In this document: positions 1-64,000 of the stretch, piece after piece
Layout of the letters: the number at the start of each line of letters is the position of its first letter
Position numbering within the stretch: the stretch's first letter is position 1
IMG/VR virus record: IMGVR_UViG_3300008259_000347
Span: 1-64,000 of that record
Source of the DNA: a virus
Direction: 5' to 3' (one strand)
DNA: 64,000 nt
Position numbers and translations under genes: made by a program
Notes under the pieces: model-generated
What the model saw: the letters and a program-made list of their open reading frames with translations, nothing else
What the model was told of the DNA's origin: nothing
The model's database searches: none

Positions 1-979
1 TTTTCTTCTGCGGAGCTTCGCCAGCGATAACTGCTGGTAAGTACTTTTCAAAGTTACTACGTAACTTAGTTGTATGTACACTTTCAAGCAATTCTGTCAT
101 AATAGCCTTTTGGCTTGTGGCCAAAGGACCTACTAATTCATCAACAATTGCCTTACGTTCTACACTCTCTTTTAACATTTTAACTTCTGCTTCTTTGCTT
201 TCTGAGATTAGGCGTGCTTCTGCTACAGCGTTTTTAGCAGCGGCAACTTCCAATTCTTTCATGTCTATGACTTTGAGCAATTTAGCTGTTTCTGATTTTT
301 CGCTTAGATAGCTGTTCTGATATTCACTAGCATACGCTTCAAAAATCTTACGACCGAAGTCGTTACGACGTGCGCTTTCAATATCTTCTTTTAGCTGGCC
401 AATCTCTTTGGTAAGAGTTTGTTCAACTGTATTTTCAACTAACTTAGCAGCACGTTTAATGAAATGTTCTTTCATTAACGCAAGAGCCTGACGGCCTTCG
501 CGTACTAAACGTACCTTTGTTTCTGCGATATCTTTTTTATCTGTATGGAACTCAGCGATTTCTTGAGCTAAAGCTTCTACTACAAAACGTTCAAGAGTTT
601 TAAACTTTTGAGCCATTTGTACTTGATCTTCGTGTAACTCACGGACTTCTGCTGCTAATTGGCGAGTAACAAACTCTTTCATTAGACCAGCATTTTGTCT
701 CATTGCTACAGCATACTTGGCCTTTTGTTCGGCAAGTTGCTTACGATCTTCCACAAATTCTACGATTTCTTCTGCTAAACGATCATTAAGCATACGATCG
801 ATTGCTTCGACCATAACTTGTTTGTCATGTTCGTAGCGTTGAGCAAATTCTTCGCGTAGTTGTTGTGTTACTTGTGTGCGATTCTCATTGATTCTCGCAT
901 CCCAAGCTTTTTCAATATCAGCTTTGATCTCTTCAGAAATCACATTGTTTTCAAATAAAGTTTTTAGTGCTTCCAACAT
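1..979 (-). CDS. gp22: Prohead core scaffolding protein, gp22-like (3' end outside window)
   Basis: Open from an ATG at 979 to the window edge, giving 326 codons without a stop. The product is almost entirely charged, Glu/Lys/Gln-rich helix with long coiled-coil character, as expected of the T4 gp22 scaffold that fills the prohead and is degraded by gp21. The name rests mainly on position: it lies directly downstream of the gp21 protease, exactly as in T4 (20-67-68-21-22-23). The major capsid gene gp23 would be expected next, beyond the left edge. A good ribosome site (GGAG) lies 7-10 bases before the start. Composition and order are seen; the role is inferred from synteny. Confidence 0.8.
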   Translation of the reverse strand, partial: MLEALKTLFENNVISEEIKADIEKAWDARINENRTQVTQQLREEFAQRYEHDKQVMVEAIDRMLNDRLAEEIVEFVEDRKQLAEQKAKYAVAMRQNAGLMKEFVTRQLAAEVRELHEDQVQMAQKFKTLERFVVEALAQEIAEFHTDKKDIAETKVRLVREGRQALALMKEHFIKRAAKLVENTVEQTLTKEIGQLKEDIESARRNDFGRKIFEAYASEYQNSYLSEKSETAKLLKVIDMKELEVAAAKNAVAEARLISESKEAEVKMLKESVERKAIVDELVGPLATSQKAIMTELLESVHTTKLRSNFEKYLPAVIAGEAPQKK

Positions 980-993
980 GTGATTCTCCTTTT

Positions 994-1617
994 TTATTGG
1001 AGTCCGCTTATTATTTTCAATAAGCTTTCTTTAAGATACTTCTGCGCCTTAGGATCATCCTGAACCTCTTTCGCTATGCGCAAGCTTCTATATCCGCCTT
1101 GATGATTCATCAAGTGTTCATAGATAGGTGTAGGATATGCCCCAGGAGCACTGGGTTGAGCCACCACATCGACTGTGATGATTTCAAAATCTTTTACGTG
1201 TCCGCTATTATCAACATCTCCGGATCCACGTGAAGAAACTCCCAACTTTACGCCGGATTCAAGCATAGTTTTCACTAGTTGACCCATTGGAGTTGGGAGT
1301 ACTTTTAATTTACCATAACCGTCTGCGCCTTCCATCCACATATTTGTGACCATATGGCACACACGATCAAGGTTGATTCTTAGGTCGTCTGGATGATCTA
1401 CTTCGCCTAGCACTGAATAGCCACCAGCAATTTGATCGTTCAGGGTTTTGACAGCCCTGGCAATCTCACTTGCAGGATAAACTCTCTGATTTTGATTCCG
1501 TTTATCGCCTTGAATGCAAATCCCTTTTAAGTAAAGGGACTTGCCGTTCATGCCTTCCTCGGACTCAACGACCATTTTTGCTTGGTCGAAACTCAGGATT
1601 TCACGAAGACTTTTCAT
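994..1617 (-). CDS. gp21: Prohead core protein protease gp21
   Basis: 207 residues from ATG 1617; an in-frame TTG at 1620 is one codon upstream, but AAGG spacing favours the ATG. Contains the two landmarks of the T4 prohead protease family (peptidase U9/S77): a GEVDHP block with the candidate catalytic His at residue 75, and a GVSSRGSG block with candidate nucleophile Ser128/129. A YPAS/RVYP segment precedes them. In T4 this serine protease cleaves scaffold and capsid proteins after (L/I)-x-E during head maturation. It sits between the acidic core protein and gp22-like scaffold, matching T4 order. Confidence 0.92.
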   Translation of the reverse strand: MKSLREILSFDQAKMVVESEEGMNGKSLYLKGICIQGDKRNQNQRVYPASEIARAVKTLNDQIAGGYSVLGEVDHPDDLRINLDRVCHMVTNMWMEGADGYGKLKVLPTPMGQLVKTMLESGVKLGVSSRGSGDVDNSGHVKDFEIITVDVVAQPSAPGAYPTPIYEHLMNHQGGYRSLRIAKEVQDDPKAQKYLKESLLKIISGLQ

Positions 1618-1627
1618 CAATTATACC

Positions 1628-2524
1628 TTATTTTGCGCGACTCTTTACACCGTTAAGAGGGCTACCAGCACTCTTATCACCATCGTCGCCACCTTTTGGT
1701 GAGCTTACTTTCTTAAGGTGCTTAACGCCAGCTTTACCGCCTGGAACATTTACGTTACCTGCGTTATCTTCCTTTGTTGATGGATTTGCTAATCCACCTT
1801 TTGTACCACCTGAAGTGCTTTCGCCACCAGCTACGATATTAGCAGCAGTGCCGCCCATGTCGTTTTTGCCAGCAACCATACTCTTTGTGTTTGCGCCGTC
1901 GTCGCCCATTTTTGCGTTAGCAACTTTCTCAATGTATTCGCGCATGAAGCTTACATCATCTGCCATGCCCATCTTCATTGGTTCTTCGTCGCCCATGTCC
2001 ATATCCATGTCATCACCGCCCATGTCCATATCCATGTCATCACCGCCCATGTCGTCGCCTTCGTCGCCCATCATTTTTTCAAATTCTGCACGTAAGTCGT
2101 CAATCGCATCTTCTAAATCAACCACACGATCTTCTAGATCGTCGCCGCCTTCTTCGTCGCCCATGTCCATGTCCATGTCGTCTTCGCCATCAGCAGAAAT
2201 GTCATCTAGTTGATCATCAGCTGGATCGCCGCCGATGTCGTCGTCGCCTTCGCCGAACGCAAAGTTTTCGTCCATTTCTTCATCGTCGTCGTCTTCTTTG
2301 GCTTCATCCATTTCTTCTTCATCGTCGTCGTCTTTGGCTTCATCCATTTCTTCATCTTCTTCTTTGTCGTCTTCTTCAGACATTTCAAAGTCTTCGGCTA
2401 AGATGTTTTCATAGATTTGGCGAGATTTTTCCACAACGATTTGATGGAAAATTTCTTTAGCTGCGTCTTGGTCTTCATTTACAAGATGCTCGAGCATCTG
2501 CTCGAATTTTGATCGATCAGTCAT
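1628..2524 (-). CDS. Highly acidic prohead core protein (gp67/gp68 position)
   Basis: 298 residues. After an N-terminal helical segment (residues about 1-45) the protein becomes extremely Asp/Glu/Met-rich, with MDEAK-plus-acidic repeats near residues 60-85 and two and a half copies of a nine-residue DDMDMDMGG unit near 160-180. The Gly/Ser/Lys-rich C-terminus is of different composition. It occupies the place of T4 core proteins gp67/gp68, between portal and protease, and T4-like phages carry acidic core components here. A strong ribosome site (AGGAGG) precedes ATG 2524. Possible gp21 targets of the form LxE occur in the N-terminal part. The precise T4 equivalent is not certain. Confidence 0.7.
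   Translation of the reverse strand: MTDRSKFEQMLEHLVNEDQDAAKEIFHQIVVEKSRQIYENILAEDFEMSEEDDKEEDEEMDEAKDDDDEEEMDEAKEDDDDEEMDENFAFGEGDDDIGGDPADDQLDDISADGEDDMDMDMGDEEGGDDLEDRVVDLEDAIDDLRAEFEKMMGDEGDDMGGDDMDMDMGGDDMDMDMGDEEPMKMGMADDVSFMREYIEKVANAKMGDDGANTKSMVAGKNDMGGTAANIVAGGESTSGGTKGGLANPSTKEDNAGNVNVPGGKAGVKHLKKVSSPKGGDDGDKSAGSPLNGVKSRAK
1992..2045. repeat. 27-bp in-frame tandem repeat (two perfect copies plus a partial)
   Basis: Perfect units at 1992-2018 and 2019-2045, followed by a partial third copy. Each encodes nine residues of the Asp/Met-rich tract of the acidic core protein. The length is a multiple of three, so the frame is kept, unlike the two other tandem duplications in this window. 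Confidence 0.9.
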
Positions 2525-2561
2525 TTTATCCTCCTATTAAGATTGTAAGGCTGTCAAATAT

Positions 2562-2569
2562 TATTTACA
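2562..2569 (-). promoter_or_regulatory. Candidate late promoter box (TGTAAATA)
   Basis: TGTAAATA on the minus strand, 38 bases before the acidic core protein start, sharing the TAAATA core seen before several structural genes here. T4 late promoters are TATAAATA boxes recognised by gp55. The box overlaps the 3' end of the upstream gene. Confidence 0.35.
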
Positions 2570-3134
2570 GAGAAACCCAAAAACCTAATTCCTCATAAGT
2601 CATGTGTCTAAAGTTAGCATAGGGCCATTCTAAATTATAATACTTAGAGTCAACAACTCTATAAAATTTTATAGACTTGTTTTGTTTTATAACTTGCTCT
2701 GTTTGTTTTTCCCAATTACCGTGATATGTTGCAGGATCTGTGCTTCTTCTATAGTTAGCAGTGTCAGCATACACATTGTTCAATAAGCCCTGAGCTCCAG
2801 TATAATCAAATCCGAATATATAAATTTCACTCGGTCGATGTTTACAGGCAAAGTCTAGTGCTGTAGGTCCAGAACTCCATCCTAGACTAGGACTAAAGTA
2901 TCTAAATCCGCTAAAATTTCTGTACTTTGCGTTAGGATTAGTCCACACTTCGTGCGTCTTGTGATAGCCACTTTTTTCTATTTCCACTATCATTTTTGGA
3001 TCAACAGCAATCAGATAGTCAGGTTCAAACTCTCTGTACAGAGCATTACAGCCATACACTTTGCCGTATTTTCTTAGTTCGTGTGGGTTAATATTAAGGC
3101 GGCTGCGGCCATTTCCTAATACAAAACTACGCAT
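2565..3134 (-). CDS. Sialyltransferase/DUF115-like putative glycosyltransferase
   Basis: 189 residues. The N-terminus has an LGNGRSR nucleotide-binding-type turn, followed by an NPHELRKYGKVYGCNALYRE segment and DYLIAVDP. In the middle is SEIYIFGFDYTG. This pattern (GNGxS, 'x-C-N', then IYIxGxDY) resembles the GT-A-like fold of bacterial sialyltransferases (GT42) and DUF115/MptE-like proteins. That comparison is from memory of the families, not a search. It is inserted between portal and core genes with an AAGGAAA ribosome site. It may glycosylate a head component or be a passenger. The fold is a moderate inference; the substrate is unknown. Confidence 0.5.
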   Translation of the reverse strand: MRSFVLGNGRSRLNINPHELRKYGKVYGCNALYREFEPDYLIAVDPKMIVEIEKSGYHKTHEVWTNPNAKYRNFSGFRYFSPSLGWSSGPTALDFACKHRPSEIYIFGFDYTGAQGLLNNVYADTANYRRSTDPATYHGNWEKQTEQVIKQNKSIKFYRVVDSKYYNLEWPYANFRHMTYEELGFWVSL

Positions 3135-3156
3135 TAAAATTTCCTTTTAATGGTAA

Positions 3157-3396
3157 TTATGCCGCAGGCTGTGGAGGTGTTTTATACATGGCTTCAATGA
3201 ATTCTAATTCTTTTTCTTGTTCAAGAATATGTGCTTCACTGGCCTTACGTAGTTCATTTATTTGACTTAATGTTAGTCTTGTTTTACGTGTATCACTTCT
3301 TTCTATAGTTGTAGAATCGTGTTGCGGCTGGTAGCGCATGTCATTGGCTATGGCACGTAAATCTTTATCAACGTAAAATAACTCGCGTAGTATCAT
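3157..3396 (-). CDS. Small hypothetical protein beside the portal gene
   Basis: 79 residues, helical and highly charged (Arg/Glu/Lys), ending in a Pro-rich PPQPAA tail. It starts 8 bases after the portal stop in a CATAAATATTATT context without a clear Shine-Dalgarno, so translation may be coupled to the portal gene. I do not recognise a family. Position suggests a head-assembly accessory protein; this is inference from context only. Confidence 0.6.
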   Translation of the reverse strand: MILRELFYVDKDLRAIANDMRYQPQHDSTTIERSDTRKTRLTLSQINELRKASEAHILEQEKELEFIEAMYKTPPQPAA

Positions 3397-3404
3397 AATA
3401 ATAT

Positions 3405-5117
3405 TTATGCGGGAGCGGCAGGCGCAGGCGCGGCTGGAGCAGCTGGAGCAGGAGGCATTCCACCTGCGGCCATGTCAGGTGGAGCAGCAGCGTCAGCATT
3501 AGCTGTCATGTCAGCACTAATACCTGCTTGACTTACACCAGCACCTCGAAGTTCTGCTACACTATCTGTTGGTGTTGGCTTGGCTTTGCCGTTCTCTTCT
3601 GCCCATAGACGTTCGTTTTCAGCGATTTCTTCGTCTGTTAGTCCTAGGAATCGTTTAAGAGCAAAACGTTTACTGATCGTCGGCACCTGACTCATAGTCT
3701 GATAAGTTGGCGCACGAGCAGTATCTAGTTCACTCTGTCTTGTGGCTGCGAAATTTTGTGGCGGTTCAAATTTTAAATCAAATAAACTAGTATCTATATT
3801 AACGCCACGCTCTTTTAGATACAATTTAAATTCTGTATCAAATATTTCTGTCATTAGATTTTGTAACCTAATACAGTAGTTGTTAAATCTTAATTCTTGA
3901 ATATAAGCAGTACCCACTCTGCCATCGTTATATTGGCTTTGACTGTCGTCTGCTCCGGTAGGCAAATAGCTACTTGGAATTCTTAGGCCGCGGAATAACT
4001 TGTTTGTGAAATACTTTAAGTCATCAATTTCACCTAGGTTTGTTCCGCCTGGCAGTGTTTCTACTTTTGAACCTCTACCTTCTGCTGTTTGTGGGAAGAA
4101 ATAGTCTTCGTTAATTGATAAAGGATTATAGGCTGAGTCAATAACATTAGTAGTGCCGCCAACAGCAGAAGGAATTCTTCTTTGATGTATTTCATTTTTT
4201 ACCCTCTCTACAAAGCTCATGGCCAAGTGACTGGGCATATTACCTACATCAATATAAAAAATTCTACGCTCAGGAGCACGTTGGATACGATAGATAATAA
4301 TAGCATCTTCTAGCAGTTCTTTCTGCTTGAATACCTTGAACACTGTTTCTAATAAACTGTTACCAAAAGGATAATTGTTATCTAATCCTTCGCTTAAACT
4401 GATGTGAACTACGTGTTTTGCGTCAACTGCTAGTTCGTTTTCGTTGTTTTGAAAACGTGTACCTGGACTGATAGGATAAGCACTGGCTTGTCCTCTAGCG
4501 GCAGCTCCGCCGGCAACATAAGCAGTGCCTCGATTGTTTGAATTAGTAGTGTTAGGATTAATAGTTGTTACTGTGAGATCTTGAAAATTAGGATTCAAAT
4601 CTCTAATAACATATTGCTCTGGCTTCTTGCCTTCGCTTTCGTTGACAATAACCTTGGTAATCTTACCTGGATCAACATGAAACCATTTTTTATCTTCTGG
4701 GTCTCTGATAAAAAAAGCATCTCCGTATTTGAATACATTACGCACAATTCTAAAAATACGTGTGTCAAATTTTTGTATCTTACTCCATTGTTGTAAGTAC
4801 TCTCGTAAAATTTGAATTTCACTGTTAGTGGCCTTTTGTTTATAATAAAAATGAAAAGGTGTTTGATTCTCTTTATTTTTCTGACTACAGAATTCGCTGA
4901 GAATATCCAAGGCAGCATTTACTTCGCTGTCCATGTCCATGGTATCATATTGTAAGTAACGATCAATACGATTAGGGGCACCAGTATATACATCTGGTAA
5001 AAAACTTGAATAGTTTGTACGAGCCGGGCCAGCACTACGTCCAGTCATACTCATAGGACTGTAGTTACTAGAATCCTTGTTTACCTGTACAGGAGTAAAA
5101 TATTTCTTCCAACTCAT
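3405..5117 (-). CDS. gp20: Portal vertex protein gp20
   Basis: 570 residues against 524 in T4. Carries the T4 portal layout: an N-terminal part with the RIDRYLQYDTMDMDSEVNAAL segment typical of gp20, the central LEDAIIIYRIQRAPERRIFYIDVGNMP block, then DDLKYFTNKLFRGLRIPSSYLP. All are hallmarks of T4-like portals used as marine phage markers. The C-terminal 40 residues are an Ala/Pro low-complexity tail. The portal forms the dodecameric ring for DNA packaging and neck attachment. ATG 5117 follows the previous stop by 3 bases, suggesting translational coupling. Confidence 0.95.
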   Translation of the reverse strand: MSWKKYFTPVQVNKDSSNYSPMSMTGRSAGPARTNYSSFLPDVYTGAPNRIDRYLQYDTMDMDSEVNAALDILSEFCSQKNKENQTPFHFYYKQKATNSEIQILREYLQQWSKIQKFDTRIFRIVRNVFKYGDAFFIRDPEDKKWFHVDPGKITKVIVNESEGKKPEQYVIRDLNPNFQDLTVTTINPNTTNSNNRGTAYVAGGAAARGQASAYPISPGTRFQNNENELAVDAKHVVHISLSEGLDNNYPFGNSLLETVFKVFKQKELLEDAIIIYRIQRAPERRIFYIDVGNMPSHLAMSFVERVKNEIHQRRIPSAVGGTTNVIDSAYNPLSINEDYFFPQTAEGRGSKVETLPGGTNLGEIDDLKYFTNKLFRGLRIPSSYLPTGADDSQSQYNDGRVGTAYIQELRFNNYCIRLQNLMTEIFDTEFKLYLKERGVNIDTSLFDLKFEPPQNFAATRQSELDTARAPTYQTMSQVPTISKRFALKRFLGLTDEEIAENERLWAEENGKAKPTPTDSVAELRGAGVSQAGISADMTANADAAAPPDMAAGGMPPAPAAPAAPAPAAPA

Positions 5118-5120
5118 TGA

Positions 5121-7457
5121 TTAGCTCGCATAAACGTCTTTGCCATTGGCCTTAGTAGCCTTAATTTGTCGTTGTCCAAGATCTTTTTGGACGTCAATTA
5201 GCGTAGTGACCTTAGTATTTAATTGATTTAACGCCACAACTACGTCGTTAAGAGTTGATTCTTTACCTGTGGCAGCAGGAGGTTTAGCTGCGTCTGGTTT
5301 CTTTTCTTCTGGTTTAGCTGCTGTAGTAGCAGGTGGTGTGGCAGGTGCTGATGGTTGTGTAGTACTAGCAGCTTTCTTTTCTTCTTCTTTCTTTTTGATT
5401 TCAGTAGGAATCTCAGCAGCTCTTTCTTTAATTTGGCTAGTAATTGGCATGCCATACTGATCAAACTTTAAGCTTTTCATATCTACTTTGTCCCGATATG
5501 AAGAACTAATATTAGCGTTAACAGTCTCACCCATTTTCTTAAGATCAATGTTACCAGTCTTAGGTGCTCCTGCCATTATGGCTGCTCTTTTTTGTTCGTC
5601 TAAGTCGTTGCCGCTAGTCTTAGGAGCACCTGCCGAGATTGCTGATTTTTTTAGTTCATCTAACTTACTCAGCTGAGTAGTATCCATTACTCCTGATTTA
5701 GGTACAGCTTTCATAGCTCCTTCTAATGTATTCTGAACCAAGGAATTTATATCTTTTGGAGTCATTATGGCTTCCATGCCATGTAACATCATAGGAGTAC
5801 CAGCACCAAAATTTTCTAGCATAGACCCTGTCATAGTAAGAGATCCTTGACTTCTGCTTCCTTTGGGCTGTGTTTCGGCTAACTGTTTTACTTTTTCTAC
5901 AGCAGCTTCGGCTACTTTTTTAACTGCTGGAATAGTTTCATCTATAAGTTTATGTGTAGCTTTGTTGACGGCTCCTGCGCTTTGTAAGAATCCATCAGCT
6001 TCTTTAAATCCTGCATTACCTCCAATATCTATTTCAGATTTTGCTTTCTGTGCAACTGTGGCTTTTTCCATTCCTGGTCGATCTTTAATCATTCCGCCTA
6101 GTGTTCCGTCAGCTCTAAAAGCTGTATTAGCTAGACCTTCTAAGGCTTTGTTTACTTGTCCTTGTATAGGTTGAACAAATTTTTCATTCAATACACTTTG
6201 AACATCGCCTATTCTACCTGTGAGACCTGCTAAAGCTTTAGAAGTAGCATCAACTGGTTGAGCTGTACCTGTTGCGTCTTTGCGCATGCCAGCTTGCGCC
6301 ATTTCTATTTCTTCCATAGCTTTTTTGGCAGCTGCAGCATATCCTTCCTTTGTTTTTAAGTCTATGTTGTTAGCAGCAGCAGTTTTTTCTATAGTTCGAA
6401 CAAAATCAATTTGTTTAGAAGCACCTTCATTAAGAGTTTTACTATAAGTGCCGCCAGCATCGCCTAATGTCATTGCTTGTAACTTTGTGACATCATTCAT
6501 ATCTTTAGTGGCTGCTGCCATCAAATCGAGTCTATGTTTATTACCTTGTTCTTCTCTTTGAGCAGCAGTTAGCGTCCTGTCAGCAGCGGTGTCGGCCATC
6601 TTTTTAGCAGCATTGGCTTGATCTTTATTAATTGCTGCTTGGGTAGCAGCTTCTTTAGTCATGATTTGACCTGTGGCGAATATTTCTTTAAACATTTGCC
6701 CTTGGCCCAATACTTGTGCTTCGTGAAGTTGCTGTCTGGCATTTGCTTCAAATTTAGCAGCTTCCTCTGCACTCATACCTTGAGTTTTTAATCTTATAGC
6801 AGCTTCGAATTGCATGTCTGCTTGCTGCTTTTTCATCATTTCTGCTTGCTCTGCTCTACTTTTTCCTGTGAGTTTGCTCAAGGCGTCCATTTCATTTGCT
6901 AATTTCATCGCATTATTAGCAGCAACAGACTGCATTTCTTGATCGTCTTTGAATTTTCCTCTTAGTGTAACGCCTTGTAGTGCTAAAACTTCGTTAATAT
7001 CTCTAGTAGTAAATCCCATAGCACGTAACTGATCAGTTGCTTTGGAATTATTGTCAAAGAAACTTTTACTGGCAGCAGCAAATCCTTCAGCACTATTAGT
7101 TAGGTTTGTTCCAAATCCTTTTAATATACCGTCCTTTTGAAAACTAAGAAATGATTCTTCCATTTCTTTAGTGCTCATTCTCATACCAACCGCAGCATTA
7201 CTCATGGCAAACAAGTCACCGCTGAAGTTCATGCCTGCTTTAGACAAGTTTTGATACATGTCTGCGCTTTCTGCTACATTTTTCTTGAGAGCTTCAGCTG
7301 AGGTAAACATCACAGATCCGGCTTTTTTGATACCATCTATGGTCATATCAAGTTTGCTCTCGGTATCGCCGCCACCGCCGCCAGAACTGCTTCCGCGTTT
7401 ACGGTCTCTTTTTAGCTCTTCGATCAGTGCGTCAAGTTTGGCATCAGTACTAGACAT
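5121..7457 (-). CDS. Tape-measure-like tail protein
   Basis: 778 residues from ATG 7457 (MSSTDAKL). A longer in-frame start at 7523 would add 22 hydrophobic residues and run into the divergent promoter region, so I prefer 7457. Mostly Ala/Lys/Glu/Met-rich helix. The C-terminal third carries ENFGAGTPMMLHGMEAIM, a motif of the kind common near the C-terminus of tape measure proteins, then a Lys/Pro/Ala-rich linker and a helical tail. In T4 the tape measure is gp29 (590 residues), encoded among baseplate hub genes; here the gene is beside the portal. An internal head protein is the alternative. A late-type box lies 42 bases upstream. Confidence 0.6.
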   Translation of the reverse strand: MSSTDAKLDALIEELKRDRKRGSSSGGGGGDTESKLDMTIDGIKKAGSVMFTSAEALKKNVAESADMYQNLSKAGMNFSGDLFAMSNAAVGMRMSTKEMEESFLSFQKDGILKGFGTNLTNSAEGFAAASKSFFDNNSKATDQLRAMGFTTRDINEVLALQGVTLRGKFKDDQEMQSVAANNAMKLANEMDALSKLTGKSRAEQAEMMKKQQADMQFEAAIRLKTQGMSAEEAAKFEANARQQLHEAQVLGQGQMFKEIFATGQIMTKEAATQAAINKDQANAAKKMADTAADRTLTAAQREEQGNKHRLDLMAAATKDMNDVTKLQAMTLGDAGGTYSKTLNEGASKQIDFVRTIEKTAAANNIDLKTKEGYAAAAKKAMEEIEMAQAGMRKDATGTAQPVDATSKALAGLTGRIGDVQSVLNEKFVQPIQGQVNKALEGLANTAFRADGTLGGMIKDRPGMEKATVAQKAKSEIDIGGNAGFKEADGFLQSAGAVNKATHKLIDETIPAVKKVAEAAVEKVKQLAETQPKGSRSQGSLTMTGSMLENFGAGTPMMLHGMEAIMTPKDINSLVQNTLEGAMKAVPKSGVMDTTQLSKLDELKKSAISAGAPKTSGNDLDEQKRAAIMAGAPKTGNIDLKKMGETVNANISSSYRDKVDMKSLKFDQYGMPITSQIKERAAEIPTEIKKKEEEKKAASTTQPSAPATPPATTAAKPEEKKPDAAKPPAATGKESTLNDVVVALNQLNTKVTTLIDVQKDLGQRQIKATKANGKDVYAS

Positions 7458-7481
7458 ATTTTTTTTCCTAAAAAATGCGTA

Positions 7482-7489
7482 TATAAATA
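7482..7489 (+). promoter_or_regulatory. T4-type late promoter box TATAAATA for gp26
   Basis: Exact match to the T4 late promoter consensus, ending 26 bases before the gp26 ATG, a suitable distance for a short leader. It lies in the divergent 58-bp gap with an oppositely oriented GATAAATA. Confidence 0.7.
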
Positions 7490-7498
7490 CATTTAATA

Positions 7499-7506
7499 TA
7501 TTTATC
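7499..7506 (-). promoter_or_regulatory. Candidate late promoter box GATAAATA (leftward)
   Basis: GATAAATA on the minus strand, 42 bases before the tape-measure-like start at 7457. One mismatch to TATAAATA. Together with 7482-7489 it makes a divergent late promoter pair serving both directions. Confidence 0.5.
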
Positions 7507-7515
7507 GGATGAAAA

Positions 7516-8343
7516 ATGAGCAATACTAACCCGTTACAACAGTACTTTAGACAGCCTAAAATCTTTATTAGCTTACCTAGTAAAGGTTTATATTACGCTT
7601 CAGGTAGTTTCCAAGGAGACTATAACAATGTTCCAATCATGTCTATGACAGGCATGGATGAAATTTTAATGAAAACTCCAGACGCCCTGTTTAATGGAGA
7701 AGCTGCGTTTAAAGTTATCGAAAGTTGCTGCCCGTTTGTAAAAAATGCTAGGCAAATACCTAGCACAGACGTAGACACATTTTTAACTGCTATAAGAATT
7801 GCTACTTACGGCAATATACTAAACATAAGTCAAGATTGTAAACAATGTGGGGCTGAAAACGATTATGAATTCGATTTACAAAATACAGTTACATATTTTC
7901 AAAATCTTAGATTTATAAACGAAATAAAGATAGACGATACTCTTACTATTAGTATACGACCTCTAAGCTACGAGCAAATAAACTATTTTGGTTTAGAAAA
8001 TTTTAAACTTCAAAAAACAGTAGCACAAGCTTATAATATCACTGACGAAGAAGAAAAAATTCGTATAACAGATCAAGTGTTTGCTGATTTAAGCGAACTA
8101 CAATTAGCCTTATACTTGGCATCCATCGAACAAGTAAAGATTAATAATCAAATAGTTACAGATCAAGAACATATTTACGAGTGGTTAAAAAATATGGACC
8201 GTGATGTGTTTAATTTGATCAAGTCTAAACTCGAAGCTAATAAAAGCCAATGGGAAATTTCAGAACAACCTGTTAAATGCGGTCAATGTGAAGCGGACAA
8301 TATTATCAAACCAATTTTGGATCAAACAAATTTTTTCGTTTAA
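7516..8343 (+). CDS. gp26: Baseplate hub/assembly protein gp26
   Basis: 275 residues in the zero frame. N-terminus PKIFISLPSKGLYY and the central MSMTGMDEILMKTPDALF match the T4 gp26 / T4_baseplate family. Two CxxC pairs (Cys108/111 and Cys255/258) could bind zinc. In T4, gp26 is needed for hub assembly. The frame ends in AAT TTT TTC GTT TAA; the run of As and Ts before the stop forms overlapping slippery heptamers, and a long -1-frame extension follows (see 8328 and 8337). The 275-residue form is then the normal product, with a frameshifted form of about 351 residues expected as a minority. Confidence 0.85.
   Translation: MSNTNPLQQYFRQPKIFISLPSKGLYYASGSFQGDYNNVPIMSMTGMDEILMKTPDALFNGEAAFKVIESCCPFVKNARQIPSTDVDTFLTAIRIATYGNILNISQDCKQCGAENDYEFDLQNTVTYFQNLRFINEIKIDDTLTISIRPLSYEQINYFGLENFKLQKTVAQAYNITDEEEKIRITDQVFADLSELQLALYLASIEQVKINNQIVTDQEHIYEWLKNMDRDVFNLIKSKLEANKSQWEISEQPVKCGQCEADNIIKPILDQTNFFV
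8328..8337 (+). promoter_or_regulatory. Probable -1 programmed ribosomal frameshift site
   Basis: AAATTTTTTC just before the gp26 stop contains two overlapping slippery heptamers read in the gp26 frame as A-AAT-TTT and T-TTT-TTC. A -1 slip at either moves ribosomes into the frame open to 8570. Layout resembles the conserved -1 frameshift in phage tail assembly chaperone genes (lambda G/GT type). No stimulatory structure was modelled. Confidence 0.65.
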
Positions 8344-8570
8344 TCTTACTTCAACTCTCGGATTCTGATATTGCATCAGTTGTCGATAGATATGAAGCAG
8401 AAATTAAAGAATTAAAAGACGAATTTTTTAGATTAAGTTGGTACATGCGAGGTGGTGTTACTGCTGATCAAATGTTTTATCTGTATGGTTATGAAGATAG
8501 ATCAATAATGAACAATATTATCAAAGAAAATATAGAACTGACTAAGAAGACAGGCACTAATTTCTTATAA
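8337..8570 (+). CDS. -1-frame extension of gp26 (tail/hub assembly chaperone T-like or gp51-like segment)
   Basis: 77 codons in the -1 frame, entered after the slippery site. The first in-frame ATG comes only about 40 codons in (inside WYMRGG), and no GTG or TTG with a ribosome site exists earlier, so independent initiation is unlikely. The product is helical and charged, with SDIASVVDRYEAEIKELKDE followed by FFRLSWYMRGG and then MFYLYGYEDRS. In T4, gene 51 (hub assembly) follows gene 26; this segment may be its counterpart made as a fusion. Homology to gp51 was not tested. It ends 3 bases before the convergent neighbour's stop. Confidence 0.6.
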   Translation, partial: RLILLQLSDSDIASVVDRYEAEIKELKDEFFRLSWYMRGGVTADQMFYLYGYEDRSIMNNIIKENIELTKKTGTNFL

Positions 8571-8573
8571 TTT

Positions 8574-9986
8574 TTATCGTGTTTTAATAAGCATCTTAAC
8601 TTCTGAATCGTAATTGACTCCAGGTTTTAAAGGAATGGCATCAAAAGGATTAGGCTTGCCTGTGTCCCTGGCTTGTGTAATAGCATACTGTACTTTAGGA
8701 ATTCTAAGTGTGGTTGGATCGTTAATTAAATAACCGTCTCGGTCTGTGACTGAAACTCCGCCAACACTGATCATCTTAGCATCTCGAGCAGCTCTTTCTT
8801 TTTCTTCTTTGTCTTTTAATTCTTTGTCAGGTTTTTGACTTCCACCACCAGGCTGTAGCTTATCTGATAGTGCTGGTAAGTTAATACCAAACTTAGCTGC
8901 TAATTCTCGTAATCCGTTATAGGCTATTCTTAATCCTGCTAGAACTTTGTCAGTAATCCAGCCTGTGACAGAGAACAACATCTGCACAGCCCATGCTTGT
9001 TGGAAGTCTTTGCCTTCTTTAGTAGTCTCTAACCAAGTGATAATAGCAGTTCTTCCTGCTATACCTCCAGGTCCTTTGCCAGCTACTAGATTCATTAAAC
9101 GTGCGCCAGCATTTAATATACCCATGCTAGCTGCTACAGCGCCGCCGCCTGCTATACCTGTAGCTGTGCCTGTTTTCATTGCTGCGATTCCAGCCATAGC
9201 AGCTTTACCTGAAGCGAACTTAAAGAACGCTGGAGCAAACCCTGTGGATGTTACGATACCAATGGTGGCTTTGCCTAGTAATGTATTACGCTCTGAATCA
9301 AACTTAGCTTCAGCATCACTATATGTCATGTCAGCAAAACGATTAGGCATCTTTAAAGGAGTGTTGTTCTTAGTGCTATTAACCCAATCTTCCCATTCCT
9401 TTTCTAATACGCCAATATTAGTATAATAATCTTGAATGTAGTAAGCACTGCCGCCAATGTTAACTACCCAATTATACACACTGCCTATTTCTTTTAATTT
9501 CAAACCTGCTTTAAACTTAGATTTTGCTAGATTTTTAGCCAATTCAGATTTAGGATAATCTATTTTTGCCTGTTTAAGTCGTTGTCTGTAGTCTTGATTA
9601 AATTTAGCAGGCTTTTTCTTAGTCCATAAGTCACTGACTTTAGCATTAAGCCATTTACCGCCTTTGGTCAATGCTGCTCGCGTAAATTTATTTTTACGCA
9701 TCAATTTTACTACAATAGGTCTACCTAATTTTGCTACTCCAGGAATAGCCAACAGCATCACATCGATGAAAAGATCATTCCATTCTTCTTCGCTGATTTT
9801 GCTAGGATCTTCGTTGTACTTGCCAATGAATTTAATCAAGTCAGCAAAACTCATAGCAGCCAATACCACACTGATAGCTGTTATAACTCCACCTACACTT
9901 AGTCCAGCTATAAGGGGAAGAGCTTCATCAAGACGTTCTTCCTCAATAGGATAATATTTTTCAGCGACAATTTCATATATTTTCAT
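8574..9986 (-). CDS. Putative internal head protein with capsid-targeting-like N-terminus
   Basis: 470 residues. The first residues MKIYEIVAE resemble the T4 internal-protein/Alt capsid targeting sequence (MK-x-Y-x-E-x-IAE), cleaved by gp21 after Glu; a second site-like LDE-A lies at residues 19-22. The rest has Ala/Gly-rich hydrophobic stretches at about 23-50 and 255-300, a Lys-rich region at about 95-150, and a hydrophilic C-terminus. I do not recognise an enzymatic domain. Packaging in the head is inferred from the N-terminus only; a membrane-active ejected protein is possible. The ATG has no clear Shine-Dalgarno and is preceded by a perfect hairpin at 10004-10022. Confidence 0.6.
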   Translation of the reverse strand: MKIYEIVAEKYYPIEEERLDEALPLIAGLSVGGVITAISVVLAAMSFADLIKFIGKYNEDPSKISEEEWNDLFIDVMLLAIPGVAKLGRPIVVKLMRKNKFTRAALTKGGKWLNAKVSDLWTKKKPAKFNQDYRQRLKQAKIDYPKSELAKNLAKSKFKAGLKLKEIGSVYNWVVNIGGSAYYIQDYYTNIGVLEKEWEDWVNSTKNNTPLKMPNRFADMTYSDAEAKFDSERNTLLGKATIGIVTSTGFAPAFFKFASGKAAMAGIAAMKTGTATGIAGGGAVAASMGILNAGARLMNLVAGKGPGGIAGRTAIITWLETTKEGKDFQQAWAVQMLFSVTGWITDKVLAGLRIAYNGLRELAAKFGINLPALSDKLQPGGGSQKPDKELKDKEEKERAARDAKMISVGGVSVTDRDGYLINDPTTLRIPKVQYAITQARDTGKPNPFDAIPLKPGVNYDSEVKMLIKTR

Positions 9987-10429
9987 AACTTAGTATTTAT
10001 TAGAGTTGAACTACGTTCAACTGCTCTTCGCTTGAGCTCGAGCATTTGCATAGATATAATTAGTGCGAAGCACTTAGATATTATCTAGATTGTTCAGTCA
10101 CTCTTCGCCCGTTGCCAGGCGAAAAAAAGACATTATCTGAGTTGAACATTGTCACTTAGCGTTACAGCGTTACAGAGGCGGTCGTCCGGTACCTCGAGCT
10201 GCGTCTTCATACGACGGCGGCACACAAATATACGCTAACACACTTGTGTACGTGCAGGTTTTGCCTGCTCATTTTGCCTTTTATCCTTTTCAAACAACCA
10301 AATCGCAGGACTTACAAGCGATCTTCATCCAATTGGGTAGTGGTTGAGTACTCTTAACGGCAAGAGATTTCCGTCCCTGCGACCCGAGGTCCAGGTATAA
10401 GGGCGCACGAATTTAGCCTGCGCCAGCTG
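9987..10429. other. Hairpin-rich, comparatively GC-rich non-coding region (candidate structured RNA)
   Basis: The only long gap in the window. Hand count gives about 47% G+C over 10021-10430, higher than the AT-rich genes around. It holds many inverted repeats: 10004-10011/10015-10022 (8 bp perfect), 10062-10066/10070-10074, 10104-10109/10118-10123, 10303-10309/10376-10382 (7 bp, enclosing 10351-10355/10362-10366) and 10402-10407/10419-10424. There is also an 8-bp tandem repeat at 10158-10173. No canonical T-arm or tag sequence was found, so I do not call it tRNA or tmRNA. It could be a non-coding RNA, an origin, or the remains of a mobile insertion beside the GIY-YIG gene. Only a 21-codon micro-ORF is seen. 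Confidence 0.5.
10207..10272 (-). CDS. Possible 21-residue micro-ORF
   Basis: ATG 10272 to TGA 10207, preceded on the minus strand by AAGGATAAAAGG, a good ribosome site. The product is hydrophobic and Val/Cys-rich towards its end. Located inside the structured gap. May be a leader peptide or chance; weak support. Confidence 0.2.
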   Translation of the reverse strand: MSRQNLHVHKCVSVYLCAAVV

Positions 10430-10870
10430 TTAACCGTTTAACTGTTTGCCTTTGATGTGTGAGCCATGGACACGAACACTGATCTGACCATTGTAATATT
10501 CGTCAGATTCTAGTACTCGCCGTGTGAATTGTTCTCTTGCCTCAATGTAACTGCACTCTGCTTTGCTTTTACAATAATAAAGTATCTCTCTGTGAAATTT
10601 TTCTGTGCCTAATTGTGTTACATCTTTGTTGAGTTCGTCGTTGGAGCCGTAGTATGTTTGCCAGTCGGAATCTATTTTTGACTTAATTCGTTTCTTTTTC
10701 TTTGTGCCGTTTTTTAATTTGACTACTCGATATGTGGTTTTTGAAAATTTTGCCAGTTTTTTGCCTATATACATGCGTCCGCTGACTGTATTAGTGATAA
10801 GATATACAAATCCAATACAGTCTTCAGGAAGTTCCGTTATCAGTTGATTCTGGTGGTGCCACGACATCAA
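10430..10870 (-). CDS. GIY-YIG family endonuclease-like protein
   Basis: 146 residues. GFVYLITN (residues 20-27) and GRMYIGKK (31-38) form the GIY-YIG signature; WQTYYGSNDEL, and a Glu-containing YIEAREQ helix about 110-116, match the positions of later conserved motifs. Between them lies a Lys-rich KLKNGTKKKKR loop. Such single-domain proteins occur in T4-like marine phages, sometimes as homing or repair nucleases. It overlaps the upstream gene by 47 bp, so the real start may be the second Met or later. It adjoins the structured region, which fits a mobile element, but no intron is seen. Confidence 0.75.
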   Translation of the reverse strand: MMSWHHQNQLITELPEDCIGFVYLITNTVSGRMYIGKKLAKFSKTTYRVVKLKNGTKKKKRIKSKIDSDWQTYYGSNDELNKDVTQLGTEKFHREILYYCKSKAECSYIEAREQFTRRVLESDEYYNGQISVRVHGSHIKGKQLNG

Positions 10871-11114
10871 CTTGTTTAGTCTTTTTTAATTCTGCCTTGC
10901 GTCGATTTGATTCAAAGTACTTTGGACTGCTTTGACTGGGCTTTTGTTTCCTGATTTCTAATATTTCTGCCCGTCGTTGACGTGCCACAATTCGTATGTC
11001 TGCTAACAAATTGCGACACTTAATGCCAGCAACATGTGTTTGTTTATTTTCCCAATCTTGATTGTACTTAAAATACTCTCTAAATAGAGCCATTAACTGT
11101 TCATGTGTGTCCAT
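10824..11114 (-). CDS. Small basic histone Hc1-like protein
   Basis: 96 residues. The N-terminal helix MDTHEQLMALFREYFKYNQ, then an AGIKCRNLLADIRIVARQRR segment, resembles the small Hc1/H1-like proteins of T4-like marine phages ('A-x-R-x-R-x-x-L-x-x-I-x-x-x-x-K/R' pattern). The C-terminal half is Lys/Arg/Ser-rich. DNA binding is plausible from charge and the family comparison, which I recall rather than searched. It starts immediately at the gp46 stop (shared base 11114), so it is coupled to the recombination genes. Confidence 0.45.
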   Translation of the reverse strand: MDTHEQLMALFREYFKYNQDWENKQTHVAGIKCRNLLADIRIVARQRRAEILEIRKQKPSQSSPKYFESNRRKAELKKTKQVDVVAPPESTDNGTS

Positions 11115-12892
11115 TATTGTATAATATCTAAGTCTGTGCTGTAACTAGTGAAGCCATTTTCCTTAATTACTTTAAGAACATTGTTTACTCTACCAATTAA
11201 TTCGTCTTTGTGACTGATCAAATAGATATTCTTATTACGTTCACGTGCCATTTTCTTTAATACACCCAGGGCATTTTCAACTCCGCTGGCATCTAAGCCG
11301 TTATCTATAAGTTCGTCTACAAATAACAAGTTTATGTTCTGGTATAAGCTTTCCCATACATCTCTAAATGCCCAGCTTAGTCCTAGTATCAGTCTGTTAC
11401 GTTCACCTCTACTAAGATTATCAAAGTCTAAGTCTTGTCCCAACTGTGTGATCTCTACATTTAAGTCGTTTAGGAATGTAACTTGATGAGGCAACCCCAT
11501 TTTGTCAAGGTAATATGTCAGTCTACTGTTCAAATAATTTAGATTTTGATCTATAATTTTCTTTCTTATAAAACTGTCTTTGTTAGTTAACAGTTTTAAC
11601 AAGAATTCTTGATGATCTTTTAATAAGGATAACTCGTTTACAATATCCCAGTTTATTTCTTGTAGTGCTGTGTTCTGTAGTTCTTCTATTTGATCTGTAT
11701 AAGGATCTGTTTCTTGTTGTCGTTTACCCAAGGCTTCTTCTAAGCTGTTTAGATTGTTCTGATGACGCAATGCTTCTTCTAAACTATCATAGAAAGTTTG
11801 AGGTCTGCCATTAATATCGCCAATGCTTTCTAGTTCTTCTATTATAGTAGCATAGCTATCACTGACTCCTTGTAAGAAAATATACGCATCATCTAGGTTC
11901 TTCTTGGCTACAGAACTCATTTCTTCGTGTTTATCTGTGTGAAGTCCTTGTTCGCAAGCAGGGCATTTGTTATCAGCAAGTTTATCCAACTCTTTCTTAT
12001 ATTTGTTAACTGTTTTGTCGGCCTGCATTACACTAGTTTCTAATGTAGCTTTTTGTTTGTTTAAATTCTTTATTTTTTCGCTTTGATCATTGTAGGTTTT
12101 TAACTTTGCGTGTTGTTCTAACTCTCGTTCAATATCAACAGACTGTAATTCTATAATCTTTTCAGCAAGTTTTAAACAGTCTGTTTCTCGTTGTGTAAAC
12201 CACGCACTCTTTTTAACTTCTAAACTATCGATACTTTGCTGTATTTTTTCATTACTTTTCTTTGCTGCTTCGATATTAGCAGATTCCTGTTGTATTTGAT
12301 CTCTAGTTAGTTTAACTTGTTCTTTTAATGTTTCTGCTTTCTCACTTAGAAGGGTAATTCCTAGTAGCTGTTCGATGATTTCTCGTTGATCATTGGCTCG
12401 CATACTTAAAAAAGGCTCTGTGTAAGTGTTCAAGGCAACAATGTGCTTGAACATATCGTGACTCATACCTAATAGTTCAGCTAGATCCTTTTGTGTTTCT
12501 CTAACATCCCCTTGACTATCATCGATTTCGGAATCTTCTTGGACGACATCGTTAACATAAAATTTTAAAACATTAGGTTTTCGTCCTCTTTCTATACGGT
12601 AATTTGCCCCGTCTCTTTCAAAAGATAACGTGACCAACATGTTTTTATTGTTGATCTTGTTAATCAGATTATCTTTTTTAATATTAGTCAATGCTTGACC
12701 AAATAGTCCATAACTTAAAGCATTTACTATTGTAGTTTTGCCCGTACCGTTGCGACTTCCGCTGTCGTCGCCACCCATGTCTAGATTTTCTCCTAGTACA
12801 AGTGTTAACTGTTCTCGTTCAAAATCTACTGCTTGAGTTTGGTTACCCACACTCATAAAGTTTTTTACTGTTAGTGTTTTTAATCTGATCAT
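11114..12892 (-). CDS. gp46: Recombination endonuclease subunit gp46 (Rad50/SbcC-like ATPase)
   Basis: 592 residues with complete SMC/Rad50 architecture. An N-terminal Walker A ends in GTGKTT (residues 49-54), with a Gly/Asp-rich insertion before it. Long coiled coils flank a CPAC zinc hook (310-313). The ABC signature is LSRGERN (493-499) and Walker B LLFVDE (522-527). With gp47 it forms the T4 Mre11-Rad50-type complex that resects DNA ends for recombination-dependent replication. ATG overlaps the gp47 stop by 4 bases (ATGA), so the two are translationally coupled. The length is close to T4 gp46 (560). Confidence 0.95.
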   Translation of the reverse strand: MIRLKTLTVKNFMSVGNQTQAVDFEREQLTLVLGENLDMGGDDSGSRNGTGKTTIVNALSYGLFGQALTNIKKDNLINKINNKNMLVTLSFERDGANYRIERGRKPNVLKFYVNDVVQEDSEIDDSQGDVRETQKDLAELLGMSHDMFKHIVALNTYTEPFLSMRANDQREIIEQLLGITLLSEKAETLKEQVKLTRDQIQQESANIEAAKKSNEKIQQSIDSLEVKKSAWFTQRETDCLKLAEKIIELQSVDIERELEQHAKLKTYNDQSEKIKNLNKQKATLETSVMQADKTVNKYKKELDKLADNKCPACEQGLHTDKHEEMSSVAKKNLDDAYIFLQGVSDSYATIIEELESIGDINGRPQTFYDSLEEALRHQNNLNSLEEALGKRQQETDPYTDQIEELQNTALQEINWDIVNELSLLKDHQEFLLKLLTNKDSFIRKKIIDQNLNYLNSRLTYYLDKMGLPHQVTFLNDLNVEITQLGQDLDFDNLSRGERNRLILGLSWAFRDVWESLYQNINLLFVDELIDNGLDASGVENALGVLKKMARERNKNIYLISHKDELIGRVNNVLKVIKENGFTSYSTDLDIIQ

Positions 12893-13899
12893 AAGTTATT
12901 GTATATTGAAAGTAAAACCTTTTTATCATAAGTATCGCTGTCTATGTTGACTAATTGATTAGTTACGATTTGATCTACACTTTCAAAGTCTTGTATTTCA
13001 ATTGTGCTGGTAATCTCTGTTTCTTTTTTTTCTGGAATTAGGGTAAGTTCTCTAATAGGATAATCCCCCATAAATTTTTCTTTAATAAAATTTGCTTCCT
13101 CGTAACTGATATCAATGTCTAAGCTGACTCTGAGATGTGCCTTAGGTAGTATAATACTATCAGCACGATCAATCAACTCGCTTAACTTAGCTGTTCTATA
13201 TGTAGGTTGATCGGGCCAAGTATGATATTCTGGTTTCTTACCCCATTCTAAAATCATCATTCCTCGGTCATTGTCCCAGTTATCGGAATAATTGTGTGGA
13301 AAACAATTACCAATATAAACCATATTGCCTTTTTGTTGACGTTTATGAAAGTGACCGCTAAAGCCAAGCTCGTAATTTGCGAAATGATTTAGTTGTATTT
13401 CTCCATGATCCGGCATCTGTACCATGGCATTCATGTAAAAACTAGGTAATTCAAAATGCCCAAACACATACTGTCCGCTTTGTTTGGCAATGCTTTTCCA
13501 TTCGTCACCGATTAGCCAAGGACATAGTGTGACTTCGTCTATAGTAATAGGATGATGTACTACAGTGACACCTGGAATGTATTTTCCAAACTCTACACTA
13601 TGGATATCCCGTTTATCTTTGTAATAAAGATCGTGATTACCAGGGAAAAAATAAAATTGATCAAAAGCTTTACCCAATTTTTCAAGGGCTCTAAGGCTAT
13701 AATCCATCGTAGTGATATTAAGGCTGTTGCGATTGTGATGCCAATCACCGAGAAAAATTCCAGTATCACACCCTTCCTCCTTTGCTTTAGTAATATACCA
13801 GTCTACAAAATCTTCACAGTCTTGATTATGAACACCGCTGTTAGATTTAAGACCAAAGTGTATGTCTGTTAAACAAGCTACTTTTTTAAAAAGGCCCAT
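12889..13899 (-). CDS. gp47: Recombination endonuclease subunit gp47 (Mre11/SbcD-like)
   Basis: 336 residues (T4 gp47 is 339). All metallophosphoesterase motifs are visible: TDIHFG (11-16), GDWHHN (51-56), GNHD (87-90), GHFE (147-150) and SGHFHKR (181-187), giving the two-metal site. It is the nuclease partner of gp46, encoded immediately downstream. The start overlaps the small upstream gene by 14 bases, so the four genes 14862 to 11114 read as one coupled operon. Confidence 0.95.
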   Translation of the reverse strand: MGLFKKVACLTDIHFGLKSNSGVHNQDCEDFVDWYITKAKEEGCDTGIFLGDWHHNRNSLNITTMDYSLRALEKLGKAFDQFYFFPGNHDLYYKDKRDIHSVEFGKYIPGVTVVHHPITIDEVTLCPWLIGDEWKSIAKQSGQYVFGHFELPSFYMNAMVQMPDHGEIQLNHFANYELGFSGHFHKRQQKGNMVYIGNCFPHNYSDNWDNDRGMMILEWGKKPEYHTWPDQPTYRTAKLSELIDRADSIILPKAHLRVSLDIDISYEEANFIKEKFMGDYPIRELTLIPEKKETEITSTIEIQDFESVDQIVTNQLVNIDSDTYDKKVLLSIYNNL

Positions 13900-14044
13900 A
13901 AATGTCCTTACCTATAATTTTTTGTATGTCTGTCATCATCGAATCCTCCATTTGACAAATCCAATTGTCTTGTTCAGTCATTCTAGTAAAAAGTAACTTT
14001 AGAAAATGTCCTTCAGGTAGCTTTACTGTAACGTATTTGATCAT
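13886..14044 (-). CDS. 52-residue conserved-position small protein between gp55 and gp47
   Basis: ATG 14044 overlaps the gp55 stop in ATGA; stop at 13886 lies inside the gp47 start region. The product begins MIKYVTVKLPEGHF and is of mixed charge with no recognised motif. Overlaps on both sides strongly suggest a real coupled gene. Its role is unknown. Too short for usual length cut-offs. Confidence 0.6.
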   Translation of the reverse strand: MIKYVTVKLPEGHFLKLLFTRMTEQDNWICQMEDSMMTDIQKIIGKDIYGPF

Positions 14045-14862
14045 TCGTCGTAACCTTCATTCCTTTTTAAGGCAGCAGAATACTCTCCTTGCCCAGTTCT
14101 ACTATAACTAGGATTCATTCCGTTTATTTCCAAGAGATCATCTCTAATAACTTGGTTACGCTTTTCAATGTTGATGATTCTAACAAAACTATTAGTAACA
14201 GCAGCAGTAAAATAAGCAAACGGATTATCTGATTTTGATTCATCGAATTGTAGTCCTATCTGTGTTAGTTGTAAAATAGCCTGTCCCCGCATTTCGTCGT
14301 TGTATGTGTATCCTCTAACATTACCTCTAGTTGCGTATCTTTCACACAATTTAATATACATGCGAGCAAGCGTGTTAGTAATTTGCCCATGATCCTTGTT
14401 GAATTTGCCTTTTTCTAAGCCACCTTTCCAATGGCTTTTCCCTACACATACAAGCACATCGTTTTCATCAAACTTCCAATGTTGGAAAGGCGGAAAATTT
14501 ACCTTATCTCTACCATCAGCAATAGTTTTAGGATTCTTTTTTCGTGTAGTATTTGTAGGAATATGATCAAAGGTCATAATCCTGAAAACTAAATCTGTTT
14601 TAGGAATCTTTTTATAATCAATTTCGCACTCTGCTAGTTTCACTTTCTCGCCAGATGATTTACGTTCTTCGTAAATTTTTTGACTTAGGCGTTTAGCTTG
14701 TGCTCGTTTAGCTTCGGCTATGGTTCGAATATTAATTTTATCTACATTAGGTAAAATTAGGTCATACCTATGATATTCTGGTTTGGTAAACGAACAGTAT
14801 GTATTTTTGGATTTGTGTATTTCTTCTAATAAGTCTTTGTTGTTTAAGTAATTAACTTTCAT
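14041..14862 (-). CDS. gp55: Late-transcription sigma factor gp55
   Basis: 273 residues from ATG 14862, which has AAGGA 8 bases upstream; an in-frame GTG at 14898 lies between the -10 and -35 boxes of the promoter and is not used. The C-terminal part contains a region resembling the gp55 sigma core: YNDEMRGQAILQLTQIGLQF, then NPFAYFTAAVTNSFVRIINIEKRN. In T4, gp55 binds RNA polymerase core and directs it to TATAAATA late promoters with gp33 and the gp45 clamp. It is longer than T4 gp55 (185), as in marine relatives. A sigma-70 promoter sits immediately upstream. Confidence 0.88.
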   Translation of the reverse strand: MKVNYLNNKDLLEEIHKSKNTYCSFTKPEYHRYDLILPNVDKINIRTIAEAKRAQAKRLSQKIYEERKSSGEKVKLAECEIDYKKIPKTDLVFRIMTFDHIPTNTTRKKNPKTIADGRDKVNFPPFQHWKFDENDVLVCVGKSHWKGGLEKGKFNKDHGQITNTLARMYIKLCERYATRGNVRGYTYNDEMRGQAILQLTQIGLQFDESKSDNPFAYFTAAVTNSFVRIINIEKRNQVIRDDLLEINGMNPSYSRTGQGEYSAALKRNEGYDE

Positions 14863-14882
14863 GTAATGATCCTTGTTGTAAT

Positions 14883-14911
14883 ATTGTAAACTACGCACTT
14901 TATTTTGTCAA
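14883..14911 (-). promoter_or_regulatory. Strong sigma-70 promoter for gp55 operon
   Basis: On the minus strand TTGACA (14906-14911), a 17-base spacer, then TACAAT (14883-14888): a consensus -35 and one-mismatch -10. Points at gp55 (ATG 14862), so host polymerase can make the late sigma before late transcription begins. Confidence 0.85.
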
Positions 14912-14918
14912 CTAAATA
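14911..14918 (+). promoter_or_regulatory. Candidate late promoter box ACTAAATA
   Basis: ACTAAATA ends 19 bases before the first rightward tail gene (ATG 14938) and touches the -35 box of the divergent gp55 promoter at 14911. Same TAAATA core as other structural gene starts. Confidence 0.5.
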
Positions 14919-14937
14919 ATGAATAAAGGAAACCAAA

Positions 14938-15972
14938 ATGGCAAATTTGTTTGATACATTGAAAAACGGTGCGACCACAGTAGTTAAAAATCTTAATGGA
15001 CCAGGATCTGGTGCTAACAATCTAGGTTCTGCTCTAGGCACTGCCGGAAGCTTATCAGGCATTTTAAATGGGCTATCTGATCCTAATAAATTACTGTCAA
15101 GTCTACGAAGTTTTAACCTTCCATTGGGAGGTAACACATTCAAACCTATGGGTAGTACAGGTGTAACTTGGGCAGGCACAGCAGCAGATAAAGATTGGCG
15201 TGTAAGACTTAGTTTACCCAATATTAGTTCTTTTAAAAGTAGTTACGTTCTGAAACCATTAGTTGCCGCAGGAGGTATGATATTTCCATATACTCCTGGC
15301 ATCAGTATTTCTCATAATGCTGGTTACGATGAACAATCGATAACACATAACAATTACCAGTTCATCACTTATCAAAATAGTAAAGTTGATAGGATCTCTA
15401 TCAACGCACCTTTTTTTGTAGAAGATGCTGTACAGGCACAATACTGGCTAGCTGCTGTTCATTACTTTAGATCAATGACCAAAATGTTTTCCGGAGCAGG
15501 CAATGGCGCAGAACAAGGCAATCCTCCTCCGATAGTGTATTTAAACGGTTACGGAGATTTTGTTTTTAAAAATATTCCTGTTGTGGTTAGTAGTTTTCAA
15601 GTCGAGCTAAGTGCTGATACAAATTATATTTCAACCAGTATGAGTAAAGATGTTTCAAGACCGGCTGGCTCTCCAGCTGCCGCACCTGTAGCACAGTCTG
15701 GAGGTTGGTTAAGTCTAGCTGGCGCAGCCTTACAAGCAGGCGGTCTTCAAAATGCTGGAGCATTTATCAGCGGATTAGATAATAAAAATAAAAGTGGCTC
15801 ACCAGGACAACAGCAACAAATACAAGCTATGAACGGTGATAGTCATGTACCAGTGAAAAGCACATTTCAAATTTCTCTTCAGCCTATATATAGTAGGCAA
15901 GCTATTAGAGAATTTAATTTACAAAGCTTTGTTCAAGGAGCTTATGTAAACAATCAAATAGGATATAATTAA
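14938..15972 (+). CDS. Baseplate tail-tube cap/initiator protein (gp48/gp54 type)
   Basis: 344 residues. Central segments WRVRLSLPN, GMIFPYTPGISISHNAGYDE and APFFVEDAVQAQYWLAAVHYF, then IVYLNGYGDFVFKNIPVVVSSF, match the tail-tube-like fold of the proteins at the baseplate-tube junction in marine T4-like phages. T4 gp48 is 364 and gp54 is 320 residues; I cannot separate the two from sequence alone. Gly/Ser/Ala-rich N-terminal region. AAGGA ribosome site. It leads the rightward baseplate cluster. Confidence 0.7.
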   Translation: MANLFDTLKNGATTVVKNLNGPGSGANNLGSALGTAGSLSGILNGLSDPNKLLSSLRSFNLPLGGNTFKPMGSTGVTWAGTAADKDWRVRLSLPNISSFKSSYVLKPLVAAGGMIFPYTPGISISHNAGYDEQSITHNNYQFITYQNSKVDRISINAPFFVEDAVQAQYWLAAVHYFRSMTKMFSGAGNGAEQGNPPPIVYLNGYGDFVFKNIPVVVSSFQVELSADTNYISTSMSKDVSRPAGSPAAAPVAQSGGWLSLAGAALQAGGLQNAGAFISGLDNKNKSGSPGQQQQIQAMNGDSHVPVKSTFQISLQPIYSRQAIREFNLQSFVQGAYVNNQIGYN

Positions 15973-16271
15973 TGGCTGTTTATAAACCTTCCAGTCCTTG
16001 GAAAGAAACTCCAATCGAAAACAATTATCTTACCGTGCTTAGGATACGTCCAGTAAGCGCAGAGCCTGATGATTTTTTATACACTATTGAACCTCAATAC
16101 ACTTATCGACCTGATTTGTTAGCCTACGATTTGTATGGTGATACAAAATTGTGGTGGGTATTCATTCAGAGAAATTTAGACGTATTACAAGATCCTGTTT
16201 ATGATTTTGTAGCAGGTACAAAAATTTATATTCCCAAGGGCGATAGTTTAAAAACTGTGTTAGGATTGTAA
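15972..16271 (+). CDS. gp53: Baseplate wedge protein gp53
   Basis: 99 residues with the family-typical YRPDLLAYDLYGDTKLWWVF followed by QRN and DPVYDFVAGTKIYIP, the latter a LysM-like end as in T4 gp53. T4 gp53 (196 residues) joins wedges around the hub; the marine form is shorter. ATG shares a base with the preceding stop (TAATG), so it is coupled. High confidence on family. Confidence 0.9.
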   Translation: MAVYKPSSPWKETPIENNYLTVLRIRPVSAEPDDFLYTIEPQYTYRPDLLAYDLYGDTKLWWVFIQRNLDVLQDPVYDFVAGTKIYIPKGDSLKTVLGL

Positions 16272-16272
16272 A

Positions 16273-16512
16273 ATGACAAATTTTGTTAAAGAACTTAAAC
16301 AAGGAGCAACCACTGCCTCTGAAAAAATATCTAAAACTGTTTCAGACATAATGACAAAAAATGGAGGATCTGCTACAGGTCCTGCATTAGATCAATTAAA
16401 AAAAGCAGTCATAGGAGGAATTCCTACTTTTGATCCTGCCAGTTTGGGTATACCGGGATTAGACGCAGTAGAGAAAAGGCCAACTAGGACCTATTATTTT
16501 AAAATCTGCTAA
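16273..16512 (+). CDS. Hub-associated baseplate protein, N-terminal fragment (frame broken)
   Basis: 79 codons ending at a stop just after a TTTTAAAA run (16497-16504). The next frame reads on without a stop as YLKSANGAPAEKLIQTAYGAYNFYM into the 16568 reading frame, which has no ribosome site of its own. Removing one T of the run restores one 777-residue frame (2334 bases from 16273 to 18607). This is therefore read as the N-terminus of the following gene. Single-base insertion, real or technical, is the simplest explanation. Confidence 0.6.
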   Translation: MTNFVKELKQGATTASEKISKTVSDIMTKNGGSATGPALDQLKKAVIGGIPTFDPASLGIPGLDAVEKRPTRTYYFKIC

Positions 16513-16567
16513 CGGAGCCCCAGCAGAAAAATTAATTCAAACAGCGTACGGTGCTTATAATTTCTAT

Positions 16568-18607
16568 ATGGATAATTTTAAGATGACCACGATAATGGGG
16601 CTTAATGAAACAACAGGAGTTACTAATGCTACCACTGTTTCTTTTTCTGTTATCGAACCATACAGTATGGGATTATTCTTTCAGGCTTTACAGATAGGAG
16701 CATACCAAGCAGGTCATGCCAATTATACTCAAGTGCCATTATTACTAACTTTAGAATGGAAAGGCTGGACTGATTTAAACAAAGAAGTGCCATTAGTGAT
16801 AAGACAGATTCCTATCAAATTAAGAGAATTAGGAATGCAGGTAACTGGTAAAGGGTGTACGTATACTGTAGATGGATATCCTTGGAACGAACAGGCTTTA
16901 TCAAAAACATATAATGAAGTAAAAACAGACATCGGCATAGAGTGCGACAAAGGCGGTCCTTACACTATACAAAATTTACTGCAAAGAGGCCAAAATAGTT
17001 TACAAGCAGTTTTGAATCGCAGATTACAAGAAGCAAAAAAAGGCGGCCGCGTCGATGTTCCAGATGAAATGTTGATAGTGTTCCCTACAGATTTAACATC
17101 TGATCCTAGTAGCACATCCCTTACAGGCAATGAACTAAACGAACGTGGCGCTACATCGTCCCCTAGCTCAGCAGGAGCTTCTGCTTTTTATAATAAATTA
17201 GGAGTCACTGCCGGCGCGAACTCTACAAAAGTTCAAGGAGTAGATAATGGTACAGTTAATCTTATTGGACAAGCTCTTTTAGGGTTCAACGAAAAAATAA
17301 AAGGAGAATCTCCATTTGCCAAAGATGCAGACAGTTACGATAAAGAAAAAGGCATTGTAAAAATTGGATCAATTGAAATTGATTTGAATAACTCTAAGTT
17401 TCATTTTACTCAAGGTGCGTTAATTAGTGATATTATTGTTCAAGTTATATTAAACAGTGATTATGGTAGAAATGCGTTGAATCAAGCACAGCTTACTCCA
17501 GATGGACAGATAGTGTGGTTCAGAGTCGAAACTCAAGTTTATAATATTCCACAAGAGGATGGTAAAACAGGCACTAAACCAAAATGTATAGTATTCAGAG
17601 TAGTGCCTTATAAAGTTGACAGTTCAAGATTTATGCCTGTTAATTCTAAAAAACCAGGATTAGATAAATTAAAAACTCAAGCTTTAAAACAATATGATTA
17701 TATCTATACAGGAAAAAATACTGAAATTTTAAATTTTAATATTGATTTCCAAGCAGGATTTTATACAGCTATGTTTGCCGATAAAGGACAAAATTCTGAA
17801 GGCGAACGTATTAAAGAAAACACAGGTCAAGCAGCAGAGGAAGACAATAGAATTAGAACTCCAGGCAGCGCAAACAGCGGAGGAGTTGGAATTTTCCTAC
17901 CAACAGTGAGAGGCACTTCGGCAGGATTACCTCAAAATCCAACACAGATCAGGTATGACAAAACAGAATCAAAAACAGCCAAACAAGGCGGAGCATCTGC
18001 TTTTGATGATCCGGCCACAGTTGTAGCAAGGCAGTTCCAAGATGTTATAACTAATCAAGCTGATATGATTAATTTAGAGCTTGAAATTTTAGGAGACCCT
18101 TACTATATTACTGATAGTGGTATGGGAAATTATAGTGCTAAGGAAGTTCAGGGCTATGATAACATTACTGGAGATGGATCTGTAAATTATCAAAATGGCG
18201 AAGTTGTTGTAGCAGTTAATTTTAGAACTCCTATAGATATAGATTTACAAAAAGGAATGTATTCTTTTGGAGATACTAGACCAGTAGCACAATTCAGCGG
18301 ACTGTTTAGAGTGATAAGCGTTGACAATACTATCAATACAAATAAATTTACACAAGTGTTGCAGCTGGTAAGATTGCCTGGTCAAGAAGAAAAACTAGAG
18401 GAGAAATCTGCTGTATCAATAGCTAACAATGAAAGTAGTGGGTACACGGCTCAGTCACAAGCTCAAAGAAGTCCTGCTGCTCAATCGGTTAATAATTCAA
18501 GTAGTAGCTATTATGGTAGTACTACTAATCAAACAAACAATATTAATACTTCACCACCAAATCCTGGATTACCGGGAATAGTAAACACCGGAGGAAGATT
18601 CGCATAA
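16568..18607 (+). CDS. Large hub-associated baseplate protein (main part of a split gene)
   Basis: 679 codons from the first ATG after the frame break; coding evidence begins at about 16500. Segments such as SVIEPYSMGLFFQALQIGAY, PLLLTLEWKGW, then IVWFRVETQVYNIP and LELEILGDPYYITDSGMG, look like a baseplate hub/spike platform protein. The C-terminal 60 residues are Ser/Asn/Gln-rich and unstructured. It lies between gp53 and gp5. It may fill the gp27-like role (spike platform), but I cannot show homology. Ends overlapping the gp5 start (ATAATGG). Confidence 0.6.
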   Translation: MDNFKMTTIMGLNETTGVTNATTVSFSVIEPYSMGLFFQALQIGAYQAGHANYTQVPLLLTLEWKGWTDLNKEVPLVIRQIPIKLRELGMQVTGKGCTYTVDGYPWNEQALSKTYNEVKTDIGIECDKGGPYTIQNLLQRGQNSLQAVLNRRLQEAKKGGRVDVPDEMLIVFPTDLTSDPSSTSLTGNELNERGATSSPSSAGASAFYNKLGVTAGANSTKVQGVDNGTVNLIGQALLGFNEKIKGESPFAKDADSYDKEKGIVKIGSIEIDLNNSKFHFTQGALISDIIVQVILNSDYGRNALNQAQLTPDGQIVWFRVETQVYNIPQEDGKTGTKPKCIVFRVVPYKVDSSRFMPVNSKKPGLDKLKTQALKQYDYIYTGKNTEILNFNIDFQAGFYTAMFADKGQNSEGERIKENTGQAAEEDNRIRTPGSANSGGVGIFLPTVRGTSAGLPQNPTQIRYDKTESKTAKQGGASAFDDPATVVARQFQDVITNQADMINLELEILGDPYYITDSGMGNYSAKEVQGYDNITGDGSVNYQNGEVVVAVNFRTPIDIDLQKGMYSFGDTRPVAQFSGLFRVISVDNTINTNKFTQVLQLVRLPGQEEKLEEKSAVSIANNESSGYTAQSQAQRSPAAQSVNNSSSSYYGSTTNQTNNINTSPPNPGLPGIVNTGGRFA

Positions 18608-20289
18608 TGGCTATTGAAACAAGACCGCAGTCAGGCAGTACACCCGTTGATCCGGGTCCGTTTTTAGCAAAAGTTGTTAGCCATTTAGACCCTACTTATA
18701 TGGGTTGTTTGGAAGTTCAAGTTATGCGTGAAGTAGGAGGCGATGTTAACAGTGATGGACAGTTGACCACTGTGAAATATCTTAACCCTTTTTATGGAGT
18801 AACTGGCGCGGAGCATGTTACTGACACAGACGATTATAATAATACACAAAAAAGTTATGGAATGTGGTTTGTTCCTCCCGACCCAGGCAGCTTAGTTGTA
18901 GTAATTTTTATTGGAGGTGATCCTCGTAAAGGTTACTGGATTGGTTGTGTACAAGACGAAGGCATGAATTTTATGGTGCCAGGTATTGCTGCCACAGAGT
19001 ATGTAGTAAGTGACACTAAAACAGATGATAGCGAGCGTGTTCCAGTAGCAGAATATAATAAAGTAGCTAATCAAAATACACAAGATCCTACAAAGCGCAC
19101 AAAGCCACAGCACCCTATTACAGAATTTTTAATTAAACAAGGTTTAATACTTGACGACACACGAGGCATTACAACTAGTTCAGCTAGGCGTGAAGTACCA
19201 AGTGCTGTATTTGGAATTAGCACACCTGGACCAGTAGATAAAAACGGAAAAAGAGGTAAAATAGGCAAAGCCGAACACTTAGTCGATGGTGCGTTTGTAA
19301 GCAGACTAGGCGGCTCTACTTTTGTCATGGACGATGGCAATGACAAATTCATACGTAAAACTCCTGCTAGCGATGGCCCACCAGAATATAGTAATTTGCT
19401 CAACGGCGAGACAGACGGCGACAATACTATTCCGCACAATGAATGTATTAGATTTAGAACACGTACCGGCCATCAAATTTTGTTACACAACTCTGAAGAC
19501 TTGATGTACATTGGAAATAGTAAAGGAACTGCGTGGATAGAGTTAACTAGCGATGGCAAGATTGACATTTTTGCCGAGGATAGTATTAGTGTACACACTA
19601 AGCAAGATCTTAACTTTTTTGCTGACAGAGACATAAATTTAGAATGTGTGAGAAATATGAATATCAAAGTCGGTAGTGAATTACATACTCACGTAATGAT
19701 GGATCAAATTTTAATTGTAGACGGCAAGCAAAAAATTCATGTAAAACAGGAAGTAGATAAAACTTATGAACTGTCATATAAACATCATGTGAAAAAAGAT
19801 GTTGAAAAACTATATGATGAAAATCATAAAGTAACAGTACTTAAAGATACAGATTTTAATACCACAGGCCATAATTGGTTTACGGCAGGAAAAACCACTG
19901 AAATCAAGAGCGGTGGTAATCATATTGAAACGGCAGCACTGATACACATGAACGGTCCTTCTGCTTCCGAAGCAGCTAAGGCAGCAGAAGCAGAACTTCC
20001 TCAGAGATTGAAACTTCATACGTTACCTGATCAAGACGAACTGCCGTTAGTACCTTCTATTATGCGTCGAATTATCACACATGAGCCTTATCCACATCAC
20101 GAAAACCTCGACCCTCTTAAAGTTAAACCTGAGCAAACTGATAGAGATATTGAAGGCAGATATGAAGATACTGACGAAGAACAGCTTAAAGATCAAGCAG
20201 AATTTTCAGTAACTATGCTTACACCTGCTAGCAGTTGGAAAACGTATAGTGCTGCTGTGGACCCATTTAGAAAGCTTCAGAGTGACTAA
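18607..20289 (+). CDS. gp5: Baseplate central spike protein gp5 (without lysozyme domain)
   Basis: 560 residues. N-terminal OB-fold-type region (FLAKVVSHLDPTYMGCLEVQV through VVVIFIGGDPRKGYWIG, residues about 15-125), and a C-terminal beta-helix needle region (about 300-470) rich in alternating hydrophobic and charged residues and valine repeats. T4 gp5 has a lysozyme domain between the two; none of its motifs are visible here, as in other marine T4-like phages. Spike tip proteins pierce the outer membrane. Starts on the previous stop (TAATGG). Confidence 0.85.
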   Translation: MAIETRPQSGSTPVDPGPFLAKVVSHLDPTYMGCLEVQVMREVGGDVNSDGQLTTVKYLNPFYGVTGAEHVTDTDDYNNTQKSYGMWFVPPDPGSLVVVIFIGGDPRKGYWIGCVQDEGMNFMVPGIAATEYVVSDTKTDDSERVPVAEYNKVANQNTQDPTKRTKPQHPITEFLIKQGLILDDTRGITTSSARREVPSAVFGISTPGPVDKNGKRGKIGKAEHLVDGAFVSRLGGSTFVMDDGNDKFIRKTPASDGPPEYSNLLNGETDGDNTIPHNECIRFRTRTGHQILLHNSEDLMYIGNSKGTAWIELTSDGKIDIFAEDSISVHTKQDLNFFADRDINLECVRNMNIKVGSELHTHVMMDQILIVDGKQKIHVKQEVDKTYELSYKHHVKKDVEKLYDENHKVTVLKDTDFNTTGHNWFTAGKTTEIKSGGNHIETAALIHMNGPSASEAAKAAEAELPQRLKLHTLPDQDELPLVPSIMRRIITHEPYPHHENLDPLKVKPEQTDRDIEGRYEDTDEEQLKDQAEFSVTMLTPASSWKTYSAAVDPFRKLQSD

Positions 20290-20300
20290 TAAATAATACT

Positions 20301-20741
20301 ATGAGTTCAAGTTCACGTCTTTATGATAAAATTGTTCTGAGGGGAGACCTAACAGGACAACAAATACCTGGCACTAAAACTTACAAAGGTTTTAGCACTA
20401 TTAGTCCTGACGCTAACAGTTTTGCTTTGTATGATTTGCCTTTGATTAAGCAGGATATTTTAAATCATTTTCATATAAGACAGGGCGAACGTTTAGAAAA
20501 TCCAGAATTCGGAACTATTATCTGGGATTGTTTATTCGAACCTTTAACAGAAGAAGTGAAATCACTTATTCAACAAAATGTAGAATCGATCGTGAACTAC
20601 GATCCACGAGTAATTCCCGATCAAATAGTTGTTACTAGTTACGAAAGCGGCATTCAAATTGAATGTAGACTAACATATCTTCCATACAATATCAGCGAAA
20701 CACTTCAACTTAGATTCGATCAAGCTAACTCCATTTATTAA
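20301..20741 (+). CDS. gp25: Baseplate wedge protein gp25
   Basis: 146 residues (T4 gp25 is 132). Contains IKQDILNHFHIRQGERLENPEFG then IIWDCLFEPL, the canonical gp25/GPW family motif shared with type VI secretion TssE. Located next to gp6 as expected for wedge genes. The ATG follows ATAATACT, with no clear Shine-Dalgarno. Confidence 0.95.
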   Translation: MSSSSRLYDKIVLRGDLTGQQIPGTKTYKGFSTISPDANSFALYDLPLIKQDILNHFHIRQGERLENPEFGTIIWDCLFEPLTEEVKSLIQQNVESIVNYDPRVIPDQIVVTSYESGIQIECRLTYLPYNISETLQLRFDQANSIY

Positions 20742-20765
20742 TTAACTACGCACATTTCAAAATAC

Positions 20766-20773
20766 GCTAAATA
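20766..20773 (+). promoter_or_regulatory. Candidate late promoter box GCTAAATA
   Basis: GCTAAATA ends 21 bases before the gp6 ATG at 20795, within a 53-bp non-coding gap. Confidence 0.5.
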
Positions 20774-20794
20774 TTGTATAATTGGGAATAGCGT

Positions 20795-23700
20795 ATGTCA
20801 GCAACTGATAGACAAAATAGATTACTAGTAGCCGAAGACTGGAAAAGAATTTACCAGACTTTCCGTAACGCAGACTTTCAAAGCTATGATTTTGAAAATC
20901 TTCGTAGGGTGATGATTAATTACATCAGAGAAAATTATCCAGAAGATTTTAATGATTATATTGAAAGTTCTGAGTACCTTGCTCTCATCGACTTGATAGC
21001 TTTTCTAGGTCAAAGCATTAGTTTCCGTACAGATCTTAATGCTAGAGATAACTTCTTAGAACTAGCCGAACGTAGAGAAAGTGTACTGCGTCTTGCTAGA
21101 TTATTAAGTTACAATCCAAAAAGAAACATTACCGGATCAGGACTATTAAAATTTAGTAGCGTAAGTACTACTCAAACAGTTATAGACTCTAATGGCCGCA
21201 ATCTTTCCGGACAAAATATTTTATGGAACGATCCAGCAAATGCTAACTGGTATGATCAATTCATTAAAGTAGTAAATGCTGCGCTGCCAGCTAGTAGACA
21301 GTTTGGTAATCCAGACGACAAAAATACTATCTACGGCATTCCTACCGAACAATACAGATTCCAAAGTGCTAATACAGATGCTCCAGTTTATACATTTCAA
21401 AAAGCAGTCGATGGTAGAACTATGCCTTTTGAAATTGTGTCTACAATTTTTAGAAATTCGCAAGACATTTACGAAGAGCCGCCTGCTGTAGGTAATAGAT
21501 TGGCCTTTATTTTTAGAAATGATGGCAAGGGCAATGCTAGTGTTAATACAGGATTTTTTCTACATTTTAGACAGGGAATTTTAAGTCAAGGAACGTTTGA
21601 TATTACACAGCCCAGTACTAGTGAAAGTATTGATATTGATGCTGTTAATATTAATAATTCAGATATCTGGTTATACAGATTAGATCAAAACGGATTAGAA
21701 ACAGAATATTGGCAACAGGTTCCAAGTTTAGAAGGCAACAATATCATCTATAACAGTCTTAAAAAATCTATTAAAAACATTTACAGTGTGATTACTAGAG
21801 CAGGCGACAGAGTGAGTTTATTATTCAGCGATGGAACATTTGGTAATATACCAAGAGGAACCTTTAGGGTTTACTATAGAACAAGTACAGGGATAAGCTA
21901 TACAATTAATCCACGAGATATTAGAAATATCAGTATTGCTATTCCTTATATTAGTAATAACGCACAAGTAGAAACTCTAACTATTAATTTAAGTTTACAA
22001 TCTAGTGTTGATAATAGTTCAGAAGCAGAAAGTAACGATAGTATTAAATCAAGAGCTCCATCTACTTATTATACACAAAATAGAATGATTACTGCTGAAG
22101 ATTACAACATCAGTCCTCTCAGTGTTAACCAACAAGTTATTAAGATTAAAGCAGTTAATAGAAGTGCCAGCGGTATTAGTAGATATTTTGATTTAGTAGA
22201 TCCTACTGGAAAATATAGTAAGACTAATTTGTTTGCTGACGACGGAATTCTTTATAAAGAAGAATTCACAGATAGTTTTAAATTCAATTATCAAAATAGA
22301 ACAGATATTGAAGCAGTAATTTACAATCAAGTTATTGAAGCACTTAAATCTGCTACTCTTAGAGATTTTTATTATAGTAACTTTACTACCGTTGTAACTG
22401 ATTCTTTATCTGTAGCATGGTATCGAAGAACAGTGGACACTAATCTATGTACAGGTTATATTAGTGATATTAGAGATTCTAGTATTGCTTATGACACTGA
22501 TCCAACTCCTTATAAATTAGGAACTTTTACTAGTACTGCTCTTAGATTTATGACACCAGGTGCCTTGGTAGAATTTAGACCCCCTGAAGGATTTTATTTT
22601 GATAAAGCAGATGACAATAAACTTGTTCGAGGCACAGCCACAGTAAAAGATTCAGTGACCAGTTTGTGGTGTAAAGTAGTTGGTGTATCCGGTGACGGCA
22701 CCGCAGGCGGTGACGGTATTTTTGCCGACGGCACAGGGCCACTCAGCTTTAATGACATCGTACCACAGGGTGCTATAATCTATCAAATTATTCCTGCTTG
22801 GAGAACAACTTTAGATAATAGCACAGTATCTACAATGATAGACTTAATTTTTGCTAATAAGCCTTTTGGGTTACGATACGATACACAAAGTCGAACATGG
22901 AAGATTGTGTTTGAAGTTAACTTGAGTATCAATAGCAGATTTAGTCTAGGTAAGCAAGGCGACAACAGTAATCAACAATTAGATGCTAGTTGGCTGTTAT
23001 TGTTTACTACTGATACTGAATTTTATACTGTAAAATCTAGACTTTTACGTTATATTTTTGAAAGTGCTAATCAAGTTAGATTCTATTTTGATGCTAGCGA
23101 TAAAATTTACGACACACGAAATAATACCACAGTTAAGGACAAAATTAGAATTTTAAATATCAATACTCAGCCTGATAACACTATTCCTTTTACCATAGAT
23201 AGAGACTGGGAAGTAAGTGAAGAATTTAAAGGTCTTGACGGTTATGTTGATACTAAAAAGATACAAGTTACTTTTAGTGACACTGATGACGACGGTGTAG
23301 TAGATAATCCGACTATATTTGAAGATCTAGTTGCTCCTAATGTTGCCCCTTCTAATAAAAAAATTGTGTTAGAAAAATATGAAATATCAACAGGACAAGA
23401 AGATTATCGTTGGATGAATAATAATCAAACAGTTATTTTCACATCATCTTTAGATTCTTTTCAAAACCTAGGAATAATTCCAGATGGCCAATATGTATAT
23501 GCTGAAGATGCGGATGCGGTTTTTAAATTTAGTCTAGCAAGTGCTACTTTTGAGTTGTCTACTGATTATAAAGTTTATGTAGGACGCTCTGGATTTAAAT
23601 TTCAGTACATTCATAATGCTGATTATGAATCAAGAATTGATCCAGGAATTACAAATTTAATAGACATTTATGTGCTCACTAAACAATACGATCAAAATTT

Positions 23701-24271
23701 TAGACAATGGCTTAATGGTTCGTTAGACACTGAACCATTGCCTCCAAGTCAGGACACATTGTTTAGTTTAATGAGTACAGAGTTGAATAAAATAAAGTCA
23801 ATCAGTGATGAGATAGTGTATCATCCAGTAAAGTACAAAATTCTATTTGGAGAAAAAGCTACTCAAGATGTACAGGCAACATTTAAAATTGTTAAAAATT
23901 CAGAATTAGTAATTAGTGACAATGATATTAAATCAAGTGCTGTATCTGCTATCAACGAATTCTTCAGTTTAGAAAACTGGGAATTTGGAGAAACTTTTTA
24001 TTTTACAGAATTAGCTACCTATGTAATGAATAGACTAGCACCATATGCTGTAAACTTTGTTATTGTTCCTAAGCAAACAGGTCTTTCTTTCGGAGCATTG
24101 TACGAAATTAAATGCGAAAAAGATCAAATTTTTGTAAACGGTGCTACCGTAAATGATTTAGAAGTTATCACAGCTATCACAGCAAGTAAGTTAAAAGCAA
24201 GTGGGGCTATTATAGCAAGTCGCACAGCAACAGGACAACAAATTATAACTAGCGCAGGAATTGAAGACTAA
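20795..24271 (+). CDS. gp6: Baseplate wedge protein gp6
   Basis: 1158 residues (T4 gp6 is 660; marine forms are longer). N-terminal LVAEDWKRIYQTFRNADFQSYDF then YLALIDLIAFLGQSISFRTDLNAR is diagnostic of gp6. The middle is beta-rich with repeated immunoglobulin-like stretches. The C-terminal LENWEFGETFYFTELATYVMN region fits the gp6/baseplate J-type end. gp6 dimers form the inner ring of wedges. Stop shares bases with the gp7 start. No frame interruption in 3.5 kb, unlike neighbours. Confidence 0.92.
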   Translation: MSATDRQNRLLVAEDWKRIYQTFRNADFQSYDFENLRRVMINYIRENYPEDFNDYIESSEYLALIDLIAFLGQSISFRTDLNARDNFLELAERRESVLRLARLLSYNPKRNITGSGLLKFSSVSTTQTVIDSNGRNLSGQNILWNDPANANWYDQFIKVVNAALPASRQFGNPDDKNTIYGIPTEQYRFQSANTDAPVYTFQKAVDGRTMPFEIVSTIFRNSQDIYEEPPAVGNRLAFIFRNDGKGNASVNTGFFLHFRQGILSQGTFDITQPSTSESIDIDAVNINNSDIWLYRLDQNGLETEYWQQVPSLEGNNIIYNSLKKSIKNIYSVITRAGDRVSLLFSDGTFGNIPRGTFRVYYRTSTGISYTINPRDIRNISIAIPYISNNAQVETLTINLSLQSSVDNSSEAESNDSIKSRAPSTYYTQNRMITAEDYNISPLSVNQQVIKIKAVNRSASGISRYFDLVDPTGKYSKTNLFADDGILYKEEFTDSFKFNYQNRTDIEAVIYNQVIEALKSATLRDFYYSNFTTVVTDSLSVAWYRRTVDTNLCTGYISDIRDSSIAYDTDPTPYKLGTFTSTALRFMTPGALVEFRPPEGFYFDKADDNKLVRGTATVKDSVTSLWCKVVGVSGDGTAGGDGIFADGTGPLSFNDIVPQGAIIYQIIPAWRTTLDNSTVSTMIDLIFANKPFGLRYDTQSRTWKIVFEVNLSINSRFSLGKQGDNSNQQLDASWLLLFTTDTEFYTVKSRLLRYIFESANQVRFYFDASDKIYDTRNNTTVKDKIRILNINTQPDNTIPFTIDRDWEVSEEFKGLDGYVDTKKIQVTFSDTDDDGVVDNPTIFEDLVAPNVAPSNKKIVLEKYEISTGQEDYRWMNNNQTVIFTSSLDSFQNLGIIPDGQYVYAEDADAVFKFSLASATFELSTDYKVYVGRSGFKFQYIHNADYESRIDPGITNLIDIYVLTKQYDQNFRQWLNGSLDTEPLPPSQDTLFSLMSTELNKIKSISDEIVYHPVKYKILFGEKATQDVQATFKIVKNSELVISDNDIKSSAVSAINEFFSLENWEFGETFYFTELATYVMNRLAPYAVNFVIVPKQTGLSFGALYEIKCEKDQIFVNGATVNDLEVITAITASKLKASGAIIASRTATGQQIITSAGIED

Positions 24272-27200
24272 TGGCAAATAACGATCAAGAAGAATCTGGA
24301 CTACCAATTGGCGGCAATGAGCCAAGAAAAACTGCTAATCTACTACCTAGATTTTATAGAACATCCAGTAATAAAAAATTTTTACAAGCCACGTTAGATC
24401 AACTAACACAGCCTGGAAAAGTTAAAAAATTAAATGGGTTTATTGGAAGACAAAATGCCAAAGCAGCCAAGTCTGACGACATTTATATCGCTGCCACTGA
24501 TAAAAATAGACAAGATTATCAGTTAGAACCTGCTGCGGTAATACAAGATAAATTTGAAAATGTTACCTTTTATAAAGACTATAATGATTTTATTAATCAA
24601 GTAAATGTGTTCGGAGGTGATGTTAAGAATCACGAAAGACTGAATAAACAAGAGTCTTATAGTTGGAATCCTCACGTTGATTGGGACAAGTTTGTTAATT
24701 TCCAAAATTATTATTGGTTAGCCTACGGTCCTGACGTTATTAAAGTATTCGGGCAACAGCTAGAAATTGAAAGCACATACACTGTTGATCTAGTTGACGA
24801 AGACGATAATTATGCGTTTTTATTCAGTCCAAACGGTTTAACAAGAAATCCAATCTTAAGATTATTCAGAGGGCAAACTTATAACTTTACTGTTAACAGC
24901 CCTGGTAATCCATTTAGTTTTAAGTTATCAAGAACAGGCAGCGACTTAGATAGATACACCAAAGGAGTCAGCGCATTTGCTGTTGAAGAAGGTGTTATAA
25001 CTTTTAAAGTTAGAAAAGATGCTCCTGATTTATTATACTATGTAAACGAAAAAGATCCTACTGCTGGCGGTGTTATACAAATATTAGACATTGAAGAAAA
25101 TACTTTTTTAGATTTACAAAAAGATATTTTAGGAAAAAAAGATTATACTTTAACATCGGGAATTAAGTTATCCAATGGCATGAAACTTAATTTTGAAGGC
25201 AATGTAAGTCCTGCTGAATATAAGGAAGGTAATTGGTATGTAGACGGAGTAGGTACAGGTATTACACTTATTCCTGAATCAGCATTGGAAATTATCAGTA
25301 CCTATACTGAAGAATCTGAATTACTGTTTGATGATACGGCATTTGATAAAGATCCGTTTAGCGTTGCTAGTGCGTATCCACGAGACAATGATTATATTGT
25401 CATGGCAAGAGGATCTAAAGATAGAAATCCTTGGAGTAGATATAATCGCTGGTTCCATGGGGATGTTATCAAAGTATCAGCAGAAGCTAATGGAAAAATT
25501 CCAGACACTGATCAAAGTCTAAGAGCAACTCGTCCTATTATAGAATTTGAAGCAAATTTAAAACTTTATAATTTTGGACATGTGGCTAAAAAAGATATTG
25601 ATTTAATAGATACATTTACTACAGATGTTTTTTCTACTATAGAAGGCACCGCAGGATATAATGTAGACGGTATTGATTTGGCTCCCAATATGCGAGTTTT
25701 ATTTACAGCAGATAAGGATAGACTAGTAAAAGATAAAATTTTTAAAGTGAATTTTGTCACAATTACTATACCGCAACGTCAAATTGAATTTGTTACAGAT
25801 TCAACAGTAAATCCAAATACAGACATTATAACTTTTGCTTCTGATCATTTTTTAAGCACAGGATCACAAGTCACATATCTGAATAATGGAAATGACAGTA
25901 TCAATGGATTAACCAATAGACAGCAGTATTATGTGTTTGTAGTCAGTGCTACACAGATTAAATTGTTTACTGATAGTAAATTAACAAAGCAAGTGGATTT
26001 ACTATCAAGAGGCACAGGAATCCATAAGTTTGAAGTTTTTTCAGGTCGTAGACGACAAATTAACTTAGTAGAAGAGCCAGATGCCGCACCTCTTCATTAT
26101 GAAACTGTATTAGTTAAACTAGGCAATACTTATAAAGGTAAGATGTATTGGTACAATGGTGCCGATTGGAAACTAGCTCAGACTAAAACAACAGTTAATC
26201 AGCCAATTCATTTTGACATATTTGATGTTGACGGTAACAGCTACGGCGATAACAGTGTGTATGATGGTTCCACTTTCAACGGTAATAAAATTTTTAGTTA
26301 TAAAACAGGAACCGGCGCAAATGATAAGGTATTAGGGTTTCCTTTAAGTTACAAAAATATTAATAATGTTGGGGATATTGTTTTTACCTTTGATTTACTA
26401 CAGGGATCTTTCAACTATAAAACTTTGACATCTTTACAATCTAAACGCACAGATATTGGATTCGTGAGAAAATTTTCTGGCTTAGACACATGGACTTATG
26501 AAAATGGATGGAAGAAGTCTGAAATTCTAAATCTACAACCAGTAGTAAGAGTTTTTAAAGAATCAGGATTAATAAACGATTTTCCTATAGATGTATATGA
26601 CAATACTGACGATCTAGCAGATCTGGAAGTAAGAGTATATGTAAACGAACGCAGATTAAATCGCGAAGAATATACCTTAGAAAGAGGTGTAGTAAGATTT
26701 ATAGTTGTACTAGACAATGATGTTGCCTTGACTGATATTGTTACCTTAAGATGTTTTGCCAAACAGCCAAAAAATGAAAATGGTTATTATGAATTACCTA
26801 TTTCTTTACAAAATAATCCGTTAAACAAAAACTTAGAAAGTTTTACCTTAGGTGAAGTTGTTGATCATGTAAATTCTATTGTTGATAATATCACGGACTT
26901 TAAAGGAGTATTTCCAGGTAACGGTAATTTAAGAGATTTAGGAAACCTTACTGCGTATGGATCAAGAGTAGTTCAGCACAGTAGCCCATTAAACTTGCCT
27001 CTTTATCATTTAACCAAAGCTGACATAAATGTAGTCAAATCAATTATACAAGCACAAGAAGACTATGCTACCTTTAAGAGAACTTTCTTAATTACATCTG
27101 GAACTACCGGTGTGGAAATGGACGCTCGTAGGCATGTTGATTTGATTCTTGAAACTATGTTAAAGGACAAGCCTAAAACATCCACTTATTATCTTTCTGA

Positions 27201-30200
27201 TATGTTTGGATATGCTGGCAGTACTAGATTAGAGTATCTTGTCGAAGACGGAAGATTCCAAAGAATATTTTCTATTTCAAGATCATTTAGTCTAAGTTCT
27301 TTAAGCAACAAAGCAGTTTACGTTTATAGAAATGGCGAGCAATTAATTGAAGGGCAGGATTATGTATTCGGCAACGACGATGTATTTTTTAATATTATCG
27401 GCGAATTGAATGATGATGACATAATTGAAGTTTATGAATATGAGAGCACAGACGGAAGTTTTTGCCCACCAACACCTACTAAATTAGGATTATATCCTAA
27501 ATTTAAACCTAGAATATATGTTGACGACACTTACTTAGAGCCAAGAACAGTTATACAAGGTCACGATGGTAGTATTACATTAGCCTATGGCGATTACAGA
27601 GATGATCTGTTGTTAGAATTAGAACTAAGAATTTATAATAATTGTAAACAAGCATACGATCCAAGTATGTTTGACATCTACGATTATATTCCTGGATATA
27701 GTAGAAAAACTGCTTACACTAAAGAAGAATTTGAACGTGTACTCAGTCCTAGCTTTTTTCAATGGACTAACAATATAAATCAAGATTTTACTAAGCAGAC
27801 CTACTGGGATAGAGAAGAACCTTTTACATTTAACTATAGAGGAAATTATTATCCAGACGGCACAGATAGTCAGGCCTTTTGGAGAGGAATTTATGCGTGG
27901 TTGTTTGACACAGATAGGCCACACACTAATCCATGGGAGTGTTTAGGATTTAGTATTGAACCTTCATGGTGGCAAGAAGTTTACGGACCTGCTCCTTATA
28001 CTAAAGACAACCAATTATTATGGGAAGATCTTTCACAAGGTATTATTAGAGAGCCAGGTTTACCTCCAAGATATCATTCAAAATTTGCTAGACCTTTGAT
28101 AATAAATCCTCCAGTAGATGAGTTAGGTAACTTAATTAATCCTTTAGACACTAACTATGTGTCAGGACCAATAAAATCTACTGCTGAAGGTTTTTATGCT
28201 TTCGGAGACAGAAGTCCGGTTGAATCAGCTTGGCGTAGAAGCAGTTATTATCCCTTCGCAATAATTAAAACAATATTACTACTTTGTCCTAACACTGTAA
28301 TGTCAGTGTGCTTTGATAGAAGTAGACAGATTAGAAATAAAACTAATCAAATAGTCTATCAACCAACCGGCTTAAGAATTAAGTTATCGGACATAGTATT
28401 ACCGTCTACTGTAAACAGCACTAGCAGAGTCTTTTCATCTGGGTTGATTAATTATATTGTTGATTATGCTACTTCAGATATAACATTTAAAATTGACGAA
28501 TATAAAGAAGATTTACAATTATTAACTAATAAAATTTCTTATAGACTAGGCGGATTTACTAGTAAAAATAAATTTAATATTTTATTAGACAGTAAAAATC
28601 CTACAAGTTCAGGCGGCGTTTTTGTTCCTGATGACAATTTTAACGTATTCTTAAATGTATCTAGTCCTGTTAAAAAACTAGCATACAGTGGTGTAATTGT
28701 CAGTAAGTTTTCAGACGGCTACGAACTCAGAGGATACAATGTTGATGAACCTTTCTTTACTTACTATTCATTTAGACAAAATGATAGAACTATAAGAATT
28801 GGAGGAATATCAGAAAGTTATATTGAATGGGATACTAATAAAACTTATGTAGCAGGTAAAATTGTTTCTAACGGCAATGTGTATTACAGAGTTAAAACTA
28901 CACATCAATCTGGCGACGTGTTCGATGAAAATCTATATGCTAGGTTGCCAGGTCTTCCAATGATTGGTGGAACCGAAGCTATCTTAAGAAAGAGCTGGGA
29001 TAAAAATCAAGAATTATATCTTGCTTATGGAACTCGATTGACTACAATTCAAGAAGTAGTTGATTTTCTACAAGGATACGGAGCCTATCTAGAAGAACAA
29101 GGTTTCGTCTTCGATCAATATAATCCACAAATAAAAGCAGTTGCTAATTGGGAAAACAGTGTTAACGAATTCCTATTCTGGACTACACAAAGTTGGGGAG
29201 AAGGTTCTGCTATTTCGTTAAGCCCCGCAGCTACTAAGCTGATAATTTCTAGCGAAAAGTCAGTAGTTGATGATATTAGAAATACTTTTTACGGATATAA
29301 AATTTTTAGAGTAGACGGGCAATTATTGCCTGCTGATTTTACTAGTACATTTAGAGAAGATACAACTTTTACTCTAGTTCCTGAAAATACTGCTCACGGA
29401 ATTTATGGTGGTATTTTTTATCTAGTACAAAAAGAACATGTATTATTGTTAGATAATACTACATTGTTTAATGATGTAATCTATGATCAGGAACCTGGGT
29501 ATAGACAAGAACGTGTTAAGGTTATAGGCTATGTGACCACAGACTGGAATGGTGGGTTTGATATTCCTGGATTTATATTCGATCAAGCTATTATACAAGA
29601 TTACGAGCCTTGGACAGATTATAATCTAGGCGATATTGTCAAATACAAAGAATATTATTATAGTGCTAAAAAATTTGTAGTAGGAGCAGAGTCATTTTCT
29701 TCAGATGAATGGACATTGCTAAGAGAAAAACCAACTCCAACATTATTACCTAATTGGGACTACAGGGCAGAACAATTTACAGATTTTTACGATTTAGATA
29801 CTGATAACTTTGATAGCGAGCAGCAGAGAATGGCGCAGCACTTGATTGGTTATCAAAATCGTCAATATCTTGAGAATATTATTAAAGACGATGTCAGCCA
29901 GTATAAATTTTATCAAGGCATGATTATAGAAAAAGGCACGCAGAATGTTCTTAATAAGTTGTTTGATGTATTAAGTGCTGACAATCAAGAAAGTCTAACA
30001 TTTAATGAAGAATGGGCTGTACGTGTTGGAGAGTACGGAGCAAGTAATGTATTTGATGAAGTTGAATTTAAATTAGACGAATCATCATTCAAATTAAATC
30101 CACAACCTATACAGTTGGTAAATGAAATATCTACAAATACTGATTTAATTTATCGTATACGTACAGGAGAAGTATATGTAAAGCCAGTGGGTTATAATAA

Positions 30201-31425
30201 TAATCCATGGCCCACTGCTAATGTAAAGAAAACATTAAGATCCCCTGGATATGTAAGATATGAAGATGTAAAACTAAACGTAAACACTCTTGATGATGCT
30301 ATCGTTAATGATATTGATACATTCGAAGAAGGCGATTATGTCTGGGCTGCTTTTGAAAATAGAGACTGGAATGTATATAGATTTACTAAGAATACTTTTA
30401 CAGTCGAAGACGTTGAGTATGCTGACGGAAAATTAACAATACAGTGTAATCAGTTTCCAAGTATGGTAGTGGGCGAAATTATCGGAATAACACACGCTGA
30501 TAAGATAAGCGGTTTTTATAAAATAGACAGTATTGATGCTAGAAAAATCACAATTAACACTATAATTAAAGACTGGAAGCCTCCGTTTACAGACAGTAGT
30601 CAGATATTAACATATAAATTTATTTCTAGTAGAGTTGATTCTATTGATAATGCTAATGAAAGTTTGCCTCCTTACATAAAAAATAAAGAACTTTTATGGG
30701 CAGATGTTGGTAGTAGAAATTTATCTTACAATGGTCAAGTTCCTTATACTGTATATTCTAATGAAAAGGTATTTTTAAGAACAGCTTTAGAAAACACTAC
30801 ACCTGGAACAGAATTACAATTTGGAACTAAAGTATCTATATCAAAGAATGGAAAATACTTAGCTTCATCTACCGCAGCAAATGAAGTTTATATTTTTGAA
30901 AAAGCCCCAGGAACTGATATATGGTTACAACAACAGTATATAACTCCTAATCTAAACTTAGCTAGTACAGTAAACTTAAACTTCGGAGCAGAAACTGCTT
31001 TTAGCTCTGACGGTAAATGGTTAGCTATTGCTGCTCCTACAGCATCTAGTATTAAAACAAACTGGAAAGGAGATTTTAATGCTAGTAGTTCTTACGCATT
31101 CGGGGACATGGTACAGATTCGAAACACACATTTTAGTGCTAGAATAAGTTATGCGGGAGATGGATCGAGTATAGACAGATTCAGCCAAGATTGGGCACCA
31201 GCATATCTTGTTACCACAGAAGAATCTAAAACAGCAAATTCTAATGTAAATCAGGGGTATGTGAATTTATACATAAGAACCCCTGGCGGGCAATATAATC
31301 TATTCCATTCATTTGTAAGTCCAAATCCTACTACAGGCGAAAAGTTTGGATCAAAGATGACCTTTGCTAAAAACGGCAGTGAGTATGTGCTGGCTATCAC
31401 TAGTTCTGGTTACAATGAAAACTAA
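24271..31425 (+). CDS. gp7: Giant baseplate wedge initiator gp7, N-terminal part
   Basis: 2384 residues. The N-terminus TANLLPRFYRTSSNKKFLQ, then YSWNPHVDWDKFVNFQNYYW, is typical of gp7 of marine T4-like phages (T4 gp7: 1032 residues). Later parts are beta-rich with repeated domains. From about residue 2185 FG-GAP-like beta-propeller blades appear (FGTKVSISKNGKYLA, FGAETAFSSDGKWLAIAAP, FGSKMTFAKNG) and the frame stops at 31423 in the middle of a blade. The remaining blades are in the next frame, so this is probably the first part of a single gene of about 5100 codons. Confidence 0.85.
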   Translation: MANNDQEESGLPIGGNEPRKTANLLPRFYRTSSNKKFLQATLDQLTQPGKVKKLNGFIGRQNAKAAKSDDIYIAATDKNRQDYQLEPAAVIQDKFENVTFYKDYNDFINQVNVFGGDVKNHERLNKQESYSWNPHVDWDKFVNFQNYYWLAYGPDVIKVFGQQLEIESTYTVDLVDEDDNYAFLFSPNGLTRNPILRLFRGQTYNFTVNSPGNPFSFKLSRTGSDLDRYTKGVSAFAVEEGVITFKVRKDAPDLLYYVNEKDPTAGGVIQILDIEENTFLDLQKDILGKKDYTLTSGIKLSNGMKLNFEGNVSPAEYKEGNWYVDGVGTGITLIPESALEIISTYTEESELLFDDTAFDKDPFSVASAYPRDNDYIVMARGSKDRNPWSRYNRWFHGDVIKVSAEANGKIPDTDQSLRATRPIIEFEANLKLYNFGHVAKKDIDLIDTFTTDVFSTIEGTAGYNVDGIDLAPNMRVLFTADKDRLVKDKIFKVNFVTITIPQRQIEFVTDSTVNPNTDIITFASDHFLSTGSQVTYLNNGNDSINGLTNRQQYYVFVVSATQIKLFTDSKLTKQVDLLSRGTGIHKFEVFSGRRRQINLVEEPDAAPLHYETVLVKLGNTYKGKMYWYNGADWKLAQTKTTVNQPIHFDIFDVDGNSYGDNSVYDGSTFNGNKIFSYKTGTGANDKVLGFPLSYKNINNVGDIVFTFDLLQGSFNYKTLTSLQSKRTDIGFVRKFSGLDTWTYENGWKKSEILNLQPVVRVFKESGLINDFPIDVYDNTDDLADLEVRVYVNERRLNREEYTLERGVVRFIVVLDNDVALTDIVTLRCFAKQPKNENGYYELPISLQNNPLNKNLESFTLGEVVDHVNSIVDNITDFKGVFPGNGNLRDLGNLTAYGSRVVQHSSPLNLPLYHLTKADINVVKSIIQAQEDYATFKRTFLITSGTTGVEMDARRHVDLILETMLKDKPKTSTYYLSDMFGYAGSTRLEYLVEDGRFQRIFSISRSFSLSSLSNKAVYVYRNGEQLIEGQDYVFGNDDVFFNIIGELNDDDIIEVYEYESTDGSFCPPTPTKLGLYPKFKPRIYVDDTYLEPRTVIQGHDGSITLAYGDYRDDLLLELELRIYNNCKQAYDPSMFDIYDYIPGYSRKTAYTKEEFERVLSPSFFQWTNNINQDFTKQTYWDREEPFTFNYRGNYYPDGTDSQAFWRGIYAWLFDTDRPHTNPWECLGFSIEPSWWQEVYGPAPYTKDNQLLWEDLSQGIIREPGLPPRYHSKFARPLIINPPVDELGNLINPLDTNYVSGPIKSTAEGFYAFGDRSPVESAWRRSSYYPFAIIKTILLLCPNTVMSVCFDRSRQIRNKTNQIVYQPTGLRIKLSDIVLPSTVNSTSRVFSSGLINYIVDYATSDITFKIDEYKEDLQLLTNKISYRLGGFTSKNKFNILLDSKNPTSSGGVFVPDDNFNVFLNVSSPVKKLAYSGVIVSKFSDGYELRGYNVDEPFFTYYSFRQNDRTIRIGGISESYIEWDTNKTYVAGKIVSNGNVYYRVKTTHQSGDVFDENLYARLPGLPMIGGTEAILRKSWDKNQELYLAYGTRLTTIQEVVDFLQGYGAYLEEQGFVFDQYNPQIKAVANWENSVNEFLFWTTQSWGEGSAISLSPAATKLIISSEKSVVDDIRNTFYGYKIFRVDGQLLPADFTSTFREDTTFTLVPENTAHGIYGGIFYLVQKEHVLLLDNTTLFNDVIYDQEPGYRQERVKVIGYVTTDWNGGFDIPGFIFDQAIIQDYEPWTDYNLGDIVKYKEYYYSAKKFVVGAESFSSDEWTLLREKPTPTLLPNWDYRAEQFTDFYDLDTDNFDSEQQRMAQHLIGYQNRQYLENIIKDDVSQYKFYQGMIIEKGTQNVLNKLFDVLSADNQESLTFNEEWAVRVGEYGASNVFDEVEFKLDESSFKLNPQPIQLVNEISTNTDLIYRIRTGEVYVKPVGYNNNPWPTANVKKTLRSPGYVRYEDVKLNVNTLDDAIVNDIDTFEEGDYVWAAFENRDWNVYRFTKNTFTVEDVEYADGKLTIQCNQFPSMVVGEIIGITHADKISGFYKIDSIDARKITINTIIKDWKPPFTDSSQILTYKFISSRVDSIDNANESLPPYIKNKELLWADVGSRNLSYNGQVPYTVYSNEKVFLRTALENTTPGTELQFGTKVSISKNGKYLASSTAANEVYIFEKAPGTDIWLQQQYITPNLNLASTVNLNFGAETAFSSDGKWLAIAAPTASSIKTNWKGDFNASSSYAFGDMVQIRNTHFSARISYAGDGSSIDRFSQDWAPAYLVTTEESKTANSNVNQGYVNLYIRTPGGQYNLFHSFVSPNPTTGEKFGSKMTFAKNGSEYVLAITSSGYNEN

Positions 31426-34400
31426 TGCCAGCGGCTGGCAGCTATTAGACAATATTAATATTCTAGGATATTTTCCTCAGGAAGTTGTATCTAATGCTGT
31501 GGATAGAACTCCTATTGTCATTACAAATATTTTACCAAATACACCAGCTGCGTTGCCTGGGAAAAAAATTACACGAGCCACAGTATATTATGCCGCCCAA
31601 GGTACCGCTCCTTTTGTAGCAGGCCAGTTTGTAGAAATTAGAGCAGTTGTACCGTTTGATTATAACGGAGATTGGTTAGTAATTAGTAGCACTACGACAC
31701 AAACTGTTATTGAATGTACCTTACTGGATAAACTACCAGGAACAAGTATTACCCATCCGAAATATATTTTTGTTTCAGGTGGTGTAATTACTTCAGCTAT
31801 AATTTCACCAACTAAAGAACAAAATGTAGAATCTGTTCTGGCTGGGGATCTATTCGGATACGACATGAAAATGTCCGGCGACGGAAGCAAATTAGTAATT
31901 AGTGCTCCGAACGCAGATCAAAACACATACACGAATTACAAAGGCACATTTAGATCAACAGAAAAGTATGACCTAAATGATGTAGTGTATTATCCTGGAG
32001 GTGTCGACCCAGCGGGGTATTATAGGTATAATGTTACTTTTGATAGTTCAGTGGCAGGATCGTTTGATAGTACACAATGGACTTTAATATCTAATACTAT
32101 AAACAAGAATACAGGAAAAATATTTACTTACGAGTATGATGGCGATGCTTATGTATTAATTGATACACTGGGTGCTCAAAATCTTAATTTAGAATTAGAA
32201 GAAAGATTTGGAGAAAGTCTTAGTATATCAGACTCTGGAAGTCACTTAGCAGTTGGTTCTTCTTTATATACTGGTAAGTTTTCTAATCAAGGTGCTGTAA
32301 AAATATTTGAAGCATATTCTGGCTCTTGGTCTTTATATCAAAATTTAACCAGTGCTATACCGGGAACTAATCATAAATTTGGACATTATGTAGAGTTTAT
32401 GAATGATGCTGATACTTTAGTTGTATACAGTCCAAACGCTGATATAAAAAATGAAACTACTTTTGATAATTCTACTACTGGATTTGATAATAGTACATTA
32501 AGAATTATTGATTTACAAGTGTTAACTGGGCGTGTTGATATTTTTGACAAATATAATACTAACTATATTTTTGGAGAAAGTCTAACCACAGCATCTTACA
32601 ATGATACTACAGATGGATACGGAACCAGTATATCTGTAGGTTCAAACAACCTAGCAGTATCTGCTCCTAGAGAAGAAGATCAAATCTATAAAGATTCAGG
32701 AATAATTTATACCTATAGAAAGCCATCAGGTAAAACTAGCTGGACTACCTTACATTATGAACGTGCTAGACCAAATGTGTATCAAATTAAAAAAGCATTT
32801 TTATATAATCGTAGAGAAAACATCTTAATAAAATATCTTGATATTGTAGATCCTATCCAAGGAAAAATTCCTGGACCAGCTGATCAAGAAATTAAATTTA
32901 AAACATACTTTGATCCAGCTACTTATTCAGTAGGAGATACTAGAGTAAATGTCGATGATGGTATGGCATGGACTAATATCAATGTTGGAACATTGTGGTG
33001 GGATTTAACCAACGCTAAGTTCTTGGAAAATCAAGGCGGCGAGATTATATTTAGATCTACTACATGGAACACATTGTATGAAACAGCCAGCGTTGACATT
33101 TACGAGTGGACTGAAAGTAAATTATTACCTTCAGAAAGAGACAAAATTGCGGACACTGAAAAAGGTTTAATTTCAGGTATTAGCGGTAAATCTAAGTATG
33201 GAGATAGTGTTTATAGTATAAAGAAAAAGTATGACACTATAAGCAAGACATTTACTAACACCTATTACTATTGGGTAAAAAACAGCACTATTGTTCCTAA
33301 CAAAGAAGGTAGAATTTTACCAGCAGAATCTATTTCAAGATTAATTTCTGATCCAAAGAGTTACGGGTATCCATGTTTAGCACTACTAGGACCTGATAGC
33401 TTTAGTTTAGTAAACTGCGATAGCTACTTAAAAGATAAAGATATTGTATTAAGTGTTCAATATTGGATCACTGACAACAAAGAAGGTAATGCTCACACAC
33501 AGTGGAAAATCATAAGTGAAAATATTAACACAGTTATTCCTTATGAAATAGAGCAAAAATGGTTAGACAGTTTGTTAGGTAAAGACAAAAATGGTCGCAC
33601 CGTACCAGATCTCAGATTACCAGTAAAACAACGTTTTGGTATTGAAAACAGACCAAGACAAAGTATGTTCTTGAATAGAATAGAAGCTCTTAAACAGTTT
33701 ATTGAACGTACAAATACTGTACTAAAAGATAATTTAATTGTTGACGAATTTGATTTAACACCTTTGGCTAGATTTGAAGAAAAACCCAGTGCTGTAACTG
33801 GATTATGGGACGTTACAATCGATACAGATCCAGAATTAAGATTTGTAGGTACTAGTCAATTATCGCAAATTGCGTTATCTCCTGTGATTGAAAATGGTAA
33901 AATTATTGACGTGGAAGTAATTAGTCCCGGTAAAGGCTATGTAAATTCTCCTCCAGTTCGTATAACTGGTAAAGGCACAGGAGCGGAAATTAAGATTATT
34001 CTTTCTGATACTGGATCTGTACAGACAGTTGAAATTTTATCACAAGGCATTGGATATAAAAACGACACTGTATTAACAGTTCGTCCTTTTAGTGTGTTAG
34101 TCTTAAGCGATAGCGAAAGTTATGATAAGTGGACAATTTATCACTATAATAGATTAGACAGGTCGTGGAGTAAAGCCAGAACACAAACTTTTGATGTGAC
34201 TAAATTCTGGAATTATATTGATTGGTATTCATCTAATTATAATCAGTTTACTAAAGTAAATCATATTGTAGAAAATACCTACGAGTTGGCTTCATTAGAA
34301 TCTAATATAGGCAGTATTGTAAAAGTTAAGAATGTAGGATCTGGCGGGTGGTTATTGCTTGAGAAATACAGTAATGTTGTAACCATTGATTATACACAAA

Positions 34401-37400
34401 ATTATAGAGTGGTTGGAAGACAGAATGGAACTATTAAATTCTTAGATTTACTATATAACTTTAAAAACCAATCTTTAGGATTTGATGGACCTCTTTACGA
34501 TTCTGACCAGTACGACACTGTGCCTACAACAGAATTATCTATAATCTTAGATACAATTAAGACAAAGATATTAGTAGATAATTTAAGAGTAGAATATCTA
34601 AAACTATTCTTTGCCAGCGTAAGATATGCTTTATATGAACAGCCTTTCTTAGATTGGGCTATGAAGACTAGCTTTGTAAAAGCCACTCATAATGCCGGCG
34701 AATTGAAACAAAAAATTACTTTTAACAGTGATAATTTAGAAGATTTTGAAAATTATGTTAAAGAAGTAAAACCATTCAGAACAAAGGTTAGAGAATATGT
34801 CAGTGCTTATACTAGAGTAGAAAATGCTCCACTGTCAGTAACAGACTTTGATTTGCCGCCAATTATCGACGATGATTTTAAAATTCTTCCTTTGAGTGCT
34901 GTACTTAGTGAAAATTATTCTATAGGATCTTCGTATGCTCAACTACTTGATTATCCTTGGAGACATTGGTATGATAATGCCAGTTACAGTGTAGAAACAC
35001 TGGAACTTGTAGACGGTGGTACAGGGTATGTTGAACCTCCTGTAGTTAAAATAATAGACGATTATGGTATAGTAACTTCTACTAACGAGTTAAAATCTAA
35101 TTTTGATGGTCCTAATAGTTTTTGGATTTTAGAAGAAGGCACTATGAAGATTGTGGCTACCGGCTTGCCGTACCACAGTTACGGTAATCAAGAAGCTGAA
35201 CACGTAGCCACAGATCAAGGGTATAGTCAAATTTTACCTTTAAGAGGCGGCACGTATACAGCTGGCGGACACGCTGATATTCCAGAAGGTATCATAGGAT
35301 ATTGGTTAAATGGAGTAGCAGTATATAATCCTAGTGCTGAAAATCTTGCTCCTCAAGGTTTAGAATCTATAACAGATTACAATTATAATGCTGCTTATGC
35401 TAGTACTCAAGTATTAGAATACACATTTAATCAGGATCAAACAGGAGGCATAGCAGATCAAGACGGACGATATTCTTATAGAGATTTTAGTTTTAGAAGT
35501 GCTTGGTTATCTGGTATCGGTAACGATTTAGGAGATATCGATAGAATAGACACATCTGAAATTCCTTATCTAAGATCCGGCCTCGAACATGCTGACGGAC
35601 ACAGTAAAATATTAGGGTTTGCTTTAGATGGTTACCCAATATATGGACCTAACGGTTACAGTTTAGCTACAGATCCTACAAGCGGAATTTCTAGAATGAC
35701 TTCTAGTTATGATTTAAAAGTTCCATCTTATAGAACAGGTGTGATAGCAGATTTACAAACATATCCTATGGGCATGTTTATACAAGACTATACATACACA
35801 GGTAACGGAACCTTAGACAAACACAACGGAAGATATTGTATTACTCCTGATTATCCTAACGGAACTTATGCTTATTTTGTTACTACAACAAATGCTGGAA
35901 CTCCAGTTTATCCTTATGTAGTTGGACCAACTTTCTTTGGAGATGCTGCTCCTCAAGATCGTAATGATGCTAGCAATGGAAAAGGAACACCTCCAAGAAC
36001 TTATAGTATCTTTAACAGTAAAGCTATTCAAGCTACAGCTAAGGCTTATATTACTAATGGTAAAGTTACCAGAATCACATTAATTACTGCTGGTTCTGGT
36101 TATTTAAAAGCTCCTAGGGTAGAGTTTGATGGCGGGTTAGACACTAATATTATTCATAGGCCTGCTCAAGCAGTGGCCATGTTAAAGAGTAATGTGGTTA
36201 GATCTAATAAAATAGTAATTAAGTTTGATAGAATAACCAGAAATTATGTTGTTACTGAGTTGTCGCAAACAGAAACATTTACAGGAACAGGTAGTAGAAA
36301 ACAATTTGCGTTAAGATTTAGTCCAGTGCTAACTGTTGGTAATACTATAGTCAAAATAAATGGCAATGAAATTCTAAGAGATGATTACGCATTGTCTGTT
36401 AAGAAAACCACAGTAAAAGGATTTACAAGTTATTACGGTGTCCTTACTTTCGAAAATGCTCCTGTTGTTAATAGTAGTATAGAAATCACTTACGATAAGA
36501 ATTTTGAACATTTATCTGCTGCTGATAGAATTAATTTCTATTACAATCCGCAAACTGGCCAATTAGGTAAAGACCTAGCACAGTTAATGACAGGTATTGA
36601 TTATGGCGGCGTAATCGTCAGCGGATTAGGATTAAGTCTAGGCGGCGGTTGGGATAGTCAACCTTGGTTTAACGACGGCTGGGATTCTTATGACGTAGGA
36701 TTTACTGATTACATCGTTACTGTGAGCGATAGTACTTACGTATATGATTTACCTTATACTCCTGCTATAGGAGAACAAATTAACGTCTATGTAAATGGTG
36801 TAAGAATTGATGACGAGTATTTTGACAGTTACAATGGTGTAACAGTACAACCTAACGGTAGAACTAGTGCTCCTGAAGGTAGGGCAATGCAGACTTGGAC
36901 AGGTGACGGATTAAGTAAAACCATAGAATTACCAAATCTGACCAGTGCTGTACCAGTCGATATTAATACTGGCGACAAAGTAATTTTCCGTAAGAGTACT
37001 AGTGATGGTAGTATTAACCCAGATCCAAAGAGTTTTGATACTCAACTACAAGGCGGAAATTTAAGTTATACAACTGCCACAGGATTTGCTCCTGATGATA
37101 TTTTAGTAGAAGGTGGTGGTAGATTTATTACTCCTGAAACTAGTCATGCTCCAGAAGAAATAGTGCCTGGACATATTACTGACACACTGAATATTAAGGT
37201 ATTCAGAGTACCTCGTTCAGGTTCATCTACGATTGTAAGTAAAAATTACATTTGTGACGGTGTAACTACTGAATTCAGTATCGGACAATTTCCTAACAAT
37301 ACAGCAGGAGTGTTTGTTAACTTAGATAATGTTATTTTACAATTAGACACAGACTATACTATTGACTGGCAATCAAAGACAGTGAATATGATTGTAGCAC

Positions 37401-39571
37401 CAGCAGATAAGAAAATTATTAATATTTCTAGTTTTGGTGCCGCTAGCGAAAATATTTTAGATTCAAATTATTTTATTGCTGACGGTAGCACTTCAGATTA
37501 TATTACAAATGCTCCTTGGCCACAATTATACTCAGACGATGACTTCCAACAAAGTATAGATCGTTTAGGATCTGTAGTTCTTGTTAATAATCAAGCAGTA
37601 GAGTATGAACTGTTTAGAACAGACGAGTCATACGAAACTACTGGATTTGTGGGAATAAGATTCCCACAGCCTCCTGATTATGATGCTATCATTAATTATA
37701 TTATGACAGGAGATGCTAACACTAGTATATCAATTGTCAATTCTGTTACTTTAGACATTGATGGTTCTACTTCTAGTTATAGTTTAGACAGTGTTCCTTT
37801 AGACATGTCTAAGCCGTATGAAAACTACATGCTAGTAACTAACAATGGAGACTTATTACGTCCTATGGATTCAATCTATTGGACATTAAAAGATAATGAA
37901 TATCTATACACTATACCTACTTATAAAGTACTACCATTTACTTTAGACCCAAGCACTATCAAAGTCTATATTAATGGAGAACAGTTAAGTTCGTTGGATT
38001 ATACTTTAAACAATGTGAACTTAACTATTGAAATTCGAGACTTTGTTTATGTAGAAAGCGGTATATTAACACTGGTAAGATTTGAAGATAGTGATTATAC
38101 AATCAGTGGAAACAACATTATATTTGATACAGCACCATCTGGAAATGTAGAAGTTACTACTTTCTTTAATCATTCTGTTCAAAACATTATAAGAACCAAA
38201 GAATTTTTTAATATTACTTCCGCTTTAGTTCCTGGCAGTATTTCATACTATCAGTATCAGAGTATGCGAGGAGGTTCTTTAAGATTGTTTAGAACTACAC
38301 AAGCAGACGATTATGTATGGATAGCCAAGAATAGAAAGTTATTAGTTCATAGTATAGATTACTATCTAGATGATGATTATAGAACCGTTAAATTCAAAGA
38401 TGCTTTTGAAGAAACTGATGTGATTGACGTAATTCTATTTGGTGATAAAAATGTAACCAATGGATTTGGATTCATGCAGTTTAAGGATATGCTGAACAGA
38501 ACTCATTACAAGAGAATCAGCAAAGACAAGAGCACACGACTAGCAAAAGATTTAAAACAAAAGGATCTTACCATAGAAGTAGAAAATGGTGCTGTATTAA
38601 CTGAGCCTAATCGTACACTAAATCTTCCAGGTATTATTGAAATTAATGGAGAACGTATCGAGTATTTGACTAAAACTGGCAACGTTTTAGGACAATTGCG
38701 TAGAGCTACATTAGGCACAGGTAGTCCTGCTATCCATAAACTTACTTCTGTAGTGTTAGATATTGGTCCTACTGAAACTATACCTTACAATGATGAATTT
38801 ATTGTAGAATCTAGTATTGGTGACGGTAGCACTAAAAACATTAGATTAAGTTATGCTCCTACTAAAGTTGATGTAGACTGGTATACAGACACTATTCCAG
38901 CCAATAACGGACGCAGCGATGAAATTGAAGTGTTTGTCGGCGGCTATAGATTGAAGAAAAATGCTTATAGTTTATTTGGAGAGAATAATCAGTATCCAGA
39001 TAGCCCAGAAGGTGATAGCCAATACGAAGCTGAATTCAGTGTCGATGGAACCGAACAAGTACGATTAACTAACGAAGTAGCTGAAAATGTTAAGATTACT
39101 GTTATTAAGAAAGTTGGAAGAGTGTGGGAAGATCCTGCTCCAGCAGAAAGAGTATTTAAAAACATTCAAGCAGGCAGCGGCGGCGCAACTTTTGATGTGA
39201 CTAAAAACGGCACTACCTACGTGTTGACTATGAAACGTGGCGGCATTAACTATACTGTAGGTGATACTTTAATAATATTGGGGTCAAGATTGGGCGGTGT
39301 TACTCCTGAAAATGATATCACTATAACAGTTACAGACGTATCTGATGATAGTTCGTCTAGTATCTTAACTTATACATATCAAGGCCAAGGTGCTAGATCT
39401 GGATATACTACTTCAAGTTTATCAGATTCTGACAATGCAGTAGCTAATTTCTTGAAAAACACTGAGGCAGTTTGGCCACAATACTTGGCTGATAAATATC
39501 AATATGTATTATTAACTGAAACCGGCGAAAGTATTACTGTAGACGGCGACGAACCCCTGGAGCTCGATTAA
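31415..39571 (+). CDS. gp7: Giant baseplate protein gp7, C-terminal part (propeller, YHYH domain)
   Basis: Open from about 31364 to 39571; the first ATG after the break is 31415 without a ribosome site. It continues the propeller (FGYDMKMSGDGSKLVISAP, FGESLSISDSGSHLAVGS, YGTSISVGSNNLAVSAP). A YHYH-type domain is recognised at about 35140-35940 from FALDGYPIYGPNGY, HNGRYCITPDYPNG and TYAYFVT. Further beta-rich modules follow (GTG-type strands, GGTGYVEPP). If joined with the preceding part it is 5099 residues. A naturally separate gene overlapping by 11 bases is the alternative; splitting a propeller argues against it. Confidence 0.7.
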   Translation: MKTNASGWQLLDNINILGYFPQEVVSNAVDRTPIVITNILPNTPAALPGKKITRATVYYAAQGTAPFVAGQFVEIRAVVPFDYNGDWLVISSTTTQTVIECTLLDKLPGTSITHPKYIFVSGGVITSAIISPTKEQNVESVLAGDLFGYDMKMSGDGSKLVISAPNADQNTYTNYKGTFRSTEKYDLNDVVYYPGGVDPAGYYRYNVTFDSSVAGSFDSTQWTLISNTINKNTGKIFTYEYDGDAYVLIDTLGAQNLNLELEERFGESLSISDSGSHLAVGSSLYTGKFSNQGAVKIFEAYSGSWSLYQNLTSAIPGTNHKFGHYVEFMNDADTLVVYSPNADIKNETTFDNSTTGFDNSTLRIIDLQVLTGRVDIFDKYNTNYIFGESLTTASYNDTTDGYGTSISVGSNNLAVSAPREEDQIYKDSGIIYTYRKPSGKTSWTTLHYERARPNVYQIKKAFLYNRRENILIKYLDIVDPIQGKIPGPADQEIKFKTYFDPATYSVGDTRVNVDDGMAWTNINVGTLWWDLTNAKFLENQGGEIIFRSTTWNTLYETASVDIYEWTESKLLPSERDKIADTEKGLISGISGKSKYGDSVYSIKKKYDTISKTFTNTYYYWVKNSTIVPNKEGRILPAESISRLISDPKSYGYPCLALLGPDSFSLVNCDSYLKDKDIVLSVQYWITDNKEGNAHTQWKIISENINTVIPYEIEQKWLDSLLGKDKNGRTVPDLRLPVKQRFGIENRPRQSMFLNRIEALKQFIERTNTVLKDNLIVDEFDLTPLARFEEKPSAVTGLWDVTIDTDPELRFVGTSQLSQIALSPVIENGKIIDVEVISPGKGYVNSPPVRITGKGTGAEIKIILSDTGSVQTVEILSQGIGYKNDTVLTVRPFSVLVLSDSESYDKWTIYHYNRLDRSWSKARTQTFDVTKFWNYIDWYSSNYNQFTKVNHIVENTYELASLESNIGSIVKVKNVGSGGWLLLEKYSNVVTIDYTQNYRVVGRQNGTIKFLDLLYNFKNQSLGFDGPLYDSDQYDTVPTTELSIILDTIKTKILVDNLRVEYLKLFFASVRYALYEQPFLDWAMKTSFVKATHNAGELKQKITFNSDNLEDFENYVKEVKPFRTKVREYVSAYTRVENAPLSVTDFDLPPIIDDDFKILPLSAVLSENYSIGSSYAQLLDYPWRHWYDNASYSVETLELVDGGTGYVEPPVVKIIDDYGIVTSTNELKSNFDGPNSFWILEEGTMKIVATGLPYHSYGNQEAEHVATDQGYSQILPLRGGTYTAGGHADIPEGIIGYWLNGVAVYNPSAENLAPQGLESITDYNYNAAYASTQVLEYTFNQDQTGGIADQDGRYSYRDFSFRSAWLSGIGNDLGDIDRIDTSEIPYLRSGLEHADGHSKILGFALDGYPIYGPNGYSLATDPTSGISRMTSSYDLKVPSYRTGVIADLQTYPMGMFIQDYTYTGNGTLDKHNGRYCITPDYPNGTYAYFVTTTNAGTPVYPYVVGPTFFGDAAPQDRNDASNGKGTPPRTYSIFNSKAIQATAKAYITNGKVTRITLITAGSGYLKAPRVEFDGGLDTNIIHRPAQAVAMLKSNVVRSNKIVIKFDRITRNYVVTELSQTETFTGTGSRKQFALRFSPVLTVGNTIVKINGNEILRDDYALSVKKTTVKGFTSYYGVLTFENAPVVNSSIEITYDKNFEHLSAADRINFYYNPQTGQLGKDLAQLMTGIDYGGVIVSGLGLSLGGGWDSQPWFNDGWDSYDVGFTDYIVTVSDSTYVYDLPYTPAIGEQINVYVNGVRIDDEYFDSYNGVTVQPNGRTSAPEGRAMQTWTGDGLSKTIELPNLTSAVPVDINTGDKVIFRKSTSDGSINPDPKSFDTQLQGGNLSYTTATGFAPDDILVEGGGRFITPETSHAPEEIVPGHITDTLNIKVFRVPRSGSSTIVSKNYICDGVTTEFSIGQFPNNTAGVFVNLDNVILQLDTDYTIDWQSKTVNMIVAPADKKIINISSFGAASENILDSNYFIADGSTSDYITNAPWPQLYSDDDFQQSIDRLGSVVLVNNQAVEYELFRTDESYETTGFVGIRFPQPPDYDAIINYIMTGDANTSISIVNSVTLDIDGSTSSYSLDSVPLDMSKPYENYMLVTNNGDLLRPMDSIYWTLKDNEYLYTIPTYKVLPFTLDPSTIKVYINGEQLSSLDYTLNNVNLTIEIRDFVYVESGILTLVRFEDSDYTISGNNIIFDTAPSGNVEVTTFFNHSVQNIIRTKEFFNITSALVPGSISYYQYQSMRGGSLRLFRTTQADDYVWIAKNRKLLVHSIDYYLDDDYRTVKFKDAFEETDVIDVILFGDKNVTNGFGFMQFKDMLNRTHYKRISKDKSTRLAKDLKQKDLTIEVENGAVLTEPNRTLNLPGIIEINGERIEYLTKTGNVLGQLRRATLGTGSPAIHKLTSVVLDIGPTETIPYNDEFIVESSIGDGSTKNIRLSYAPTKVDVDWYTDTIPANNGRSDEIEVFVGGYRLKKNAYSLFGENNQYPDSPEGDSQYEAEFSVDGTEQVRLTNEVAENVKITVIKKVGRVWEDPAPAERVFKNIQAGSGGATFDVTKNGTTYVLTMKRGGINYTVGDTLIILGSRLGGVTPENDITITVTDVSDDSSSSILTYTYQGQGARSGYTTSSLSDSDNAVANFLKNTEAVWPQYLADKYQYVLLTETGESITVDGDEPLELD

Positions 39572-40701
39572 TGGCAAAAATATCAGATTTAGTAAAAGTT
39601 ACCACACCTAATGACGCAAATGTCTTTCCAATTAGTGATGGGTTAACTACTAAGAAAATTAGTTTCTTAGATCTAAAAACATCTATTAATACAGTAGCTT
39701 CAGGAACTCAGTTGGGCACAATTAAGATTGGTACAGGGCTTAGTATAGACAATACAGGCACAGTAAGTGTTTTGAATTTTGATGCTTTTACATTAGCGCC
39801 AGCTACACAGAATCAACTAGGCGGTGTAATTATAGGCGAAGGATTAACTGTAAACGAAGCAGGAGTACTTACTTCTGCGTACACTTTGCCCATAGCTACT
39901 CCTACAGTACTAGGTGGAATAAAAGTTGGGGAAGGCCTTACTATTTCCAACGGCATACTTTCCACGATTCCGATCAGTGTAGACGCATTTGATGATTCCG
40001 GAATAACAATTGGGAATCAAAGTGATTTCTTATTTTATGTAGAAAATAGTAATACACCAACTATCAAAGATGATGTAAACGGTGTAATAGTTCTAAGTGT
40101 AAGAGATACTAGTATGGCCGGTAATCTTGCTGACATACGTCTGATATCTCGTGCTAATACAGTAGGGCTAGGAGACGAAACTGCTCCTGCTTTAATTCCA
40201 GATTTTAGCGGTCAAGCAATGAATTTAGGAACTCCAAGTATAAAATGGAGTAAAGTATACGCAAATAATTTCATTGGTAATGTAACTGGTACAGCAGCAC
40301 GTAGTACAGAAGCAGACAGTTTATTAGTAGGGCTAGATTATTTGCCTGCTAGTACCAGTGCTATAACCGATACTATTGTAGCAAGAGACAGTATAGGCAA
40401 CATCAATGCTAATAACTTTATTGGTAATGTTACAGGCAATATTACAGGTAATGCCAGCACTGCTACACAACTTCAAACATCGAGATTAATTAATGGCGAG
40501 CCATTCAACGGCACACAGAATATTACTATAACTGCTGCTAACCCTCAAGCATTAACAAGAGGAAATTACGTCACAGGCGGCTCTGATACTTACGATGGTA
40601 GTAGTGCTAGTACTTGGAGTGTGGTGTTTCTTTTGATGGATCGCAGAACATACAACTTCCTGCTAATCCAGCAAGAGTCGACGAACTTGCAGGTAGTATA
40701 A
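39571..40701 (+). CDS. Tail fibre protein, N-terminal part (frame broken)
   Basis: 376 codons, starting on the gp7 stop. Three repeats of the form LGxIKIGxGLxIxxxGxLS (residues about 48-130) and fibre-typical segments (NNFIGNVTG, ITGNASTATQLQTSRLINGE, then NGTQNITITAANPQALTRGNYVTGG). After STWSV (about 40623) the frame leaves the conserved path and runs to a stop at 40699. The -1 frame carries the expected continuation GVSFDGSQNIQLPA. Either one base or a block whose length leaves the frame out of register is missing. Confidence 0.7.
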   Translation: MAKISDLVKVTTPNDANVFPISDGLTTKKISFLDLKTSINTVASGTQLGTIKIGTGLSIDNTGTVSVLNFDAFTLAPATQNQLGGVIIGEGLTVNEAGVLTSAYTLPIATPTVLGGIKVGEGLTISNGILSTIPISVDAFDDSGITIGNQSDFLFYVENSNTPTIKDDVNGVIVLSVRDTSMAGNLADIRLISRANTVGLGDETAPALIPDFSGQAMNLGTPSIKWSKVYANNFIGNVTGTAARSTEADSLLVGLDYLPASTSAITDTIVARDSIGNINANNFIGNVTGNITGNASTATQLQTSRLINGEPFNGTQNITITAANPQALTRGNYVTGGSDTYDGSSASTWSVVFLLMDRRTYNFLLIQQESTNLQVV

Positions 40702-41951
40702 AAATGTGGGGAAGTGCTACTCCTCCCGCTAATTGGTTATTATGTAACGGACAAAGTGTAAGTAAGTTTGTGTATGCGACTTTATTTTCTAGAATAGGTT
40801 ATACATATGGCGGCAGTGGAGATTTCTTTAATGTTCCAAATCTAACTAATAGATTCGCAGTCGGAGCAGGCGGGTTATACGATGCCAATTCAACAGGCGG
40901 TAATAAAGATCAGTTAGTTATAAGTCATTCACATACCGCAAGTGCTAGTTCTACGTTTACAGGCAATACATTACCTAATCATAGTCATTCATTTACAGCT
41001 TATGTGAACGATCCGGGGCACTCTCATACTACGGTTCAAATGATCGGCGATAACAATATTGACGGGGTCGATAGTACTACTAGAAGATCGGGCGACCATC
41101 ATAACGAAACAAGAAATACAGGAACATCTACAACAGGTATATCTGTAACAGGAAGTATCGGGTCTAGCAATTCTGGTGTACCTAGTGGTTCGGTTAGCAC
41201 ATCTATTTCTATCGGATCCACCGGTAGTAGCGGCACAAATGCTAATCTTCCTCCATATATTGGAGTGTATTACATTATTAAAGCAAGCGACGACGGCAGC
41301 GGTGGTGGCACATTACAAGCAGGTACAGGAATTGATATACAAACATCGGGTAGTTATAGTATAATTTCTAGCACAGTAAACACTAGTGTGTTCTTGCCTA
41401 CAACAGGCGGCTCAATGAGCGGATTTTTAACGCTACATAGTAATCCGTCTAGTGCTAATCATGCTGCTACTAAAGCTTATGTAGATAATCAAATTGCTGC
41501 TGTTCCTTCTAGCAATGATAAACTGCCATTAACAGGCGGTAGCTTATCTGGACCATTGTACTTACATGCTAATCCAGCTGGCGCACTTCAAGCAGCCACT
41601 AAAGCGTATGTAGATAATCAAATCGCGCAGATAAGCAATTATCAAAAAGTCCTAGCATATAAACATGTCGGATGGGGTGTAGGTTACAATACCTACGGTG
41701 ACCATTATTGGGAAGTGTTATCTACAACACATCAGTATATTAGATTCGGCGAGCAATATATGGAAATAAGTCTTACTCCACAGGCCACAAATTCTAGGAT
41801 ATCAGTATTTGTAGAAATAGCTTTCCAGAATCAGTACGTAGCCCATTTTCAAATTAGACGAGCATATGGAAACGGCGCATTTAATCCAACTATAACTAAT
41901 ACTAGTCCGGTAAATTATCATATGGAAACGGCGCATTTAATCCAACTATAA
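40614..41951 (+). CDS. Tail fibre protein, middle part with tail collar domain (frame broken at both ends)
   Basis: Continues the fibre from about 40620. SIKMWGSATPPANWLLCNGQ, then YATLFSRIGYTYGGSG and FFNVPNLTNRFAVGAG, is a phage tail collar domain (residues about 28-85). Later come two LTGGSLSG-type repeats, each with ATKAYVDNQIA, which in fibres mark a trimerising shaft region. The C-terminus is cut by a 56-bp tandem duplication at 41863-41974. Removing the duplication restores the frame to 42259. The TTG at 40614 is not a real start. Confidence 0.7.
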   Translation: MECGVSFDGSQNIQLPANPARVDELAGSIKMWGSATPPANWLLCNGQSVSKFVYATLFSRIGYTYGGSGDFFNVPNLTNRFAVGAGGLYDANSTGGNKDQLVISHSHTASASSTFTGNTLPNHSHSFTAYVNDPGHSHTTVQMIGDNNIDGVDSTTRRSGDHHNETRNTGTSTTGISVTGSIGSSNSGVPSGSVSTSISIGSTGSSGTNANLPPYIGVYYIIKASDDGSGGGTLQAGTGIDIQTSGSYSIISSTVNTSVFLPTTGGSMSGFLTLHSNPSSANHAATKAYVDNQIAAVPSSNDKLPLTGGSLSGPLYLHANPAGALQAATKAYVDNQIAQISNYQKVLAYKHVGWGVGYNTYGDHYWEVLSTTHQYIRFGEQYMEISLTPQATNSRISVFVEIAFQNQYVAHFQIRRAYGNGAFNPTITNTSPVNYHMETAHLIQL

Positions 41952-41974
41952 CTAATACTAGTCCGGTAAATTAT
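41863..41974. repeat. Perfect 56-bp tandem duplication inside the fibre gene
   Basis: Copies 41863-41918 and 41919-41974 are identical; 56 is not a multiple of three, so the second copy breaks the frame. With one copy and one added base near 40620, positions 39571-42259 give 878 codons exactly. Confidence 0.95.
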
Positions 41975-42259
41975 TTTGCTGCTAAAACTTATAGCGGAAA
42001 TTTAGGCCTTTCAGGACATAACATAGCCAACTCTAATTATACACATTATGGTCGAATTGAAAATGCTCAAGGAGCCATGGAAAGAGAAACTATAAGTTAT
42101 ACTGAATTCACTAACAATAATACTCAACTGCGTACTTTTAGAGTAGCAGCTTGCGGACAATGGGCTAATAGTGGCACTTGGTTAAGTGTCAATGATAGAA
42201 AATTGTATAGAGATATGCCAACTTATAGCACGATGACAATTGTCGAATGGTTATCATAA
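41921..42259 (+). CDS. Tail fibre protein, C-terminal fragment
   Basis: 112 codons in the frame that continues the fibre after the duplicated segment, reading YGNGAFNPTITNTSPVNYF and ending TMTIVEWLS. A 60-codon piece of it begins with ATG at 42077, but nothing supports an independent start. It is part of the same gene as 39571-41951. The C-terminal tip would be the receptor-facing end. A beta-rich composition fits that role; specificity is unknown. Confidence 0.6.
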   Translation, partial: YGNGAFNPTITNTSPVNYFAAKTYSGNLGLSGHNIANSNYTHYGRIENAQGAMERETISYTEFTNNNTQLRTFRVAACGQWANSGTWLSVNDRKLYRDMPTYSTMTIVEWLS

Positions 42260-42276
42260 TAATTTAGGAACAAATA

Positions 42277-42582
42277 ATGACTTCGTATATTTTTACAATC
42301 GGGGACGCAATTCATTCATTATTACCAAACGCTGAATTCAGTGTTTCAGGTAATGATTATGATCGAATTGAATGGTATTCGGAAAATATTCCCAAGCCAA
42401 CGTTAGCCGAGATTGATGCCGAATTACAAAGATTACAAGCAGATCATGATAGGAAAGATTATCAAAGACAACGAGTAGAAGCTTACCCTAGTATTGAAGA
42501 ACAGTTAGATTTGATGTTTCATGGCGGCTATGACGTATGGAAAGCACAGATTCAAGCAATTAAAGATCAGTTTCCTAAGTAA
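42277..42582 (+). CDS. Tail fibre assembly protein (XkdW-like)
   Basis: 101 residues. The C-terminal KDYQRQRVEAYPSIEEQLDL followed by MFHGGYDVWKAQIQAIKDQFPK is the XkdW/phage tail fibre assembly signature of short proteins encoded after collar-domain fibres. N-terminal part is beta-like. It directly follows the fibre gene, 17 bases downstream, supporting a chaperone role. Confidence 0.75.
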   Translation: MTSYIFTIGDAIHSLLPNAEFSVSGNDYDRIEWYSENIPKPTLAEIDAELQRLQADHDRKDYQRQRVEAYPSIEEQLDLMFHGGYDVWKAQIQAIKDQFPK

Positions 42583-42603
42583 AATACGCACTTTATACTT
42601 TTA

Positions 42604-42611
42604 GGTAAATA
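42604..42611 (+). promoter_or_regulatory. Candidate late promoter box GGTAAATA
   Basis: GGTAAATA ends 20 bases before ATG 42632 in a 49-bp gap; same TAAATA core and spacing as boxes at 20766 and 47253. Confidence 0.5.
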
Positions 42612-42631
42612 TTCAAATAAAGAGAAAACTT

Positions 42632-43243
42632 ATGCAAGGTAGAGATTTATCAGGAATACATATCGAAGGGCATATTAAAATTTATGACCCTACTACACAA
42701 GAGATATTCATTAACAAGCGTAATGCTATTCATTATGAAAATATGAGTATCGCTCTTGCCGAATCTATTGCTAATTCAGGACAAGGATTTATTTACGAAC
42801 TTGTTTTTGGCAACGGAGGAACTACTGTTGATCCTACTGGTATAATTACCTATCTGACTCCTAATAGTACAGGTACTAATGCTGCCTTATATAATCAAAC
42901 TTACAGTAAAGTTGTTGATGATCGCAGTGTAAGTAACGTAGATCCAATTCGTAATAGAATAGAAACAAGACATATCACTGGTGTAAACTACACAGATGTG
43001 TTTGTAACCTGTTTGTTGGATTACGGCGAGCCCACAGGACAAGAAGCGTTTGATAATACCAGTGATAATAAAAGTGATTATGTGTTTGACGAACTAGGAT
43101 TAAAAAGTTATAGCAACACAGGCACTAGCAGATTATTAACTCATGTAATTTTTCACCCTGTTCAAAAAAGTTTGAATAGATTAATTCAAATTGATTATAC
43201 TGTGAGAATACAAAGTCTAACAGGTTTAAGTGAGGTTCAATAA
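42632..43243 (+). CDS. Virion structural protein, baseplate/fibre-linked
   Basis: 203 residues, beginning MQGRDLSGIHIEGHIKIYDP and ending in LNRLIQIDYTVRIQSLTGL. Beta-rich with no catalytic motif. Such proteins occur near fibre-like genes in T4-like marine phages. The T4 counterpart, if any, is not clear; a baseplate outer protein is possible. Its stop overlaps the next gene's ATG (TAATG). Confidence 0.5.
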   Translation: MQGRDLSGIHIEGHIKIYDPTTQEIFINKRNAIHYENMSIALAESIANSGQGFIYELVFGNGGTTVDPTGIITYLTPNSTGTNAALYNQTYSKVVDDRSVSNVDPIRNRIETRHITGVNYTDVFVTCLLDYGEPTGQEAFDNTSDNKSDYVFDELGLKSYSNTGTSRLLTHVIFHPVQKSLNRLIQIDYTVRIQSLTGLSEVQ

Positions 43244-45375
43244 TGTCATATCAGATTGATCATACAGATAGACCAAACTTTGGTACAATTACAGTAGAAG
43301 ATCAAACAGTAAATGTTGAAAAAAGTATCGGATTTGTAGGTAAAAACTACACAGGCTACAGCAAGGTAATCGCTGAAAATTTTTTACATATATTAGAAAA
43401 TTTTGCCAGCGCCAGTGCTCCTACTAATCCTGTAGTAGGTCAGTTATGGTATGACACTGAAGCTGATGTTGTAGAAGAAAATAGACAACCTCAGTTAAAA
43501 TTATGGGACGGTACAAACTGGACACCAGCAGGTAATCTAGTTAAAGCAGGTAGTGCTCCAGCAAATGCCATTAAAGGCGACCTATGGACAGATACTACTA
43601 ATCAACAGCTTTACTTATTTTCAGGATCTAATTGGGTACTAGTGGGTCCACAATTCAGTGAAGGTACACTTACTGGTCCTAAAGTTGAAACAGTATACGA
43701 CACTGGAAATGCCACACATTTATTAATCAGTTTTTACATTGGCAATCGTGTAGTTGTTATTTTTAGTAAAACTGAATTTACACCAAAAGTTGCTATTCCT
43801 GGATTTAGTATAGTTAAGCGTGGCATTAACGTTACGTCTGTAGACGATAGTGGAAATACTTCTACATTAAACAAATTATGGGGTACTGCTGAAAAAGCAG
43901 ATGCTCTAGTTGTAGCCGGACGAACTATTTCATCAGATAATTTTTTAAGATCTGATGTAGCAAGTACTTCAAACAGTAGTTTTAGCATTAGAAATAATCT
44001 AGGATTAACAATAGGTTCGGATTTGGCCACAAGCTTGACCATTGATAATAACGGTGCTGCTATTCTGTACAATAAAACAGAAGGCTCTAGCATTTTTATT
44101 AGAACAAATCAAGCAGGTACAACTAATGATGTGATTTCAATCAGCGGCACTAACGTTGGTATTAACAAAACTAATCCTACCGCCACGCTAGATGTTGTAG
44201 GAAATATTCAAACTAATGATCAATTAGTAGTCACAGGAACTACAAATGCGGTAGATTTAACCACAGGCAGTATCAGAACTGCCGGTGGTGTCAGTATAAC
44301 AAAAAGTTTATATGTAGGTACAGGAGCAGTAGTTACAGGACAAATAAGTTCTCAAAGTATTATTCCTTTGACTAACAGCACGTATGATATAGGATCGTCG
44401 AACAATAGATATAGAGTAATACACAGCAAAGAAATGTATGCTGATACATTTTTTGGTAGTTTTTCCGGACAATTAGCAGGTAGTGTGTCAGGAACAGCCA
44501 GCAGATTAGCCAGTAGTACAGCTTTTTCTTTAACTGGCGATGTGAGCAGTAATACAATTAACTTTAATGGTCAGCAACCTAGCGGTGTAGCTACTTTTAA
44601 TACTACAATTACAGCAGATTTAATTAATGCTAAGACTGCTGTTGAAACAACCACTGCTGGCGCACAACTTTTAGTTAATATACCTAGTGTTGGTTTAAGA
44701 AAAATTACTAAAACTAACTTCTTATCAAATGCCGGTGTTATGCCAGCAGGAATAATTTTACCTTTTGCTGGTACCGCTGTTCCAAACGGATTTTTATTAT
44801 GTGATGGTAGCGAACAGCTAATCAGTGCTTATCCAAATTTATTTGCAGTTGTTGGTTACACTTATAGAGCACAGAGTTTATTACAAGGTGCTTCTACATT
44901 CTGTGTACCAGATCTGAGAGGAAGATTTGCTCTAGGTGCTGACAACATGGATAATGGTACATTAATTCCTGATCCATTAGGCAATTTTATTACTACAACC
45001 TTAGATAAGAACGGAGTTCCAAACGCTACAGCAAATAGAGTAACAGATGTTACTGCTGACAACATTGGATCGGGTAATGGAGAAGAAGAAACTACGTTAG
45101 CAGTTAATCAATTACCGGATCACAAACACGATATGCGTGGTACTACATCTACAGGCGATAAAGGTAATCAATATTACGGTATAAGAAATAGCTCTGATGC
45201 GATTACCGATGTTGACGCTGTTCCTCATACTACTAACGGTCCTGACAGTTTAGCTAATGGACAGTACTTGACTAACAGTGGCGGAGTGGCATCTGCCACA
45301 CTTGGACAGCCTGTTAACAAGATGAATCCGTACTTAACTATCAATTATATTATTTTCACCGGCACTTATGCTTAA
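43243..45375 (+). CDS. Tail fibre-like protein with collar domain (paralogue 1)
   Basis: 710 residues. N-terminal SIGFVGKNYTGYSKVIAENFLHILENFASASAP then GQLWYDT recurs in the next two genes and likely docks them to the virion. Repeated GDLWxDxxxQLYxxxG units follow. A fibre shaft with LNVTxTLDVVGNIQT-type repeats is seen around 300-345, and the C-terminus has PAGIILPFAGTAVPNGFLLC and VPDLRGRFALGAD, a tail collar domain (about 505-565). Fibre or baseplate-appendage role is inferred. Confidence 0.7.
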   Translation: MSYQIDHTDRPNFGTITVEDQTVNVEKSIGFVGKNYTGYSKVIAENFLHILENFASASAPTNPVVGQLWYDTEADVVEENRQPQLKLWDGTNWTPAGNLVKAGSAPANAIKGDLWTDTTNQQLYLFSGSNWVLVGPQFSEGTLTGPKVETVYDTGNATHLLISFYIGNRVVVIFSKTEFTPKVAIPGFSIVKRGINVTSVDDSGNTSTLNKLWGTAEKADALVVAGRTISSDNFLRSDVASTSNSSFSIRNNLGLTIGSDLATSLTIDNNGAAILYNKTEGSSIFIRTNQAGTTNDVISISGTNVGINKTNPTATLDVVGNIQTNDQLVVTGTTNAVDLTTGSIRTAGGVSITKSLYVGTGAVVTGQISSQSIIPLTNSTYDIGSSNNRYRVIHSKEMYADTFFGSFSGQLAGSVSGTASRLASSTAFSLTGDVSSNTINFNGQQPSGVATFNTTITADLINAKTAVETTTAGAQLLVNIPSVGLRKITKTNFLSNAGVMPAGIILPFAGTAVPNGFLLCDGSEQLISAYPNLFAVVGYTYRAQSLLQGASTFCVPDLRGRFALGADNMDNGTLIPDPLGNFITTTLDKNGVPNATANRVTDVTADNIGSGNGEEETTLAVNQLPDHKHDMRGTTSTGDKGNQYYGIRNSSDAITDVDAVPHTTNGPDSLANGQYLTNSGGVASATLGQPVNKMNPYLTINYIIFTGTYA

Positions 45376-45385
45376 GGATTAATCA

Positions 45386-47248
45386 ATGGCGTATCAAATT
45401 AATAAAACAGACGGAACATTATTAACTGAGATAGTAGATAGTGCTATTGACCAAACTGCTACCGATTTAACTCTAATAGGTAAAAATGTTTCTGGGTACG
45501 GCGAGTACATAAATGAAAATTTTATTAAACTGTTAGAAAATTTTGCTTCAGAAAGTCAACCTAGTAATCCTATTAAAGGTCAATTGTGGTATGATACTAC
45601 AGAAAACAGATTAAAAGCCTACGACGGCGGTGGGTTTAGACTAGGTAGCGGTCCTATTGTATCAGGGGAAGCACCTCTTACACTAGTACAAGGCGACTTA
45701 TGGATCGACAGTGCTGAAAATCAGCTATATTTTTATGATGGCACAGACCTGCAGCTAGCAGGACCTATATATAAAGACAGTCAAGGTATCAGCGGTGAAA
45801 CTGTAGAAACTATTGTTGACACAAATAATATACCACGAGTTATTGTTAAGCAATGGGTCGGTAGTGCACTAATAGGTATTTGGAGCAAAGAAGTATTACA
45901 GTTCTTTCCTAAACAGGCTATACCTGGATTTAGCGGAGCTATTGGACCAGGATTTAATGCCAGCACCTTAAGCGGATTAAAATTTAATGTCACTGCTACT
46001 AGGGCTAATAATTTAATAGATGATGTTGGTAATGTAATCAGTCCTAACTTCTTTATGAGAACTAATCAGTCGACTGGTACGTCGGGCACTGTTTCTATAG
46101 CAAATACACTACCACTTATATTAGGTCCATTTGGTAATAATGAAATAATATCAGACGGAACTAATTTTCAGTTAAAATCAAATATCACTAATCAGAATTT
46201 TAGAATTCTTATCAAAGATTCTTTAAGCACTAAAGATGCTATAACTATTAATGCTGCTAATAATAAGATAGGTATTTTTCAATCCACTCCGGCATACACA
46301 CTAGATGTCGATGGTACTGTAAGAATTACTGGAGACTTGTTAGTTGAAGGCGCAACTACTACAATAAACACAAATAATCTTGTTATTGAAGATCATGTAA
46401 TTGAATTAGCTGCTAATCAAGATAGTTCAGTATCGGATGAATATGCTAACCAAGGTGGAATAGTTTTAAGAGGCACAACTGATCACAGTATTATTTGGAG
46501 TAAAGCGCCAGCAAGTAGTTGGAAAAGTAGCGAGCATTGGGATTTAGCATCAGGTAAAGAATACAGAATTAATGGCGTAAAAGTTATTGATGGTACTTCT
46601 TTAGGAGCCAGTATTACTAGTGCTCCTGGAATTACTTCGTTAACTGGATTAACTTCTCTTGTAGTTGATTTTATTGATCTAAACAGTAATACTATCAGTA
46701 CTGTTTCTGGATCTGTTCAAGATCTTGTACTCAGTCCAGATGGCGCTGCTAATGTCAGCGTAGCCAGCTCTAGAATAGTAAACTTAGCTAATCCTGTAAG
46801 TTCAAACGATGCTGTTAATTTAACTACATTAGAAACACAGGTAAAAACAAAACCTTTGGCGTTTAGTATGGATGCTACAGGGTTAAATGATAATGATATT
46901 GCCACTTACTTAGACGAAATAGCACCCTATCCTGATTTTGAAGAAGGAACTATAGCAAGAATTCTGTGTACATATCAGTTAATTTCATACCCGTCAGTGT
47001 CATTTACATCCAGTACAGGGCCTCTTGACACATCTGGGGATTTTGTAAAATACTATATTGCTGTAGATAACAGTGGAAATGTGGGTACTAAACCAAACGA
47101 ACCAGTACTACAGGATTTTGATACTAATGCTAGTATAGATTTAGGCAGTGCTACTGTACAGGTTTCTAGAATTGTTAAATTATTCCAGATATCAAGTGGT
47201 GTTTGGATCTGGACTGGTAATGGTAGCGGACCAATCATAACACCGTAA
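45386..47248 (+). CDS. Tail fibre-like structural protein (paralogue 2)
   Basis: 620 residues with the same N-terminal module (TLIGKNVSGYGEYINENFIKLLENFA, GQLWYDT, GDLWIDSAENQLYFYDG). Middle part has TPAYTLDVDGTVRITGDLLVEG and INTNNLVIEDHVIELAAN, a fibre-repeat-like region (about 305-350). No collar domain at the C-terminus; it ends in SSGVWIWTGNGSG. It follows the first paralogue by 10 bases. It probably arose by tandem duplication and divergence. Confidence 0.65.
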   Translation: MAYQINKTDGTLLTEIVDSAIDQTATDLTLIGKNVSGYGEYINENFIKLLENFASESQPSNPIKGQLWYDTTENRLKAYDGGGFRLGSGPIVSGEAPLTLVQGDLWIDSAENQLYFYDGTDLQLAGPIYKDSQGISGETVETIVDTNNIPRVIVKQWVGSALIGIWSKEVLQFFPKQAIPGFSGAIGPGFNASTLSGLKFNVTATRANNLIDDVGNVISPNFFMRTNQSTGTSGTVSIANTLPLILGPFGNNEIISDGTNFQLKSNITNQNFRILIKDSLSTKDAITINAANNKIGIFQSTPAYTLDVDGTVRITGDLLVEGATTTINTNNLVIEDHVIELAANQDSSVSDEYANQGGIVLRGTTDHSIIWSKAPASSWKSSEHWDLASGKEYRINGVKVIDGTSLGASITSAPGITSLTGLTSLVVDFIDLNSNTISTVSGSVQDLVLSPDGAANVSVASSRIVNLANPVSSNDAVNLTTLETQVKTKPLAFSMDATGLNDNDIATYLDEIAPYPDFEEGTIARILCTYQLISYPSVSFTSSTGPLDTSGDFVKYYIAVDNSGNVGTKPNEPVLQDFDTNASIDLGSATVQVSRIVKLFQISSGVWIWTGNGSGPIITP

Positions 47249-47252
47249 TCAA

Positions 47253-47260
47253 ACTAAATA
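47253..47260 (+). promoter_or_regulatory. Candidate late promoter box ACTAAATA
   Basis: ACTAAATA, continuing into TATAAA, ends 22 bases before ATG 47283, in a 34-bp gap. Confidence 0.5.
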
Positions 47261-47282
47261 TATAAAGTTAAGGGGTAATTAG

Positions 47283-48755
47283 ATGCCATACAGCATTGAT
47301 AGATATAATGGTACAACACTAACAGTTATAGAAGATGGTACAATCGATACCACACTGGATATTAAACTTATTGGTAAAAACTATGCTGGTTACGGCGAAG
47401 TTCAAAATGAGAATTTTTTACACATTCTCGAAAGCTTTTCAGGAACAGCCGCTCCACCAAAGCCAATAAGCGGGCAAATTTGGTACGATAGTGGGCTTAA
47501 AAAGCTAAAATTTTATGACGCTACTAAATGGAGAACAACAGGTGGAGCCGAAGTAGCTCCTGCTGCTCCTACAGGACTGACCACAGGCGATTTTTGGTGG
47601 GACAGCTCCAATGATCAATTATACGCTAATAAGAATGGTACTGAATTTGTTCTTATTGGACCACAAGGTGTAGCAGGTTTTGGAACTACTGCTATGCGTT
47701 CCAGAGCTATCAGAGATGTAGGAAATGTTAACCATGCGGTGATTGAAGCTATTTCCGATGGTGATGTTGTTTTTGTAATTAATTCCGACTCTGAATTTGA
47801 CTTAGATACTGTTTTCCATACTGATTTAGCAGCACTAGGATTCACAAAAATTAAAACTGGTGTTACTATGGCCAATACTGGCACATCTGGAGTAACATCA
47901 AGTGCTCATAGATTCTGGGGAACTGCTAGTAACAGTATTAAATTAAATGGTTTCTCTGATACTGAATTTGTAAAAGCAGCATCTGCGCAATTTACAGCAG
48001 TGGCCAAGTTTGTAGATCCTGGTCTTACTGTTGGTGCTAGTGACGATTTAGGAATTTTTATAGACGTCGATGGCGTTACACCAATTATTAAAAATAACCT
48101 AGCAGATACAATAAAATTTCAAACTACTAGTGCTGGTACTAAAACTCCATTGACTCTAGTAGGCAATGATATTTTACCAGGATCTAATATCCAATCAAAT
48201 ATTGGATCTACTACTTTAAAATATAACACTGTTCATGCTTTGACTTTTGACGGAGTTGCTACACAAGCAAATACATTAAATGTTGGAGGAACATATCGTT
48301 CATCTTCTACAGCGGCTAGTGTAAACACTATCGCAGCTAGAGATAATGCTGGAGATATATATGCTGTTCTTTTCCAAGGTACAGCTACAAGAGCAAGATT
48401 CGCTGACTTAGCAGAAAAATATCTTGCTGATGCCGAGTATGATGTGGGTACTGTAGTTGTAATAGGTGGAGAGAAAGAAGTAACAGCTTGCTCTCCAGGA
48501 CAATTAGCGATTGGAGCAGTTAGTGCGAATCCAGCTCACTTGATGAACAGCGAATTACAAGGCGGTACAGCAATTGCACTAAAGGGTCGTGTACCAGTTA
48601 AAGTTAATGGATCTGTAATTAAAGGACAAAAATTAGTTGCTGGTCCAAACGGATCTGCACAAGCAGCTTTTGGAAACAATGTCGATGTATTTGCTGTGGC
48701 ATTAGAAACAAATGAAGATGTTGGTGTAAAATTAGTAGAATGCCTAGTGCTGTAA
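47283..48755 (+). CDS. Tail fibre-like protein (paralogue 3) with autoprocessing-like C-terminus
   Basis: 490 residues. N-terminal module KLIGKNYAGYGEVQNENFLHILESF then GQIWYDS matches the two upstream genes. C-terminal 110 residues (from DLAEKYLADAEYDVGTVVVI, with ALKGRVPVKVNGSVIKGQKL) resemble the Peptidase_G2/intramolecular chaperone-type end found on phage fibres. Such ends assist trimer folding and may be cleaved off. That family match is from recognition of the AEKY and GRVPVKV pattern; the catalytic residues were not traced. Confidence 0.6.
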   Translation: MPYSIDRYNGTTLTVIEDGTIDTTLDIKLIGKNYAGYGEVQNENFLHILESFSGTAAPPKPISGQIWYDSGLKKLKFYDATKWRTTGGAEVAPAAPTGLTTGDFWWDSSNDQLYANKNGTEFVLIGPQGVAGFGTTAMRSRAIRDVGNVNHAVIEAISDGDVVFVINSDSEFDLDTVFHTDLAALGFTKIKTGVTMANTGTSGVTSSAHRFWGTASNSIKLNGFSDTEFVKAASAQFTAVAKFVDPGLTVGASDDLGIFIDVDGVTPIIKNNLADTIKFQTTSAGTKTPLTLVGNDILPGSNIQSNIGSTTLKYNTVHALTFDGVATQANTLNVGGTYRSSSTAASVNTIAARDNAGDIYAVLFQGTATRARFADLAEKYLADAEYDVGTVVVIGGEKEVTACSPGQLAIGAVSANPAHLMNSELQGGTAIALKGRVPVKVNGSVIKGQKLVAGPNGSAQAAFGNNVDVFAVALETNEDVGVKLVECLVL

Positions 48756-48764
48756 CGGAAAATT

Positions 48765-49670
48765 ATGTCAACACCAATTACCGCATCCACTTATAACAAC
48801 TTACGTGATAGATTAAACTTAGTCATGGGTTTAGGATCTACCGGGTACGGGCAAACTTTATTAAGTTCTGCTGTGCAATCTGGTGAAACTTTTACCTTGG
48901 CTATGTGGAATAATCTAAGAACAGATTTGTTAAAAACAAGACAACACCAAACTGGTGTAAGTGAAGCTGGTAATTTAGCCACAGTTACAACTTCTACAGA
49001 CATTTCTACAGCATTAGTTACTCAGTATGATGCGTTTACTACACTAATTACTACAAATCAGCGTTTAATTGCTAATAACCAAGGCACAGTCGAAAGCTTA
49101 GTAAGTGGTGTTAGAACGTTAGCATGGAATGGAGTTCTTACTCATACAGTTACAGTGACCTTTGCTAACACATTACAAGCAAGATATTTTTTTAATGCCG
49201 GCGGTCAAATAAGATTCGCTGCTTCAAGAGCCGGCGCTGCTGCCACAACTAAAGACACTGACTGGACTAACATATTAAGTAGTATGGGAACTCTGTATAT
49301 GAATTACAATACCACTGGCTTTTTAGCTGGCGGCAGTGGAACAGGCAGTGCTAGAGGTTTTTATAATCTTACTACGTCTTATCAAACTCTGTATGTCAAA
49401 GGCTCAAGTGTGTATGCCTACACAGAAAATGACTATAACATAGCAGCAAGAGTAGATAATGCCACTAATCCAAGTATTGTAACATTTAAGATTGAATTTA
49501 GGGACGACGATTTAGGCAACAGGCCAATTCCAGCTCCACCACCTCCATACGGACCAAAAATAGATGAAACAGTAACAGGAACTTTAACCAGTACTGTGTC
49601 TATGTTTAGACCTTCGGGTGCTAATGTTTCTGTAACAGGACCAGCTGCTACACAAACCACAATAACTTAA
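48765..49670 (+). CDS. Structural protein of the tandem tail-protein pair (copy 1)
   Basis: 301 residues. ITASTYNNLRDRLNLVMGLGSTGYGQ at the start and TVTFANTLQARYFFNAGGQIRF in the middle are shared with the following gene (about 40% by eye). C-terminus is Pro-rich (PAPPPPYGP) then RPSGANVSVTGPAA. Proteins of this type are annotated as structural in T4-like marine phages. Role unknown. Confidence 0.6.
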   Translation: MSTPITASTYNNLRDRLNLVMGLGSTGYGQTLLSSAVQSGETFTLAMWNNLRTDLLKTRQHQTGVSEAGNLATVTTSTDISTALVTQYDAFTTLITTNQRLIANNQGTVESLVSGVRTLAWNGVLTHTVTVTFANTLQARYFFNAGGQIRFAASRAGAAATTKDTDWTNILSSMGTLYMNYNTTGFLAGGSGTGSARGFYNLTTSYQTLYVKGSSVYAYTENDYNIAARVDNATNPSIVTFKIEFRDDDLGNRPIPAPPPPYGPKIDETVTGTLTSTVSMFRPSGANVSVTGPAATQTTIT

Positions 49671-49679
49671 GGATTTGTA

Positions 49680-50546
49680 ATGACTATAGCTACTGGTCAA
49701 AAAATCCAAGCCAGCGATTATAATGTAATTTATAATAAAATAGATGCTGTCATGGGTGTTAATAACGATGGATATGGGCAAGTAGTGTCTAGTAGCTCTC
49801 AGTCTTTAAATGCAGATATTTCTCTTGCTGTTTGGAATAATTTACGAAACGATTTAATCAAATCAAGATATCATCAAACTGGTGTAGATCCTTCAGGAAG
49901 TCTTACAGCAGTAACATCTGCTGATAAAATTTCTTTCACAGTTTGGAACCAAGCTAACGCATTGGCTGATGTTATTACAACTAATAAAAGAGCAGTGGCC
50001 AGCAATCAAGGTAGTATAGAAACTATTACAGGTGGTAATTCAACTATCTCTAATTGGAATGTTAGCATTTCTCATACAGTTACAATTGATTTTGGTTCAA
50101 ATACTGCTGCTAGATATTTTTTTAATGCCGGAGGCGATATAAGAATACGTGCTTATAGATCAGGTACTGCGGCTAATAATAAAGATTCTGCGTGGACGTC
50201 TATGTTAGGCGATAATGCTACAATTAAAGGCCAAGGCACTATCTACATGAATTATACACTTACAGACACAGTAGATGGTAGTTATTATTATCAAATTCAA
50301 GCTAGAGTAAACACCGCATCGAACCCTTCGCAAGTGATTATCACTGTTAATTTTGTCGATGCCGATACTGGTGGTCCTGCTCTTCCTCCTGCTCCAGGAT
50401 CAAGTCCTGGTCAACCACCTGGACCAACAATCGACGATGTGGTTACAGGCACGACCGGTAGCGTTGTAACTGTATTTAGACCGTCTGGCTCTAACGTTTC
50501 TGTAGCATCACCTTCTGGATCTTCCGTCGGTCTGTCTGGTTCATAA
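49680..50546 (+). CDS. Structural protein of the tandem tail-protein pair (copy 2)
   Basis: 288 residues, clearly paralogous to the preceding gene: matching IQASDYNVIYNKIDAVMGVN, NNGYGQ-type loop, WNNLRNDLIKSRYHQTGVD, TAARYFFNAGGDIR and the RPSGSNVSV ending. It lacks the insert of about 25 residues present in copy 1 near 170-195. Last gene of the structural block; promoter-like boxes and the accessory operon follow. Confidence 0.6.
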   Translation: MTIATGQKIQASDYNVIYNKIDAVMGVNNDGYGQVVSSSSQSLNADISLAVWNNLRNDLIKSRYHQTGVDPSGSLTAVTSADKISFTVWNQANALADVITTNKRAVASNQGSIETITGGNSTISNWNVSISHTVTIDFGSNTAARYFFNAGGDIRIRAYRSGTAANNKDSAWTSMLGDNATIKGQGTIYMNYTLTDTVDGSYYYQIQARVNTASNPSQVIITVNFVDADTGGPALPPAPGSSPGQPPGPTIDDVVTGTTGSVVTVFRPSGSNVSVASPSGSSVGLSGS

Positions 50547-50570
50547 ATCGCTCTACTAAACTAAAAAACG

Positions 50571-50595
50571 TATAATTATAATATACTGTTATAAT
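50571..50595 (+). promoter_or_regulatory. Triple TATAAT promoter region before the accessory operon
   Basis: Three TATAAT hexamers at 50571-50576, 50577-50582 and 50590-50595 in a 61-bp gap. No good -35 (best are TACTAA or AACGTA). Unlike upstream genes there is no TAAATA box, so this operon may use host-type polymerase. Confidence 0.4.
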
Positions 50596-50607
50596 TACGG
50601 AGTGTCT

Positions 50608-50958
50608 GTGAATCAAAATATTGAAAAAGCTTTTGAAATAAGCAATCTTATGGCCACAGTGGCTAACCAAAAACGTGTACTAAAAGAAGAATACGAGCAG
50701 TCTCTTATGTATTTTGAGAATGGAGGCTCTTTTCGAGCAGATCACACTACCATATCCTACATCAAAACTTTAAAAGAATTAACAAATGAAAAACGTTTGG
50801 TAATAATTGATGCTAATTTCACACCAATTGAAATTTTAGATATTGATAAATTTTTAGCTTCTTTATTAGACAAGCACTTTCAAGCGATTAATGCTTATTT
50901 TTCTAAATTCAATGTTTTGAAAAAAAGTAGAAATATTAAAAATATATTAGATTTATGA
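50608..50958 (+). CDS. Hypothetical protein opening the accessory operon
   Basis: 116 residues. GGAG at 50599-50602 suggests the GTG at 50608 rather than 50602 as start. Helical, charged, with ADHTTISYIKTLKELTNEKR then VIIDANFTPIEILDIDKFLA. No family recognised. It overlaps the next gene by 4 bases (ATGA), so it is coupled to the glycosyltransferase genes and belongs functionally with the operon rather than the fibres. Confidence 0.55.
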   Translation: MNQNIEKAFEISNLMATVANQKRVLKEEYEQSLMYFENGGSFRADHTTISYIKTLKELTNEKRLVIIDANFTPIEILDIDKFLASLLDKHFQAINAYFSKFNVLKKSRNIKNILDL

Positions 50959-51788
50959 ATAAAGGCATATTGCTCTACGCACTAAATTCAGAAATGGATT
51001 ATGTTAAGTTAGCCGTAAAGTTAACTGAGCGCATTAAGCATTATTTAAATTTGCCAGTCACTATCATAACTGACAGTGAAGATTATCTACGTAAAAATTA
51101 TAATATAGAATTATTTGATAGTATTATCAAAAGAAAAGACACGACAGATCAAACAAAAAAATTCAGTGACGGGCATGGATTTTCTGAAAGGTATGTTTGG
51201 AAAAATTCTAATAGAGCTAGTGCATTTGAAATTACACCCTACGAACAGACACTAGTGCTAGATGTGGATTATGTTATAAATTCTGATTTTTTACTTAGTG
51301 TATTCAATCAAAATAAAGAATTTTTATGTTTTAGAAAATCATGTGATCTAGCAGGATGGCGAAATACAGCAGAATTTGAATATCTAAATCAGTACTCTAT
51401 TCCATTTTATTGGGCCACAGTGTTTTATTTTACTAAAACAAAATCAAATGAGATATTTTTTAACTTAGTAGAATACATTAGAGATCATTGGGAATACTAT
51501 AGATTAATATATCAAATTAACGATAAAAAATTTAGAAATGATTACGCATTTAGCATCGCTATTCACATACTCAACGGAACTGATGTTGATTTATTTGATA
51601 GTACAATAGCAGGAAAAATGTTTTATACTTTGGATAAAGACGTTTTATTAAAAATTAATAAAAGTTCTATGACATTTCTTGTGGAAAAAGAAAAAGTTTT
51701 AGGGGAGTTTACTGGCCTAAGAACTACAGATTTAGATGTACATGTAATGAATAAATTTAGTTTATTAAGGGCATACGATGAGCAATAG
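50955..51788 (+). CDS. GT-A-like putative glycosyltransferase (pair 1, copy 1)
   Basis: 277 residues. Starts with ILLYALNSEMDYVKLAVKLTERI and has ITDSEDYL, then ASAFEITPYEQTLVLDVDYVI, where DVD (about 97-99) fits a GT-A DxD metal/sugar-nucleotide motif at the end of a hydrophobic strand. Ends in LDVHVMNKFSLLRAY. Paralogous to the next gene in layout. GT8-like relationship is possible. Acceptor and donor are unknown. No signal peptide, so cytoplasmic. Confidence 0.55.
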   Translation: MNKGILLYALNSEMDYVKLAVKLTERIKHYLNLPVTIITDSEDYLRKNYNIELFDSIIKRKDTTDQTKKFSDGHGFSERYVWKNSNRASAFEITPYEQTLVLDVDYVINSDFLLSVFNQNKEFLCFRKSCDLAGWRNTAEFEYLNQYSIPFYWATVFYFTKTKSNEIFFNLVEYIRDHWEYYRLIYQINDKKFRNDYAFSIAIHILNGTDVDLFDSTIAGKMFYTLDKDVLLKINKSSMTFLVEKEKVLGEFTGLRTTDLDVHVMNKFSLLRAYDEQ

Positions 51789-52611
51789 AGGTCATTTATT
51801 TTTTGCTCAAAACACAGGTACAGATTATGTTACTCAGGCCTATGCTGCTGCGCTGACTATAAAAAAATTTAATAGATATAATAAAACATGCTTGGTCACA
51901 AACGACGTGGTTCCGTTAAAGTATCTAAAAGCTTTTGACAGAATAGAAACAGTTCCTTGGACTGACGATGCTGTTAATAGTGATTGGAAAATTGAAAATC
52001 GTTGGAAATTAATCCATGTCAGCCCGTTTGATGAAACATTGGTTTATGATAGCGATATGCTATTATTGTCCTCGAACGATCATTGGTGGAATTATTTAGA
52101 AAACAAAAGTGTAGCATTAACTAGCAAAGTTAAAACTTATAAAAATTCTCCTGTTTTTGATTATGTTTATAGAAAAACTTTCGTAGATAATAATCTACCT
52201 AACGTTTATTTTGGATTACATTATTTTAAGAAAGATAAACAATCTCTTGAATTTTATAAATGGTTAGAAATTATTGTTAAAAATTGGAGAAAGTATTACA
52301 ACGAATACACAATAAACAATACTCAAAAATTTTGTAGTATGGATGTAAGTTCAGCTATAGCAACACTGTTAATGGATTCAGAAGATGAGTTTTCAAAATT
52401 TAATCCTTTGTCATTTACTCATATGAAACCAGCTATACAAGGATGGTATCCGTCGCCAGCGACATGGCAGTCGGCAGTTAGTGTTCAATTTAATGAACAA
52501 CTGGAACTCAGAATAAACAATATACTACAACAAGGTGTCTTTCATTACACAGAAGATAATTTTTTAACAGATAATTTATTAAAGAAAATAGAGGTTAGTT
52601 GTGGGATTTAA
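51778..52611 (+). CDS. GT-A-like putative glycosyltransferase (pair 1, copy 2)
   Basis: 277 residues, same length and layout as its upstream neighbour: FFAQNTGTDYVTQAYAAALTI, LVTNDVV, then PFDETLVYDSDMLLLSS with DSD (about 91-93) as the DxD candidate. C-terminal half contains FTHMKPAIQGWYPSP. It overlaps neighbours by 11 bases on both sides. Local similarity to copy 1 is low outside the motifs, so the pair is old. Substrate unknown. Confidence 0.55.
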   Translation: MSNRGHLFFAQNTGTDYVTQAYAAALTIKKFNRYNKTCLVTNDVVPLKYLKAFDRIETVPWTDDAVNSDWKIENRWKLIHVSPFDETLVYDSDMLLLSSNDHWWNYLENKSVALTSKVKTYKNSPVFDYVYRKTFVDNNLPNVYFGLHYFKKDKQSLEFYKWLEIIVKNWRKYYNEYTINNTQKFCSMDVSSAIATLLMDSEDEFSKFNPLSFTHMKPAIQGWYPSPATWQSAVSVQFNEQLELRINNILQQGVFHYTEDNFLTDNLLKKIEVSCGI

Positions 52612-53104
52612 ATTTTTTGTTTATTACGATGACGACGGCAATATAACTGCTATCACTAATGAAAAGAGACCCTCTGGCAATTTTTTAGAAACAGACGAAT
52701 CTGAAATTTTGGACTTTTTAAATGGATCAAAAGATTTTACTAAATTTAAAATCACTAGTTTATCCTCCGGCACAAAGCAGATAAAATTAGCAACAGAATC
52801 GACTTCATTAATTTATAAAGATTTTTACATAGTAGGAAAAGCAAATGATACAGAGCAAGTTTTAATTTTTCATGATGTGTTTAATTCTTGTTGGAATATC
52901 TCGTTAGACAGTCAAGCAAAACAAGTAGAATTCAGCCTGTATATTTGTAAGAAAGAAAATTTAAATTTTTTAATTAGAGAAATAAAAGTACCAGCTAGAA
53001 AAAATGTATCAATTCCATTTGATCTAGATACAGAAAAAAATATTTCAAATTTAATGATATTAGTTAAAAAAATTCATCAATCATACGGAATAAAATATGT
53101 CTAA
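52601..53104 (+). CDS. Hypothetical protein of the accessory operon
   Basis: 167 residues, GTG start at 52601 with GAGG 8 bases upstream. Beta-rich: FKFFVYYDDDGNITAITNE, LIYKDFYIVGKAN, WNISLDSQAKQVEFSLYIC. No catalytic motif recognised. It overlaps both flanking glycosyltransferase candidates by 8-11 bases. It could be a glycan-binding or scaffold partner; this is speculation from context. Confidence 0.5.
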   Translation: MGFKFFVYYDDDGNITAITNEKRPSGNFLETDESEILDFLNGSKDFTKFKITSLSSGTKQIKLATESTSLIYKDFYIVGKANDTEQVLIFHDVFNSCWNISLDSQAKQVEFSLYICKKENLNFLIREIKVPARKNVSIPFDLDTEKNISNLMILVKKIHQSYGIKYV

Positions 53105-54014
53105 AATTAAAGTTGCTGAGTGCGATGTTGTATATCTAAGTTACGACGAGCCTAACGCTGAACAAAATTATGCGGATCTACTGACTAAAATTCCTTGGGC
53201 TAAACGTATTCATGGAGTGGACGGCAGTGACAGCGCACACAAAGCCTGCGCACGGATAGCAGAAACAGAAAGAGTAGTGATTATCGACGGTGATAATATT
53301 GTCAGACCTGAATTAATTCAACAAGAAGTAGAATTTTACAACGACTCTGATATGAATTGTGTAATCAGCTGGGGAGCAAGAAATGTTATCAATGGTCTGA
53401 TTTACGGAAACGGTGGTGTTAAATGTTGGCCAACAGAATTGATATTAAACATGCGAACACATGAAAATGCCGAATCAGATAATGCTAAAACACAAGTAGA
53501 CTTTTGTTGGGACATTAATTATGTACAAATGGATAAGTGTATGAGTGATGTTTACAATAATGGCAGTGCTCAACAAGCATGGAGAGCAGGGTTTAGGGAA
53601 GGTGTTAAAATGAGTTTGTTAGAAGGATCCAAACCTACAAAAGATAAACTTTTTAATAAACAAGTTCATTGGAAAAATTTACATCGACTATTAATATGGA
53701 TGCACGTAGGCATGGATATCCAAAATGGCGACTGGGCAATTTACGGAGCCCGACAAGGCTGCTATATGACTAATTGTACTGACTGGGATTATCTAAATGT
53801 TAGAGACTTCAAATGGCTGAACACTTTCTGGGAAGAAAAAGAAAGTAAAATATCTACTGATATGTTGAAGTATGAAATAATGGGGATAGGCGAAACATTA
53901 GAACATGAATTAGGTATTAGTATTGATTTGCCATTTAATAACAATCAAAGTATCTTATTTAAAACACTGTATACAAATCCTCCAAGAATGAAAAATAATA
54001 CGGTGATTTCATAA
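53097..54014 (+). CDS. GT-A-like putative glycosyltransferase (pair 2, copy 1)
   Basis: 305 residues. N-terminal DVVYLSYDEPNAEQNYADLL, IPWAKRIHGVDG, then AETERVVIIDGDNIVRPE with DGD as the DxD candidate (about 62-64), and NVINGLIYGNGGVKCWPTE. The FxxF/Y-NxLxxxxPWAKRxxGV pattern recurs in the next gene. Family 2-like GT-A fold is a fair inference. C-terminal 100 residues are extra compared with copy 2. Stop shared with the next ATG. Confidence 0.55.
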   Translation: MSKIKVAECDVVYLSYDEPNAEQNYADLLTKIPWAKRIHGVDGSDSAHKACARIAETERVVIIDGDNIVRPELIQQEVEFYNDSDMNCVISWGARNVINGLIYGNGGVKCWPTELILNMRTHENAESDNAKTQVDFCWDINYVQMDKCMSDVYNNGSAQQAWRAGFREGVKMSLLEGSKPTKDKLFNKQVHWKNLHRLLIWMHVGMDIQNGDWAIYGARQGCYMTNCTDWDYLNVRDFKWLNTFWEEKESKISTDMLKYEIMGIGETLEHELGISIDLPFNNNQSILFKTLYTNPPRMKNNTVIS

Positions 54015-54700
54015 TGTACGATATTGTTTTTATAAGTTATAATGAACTAAATGCTGAAAAAAACTGGCAAAATTTAACTGCTAGATTTTCTTGGGCCAAG
54101 CGTGTGTCAGGAGTTACTGGCATTCACAGAGCACACATAGCTGCTGCCAGCAAATGTTTTACAAATATGTTTTGGGTAGTAGACGGTGATGCTGAAATAT
54201 TAGAAACATTTGATTTTAGTTATACTACAAAAGAAACAAAATTTGTTCACGTATGGCGCAGTCTTAATCCTATCAATGATTTAGAATACGGTTTTGGAGG
54301 AGTTAAGCTGTTACCGAGATTAGCTACGCTGAATATGGACACATCTAAACCGGATATGACAACTAGTATAAGTCCTCACTTTAAACCTATGCCCGAAGTC
54401 AGCAATGTTACAGCATTTAATACGGATCCTTTCAGTACTTGGCGTAGTGCCTTTAGGGAATGTTCTAAGTTATCCAGTAAGGTTATAGATAGACAAAAAA
54501 ATGATGAAACAGAAAATCGTTTATTAACTTGGAAAATAAAAGGAGCAGATCGTCCATTCGGAGAATATGCATTGAAAGGTGCTGCTGATGGAGAGCAGTT
54601 CGGAGTGTTGAACAAGGGCAATATAGAGGAACTAAAGAAAATTAATGATTTTGCTTGGTTAAGAGAACAATTTGAAAGGAGTTACAATGGAAGAAGTTGA
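54014..54700 (+). CDS. GT-A-like putative glycosyltransferase (pair 2, copy 2)
   Basis: 228 residues; shortened relative of the preceding protein: IVFISYNELNAEKNWQNLT, FSWAKRVSGVTG, FWVVDGDAEIL (DGD), then NPINDLEYGFGGVKLLPRL. Conserved INDLxYGxGGVKxLP block is shared. C-terminal half carries FSTWRSAFRECSK and GADGEQFGVLN-like segments that parallel copy 1 (AWRAGFRE, YGARQG). It ends within 14 bases of the next gene's ATG. Confidence 0.55.
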   Translation: MYDIVFISYNELNAEKNWQNLTARFSWAKRVSGVTGIHRAHIAAASKCFTNMFWVVDGDAEILETFDFSYTTKETKFVHVWRSLNPINDLEYGFGGVKLLPRLATLNMDTSKPDMTTSISPHFKPMPEVSNVTAFNTDPFSTWRSAFRECSKLSSKVIDRQKNDETENRLLTWKIKGADRPFGEYALKGAADGEQFGVLNKGNIEELKKINDFAWLREQFERSYNGRS

Positions 54701-55538
54701 TAAAAGTGCCATATCATGGCTACATGGACTACAAGAATTTTTTAAGTTCCAAGGAGACGAAACGTCCAGTAATTATGTGGATTTTATTTTAAAATTACTG
54801 TATGCTAATAATCCTATGATTACAATTACTGAAGAAGCAGATATTGTTGAATTTATCAGCATGTTAAGAAAATTTACACACAACAGTATTTTTACTGCTT
54901 TCCATAAGTATTATAGGGAAGAACATAATCCAAAATATTTACAAGATGCTTTTAGTCGTGGACAAGTACAAAGTAAAATTTGGCTAGCAGAGGAATTACA
55001 GAAAATACGAGTCGAACATAAAAATGTATTAATTCTAGCAGGCTGGTACGGACAACTATTACAGTATTTTCGAGAATTAAAATTTGGTAAAGTGCGTGTA
55101 GTAGATATGGATAGAGAAGCCTGTTTAATTAGTGACGATATTTTTAATTTAAATTTTATTGAAAATTATAGAGTAAAAGCTATACGTTCTGATATAAATG
55201 ATTTAGTAATACACAAGTCTGGATATGTTCTGAATGTAGAAAACTTTAAAAATCCAGATGCTAAGATTTTCAGCGAAACATTTATGCCTGATCTTATTGT
55301 TAATACGTCTGCTGAACACATGGACGAAAGATGGTATGATGCTATTAGATTTAAAGAATTTGAAAATAAACCTATTGTTGTAATTCAGAGTAATAACTTG
55401 TTTGATGTAGAAGAACACATTAACTGTGTTCATAGTATAGAACATATAAAGAAAAAATATCCTATGAGTGAAATTCTGTACGAGGGAGAATTACAACTTA
55501 GGGGTTACAAACGAGTAATGATCATCGGAAAACCATGA
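54687..55538 (+). CDS. Methyltransferase-like protein (SAM Rossmann)
   Basis: 283 residues from ATG 54687, which has AAGGAG 6 bases upstream (the in-frame TTG at 54672 is rejected). Strand HKNVLILAGWYGQLLQYF (about 115-132) with KVRVVDMDREACLISD next fits a Rossmann motif I/II of class I methyltransferases, and PDLIVNTSAEHMD is at the motif IV position. N-terminal 100 residues are helical. The target is unknown. Not an N6-adenine or C5-cytosine DNA methylase by motif (no DPPY or PC). Confidence 0.5.
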   Translation: MEEVDKSAISWLHGLQEFFKFQGDETSSNYVDFILKLLYANNPMITITEEADIVEFISMLRKFTHNSIFTAFHKYYREEHNPKYLQDAFSRGQVQSKIWLAEELQKIRVEHKNVLILAGWYGQLLQYFRELKFGKVRVVDMDREACLISDDIFNLNFIENYRVKAIRSDINDLVIHKSGYVLNVENFKNPDAKIFSETFMPDLIVNTSAEHMDERWYDAIRFKEFENKPIVVIQSNNLFDVEEHINCVHSIEHIKKKYPMSEILYEGELQLRGYKRVMIIGKP

Positions 55539-55762
55539 TTGATTTAGACCAATACGATTTAAGGACGCTACAAAAAGAGTGTGCTCGTGCGGTTGCTACA
55601 ATGGAAGCAACTAACAATAACATATATAAGTTTAATCAACAAGCACATCATGATAGTCAAAATTGGTATAAAGCAGTGATTGAGTGGTATGTTGAACAAT
55701 ATGGAGATTTGCCAAGTCGTGTTGGTCCAGGTGTAGATATTAAATTTGTGACGGACTACTGA
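55535..55762 (+). CDS. Small hypothetical protein of the accessory operon
   Basis: 75 residues, start ATG overlaps the preceding stop by 4 (ATGA) and its stop is joined with the next ATG (TGATG). Helical N-terminus (LRTLQKECARAVATMEATNN) with several aromatic residues after it. No family seen. Tight overlaps support translation. Confidence 0.5.
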   Translation: MIDLDQYDLRTLQKECARAVATMEATNNNIYKFNQQAHHDSQNWYKAVIEWYVEQYGDLPSRVGPGVDIKFVTDY

Positions 55763-56349
55763 TGAAAGAACTTGATTTTTATTCTGAAAATTTTTGGTTT
55801 TCACAAATAGATCAACACGGAGATGTAGACAACTATGGTGAAGATTATTATGCTTATAAGTTTTTCAAAAATGTAATTTTGAATCTAACAGATATTCCTA
55901 ATAATGGGCATATTGTTGTGATGGGAACCCACAACTGTGTAAGTTTTAATTTACTTTGCGAACACTTTGGAAAAGATAGGTGTATAGGATATGATATAGC
56001 AAATCCTACAAATCATCCTTGCGTGAAAGTAAAAAATATTTTGGAAGTAACTGACAATATTCCTATAAGTTTTGTACATAATGATATAGGTAATTACGGT
56101 TTTACTCCTACTGCAAAATTTTATGCTCAACAATGGGCAGCAAATAATGTAGTAGAAGGCGGTTATTTTTTGGGTAGAAATAATTTGAATAGAGCAAAAC
56201 TACCTATTGAGCAGTATATGGAAAGATTAGGTTTTCTTAATACAAATATGTTAGCATTAACAGGCGTTTTTAATTTATCTAATATTGCTTACAGAGAATT
56301 AGAAGGACATATGATATCAAAAAAAGTAGGCATAAGACATTATGTATAG
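55762..56349 (+). CDS. Methyltransferase-like protein 2
   Basis: 195 residues. NGHIVVMGTHNCVSFNLLCEHF followed by CIGYDIANPTNH is a loose motif I and acidic motif II of a Rossmann methyltransferase, and ISFVHNDIGNYG a motif IV-like strand. Glycine content in motif I is low, so SAM binding is not proven; a pseudoenzyme or other Rossmann protein is possible. It precedes the first radical SAM gene with an 8-base overlap. Confidence 0.4.
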   Translation: MKELDFYSENFWFSQIDQHGDVDNYGEDYYAYKFFKNVILNLTDIPNNGHIVVMGTHNCVSFNLLCEHFGKDRCIGYDIANPTNHPCVKVKNILEVTDNIPISFVHNDIGNYGFTPTAKFYAQQWAANNVVEGGYFLGRNNLNRAKLPIEQYMERLGFLNTNMLALTGVFNLSNIAYRELEGHMISKKVGIRHYV

Positions 56350-56821
56350 ATATAATGAAATACAAACTGTTCATTTAGAAATGACAGATAACTGTAATGC
56401 TGCCTGTCCTATGTGCGCAAGAAACATCAATGGTGGAGAAGATAATCCGCAGTTACCAGGTACTGAACTAAGTTTAGAGGATTGTAAAACTATATTTGAT
56501 CCTAATTTTATAGCACAATTGAAACGTATGTATATGTGTGGAAATTATGGAGATCCTATTGCTGCTCGAGATACTCTAGAAGTTTTTGATTATTTTAGAC
56601 AACATAATTCTAAAATGAGTCTTAACATGTATACTAACGGTAGTGCTAAAAAACCAGATTGGTGGAAAAATTTAGCAAAGGTTTTAGGAAAAAATAGTTA
56701 TGTAGTTTTTAGCATAGACGGGTTAGAAGACACAAATCATTTGTATAGACAAAATACTGTATGGTCCAAGATAATGGAAAATGCTCAAGCATTTATCAAA
56801 ATACTGTATGGTCCAAGATAA
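56342..56821 (+). CDS. Radical SAM protein A, N-terminal part (frame broken by duplication)
   Basis: VHLEMTDNCNAACPMCARN gives the CxxxCxxC cluster ligands (Cys18, 22, 25) of radical SAM enzymes; CGNYGDPIAARD and MYTNGSAKKPDWW follow. The frame ends at 56819 because a perfect 47-bp tandem duplication (56750-56843) was inserted. With one copy the gene 56342-57561 is 391 codons and continues as DTNHLYRQNTVWSKIMENAQAFIDAGG..., matching paralogue B. This part carries the catalytic half. Confidence 0.7.
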   Translation: MYRYNEIQTVHLEMTDNCNAACPMCARNINGGEDNPQLPGTELSLEDCKTIFDPNFIAQLKRMYMCGNYGDPIAARDTLEVFDYFRQHNSKMSLNMYTNGSAKKPDWWKNLAKVLGKNSYVVFSIDGLEDTNHLYRQNTVWSKIMENAQAFIKILYGPR

Positions 56822-56843
56822 TGGAAAATGCTCAAGCATTTAT
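56750..56843. repeat. Perfect 47-bp tandem duplication in radical SAM gene A
   Basis: Copies 56750-56796 and 56797-56843 are identical; 47 leaves a remainder of 2 on division by three, so the frame breaks. Comparison with the paralogous gene downstream (DTNHLYRQNT versus ETNHIYRVNT) shows the single-copy form is ancestral. Confidence 0.95.
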
Positions 56844-57561
56844 TGATGCCGGCGGCAATGCTCGATGGGATTATATCGTATTCGCACATAACGAACATCA
56901 GGTAGAACAAGCAGAAGAATTAAGTAAAATCATGGGGTTTGAAAGATTTCAATATAAAAAAAGTGCGAGATTTTTCAGTAACGCTAGTGGAACTACCAAA
57001 GAAATACACCAAGCAGCCAATCGCAAAGGCATGGCTACTACGCTATTACAGTCTCCAACAAATACAAAATACAGAAATAATAGTTTACAAGAATTGAGTA
57101 AAATAGCCAGCGATGTAACCAGCGAAATAAATTTTTTGCCCAGTACTGCTAAAGATGCGTTAGAAATTCAAGGTAGACAAATGTTTAGTTTTGATCCTAA
57201 GAAAAAGAAAGAGATGGAAAAATATTGGGATTCGGTTGAAATTAAATGTAAAGTAGCAGAGGAAAAGTCTGTTTATATCAGTGCAGAGGGCATAGTTCAG
57301 CCGTGTTGTTGGACAGCTGGACAGATGTATGTGTGGTATTGGAAACCATTAGGCGGTCAAATTTGGCAAGCAATTAATGAAGTTGGTAAAGATAATCTTA
57401 ATGCTAAAAATTATAGATTAGAAGAAATAATTGATGGAAGATACTTTCAGGAAGTTGTACCTGAAAGTTGGAATAAATCAAGTTGTGCTGATGGTAAATT
57501 AGCTATCTGCGCTAAAACGTGTGGTGCTAAATATGATGCCTTCGGTGATCAATTCAAATGA
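56797..57561 (+). CDS. Radical SAM protein A, C-terminal part
   Basis: 255 codons in frame with the second copy of the duplication. Reads NARWDYIVFAHNEHQVEQAEELSKI as in paralogue B. The C-terminal region has PCCWTAGQMY and CAKTCGAKYDAF, several Cys that may hold an auxiliary Fe-S cluster (SPASM/twitch-like). It is not thought to start independently. Ends overlapping gene B by 4 bases. Confidence 0.65.
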   Translation, partial: QNTVWSKIMENAQAFIDAGGNARWDYIVFAHNEHQVEQAEELSKIMGFERFQYKKSARFFSNASGTTKEIHQAANRKGMATTLLQSPTNTKYRNNSLQELSKIASDVTSEINFLPSTAKDALEIQGRQMFSFDPKKKKEMEKYWDSVEIKCKVAEEKSVYISAEGIVQPCCWTAGQMYVWYWKPLGGQIWQAINEVGKDNLNAKNYRLEEIIDGRYFQEVVPESWNKSSCADGKLAICAKTCGAKYDAFGDQFK

Positions 57562-58625
57562 ATATAGACAGCATTAAAAAAATAGAATTAGAAATTACTA
57601 GTAATTGTAATGCTGCCTGTCCTGGTTGTGCTCGTACCCAGAACGCTGATATATTAGAATTAAACAGTTTTGGTTTAGAAGATTTGCGTAGGATGTTTCC
57701 TGCTCAAAATTATATACAGGGTAAAGAGTTTAAATTTTGTGGAGTACTAGGCGATCCTATTGCTAACAAAGAATGTTACGAAATGGTAGAATACATAGTT
57801 GCTAATAACGGGTATGTTCAGATTAGTACTAATGGTGGATTATTACCTTCTAGTTGGTGGAGTAAGTTAGGTACTCTGAGTAAAGAAACTGGATTAGTAG
57901 ATGTAAATTTTTGTGTCGATGGACATAAAGAAACTAATCACATTTATAGAGTTAATACACTGTTTAGTGTTATTGAAAAAAATATGACAGCGTATTCGCA
58001 AGCGCAAGGACAAGCATCGTGGATATATATTGTATTTGATCATAATGAACATGAGTTACAGCTCGCTCAACAACACGCAGAAAATTTAGGATTTAAATTT
58101 GCTACACGAACAGGCATGAGAAATAGCTATCATAATTGGATAGCAGAAATTAGAAAAAAAGATAAAACTAAAGAACAAGTTGTAATAACAACAACAGGTA
58201 ATAAGGAACATAGTAAAAAAGATCTAGTTCAAGATTTAGACAAGTTTATTTCGACTTACAACAGAGGAATGTTTATGATTCCGATAGTTGATAAAAAACA
58301 AGAAATCTTAAATTCAATTACATGTAAGTTAGTACACGAAGGCGAAATTTTTATAGCCAGCAATCAAACTATGTGGCCTTGTTGTTTTTTATGGGATAGT
58401 ATGTTTAAAAATAAAGAAAGTATTATAGAAAAATTAAGCGAGTATTCAGAAGGTTGGAATAGTTTACGTGATCATTCTATTGATGAAGTATTAGCACATC
58501 CTTGGTTTGATCATATATTATCCGAAAGTTGGAATCCAGCACATGCCAAACATTTTATAAGATGTATTAGGACTTGTGCCTACAATAAAGCATATCAAAA
58601 CGAAATAAATTATGTCAACAAATAA
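57558..58625 (+). CDS. Radical SAM protein B
   Basis: 355 residues, paralogue of A and unbroken. ELEITSNCNAACPGCARTQN (Cys17, 21, 24), CGVLGDPIANKECY, STNGGLLPSSWW, VNFCVDGHKETNHIYRVNT and WIYIVFDHNEHELQLAQQ align with A motif by motif. C-terminal WPCCFLWD and IRTCAYNKAY are candidate auxiliary cluster ligands. A and B look like an ancient duplication and may be a heterodimer or act on successive steps. Reaction unknown. Confidence 0.75.
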   Translation: MNIDSIKKIELEITSNCNAACPGCARTQNADILELNSFGLEDLRRMFPAQNYIQGKEFKFCGVLGDPIANKECYEMVEYIVANNGYVQISTNGGLLPSSWWSKLGTLSKETGLVDVNFCVDGHKETNHIYRVNTLFSVIEKNMTAYSQAQGQASWIYIVFDHNEHELQLAQQHAENLGFKFATRTGMRNSYHNWIAEIRKKDKTKEQVVITTTGNKEHSKKDLVQDLDKFISTYNRGMFMIPIVDKKQEILNSITCKLVHEGEIFIASNQTMWPCCFLWDSMFKNKESIIEKLSEYSEGWNSLRDHSIDEVLAHPWFDHILSESWNPAHAKHFIRCIRTCAYNKAYQNEINYVNK

Positions 58626-60018
58626 CCTACCCAGCAAAACATTTTGTCTCCTTCCATGGATACATTTAAGCACACGACCAGATGGCAGTATGAGAGTATG
58701 TTGTACAGCTAATGCTAGTAGTGTAGGTCCTACTAATGATAAACAACATGGAGGAATGGTAGGAGTATTAAAAACAGACGAAGGAAAGCCTAATAATTTA
58801 AATGTTAGTGATTTTCTAAGCAGCTGGAATAGTACCTACATGAAAAATGTAAGATTAAAAATGTTAGCGGGAGAAGAGCCTCCGAGCTGTACTAAATGCT
58901 ATAGAGAAGAAGAAGCCGGCCACAATAGTAAGCGTATGTGGGAAACAGAGTATTGGCGGCAAAGAGTAGATTTAGAACAGTTAGTAGCCGACACTTCAGA
59001 AGATGGTAGCACACCTCCTCAACTTAGTTATATTGATTTACGTTTCGGAACCAAATGTCAGTTAGCCTGTGTAATGTGTAGCCCGCATGATAGCTCTGGA
59101 TGGATTAAAGATTGGCAAGCTATATATCCTCAGATACAGAATACAAGTTTAAAGGAAACTGCACAGTGGTCAAATAAAGGCAGTATTAACGGTAGTAGTT
59201 ATAATTGGCATAAAAATAATCCTACATTTTGGAAACAATTTAATGAACAAATACCGCACATGCAGCAATTATACTTTGCTGGTGGCGAAAGTTTAATTAT
59301 CGAAGAACATTACGAAATATTAGAAGAAGCTATTAGACAAGGCCATGCTAAAAATTTAGAGTTGCGGTATAATAGTAATGGTGTAGAATGGAGAGAAGAT
59401 TTATTTAAATTATGGAAAGAATTTAAACTTGTTCGTTTTCATTATAGTGTAGATAGTATTGGAGAAATGAACAGTTATATTCGTTATCCAAGCGAATGGG
59501 AACGCACACATGAAGTGTTTCATATACTAGATAAAGGAACTCCTCCTAACACAGAGATTACAGTGGCCTGCGCTGTACAAGCATTGAATGTGTATTATTT
59601 GCCAGATTTTCTAAAATGGAAATTGACACAAAATTTTAAAAAGGTTAATATGTGGCCTTTAGGCGCAGGTGGAATAAATTATCATTTTGTATATCATCCT
59701 CCGCATCTGAATGTTAAAGTTCTTCCAAAATGGTTCAAAGAAAAATGTAGACAAAAATACGAAGAATTTTATCCCTGGTGGGAAGCTAATTGGCAAAAAG
59801 GAGTTCCTGAATCAAAGAAGGATTATGTGACATATGACATGTGGCGTGATGCTAGTTACGGAATTAATAGATTAGAAGGTATGTTACAATTTATGGAAAG
59901 TGAAGATTGGAGTGTAAGATTGCCTGAATTAAAAGAGTATATTCAGCTGATTGACAATCAGCGTGGTCTCAATTTTTCCGAGACCTTTCCTGAAATGAAG
60001 GATATTTTTAATGGGTAA
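58612..60018 (+). CDS. Twitch-domain radical SAM protein C
   Basis: 468 residues. N-terminal cysteine region FCLLPWIHLSTRPDGSMRVCC (Cys12, 30, 31) and SCTKCYREEEAG (Cys93, 96) form a twitch-type auxiliary site placed before the radical SAM core. The core has DLRFGTKCQLACVMCSP (Cys149, 153, 156), FAGGESLIIEEHYEIL and RYNSNG. Twitch domain-containing radical SAM proteins of this layout occur in marine phage contigs, without known reaction. It shares layout with D and E. Start overlaps B by 14 bases. Confidence 0.75.
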   Translation: MSTNNLPSKTFCLLPWIHLSTRPDGSMRVCCTANASSVGPTNDKQHGGMVGVLKTDEGKPNNLNVSDFLSSWNSTYMKNVRLKMLAGEEPPSCTKCYREEEAGHNSKRMWETEYWRQRVDLEQLVADTSEDGSTPPQLSYIDLRFGTKCQLACVMCSPHDSSGWIKDWQAIYPQIQNTSLKETAQWSNKGSINGSSYNWHKNNPTFWKQFNEQIPHMQQLYFAGGESLIIEEHYEILEEAIRQGHAKNLELRYNSNGVEWREDLFKLWKEFKLVRFHYSVDSIGEMNSYIRYPSEWERTHEVFHILDKGTPPNTEITVACAVQALNVYYLPDFLKWKLTQNFKKVNMWPLGAGGINYHFVYHPPHLNVKVLPKWFKEKCRQKYEEFYPWWEANWQKGVPESKKDYVTYDMWRDASYGINRLEGMLQFMESEDWSVRLPELKEYIQLIDNQRGLNFSETFPEMKDIFNG

Positions 60019-61348
60019 AAAGATATCTTGCTGGTATACACTAGGAGGCCTTAATTATAAAAATGGCTTTGTTACTTCATGCCCTCAGCAAAGTGATAAA
60101 CTTCACATAATGGAAGGTACACAAGTTATTAAACCTTCTGAAATTATCAATAGCGAAGGATTTCGTAAACACAGAATGGACATGATGTCTGGTAAATGGA
60201 GTCCTGGATGTCATCTATGTAAGAACGTCGAAGATGCTAATGCTGGCCATAGTATGCGTATGGACTATCCAGCAGACGAATCTTACTACGATGACTTGTC
60301 AGGCATGATAGATTTTAAAGGCTTAAATCATGTAGAGTTTAGATTTAGTAATGCTTGTAACATGGCTTGTTTACATTGTAGCGAAGTTTTTAGCAGTGGA
60401 TGGATGGCTAAACTTAAACACTACGAACCAGATAAAGATGACTGGAACCACAGACTTATACAATTAACTAAGACAATGCATCGTGCTGGATTTAATGATA
60501 CTCTTAGTATCGATATGAGTATCGAGGACATGCACAAAATTGTAGACGATTTAAATGAGAATTTTCCAAATCTTCAAAAGATTGATTTTACCGGTGGCGA
60601 AGTTCTTTATCAAAAACAATTTATACCTTGTTTACAAGCATTAGCTAAACATCCACATGCTGATCAACTTCATATTAGTTTTCATACTAACTTTAATGCC
60701 AAATTTAATCCAGAGGAATTGTCTAAAGCTCTTGAACCTTTCAGATATGTAACTATTATGATGAGTATTGATGCTGGTACAAACATCTATAGTTATTTTA
60801 GAACAGGCGATTGGGATGTTTTAAAGGATAATATCAAACGTTTTAAACTAGCAAATACTCATAAGAATGTAGATTTAAATGTAGTTTGTACAACTAGTGT
60901 CTATCAAATGATGGATATTGAAAATATATTCGCTAGTTTTCTAACATTAGATATTGATTGGATAGATAGTTCTATTGTATATACTCCTGACTATCTAAAT
61001 CCTGCTATCTTAATGTTTGATTACAAGGATCATGTATTACAAGATATTAAAAATACTTATGCTATGATTGACAGAGTAAAACAAGAACGCATGAATAATT
61101 TTGAAGAAAGCCAAAAGATGCGTACTTGGCGCAAGGGTAAACAGATATTTCAAGATATAGAAAGTGCGTATAGAGCACTAAAAGGCGTTGAAGACTACGT
61201 GTTGAATCACAAGCCTCAGTATAAACATTGGGAAGCTTTTATGGTATACATTAGGAAAACAGATCAACTGTGGCAACAGAATTTTAATGACCATTACGAA
61301 AATTATAAATTTGTAGATTATAAAATTCTACGAAAGGAAATGTTATGA
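60011..61348 (+). CDS. Twitch-like radical SAM protein D
   Basis: 445 residues. Cys7 and Cys24 (SCWYT, SCPQQ), CHLCKNVEDAN (Cys67, 70) then RFSNACNMACLHCSEVFSSG (Cys116, 120, 123), and TGGEVLYQKQF as the GGE motif. The segment SGWMAKLKHY follows. Same order of cysteine groups as C and E but more diverged, suggesting a different step. Overlaps C by 8 bases and the PP-loop gene by 4. Confidence 0.75.
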   Translation: MGKKISCWYTLGGLNYKNGFVTSCPQQSDKLHIMEGTQVIKPSEIINSEGFRKHRMDMMSGKWSPGCHLCKNVEDANAGHSMRMDYPADESYYDDLSGMIDFKGLNHVEFRFSNACNMACLHCSEVFSSGWMAKLKHYEPDKDDWNHRLIQLTKTMHRAGFNDTLSIDMSIEDMHKIVDDLNENFPNLQKIDFTGGEVLYQKQFIPCLQALAKHPHADQLHISFHTNFNAKFNPEELSKALEPFRYVTIMMSIDAGTNIYSYFRTGDWDVLKDNIKRFKLANTHKNVDLNVVCTTSVYQMMDIENIFASFLTLDIDWIDSSIVYTPDYLNPAILMFDYKDHVLQDIKNTYAMIDRVKQERMNNFEESQKMRTWRKGKQIFQDIESAYRALKGVEDYVLNHKPQYKHWEAFMVYIRKTDQLWQQNFNDHYENYKFVDYKILRKEML

Positions 61349-62202
61349 ATTTTAAAGACAACAACAGTATCTATGATCAATTAGATCCAAGTAGCGGAAT
61401 TCAACTATTTAGATTTAATGGATTAGATATTCCGTTCAATACTTCTTGGAGAAGGATCGGAATAAATCTAAGTGGTGGAGCAGACAGCAGTTGTTTACTA
61501 ACACTACTCTGTAATATTATTACAAGAAATAAATTGAGATGTGTAATACATGTTATTAGTCATGTTCGCTGTTATAATACTAGACCGTGGCAAGGACCAA
61601 TTGCTCAGGATGTTTATGATAAGTTTGTTAAAGATTACTATCCTAGTATACATTTTGTAAGACACACAAATTTTATACCTCCTGAATTGGAATGGGGTGC
61701 TATAGGCCCAATTACTCAAGATGAAGATGGAAGACCCCGCAGCGGCGATCAAATCTGTGTAGGCAGCTTTAATAATTATATTATTCATAAAGAAAAACTA
61801 GATGTAGTTTATAATGCCACTAGTGCCAATCCTCAAGGAAGTGATTGGATAGGTGGAATGAAAAACAGAGAAAAGCCTGCTAGTGAAGGAGTGTTAAAAG
61901 ATCTTATTATGCAAAAAGAAGGTTATACTATTTGTCATCCTTTTAGATTCGTAGATAAGTCTTATATTTTAGCTCAGTATCATTTATTTGACAAACTTGA
62001 TCTTTATAATATGACACGTAGTTGTGAAGGGGATATTAATGATCCTACAATCAAAGAAGTCGTACCTACCTTATATGAGTATGATCCAGTAGAACATACA
62101 GTGGAAACCTTGCCCAAGTGCGGACATTGTTGGTGGTGTAAAGAAAGAGATTGGGCAGAAAGTGTAGTAGAGAAAGCAGTGGAGGAACTAAAAGATGTCT
62201 GA
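61345..62202 (+). CDS. QueC-like PP-loop ATPase (N-type ATP pyrophosphatase)
   Basis: 285 residues. INLSGGADSSC (SGGADSS 43-49) is the PP-loop of adenylating enzymes. Four cysteines are spaced as in the QueC zinc site: RSCEGD (Cys227) and PKCGHCWWCKERDW (Cys259, 262, 265). QueC makes preQ0 from 7-carboxy-7-deazaguanine and ammonia. FolE, QueD and QueE are not visible here, so a different carboxylate may be activated. It sits between two radical SAM genes with 4 and 8 base overlaps. Confidence 0.7.
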   Translation: MNFKDNNSIYDQLDPSSGIQLFRFNGLDIPFNTSWRRIGINLSGGADSSCLLTLLCNIITRNKLRCVIHVISHVRCYNTRPWQGPIAQDVYDKFVKDYYPSIHFVRHTNFIPPELEWGAIGPITQDEDGRPRSGDQICVGSFNNYIIHKEKLDVVYNATSANPQGSDWIGGMKNREKPASEGVLKDLIMQKEGYTICHPFRFVDKSYILAQYHLFDKLDLYNMTRSCEGDINDPTIKEVVPTLYEYDPVEHTVETLPKCGHCWWCKERDWAESVVEKAVEELKDV

Positions 62203-63505
62203 TACATATTGTCCTATACCTTGGATATTTCAAGCAGTAAGAGCTAACGGTGACATTCGTGTTTGCTGTCAAGCCAATGTAACAAAAAATCAAGGAGTAA
62301 TAAGAAAGTTGGATGGTACGGCATATAATGCTGGTCGGGATGTGTTAGAAGAAAGCAGAAACGCAGAAATGATGAAAGCTATTCGTCTTAATATGCTTAA
62401 CGGTGTATGGAGCGAAGAGTGTGGTCGTTGTAAAAAAGAAGAAGAAAACGGATTAGTAAGTCGTAGAACTTATGAAAATCAACAGTGGAAATTTACAATA
62501 GACGAAGCAAGATCAAAAACAGCATCAGATGGAACTATTAGTGACGTTCCTGTAATTTATTATGATTTAAGATTTGGAAATTTCTGTAATTTAAAATGTC
62601 GTATGTGCGGCCCAACTGATAGTAGTGCGTGGTATGACGATTGGATTAAACTTACAGGAACAAATAAATTTAAGGATACTTCAGGCGAAGTTTCTATATT
62701 AGAAGATGGCAAAGGGTATTATTCGACAGAATTTGATTGGCCTAATTACGAACCGTTTTGGGATCAATTAGAATCAAATGTTCACAACATTCAGCACGTT
62801 TACTTTGCTGGCGGTGAACCTATGCTCATAGAACGACATTACGACTTTTTGGAAAGATGTATAGAACAAAATGTTGCTAAAAATATAATTATCGAGTATA
62901 ATACTAATATGAGCACCTTGCCTACTCGTGTGACTAAACTATGGGAAAGCTTTAAACAGGTTAGAGTTGGCGCTAGTATAGATGGTATGGGTAGTATGTT
63001 AGAGTATCAAAGATATCCTGCTAAGTGGGAAAAAACTTTGAGAAATCTAGAATATCTAGACAGTATGCCTGCTAACATTATAGCCTGGTTAGCATTTACT
63101 GTGACTGCGTATAATGTTAACCATATGGTTGATTTTATGAAATGGAAATTAGTAAAAAGCGGATTCGCCAAAATTAATAGTACTAATAGGCGTCCTATTA
63201 TTACACATCATGTTGCTCATAATCCTAAGCATTTGAACATCAGAGTATTGCCGCATGAGTATAAACAAGAATTAACAGAAAAATTTTATGATTTCTTAAA
63301 GTGGGTCGAAGAAAACAAGTTCAACAACTATGTTCAAAAACAGGCTCATGAAATTGTAAATGGAGTAGTTAGCTATATGAATAGCGAAAATTATTATGAT
63401 ACACACTGGCAAGAATTTGTAGACTATACTAAAAAGTTAGACATTATACGACATGAAAGTATTTTTTATGTAGAACCAAGATTTAGAGATTTTATTAATG
63501 ACTAA
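62195..63505 (+). CDS. Twitch-domain radical SAM protein E
   Basis: 436 residues, closest in layout to C: YCPIPWIFQAVRANGDIRVCC (Cys6, 24, 25), ECGRCKKEEENG (Cys76, 79), DLRFGNFCNLKCRMCGPTD (Cys131, 135, 138), FAGGEPMLIERHYDF, then EYNTNMSTLP. C and E also share WYxxW-type spacers and a closing helix pair. Reaction unknown; pair with the preceding and following PP-loop genes is suggestive. Start overlaps the first PP-loop gene by 8 bases. Confidence 0.75.
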   Translation: MSDTYCPIPWIFQAVRANGDIRVCCQANVTKNQGVIRKLDGTAYNAGRDVLEESRNAEMMKAIRLNMLNGVWSEECGRCKKEEENGLVSRRTYENQQWKFTIDEARSKTASDGTISDVPVIYYDLRFGNFCNLKCRMCGPTDSSAWYDDWIKLTGTNKFKDTSGEVSILEDGKGYYSTEFDWPNYEPFWDQLESNVHNIQHVYFAGGEPMLIERHYDFLERCIEQNVAKNIIIEYNTNMSTLPTRVTKLWESFKQVRVGASIDGMGSMLEYQRYPAKWEKTLRNLEYLDSMPANIIAWLAFTVTAYNVNHMVDFMKWKLVKSGFAKINSTNRRPIITHHVAHNPKHLNIRVLPHEYKQELTEKFYDFLKWVEENKFNNYVQKQAHEIVNGVVSYMNSENYYDTHWQEFVDYTKKLDIIRHESIFYVEPRFRDFIND

Positions 63506-64000
63506 GTTAGGAACTGTGGGTTTTGAAAGATATAATATCAAAACTTTTCCAGAGAATCATTATTTTATTAAATTACAAGAATGGATAGACCAAAATATTG
63601 AGGCTAATAAATTTTTCAATTATATTATAGTTAACGGTATTCCTATACATTTTGATTATAGATACAAATCTGTAGGTATATGTTTTAGTGGAGGCGCAGA
63701 CAGTACGATGTTATTGTATCTATTGGCTACAATAATAAAAAAATTTAATTTTCAGATTAAAATTTATCCTATATCGGTAACAAGATTTTATCACTTAGAC
63801 GATTTTAGTGATACATCTAGAAATAAAATTCTTGATTATTTAAAGGAAATTTTTCCTAATATAATAGAATCTACTATACAAGGATTTTTACCTTCTATAT
63901 TTGAAAAAATTTCTATTAAAAGTTTGCAATTGGATGATACTATTTCTTCTCATATAGAATATTTAATAGATAACAATGCTACTACAGATGTAGTATATTT
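63498..64000 (+). CDS. Second PP-loop ATPase, incomplete at window end
   Basis: 167 codons to the window edge without a stop. FDYRYKSVGICFSGGADSTMLL contains a PP-loop SGGADST (64-70), paralogous to 61345-62202 (SGGADSS). N-terminal part matches in layout: a short lead, then YIIVNGIPIHFDYRY like FNGLDIPFNTSW. The zinc-type CGxCWWC end, if present, is beyond the window. ATG overlaps the preceding stop by 8 bases, continuing the operon to the right. Confidence 0.65.
   Translation, partial: MTKLGTVGFERYNIKTFPENHYFIKLQEWIDQNIEANKFFNYIIVNGIPIHFDYRYKSVGICFSGGADSTMLLYLLATIIKKFNFQIKIYPISVTRFYHLDDFSDTSRNKILDYLKEIFPNIIESTIQGFLPSIFEKISIKSLQLDDTISSHIEYLIDNNATTDVVY

Follow-up and report, generated by a model that had tools for sequence, protein, structure and literature searches.

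A conserved T_TTT_TTC heptamer and a probable programmed -1 frameshift in the gp26-type tail assembly chaperone gene of T4-related phages

In a 64,000-nucleotide stretch of viral DNA (positions 1 to 64,000 of IMG/VR record IMGVR_UViG_3300008259_000347, hereafter the window), a tail (tape-measure) assembly chaperone is very probably made in two forms: a short product of 275 residues, and a long product of 351 residues that arises from a programmed -1 frameshift. Such a frameshift, just ahead of the gp26 stop and with a short and a long product as its outcome, had been proposed in an initial annotation of the sequence, and this proposal is supported by the conservation of both the slippery heptamer and the -1 frame. 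The features involved are the following:

5121-7457, minus strand: divergent neighbouring gene (about 778 aa), candidate tape measure or structural protein, judging from the arrangement in jumbo relatives
7516-8343, plus strand: putative gp26-type tail assembly chaperone, short form (TAC-N), 275 aa, ATG start, TAA stop
8328-8334, plus strand: overlapping A_AAT_TTT heptamer, probably incidental, not conserved
8331-8337, plus strand: slippery heptamer T_TTT_TTC, with TTT in the P site and TTC in the A site, separated from the zero-frame stop by a single sense codon
8337-8570, plus strand: C-terminal extension (TAC-C) in the -1 frame, 77 aa, RLILL...WYMRGG...FL
8349-8397, plus strand: candidate for a weak stimulatory stem-loop (-13.1 kcal/mol, z -1.6), located 11 nt downstream of the heptamer

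The zero frame ends in ...GAT CAA ACA AAT TTT TTC GTT TAA, with its stop at 8341-8343, and the open stretch of the -1 frame spans 8292 to 8570. The 77 codons up to 8570 that had been reported for this frame were confirmed from the sequence; the extension is encoded by 8337-8567 and is followed by a stop at 8568-8570, giving a long form of 274 + 77 = 351 residues. Both heptamers named in the initial annotation are present and in phase for tandem -1 slippage, which would generate the identical product ...QTNFFRLILL... from either, but only T_TTT_TTC is conserved; A_AAT_TTT was ruled out as the shift site by its lack of conservation in relatives. The bare TTTTTTC string is not rare in the window (33 copies, with 29 expected). 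In slippery phase within long ORFs, T_TTT_TTC is found only twice in 19,602 codons, so that the chance of meeting it in the final four codons of any one gene is about 4e-4, while in-phase A_AAT_TTT is common (19 in the same 19,602 codons).

On comparison of the available sequences, the decisive evidence for a signal rather than a chance occurrence is the conservation of T_TTT_TT[C/T/G], a check that the initial annotation had itself proposed. The motif stands at the equivalent position in 116 of 119 non-redundant loci, down to approximately 22% protein identity, and the loci that bear it fall into five groups: the window clade, jumbo phages (RaK2, GAP32, 121Q, PA5oct), cyanophages, Aeh1-type phages and Rhizobium phages. 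It was found in all 43 IMG/VR relatives in which the end of the gene is present (41-100% identity), in 15/15 jumbo phages at 22-31% identity (T_TTT_TTC in 13, T_TTT_TTT in two), and in 95/95 further loci from cyanophages, Aeh1/phiAS5-type phages and jumbo phages; it also occurs in cyanophage Sf-FS3, in Rhizobium phages IC12 and RL38J1, the latter with the variant T_TTT_TTG, and in YB07, OC, S13 and Milchi. The codon ahead of TTT TTC may be AAT, AGT, TCT, CAT, GAT, GCT or CGT, such that the residue varies (N, S, D, H, A, R) and the codon-final base is T without exception, the T-ending share for those same residues elsewhere in these genes being 0.45-0.67. Furthermore, the second codon of the heptamer is TTC in 112 of the 116 loci, even though most of these groups use TTT more often than TTC for Phe. 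The three loci without the heptamer are those of the Pseudomonas phage Cygsa01 (L065), Vibrio phage D506 (L163) and the Ackermannviridae phage Vi01 (L164); all of them carry [AC]TT TTC ahead of the stop and retain the homologous -1 frame, and the TAATG stop-start overlap seen in D506 and Cygsa01 suggests that these two may reach the long form by another route.

The -1 frame itself has the characteristics of a coding sequence. It contains no stops, whereas the other two frames have 6-10 per sequence, and the extension aligns without gaps over 77 residues, stop-free, in 27 members of the window clade; its pN/pS is 0.42 in that clade and 0.23 in cyanophages. These values indicate a protein under purifying selection. 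The explanation by a sequencing error, or by a gene in decay that an indel has broken in two, has nothing in its favor beyond the out-of-frame layout itself; the site is identical in two independent metagenome contigs (L001 and L002), and conservation under purifying selection in more than 100 relatives refutes this explanation, whose probability is practically nil. One contig (L027) has an extension that departs abruptly after DDREAYY (position 1229), at a point where near-identical neighbours carry on, and is probably chimeric. The AlphaFold2 model of the extension is a helical domain (pLDDT 88). No Pfam or PHROG family matched the extension of the window, no relative of solved structure was identified by sequence, and a fold search of BFVD returned nothing below E 0.3, the top entries being small unnamed or uncharacterised proteins that are suggestive only.

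An overlapping -1 ORF, the lack of a start of its own, and selection at the protein level, as expected of a lambda G/GT-type arrangement, were all observed. The initial annotation had stated that the -1 frame has no usable start before its 40th codon; the absence is genuine, but the first ATG, GTG or TTG is the ATG at 8445, which is residue 37 after the slip, the earlier count having begun a few codons upstream. This bears on the reading of the downstream frame as a separate small gene that is expressed from its own start, through internal initiation or stop-start reinitiation. Separate CDSs are indeed annotated in many relatives, as 'gp51, baseplate hub assembly catalyst' in cyanophages and as 'hypothetical' in jumbo phages, and an ATG lies a few bases past the stop in cyanophages, with TAATG spanning it in Cygsa01 and D506. 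However, in the window the first possible start falls after the long, conserved first helix of the extension (AlphaFold2 model), the conservation of the -1 frame begins at the heptamer itself and not at a start codon, and a separate gene would leave an invariant heptamer without a reason; moreover, gp51 of T4 is a fused long form. A separate gene is thus very unlikely.

The RNA downstream of the heptamer, where a structure had been suggested to lie, gave a result that depends on the lineage: a covarying stem was detected in the sister subclade, one with weaker support in cyanophages, but only a weak one in the window. In the 15 sequences of the sister subclade, an 11-bp stem begins 6 nt past the heptamer, with 96% of cells pairing and compensatory changes in 5 of the 11 pairs; its covariation score was reached by 0 of 500 shuffles, and the signal was lost when partners were slid. 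In cyanophages, an 8-bp stem lies 7 nt past the heptamer, with two-sided changes in one pair. No consensus RNA fold was found downstream of the heptamer in the nearest subclade of the window, and it therefore seems that the stem differs by lineage while the heptamer is constant. Stems located 6-7 nt downstream have the spacing typical of ribosomal -1 sites, and this argues against a shift that originates in the RNA polymerase slipping along the T run during transcription. The latter mechanism could draw on the homopolymeric nature of the site (T6), yet six is a short run for polymerase slippage, and the run usually stays at six and is then followed by C, in a fixed codon phase. We consider transcriptional slippage slightly less probable still than a separate gene, and frameshifting by the ribosome is retained as the preferred reading.

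The short form is recognizable as a member of the T4 gp26/gp51 family, the match to PF12322 and phrog_150 spanning most of its length. A profile search matched PF12322 (T4_baseplate) at 2.6e-15 over residues 58-274 and phrog_150 (baseplate hub) at 1.9e-18 over residues 2-265, and fold comparison of its AlphaFold2 model (pLDDT 89) with viral 'T4-like baseplate hub assembly' models gave E 1e-21; relatives of solved structure were found neither by sequence nor by fold. It is of note that the short form carries CxxC pairs at residues 108/111 and 255/258, which are invariant columns in the alignment and zinc-ribbon-like, and that T4 gp26 has cysteine pairs as well. A terminator-like hairpin (9 pairs, loop of 4, T tail) is also present on the minus strand at 7745-7766, where it lies inside the gp26-type reading frame and precedes, on the upstream side, the start of the divergent gene for the 778-aa protein.

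The 78,208-base virus record that holds the window contains a single PF12322 gene, as does each of the nine other records compared with it, while T4 has two, genes 26 and 51. Both T4 products match PF12322, and gp51 has an additional C-terminal segment; from its sequence, gp51 can be described as a complete paralogue of gp26 to which a C-terminal domain is joined, that is, a hard-wired long form. The downstream region had been called 'gp51-like', a term that is only partly borne out. The cyanophage -1 extension does match the C-terminus of gp51 (hhalign P 6.7e-5), as well as phrog_634, but direct comparison of the window extension with gp51 gave no match, and gp51 corresponds to the whole paralogue with its added domain rather than to the extension. 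The link runs only through intermediates: the window extension aligns with those of jumbo phages, and the joint window and jumbo-phage profile matches the cyanophage profile (P 1.4e-4). The short form is thus the counterpart of gp26, and the long form, going by the chained extension matches, is most likely that of gp51. The families phrog_634 and phrog_18291 match the -1 extension alone (in the versions of cyanophage L067 and of GAP32, L050), and were therefore probably built from pieces of the long form that had been called as separate genes.

The large neighbouring gene is divergent from the chaperone gene, a layout that is shared with jumbo relatives, where the neighbour is annotated as 'structural protein' or 'similar to tail tape measure'; sequence searches with the ~778-aa protein of the window yielded no tape measure or other family match. 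The gp26 homologue of phage CBB is itself annotated as 'structural protein', a label that may be a poor fit for a chaperone, which would be absent from virions. Elsewhere in the window, a 146-aa protein encoded on the minus strand at 10430-10870 matches phrog_447, whose label 'NAD synthetase' may be incorrect, as well as several homing endonuclease families.

Computation established the slippery site and how well it is conserved, the constraint on the -1 frame, the presence of one gene copy and the protein family; the occurrence and efficiency of slippage, the function of the products as chaperones and their partners are inferred. In the proposed mechanism, the majority of ribosomes would terminate at the TAA at 8341-8343 and release the 275-aa short form. 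In a minority, tRNA-Phe on TTT in the P site and on TTC in the A site would move back by one base onto TTT_TTT, after which CGT would be read next and translation would continue for 77 codons, yielding the 351-aa long form, in which the C-terminal domain is predicted to be helical. If the system works as gpG/gpGT of lambda does, the tape measure protein would be coated by many short and few long subunits, the extension would recruit tail-tube subunits, and both forms would depart before completion of the tail.

In lambda gpG/gpGT the slippery sequence is GGGAAAG, unlike T_TTT_TTC, and the large neighbour is divergent here rather than downstream. The likeness lies in a -1 frameshift near the end of the chaperone gene that adds a C-terminal domain, and in that phage the tape measure protein is coated by the short chaperone together with its frameshifted long version, which also bring in the tube subunit (PMC5009743); the same 2016 review regards T4 as an exception to the conserved G-T frameshift. 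The chaperone locus of Vandenendeviridae and Andersonviridae, as in phage Adele, likewise has a -1 frameshift with a conserved T-rich signal, GTTTTT, and its -1 frame stays open for over 200 bp, but it belongs to other phage families and uses another slippery sequence (PMC12846349). T4 has a short/long pair of its own, in which gp26 corresponds to the short form and gp51 to the long form, but the pair stems from two paralogous genes on opposite strands, with no frameshift site.

The initial annotation had suggested that frameshifting may be undescribed for T4-like phages, which is incorrect. The abstract of an earlier study reportedly describes conserved frameshifting across several groups of T4-like phages, and the use of genes 26 and 51 by T4 itself, and we take the chaperone family concerned to be that of T4 gp26/gp51, as here. 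These chaperone genes were identified in T4-like phages by Vladimirov, Gautam and Davidson (2022, Virology 566:9-15, doi 10.1016/j.virol.2021.11.003), who are credited in a 2025 paper (PMC12846349) with poly-T signals for -1 frameshifting in the TAC-N genes of T4-like phages, and who are cited in PRFect (PMC10885494) for T4-like phages that have a short gene and a fused long gene, and no frameshifting. As represented in these citing passages, their system resembles the present one in its short and long forms and in the poly-T signal within the TAC-N gene; the principle was thus already published in 2022, and the finding described here adds to a known type. What may be new is its breadth, which takes in jumbo phages and the freshwater metagenomic clade of the window, the fact that T_TTT_TTC hardly varies, and the stems that show covariation. 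On balance, we lean toward a single T_TTT_TTC frameshift, with stimulatory stems that vary by lineage, as a feature of almost every T4-related phage with only one gp26-type gene, among them jumbo phages in whose records the frameshift is not annotated.

The two frames are joined in none of the cyanophage and jumbo-phage records shown, which points to an unannotated gene structure, and the stimulatory stem supported by covariation provides a testable candidate. If the proposal is correct, phrog_634 ('baseplate hub assembly catalyst') and phrog_18291 would represent pieces of the long form and not separate proteins. The frameshift reading would also explain why T4 has two related hub-assembly genes: its gene 26/51 pair would be a derived arrangement, in which gene duplication has replaced recoding.

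Follow-up and report, generated by a model that had tools for sequence, protein, structure and literature searches.

The window, a stretch of 64 kb out of the 78,208-base virus record IMGVR_UViG_3300008259_000347 (IMG/VR), ends within an enzyme-rich operon of a large aquatic T4-like phage, in which eight genes for radical SAM (rSAM) enzymes are physically coupled to two PP-loop genes, PP1 and PP2. The proteins of these two genes form one family, which has a QueC-like fold and a cysteine motif and lacks the canonical substrate residues of QueC. The operon encodes a viral pathway that recurs, and its target is probably either a sugar coat or a virus protein. In marine viruses, radical SAM genes turn up repeatedly without explanation, and annotation readily mistakes them for heme or molybdenum-cofactor enzymes; a gene order that recurs and includes a QueC-derived ligase provides a concrete, expressible gene set, and it makes testable both the products of phage rSAM arrays and the extent to which the QueC scaffold is re-used beyond base synthesis.

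The full array extends from 56342 to 68275, with gene ends overlapping throughout, and the genes in the window described here lie on the plus strand. It begins with gene A, of which a 5' fragment (56342..56821; PF04055, 33.2 bits) holds the radical SAM core and a 3' fragment (56761..57561) holds a C-terminal cysteine domain of the SPASM/twitch-like type (PF13186, 16.5 bits, below cut-off). This is followed by gene B (57558..58625), the N-terminal-twitch genes C (58612..60018) and D (60011..61348), PP1 (61345..62202), another N-terminal-twitch gene, E (62195..63505), and PP2 (63498..64000), which is interrupted by the window end, was matched by the PP profile at 4.8e-70 in G000 and in its entirety spans genome positions 63498-64382 (L011:1498-2382). 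A previous sequence-only reading had listed five CxxxCxxC proteins and two SGGADS proteins in the order A-B-C-D-PP1-E-PP2. All the motifs were located (CxxxCxxC at 56393 in A, as CNAACPMC, at 57606 in B, as CNAACPGC, and at 59056, 60356 and 62585 in C, D and E; SGGADS at 61471 and 63687), and the ORF coordinates agree with the order and the end overlaps. The count of five rSAM and two PP genes is correct for the window, but the array continues past it with F, an SDR-like gene, H and G; a sequence check found CxxxCxxC in all of A to H. Upstream of the array are tail-fibre genes, and putative glycosyltransferases adjoin it. The neighbours include a GT4-like gene (54014-54700) and an MT1-like gene (54672-55538), the relatives of both being without a Pfam match, and a small gene overlapping A (55762..56349) that is methyltransferase-like by eye only and has no family match. 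DegT and 2OG-Fe genes come after the array. The names GT1-4, MT1, SDR-like, ThyX, SGNH-like and membrane-bound are by-eye readings of sequence with no family match behind them.

Gene A, counted in the sequence-only reading as one protein, was found to be two ORFs, since the frame is broken by an exact 47-base tandem duplication starting from 56750. Gene F is also broken in this record, where 145 bases are absent relative to L010. Whole copies of A and F exist in relatives, A being intact in both L009 and L010, and each of the lesions (A and F here, E in L010) is present in one of three close contigs; they may be assembly errors or real mutations. An assembly artefact producing the whole array was ruled out, as the same order occurs in independent contigs.

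The radical SAM enzymes belong to three families, namely the SPASM-like A/B, the N-terminal-twitch C/D/E/H and F/G. Together with PP1/PP2 these are groups of paralogues, in agreement with the duplicated modules previously proposed. PF04055 was above cut-off in the first fragment of A and in C, D and E; B scored 23.2 bits against a cut-off of 29.5 and matched many other radical SAM models weakly, all below cut-off, and aligns with A over its full length at about 30% identity. The curated cut-off of NF033640 (N-terminal-twitch rSAM), 170, is exceeded by C (418 bits), D (208), E (379) and H (261). The array holds four paralogues of this family, whose members are not known to have been functionally tested. 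In a 31-member alignment of the A family (A10), C306, C307, C374 and C378 are invariant and C287 is nearly so; the earlier claim of twitch/SPASM-type cysteines is borne out. By sequence, the best PDB match of A/B is BlsE (3e-10), with BtrN among the matches (0.005); in C/D/E/H it is the N-terminal domain that matches the twitch domain of BtrN (2.6e-5), and the F/G profile matches QueE (5tgs, 2.7e-6). Peptide maturases, among them SkfB, 5wgg and 8vpo (TigE), were matched in all three families. The A family was modelled on the gene of L010, which is intact (mean pLDDT 80.5, C-terminal part weak), and the nearest folds are the peptide-acting SuiB (Z 18.9) and SkfB (17.9), closely followed by the sugar-acting BlsE (17.8) and DesII (17.3). 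As the model is close to both kinds of enzyme, the structure does not favour sugar over peptide. Fusions of A/B with the twitch family, of the twitch family with itself and of the twitch family with F/G were also observed. Unassigned N-terminal domains of the twitch fusions have no Pfam match above cut-off; in one twitch protein the N-terminal domain is related to a recurrent gene family, c36 (SGNH-like by eye).

The PP-loop partners of the rSAM genes were confirmed and assigned as QueC-like by structure prediction and profiles. The AlphaFold2 model of PP1 (pLDDT 94.9, pTM 0.93) gave QueC as the top rows in VIA (2pg3, Z 13.5, 3.3 A over 186; 3bl5, Z 13.4), with TilS at 12.9, tied with QueC within 1, and Cap9 (9nto) at 12.1; QueC heads only VIA, and in Foldseek alone TilS and thiolases ranked first. 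By hhalign the family matches QueC with probability 95.4 and E 1.8e-8. Several phage QueC proteins in BFVD match with E near 1e-6, but with a TM of about 0.45, and an hmmsearch of the PP profile against the PDB was weak (asparagine synthetase best at E 0.033, Cap9 0.47). Among 37 PP members, PF06508 was matched by 17 at E<=0.1, with 9.8e-8 as the lowest value and the PP1 of the window not among them, and two match the QatC model, and the NCBIfam matches listed for the 37 include no model for a WbpG-type N-sugar amidotransferase. In an alignment of 107 sequences, the SGGxDS loop is nearly invariant (S43, D47 and S48 in 107/107, G44 and G45 in 106/107), as is the putative zinc motif C...CxxCxxC (C227 and C259 in 107/107, C262 and C265 in 106/107). 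The family therefore resembles the QueC family (PF06508, including QatC and Cap9) in loop, cysteine motif, fold and profile homology. It differs in that it sits in rSAM arrays and in that 31 residues lie between C227 and C259 of PP1, a longer spacer than in the canonical C(x)8CxxCxxC. The available text of PMC13329287 gives YxQxHxxE, VPxRN, YPDC and a Tyr after the first zinc Cys as canonical QueC motifs. The first three are absent from the conserved PP columns, and the Tyr is replaced by Glu in 104 of the 107 sequences.

Loci were collected with PP patterns (80 of 81 kept) and E patterns (80 of 170 kept). Of the 161 loci, including L011 from this record, 52 sharing 31-mers were dropped to give 109 distinct ones; at least 80 loci from an F/G scan and locus L201 are outside this set. 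Neighbourhoods with the same gene families recur over the 109 loci, with the order D-PP1-E in 21 of them (uncultured aquatic phages), the MT1 family in 71 and the GT3/4 family in 44. The order of the array is kept in L009, which is without PP2, and in L010, and PP1 is 88% identical. The dN/dS was 0.014-0.133 for the genes compared, apart from PP2 (0.28), though these ratios are rough, dS being >1 in every pair except PP2. Hence, in view of the kept order and the low dN/dS, a chance origin is excluded. Scattering of the genes in relatives had been named beforehand as evidence against the proposal; the linkage is kept. Three PP queries run against 50,697 annotated phage records gave no match. 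Bacterial copies are diverged and rare, and only 7 of 143 genomes of the class Bdellovibrionia carry the family. Since misbinning of phage contigs is suspected for L170 and L171, the cellular occurrence rests on the Bdellovibrionia contigs L172 and L175, of 710 and 937 kb. A UDP-sugar dehydrogenase and a carbamoyltransferase are found near bacterial copies.

The coupling between PP and rSAM genes was evident in the 56 loci fetched with PP, in which 50 of 65 PP genes have an rSAM gene of the same strand as their downstream neighbour, against a background of 398 rSAM among 1191 genes of at least 100 aa; 49 of these 50 overlap their PP gene. For diverged PP genes (150-240 bits), a twitch-family gene lies within four genes downstream in 41 of 48 cases, and an F/G gene in 38 of 48. 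In 52 distinct loci fetched with E, which are cut by contig ends, those with a PP of at least 100 bits contain B (23/27), D (22/27), F (26/27) and H (21/27), whereas those without it almost never do (0/25, 0/25, 1/25 and 0/25); three of the latter 25 hold a diverged PP below 100 bits and 22 have none in the stretch covered. SDR and G showed no difference. The PP state changes only about four times on the E tree, so this co-occurrence is not statistically independent; of three independent pairs, 2.4-2.7 on average go in the same direction and none in the opposite one, and with three pairs a sign test cannot reach 0.05. The counts give the picture of a backbone to which a PP cassette is added, and the single linear pathway proposed earlier is not supported as written.

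With rather less than even confidence, we favour a modular pathway in which a glycan building block is oxidised or rearranged and its carboxylate is activated with ATP. The radical and ATP chemistry is inferred from the enzyme families. A/B, C/D/E/H and F/G would each attack a common scaffold at an unreactive carbon by hydrogen abstraction, and would then oxidise, decarboxylate or rearrange it, the extra cysteines holding an auxiliary FeS site. PP1 and PP2 would adenylate the scaffold carboxylate for coupling to ammonia or an amine, in the way that QueC treats CDG. The scaffold itself might be a sugar or another unit from which a surface glycan, of the virion or the host envelope, is built. 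This substrate and the surface role are a guess, for which a glycan was judged likeliest because of the tail-fibre genes upstream and the putative glycosyltransferases and aminotransferase/oxygenase genes adjoining the array. Counted against it are the SuiB/SkfB folds, the peptide-maturase matches, the GT relatives without Pfam matches, the loci with rSAM genes and no PP, and the Foldseek ranking, in which TilS and thiolases precede QueC. Nor could a full sugar-nucleotide pathway be recognised among the array genes. Among 27 related records, Fe-S_biosyn occurs in seven and the nucleosidase PF01048 in three, neither of them in G000. Viewed more broadly, a widespread pathway of uncultured phages may couple QueC-derived ligases to paralogous rSAM arrays for the combinatorial diversification of a surface or virion molecule. 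The QueC scaffold would then have been put to yet another use, on a substrate other than 7-deazaguanine or the protein conjugates already described, a proposal that is put forward with considerable reserve.

Some relatives of PP have protein N-termini as their target, which also counts against a glycan; according to the available text of PMC13279940 and PMC13329287, Cap9 conjugates proteins and QatC is proposed to do so. The array could modify a protein, for example a tail fibre or host surface protein, SPASM-type rSAM enzymes altering side chains and the QueC-like ligase conjugating a small acid to the N-terminus. The place of Cap9 among the top PP1 folds, the two QatC matches, the A-family likeness to SuiB/SkfB and the position downstream of tail-fibre genes are consistent with this, but no precursor-peptide gene lies between the overlapping array genes, and the CDG-contact residues are absent from PP, so that the reaction of Cap9 itself is not expected; on balance, this route appears rather unlikely. 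Less probable again is the diversion of host metabolism or the making of a small released molecule of natural-product type, for example amidinated or carbamoylated, by the related arrays. An amidinotransferase-like family, c21, found in some PP loci (its eight best matches to CP220 gp086 have 24-28% identity, E to 8e-31), and the carbamoyltransferase adjoining one bacterial copy point that way, but c21 is absent from this record and two near relatives (L011, L010 and L090).

Modification of a base with a preQ0-type 7-deazaguanine, with rSAM enzymes in the role of QueE and PP in that of QueC, would account for the F/G match to QueE, the homology of PP to QueC and the QueD-like genes in 8 of the 27 related records. 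However, the TGT family occurs in 0/27 (control 14/14) and QueD is absent from 19/27, including G000, counts to be read with the possibility of fragments and of host supply in mind, and the Y35, VPxRN, YPDC and Y189 of canonical QueC (available text of PMC13329287) are not kept; this role is very improbable. Just as slight, if not slighter, is the likelihood that auxiliary metabolic genes of host type (heme, Moco and tungsten cofactor maturases) came together here by chance. Weak matches to AhbD, MoaA and W-cofactor models were found, and viral "ahbD" is often called in the Baltic (PMC9301287, in part), but the matches are far under cut-off (A against AhbD, 23.4 against 500 bits) and same-family neighbourhoods recur over the 109 loci.

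The sequence-only reading knew of no characterised phage pathway of this kind, which still stands where function is concerned, but arrays of rSAM genes in phages have been described (PMC2853527, PMC5332604 and PMC7029224, each in the text available). Campylobacter phages CP220/CPt10 carry an exchangeable cluster with five of their 11-12 rSAM genes per genome (Timms et al. 2010, PMC2853527), and a T4-like marine genome has 12 (PMC5332604). In CP220, gp080, gp083 and gp084 match the A/B profile at 104-115 bits, but the best twitch-family score is 35 bits, the phage has an amidinotransferase, unlike the array described here, and a PP-loop gene is neither annotated in the stretch examined nor matched among 11 genes scored. 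Vibrio phage K566 (OZ196521) has three neighbouring twitch-family genes (143-174 bits; about 21-22% identical to C and E), with no PP match among seven genes scored and F/G at <=25 bits. Pelagimyophage rSAM cassettes lie in the host-recognition region near tail fibres and glycosyltransferases and are exchanged as cassettes, and the available text of PMC7029224 does not mention a QueC-like gene. In Mosig, a cultured Pelagibacter phage, one gene is of the A/B type (108 bits) and another, with a weak score, of the F/G type (42 bits); aminotransferase and carbamoyltransferase genes accompany them, and no PP match occurs among nine genes scored. A search of open-licence PMC text, as far as it was accessible, found no paper linking a QueC-like gene to a phage rSAM array; PMC10783043, in its available part, describes a single QueC together with pterin genes and a single radical SAM protein, a combination that was taken for an ordinary preQ0 set. 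While the arrays were already known, the linked QueC-like ligase appears to be new.

After the rSAM module of CP220 come two genes whose annotation names NDP-sugar transferase domains. These were counted among the hints of sugar, together with the BlsE/BtrN matches, the DegT and 2OG-Fe genes, the UDP-sugar dehydrogenase and carbamoyltransferase near bacterial copies and the pelagimyophage glycosyltransferases.

The array starts at 56342 on the plus strand, where the genes A, B, C, D, PP1, E and PP2 overlap in that order; F, a short SDR-like gene, H and G follow beyond the window, which covers bases 1-64000 of a virus record of 78,208 bases, and the array ends at 68275. A to H are radical SAM (rSAM) genes, each of the eight carrying CxxxCxxC, and PP1 and PP2 are PP-loop genes of one QueC-like family. 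NF033640, the N-terminal-twitch rSAM model, matched 8 rSAM genes in the whole record, 4 of them above its curated cut-off (170 bits). 3' of the array, on the opposite strand, lie a 449-aa gene, homologues of DegT aminotransferase and 2OG-Fe(II) oxygenase, and a gene judged ThyX-like by eye; the aminotransferase and oxygenase families were called on the copies in the near-relative contigs L010 and L009.

The PP-loop proteins form a family of their own. Among 107 homologues from the fetched loci, SGGADS, R75, N162-P163, R175, K205, TRSCE and CxxC..C.ER.W are nearly invariant. The predicted structure of PP1, built from 37 sequences (pLDDT 94.9, pTM 0.93), was closest among solved folds to QueC (2pg3, Z 13.5; 3bl5, 13.4) in a second look with VIA, followed by TilS (12.9) and Cap9 (12.1), and the PP profile matched seven QueC sequences, from E. 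coli and six phages, with a probability of 95.4 and an E value of 1.8e-8. QueC and the PP family share the P-loop, the Lys at K205 and the cysteines; however, the PP family is without the canonical QueC substrate motifs given in a QueC survey (PMC13329287), namely YxQxHxxE, VPxRN, YPDC and a Tyr that follows the first zinc Cys, and Glu stands at this Tyr position in 104/107 homologues. The PP family fits none of the QueC-family clusters as section 8 of that survey describes them, and the survey's text mentions radical SAM 0 times. Three PP queries (E limits 1e-5, 0.01 and 0.01) gave no match in 50,697 annotated phage records, though relatives of E. coli QueC are present in 303 of the same records; the PP family is thus separate from the QueC that phages ordinarily carry.

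The rSAM genes fall into three families. A and B are paralogues (about 30% identical); across 31 aligned A/B members, C306, C307, C374 and C378 are conserved along with the core cysteines, and C287 is nearly invariant. The N-terminal-twitch family comprises C, D, E and H, in which C6, C76, C79 and the core cysteines are kept across 34 aligned members and C24 is nearly invariant; positions 5-74 of their profile match the twitch domain of BtrN (residues 184-258, E 2.6e-5), which is C-terminal in BtrN but N-terminal here. In F/G (23 members), C24, C28, C31, C300, C322, C360 and C365 are invariant. Each of the three families thus has cysteines beyond the core that would suit an auxiliary cluster. 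Their closest relatives of solved structure are generic: BlsE for A/B; TigE (8vpo), SkfB and GDGT-MAS for the twitch family; and, for F/G, viperin-like enzymes and MoaA, QueE being ranked lower. Natural fusions join A/B to twitch, twitch to twitch and twitch to F/G proteins. Twitch rSAM proteins in seven loci (L160, L167, L164, L168, L159, L154 and L169) have a common N-terminal domain of about 200-230 aa, for which no Pfam model scored above its cut-off. A phage rSAM at L038:4973-6037, whose cluster occurs in 7/109 loci, has an N-terminal zinc ribbon of the HMPTM type (PF23545).

Searches of IMG/VR gave 81 relatives with PP patterns and 170 with E patterns, of which 80 were kept from each; after removal of near-duplicates, 109 of 161 loci remained, 87 with a PP-family gene. 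The median was 8 rSAM genes per locus (maximum 13), and 97 of the 109 had at least 5. D-PP1-E was found as neighbouring genes in 21 loci, C-D-PP1-E in 19 and A-B-C-D-PP1-E-F in 13, many loci being cut by contig ends. The next gene downstream was a same-strand rSAM for 50 of the 65 PP genes in 56 PP-fetched loci, overlapping in 49, and rSAM genes made up 398 of the 1191 genes there. Of 48 PP genes in a diverged set (150-240 bits), 41 had a twitch gene and 38 an F/G gene among the next four genes downstream, which supports the pairing. The PP profile was present in 27/27 related records; 26 of these had been selected because they carry PP or E, so for most the match is no surprise. With the twitch model, each of 29 records gave 6-21 matches, including weak cross-matches to other rSAM.

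Among E-fetched loci, the 27 with a PP gene of at least 100 bits held B in 23, D in 22, F in 26 and H in 21, vs 0, 0, 1 and 0 in the 25 without; 3 of these 25 have a PP gene that is diverged and scores 35-46 bits. SDR and G did not differ between loci with and without PP among these 52. The counts can be read as a B-D-PP-F-H cassette added to a backbone made up of A, C, E, G and SDR; tracing PP on the E tree gives about four changes of state and three independent pairs, too few for significance.

Outside viruses, one pattern found ten PP loci in cellular genomes, six titled Bdellovibrionia or Bdellovibrionales, and rSAM genes of the array profiles lie beside PP in nine, L178 being the exception. 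The family is present in 7/143 genomes of the class of one cellular carrier. In three bacterial MAGs (L173, L174, L177), the two genes after PP look membrane-bound by eye, and the second measures 319-327 aa; the one scanned in L174 had no Pfam match. A B12-binding rSAM is also present in L174, titled only 'bacterium', and L173 and L175 each have a gene of 505-507 aa that looks similar to it.

Phage rSAM arrays are already known. For CP220 and CPt10, an exchangeable cluster was described in which a putative amidinotransferase accompanies five rSAM genes (PMC2853527), and it was also read from the CP220 annotation. Likewise published are 12 rSAM genes in a marine T4-like genome (PMC5332604) and rSAM cassettes of pelagimyophages (PMC7029224). 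The available portions of these three papers mention no QueC-like partner, and a search of open-licence PMC text found no published link of a QueC-like gene with a phage rSAM array; the linked partner therefore appears to be what is new here. Since A and B match the AhbD model only far below its cut-off, the 261 viral 'ahbD' calls from the Baltic (PMC9301287) may include members of these families.

From the enzyme families, A to H would abstract hydrogen by radical chemistry and PP1 and PP2 would activate an acyl group with ATP; the substrate does not follow from the families. The neighbouring genes and the similarity to BlsE and BtrN lean towards a sugar. The array may instead act in protein modification, with which the fold neighbours SuiB and SkfB and the relation to Cap9/QatC are compatible. 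A 7-deazaguanine pathway is disfavoured, as TGT was found in 0/27 and QueD in 8/27 related records, which may be fragments, and the QueC substrate residues are lost in the PP family.

Some copies are broken as assembled. An exact tandem duplication of 47 bases, starting at 56750, splits A; F of the record misses 145 bases vs L010, and E of L010 misses one base vs L009. Intact copies of all three genes are present in L009, of A and F in L010, and of E in the window. dN/dS among the three relatives is low (0.014-0.133; PP2 0.28), with synonymous sites near saturation. At L010:14221-15272, a further A/B-type rSAM occurs as two overlapping genes (J1, J2); L013 and L104 show the identical split, so this two-gene form may be natural.

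The record is T4-like, with baseplate genes and a tail-fibre stretch (matches within 43243-48755). Its portal protein is most similar to the one of Sinorhizobium phage Phosso (53% identity); Agrobacterium phage Atu_ph07 and Serratia phage BF (records of 357-490 kb) are within the ten best portal matches. The array starts about 7.6 kb past the tail-fibre stretch, after a run of putative glycosyltransferases, which had a Pfam match in none of the three relatives scanned; four genes of the overlapping run at 50955-54700 look GT-A glycosyltransferase-like by eye. Two very long consecutive ORFs (2384 and 2735 aa) occupy 24271-39571, after the baseplate wedge gene. The octamer TATAAATA, the T4 late promoter core, has a single copy across both strands of the window, at 7482, vs a mean of 11.4 (sd 3.2) in shuffles, all 100/100 of which had at least one; it is thus apparently strongly depleted. 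A full-length Polynucleobacter-1 RNA (RF01718) was found in this T4-like phage at 10292-10428 on the minus strand, scoring 116.7 bits vs a gathering score of 37.
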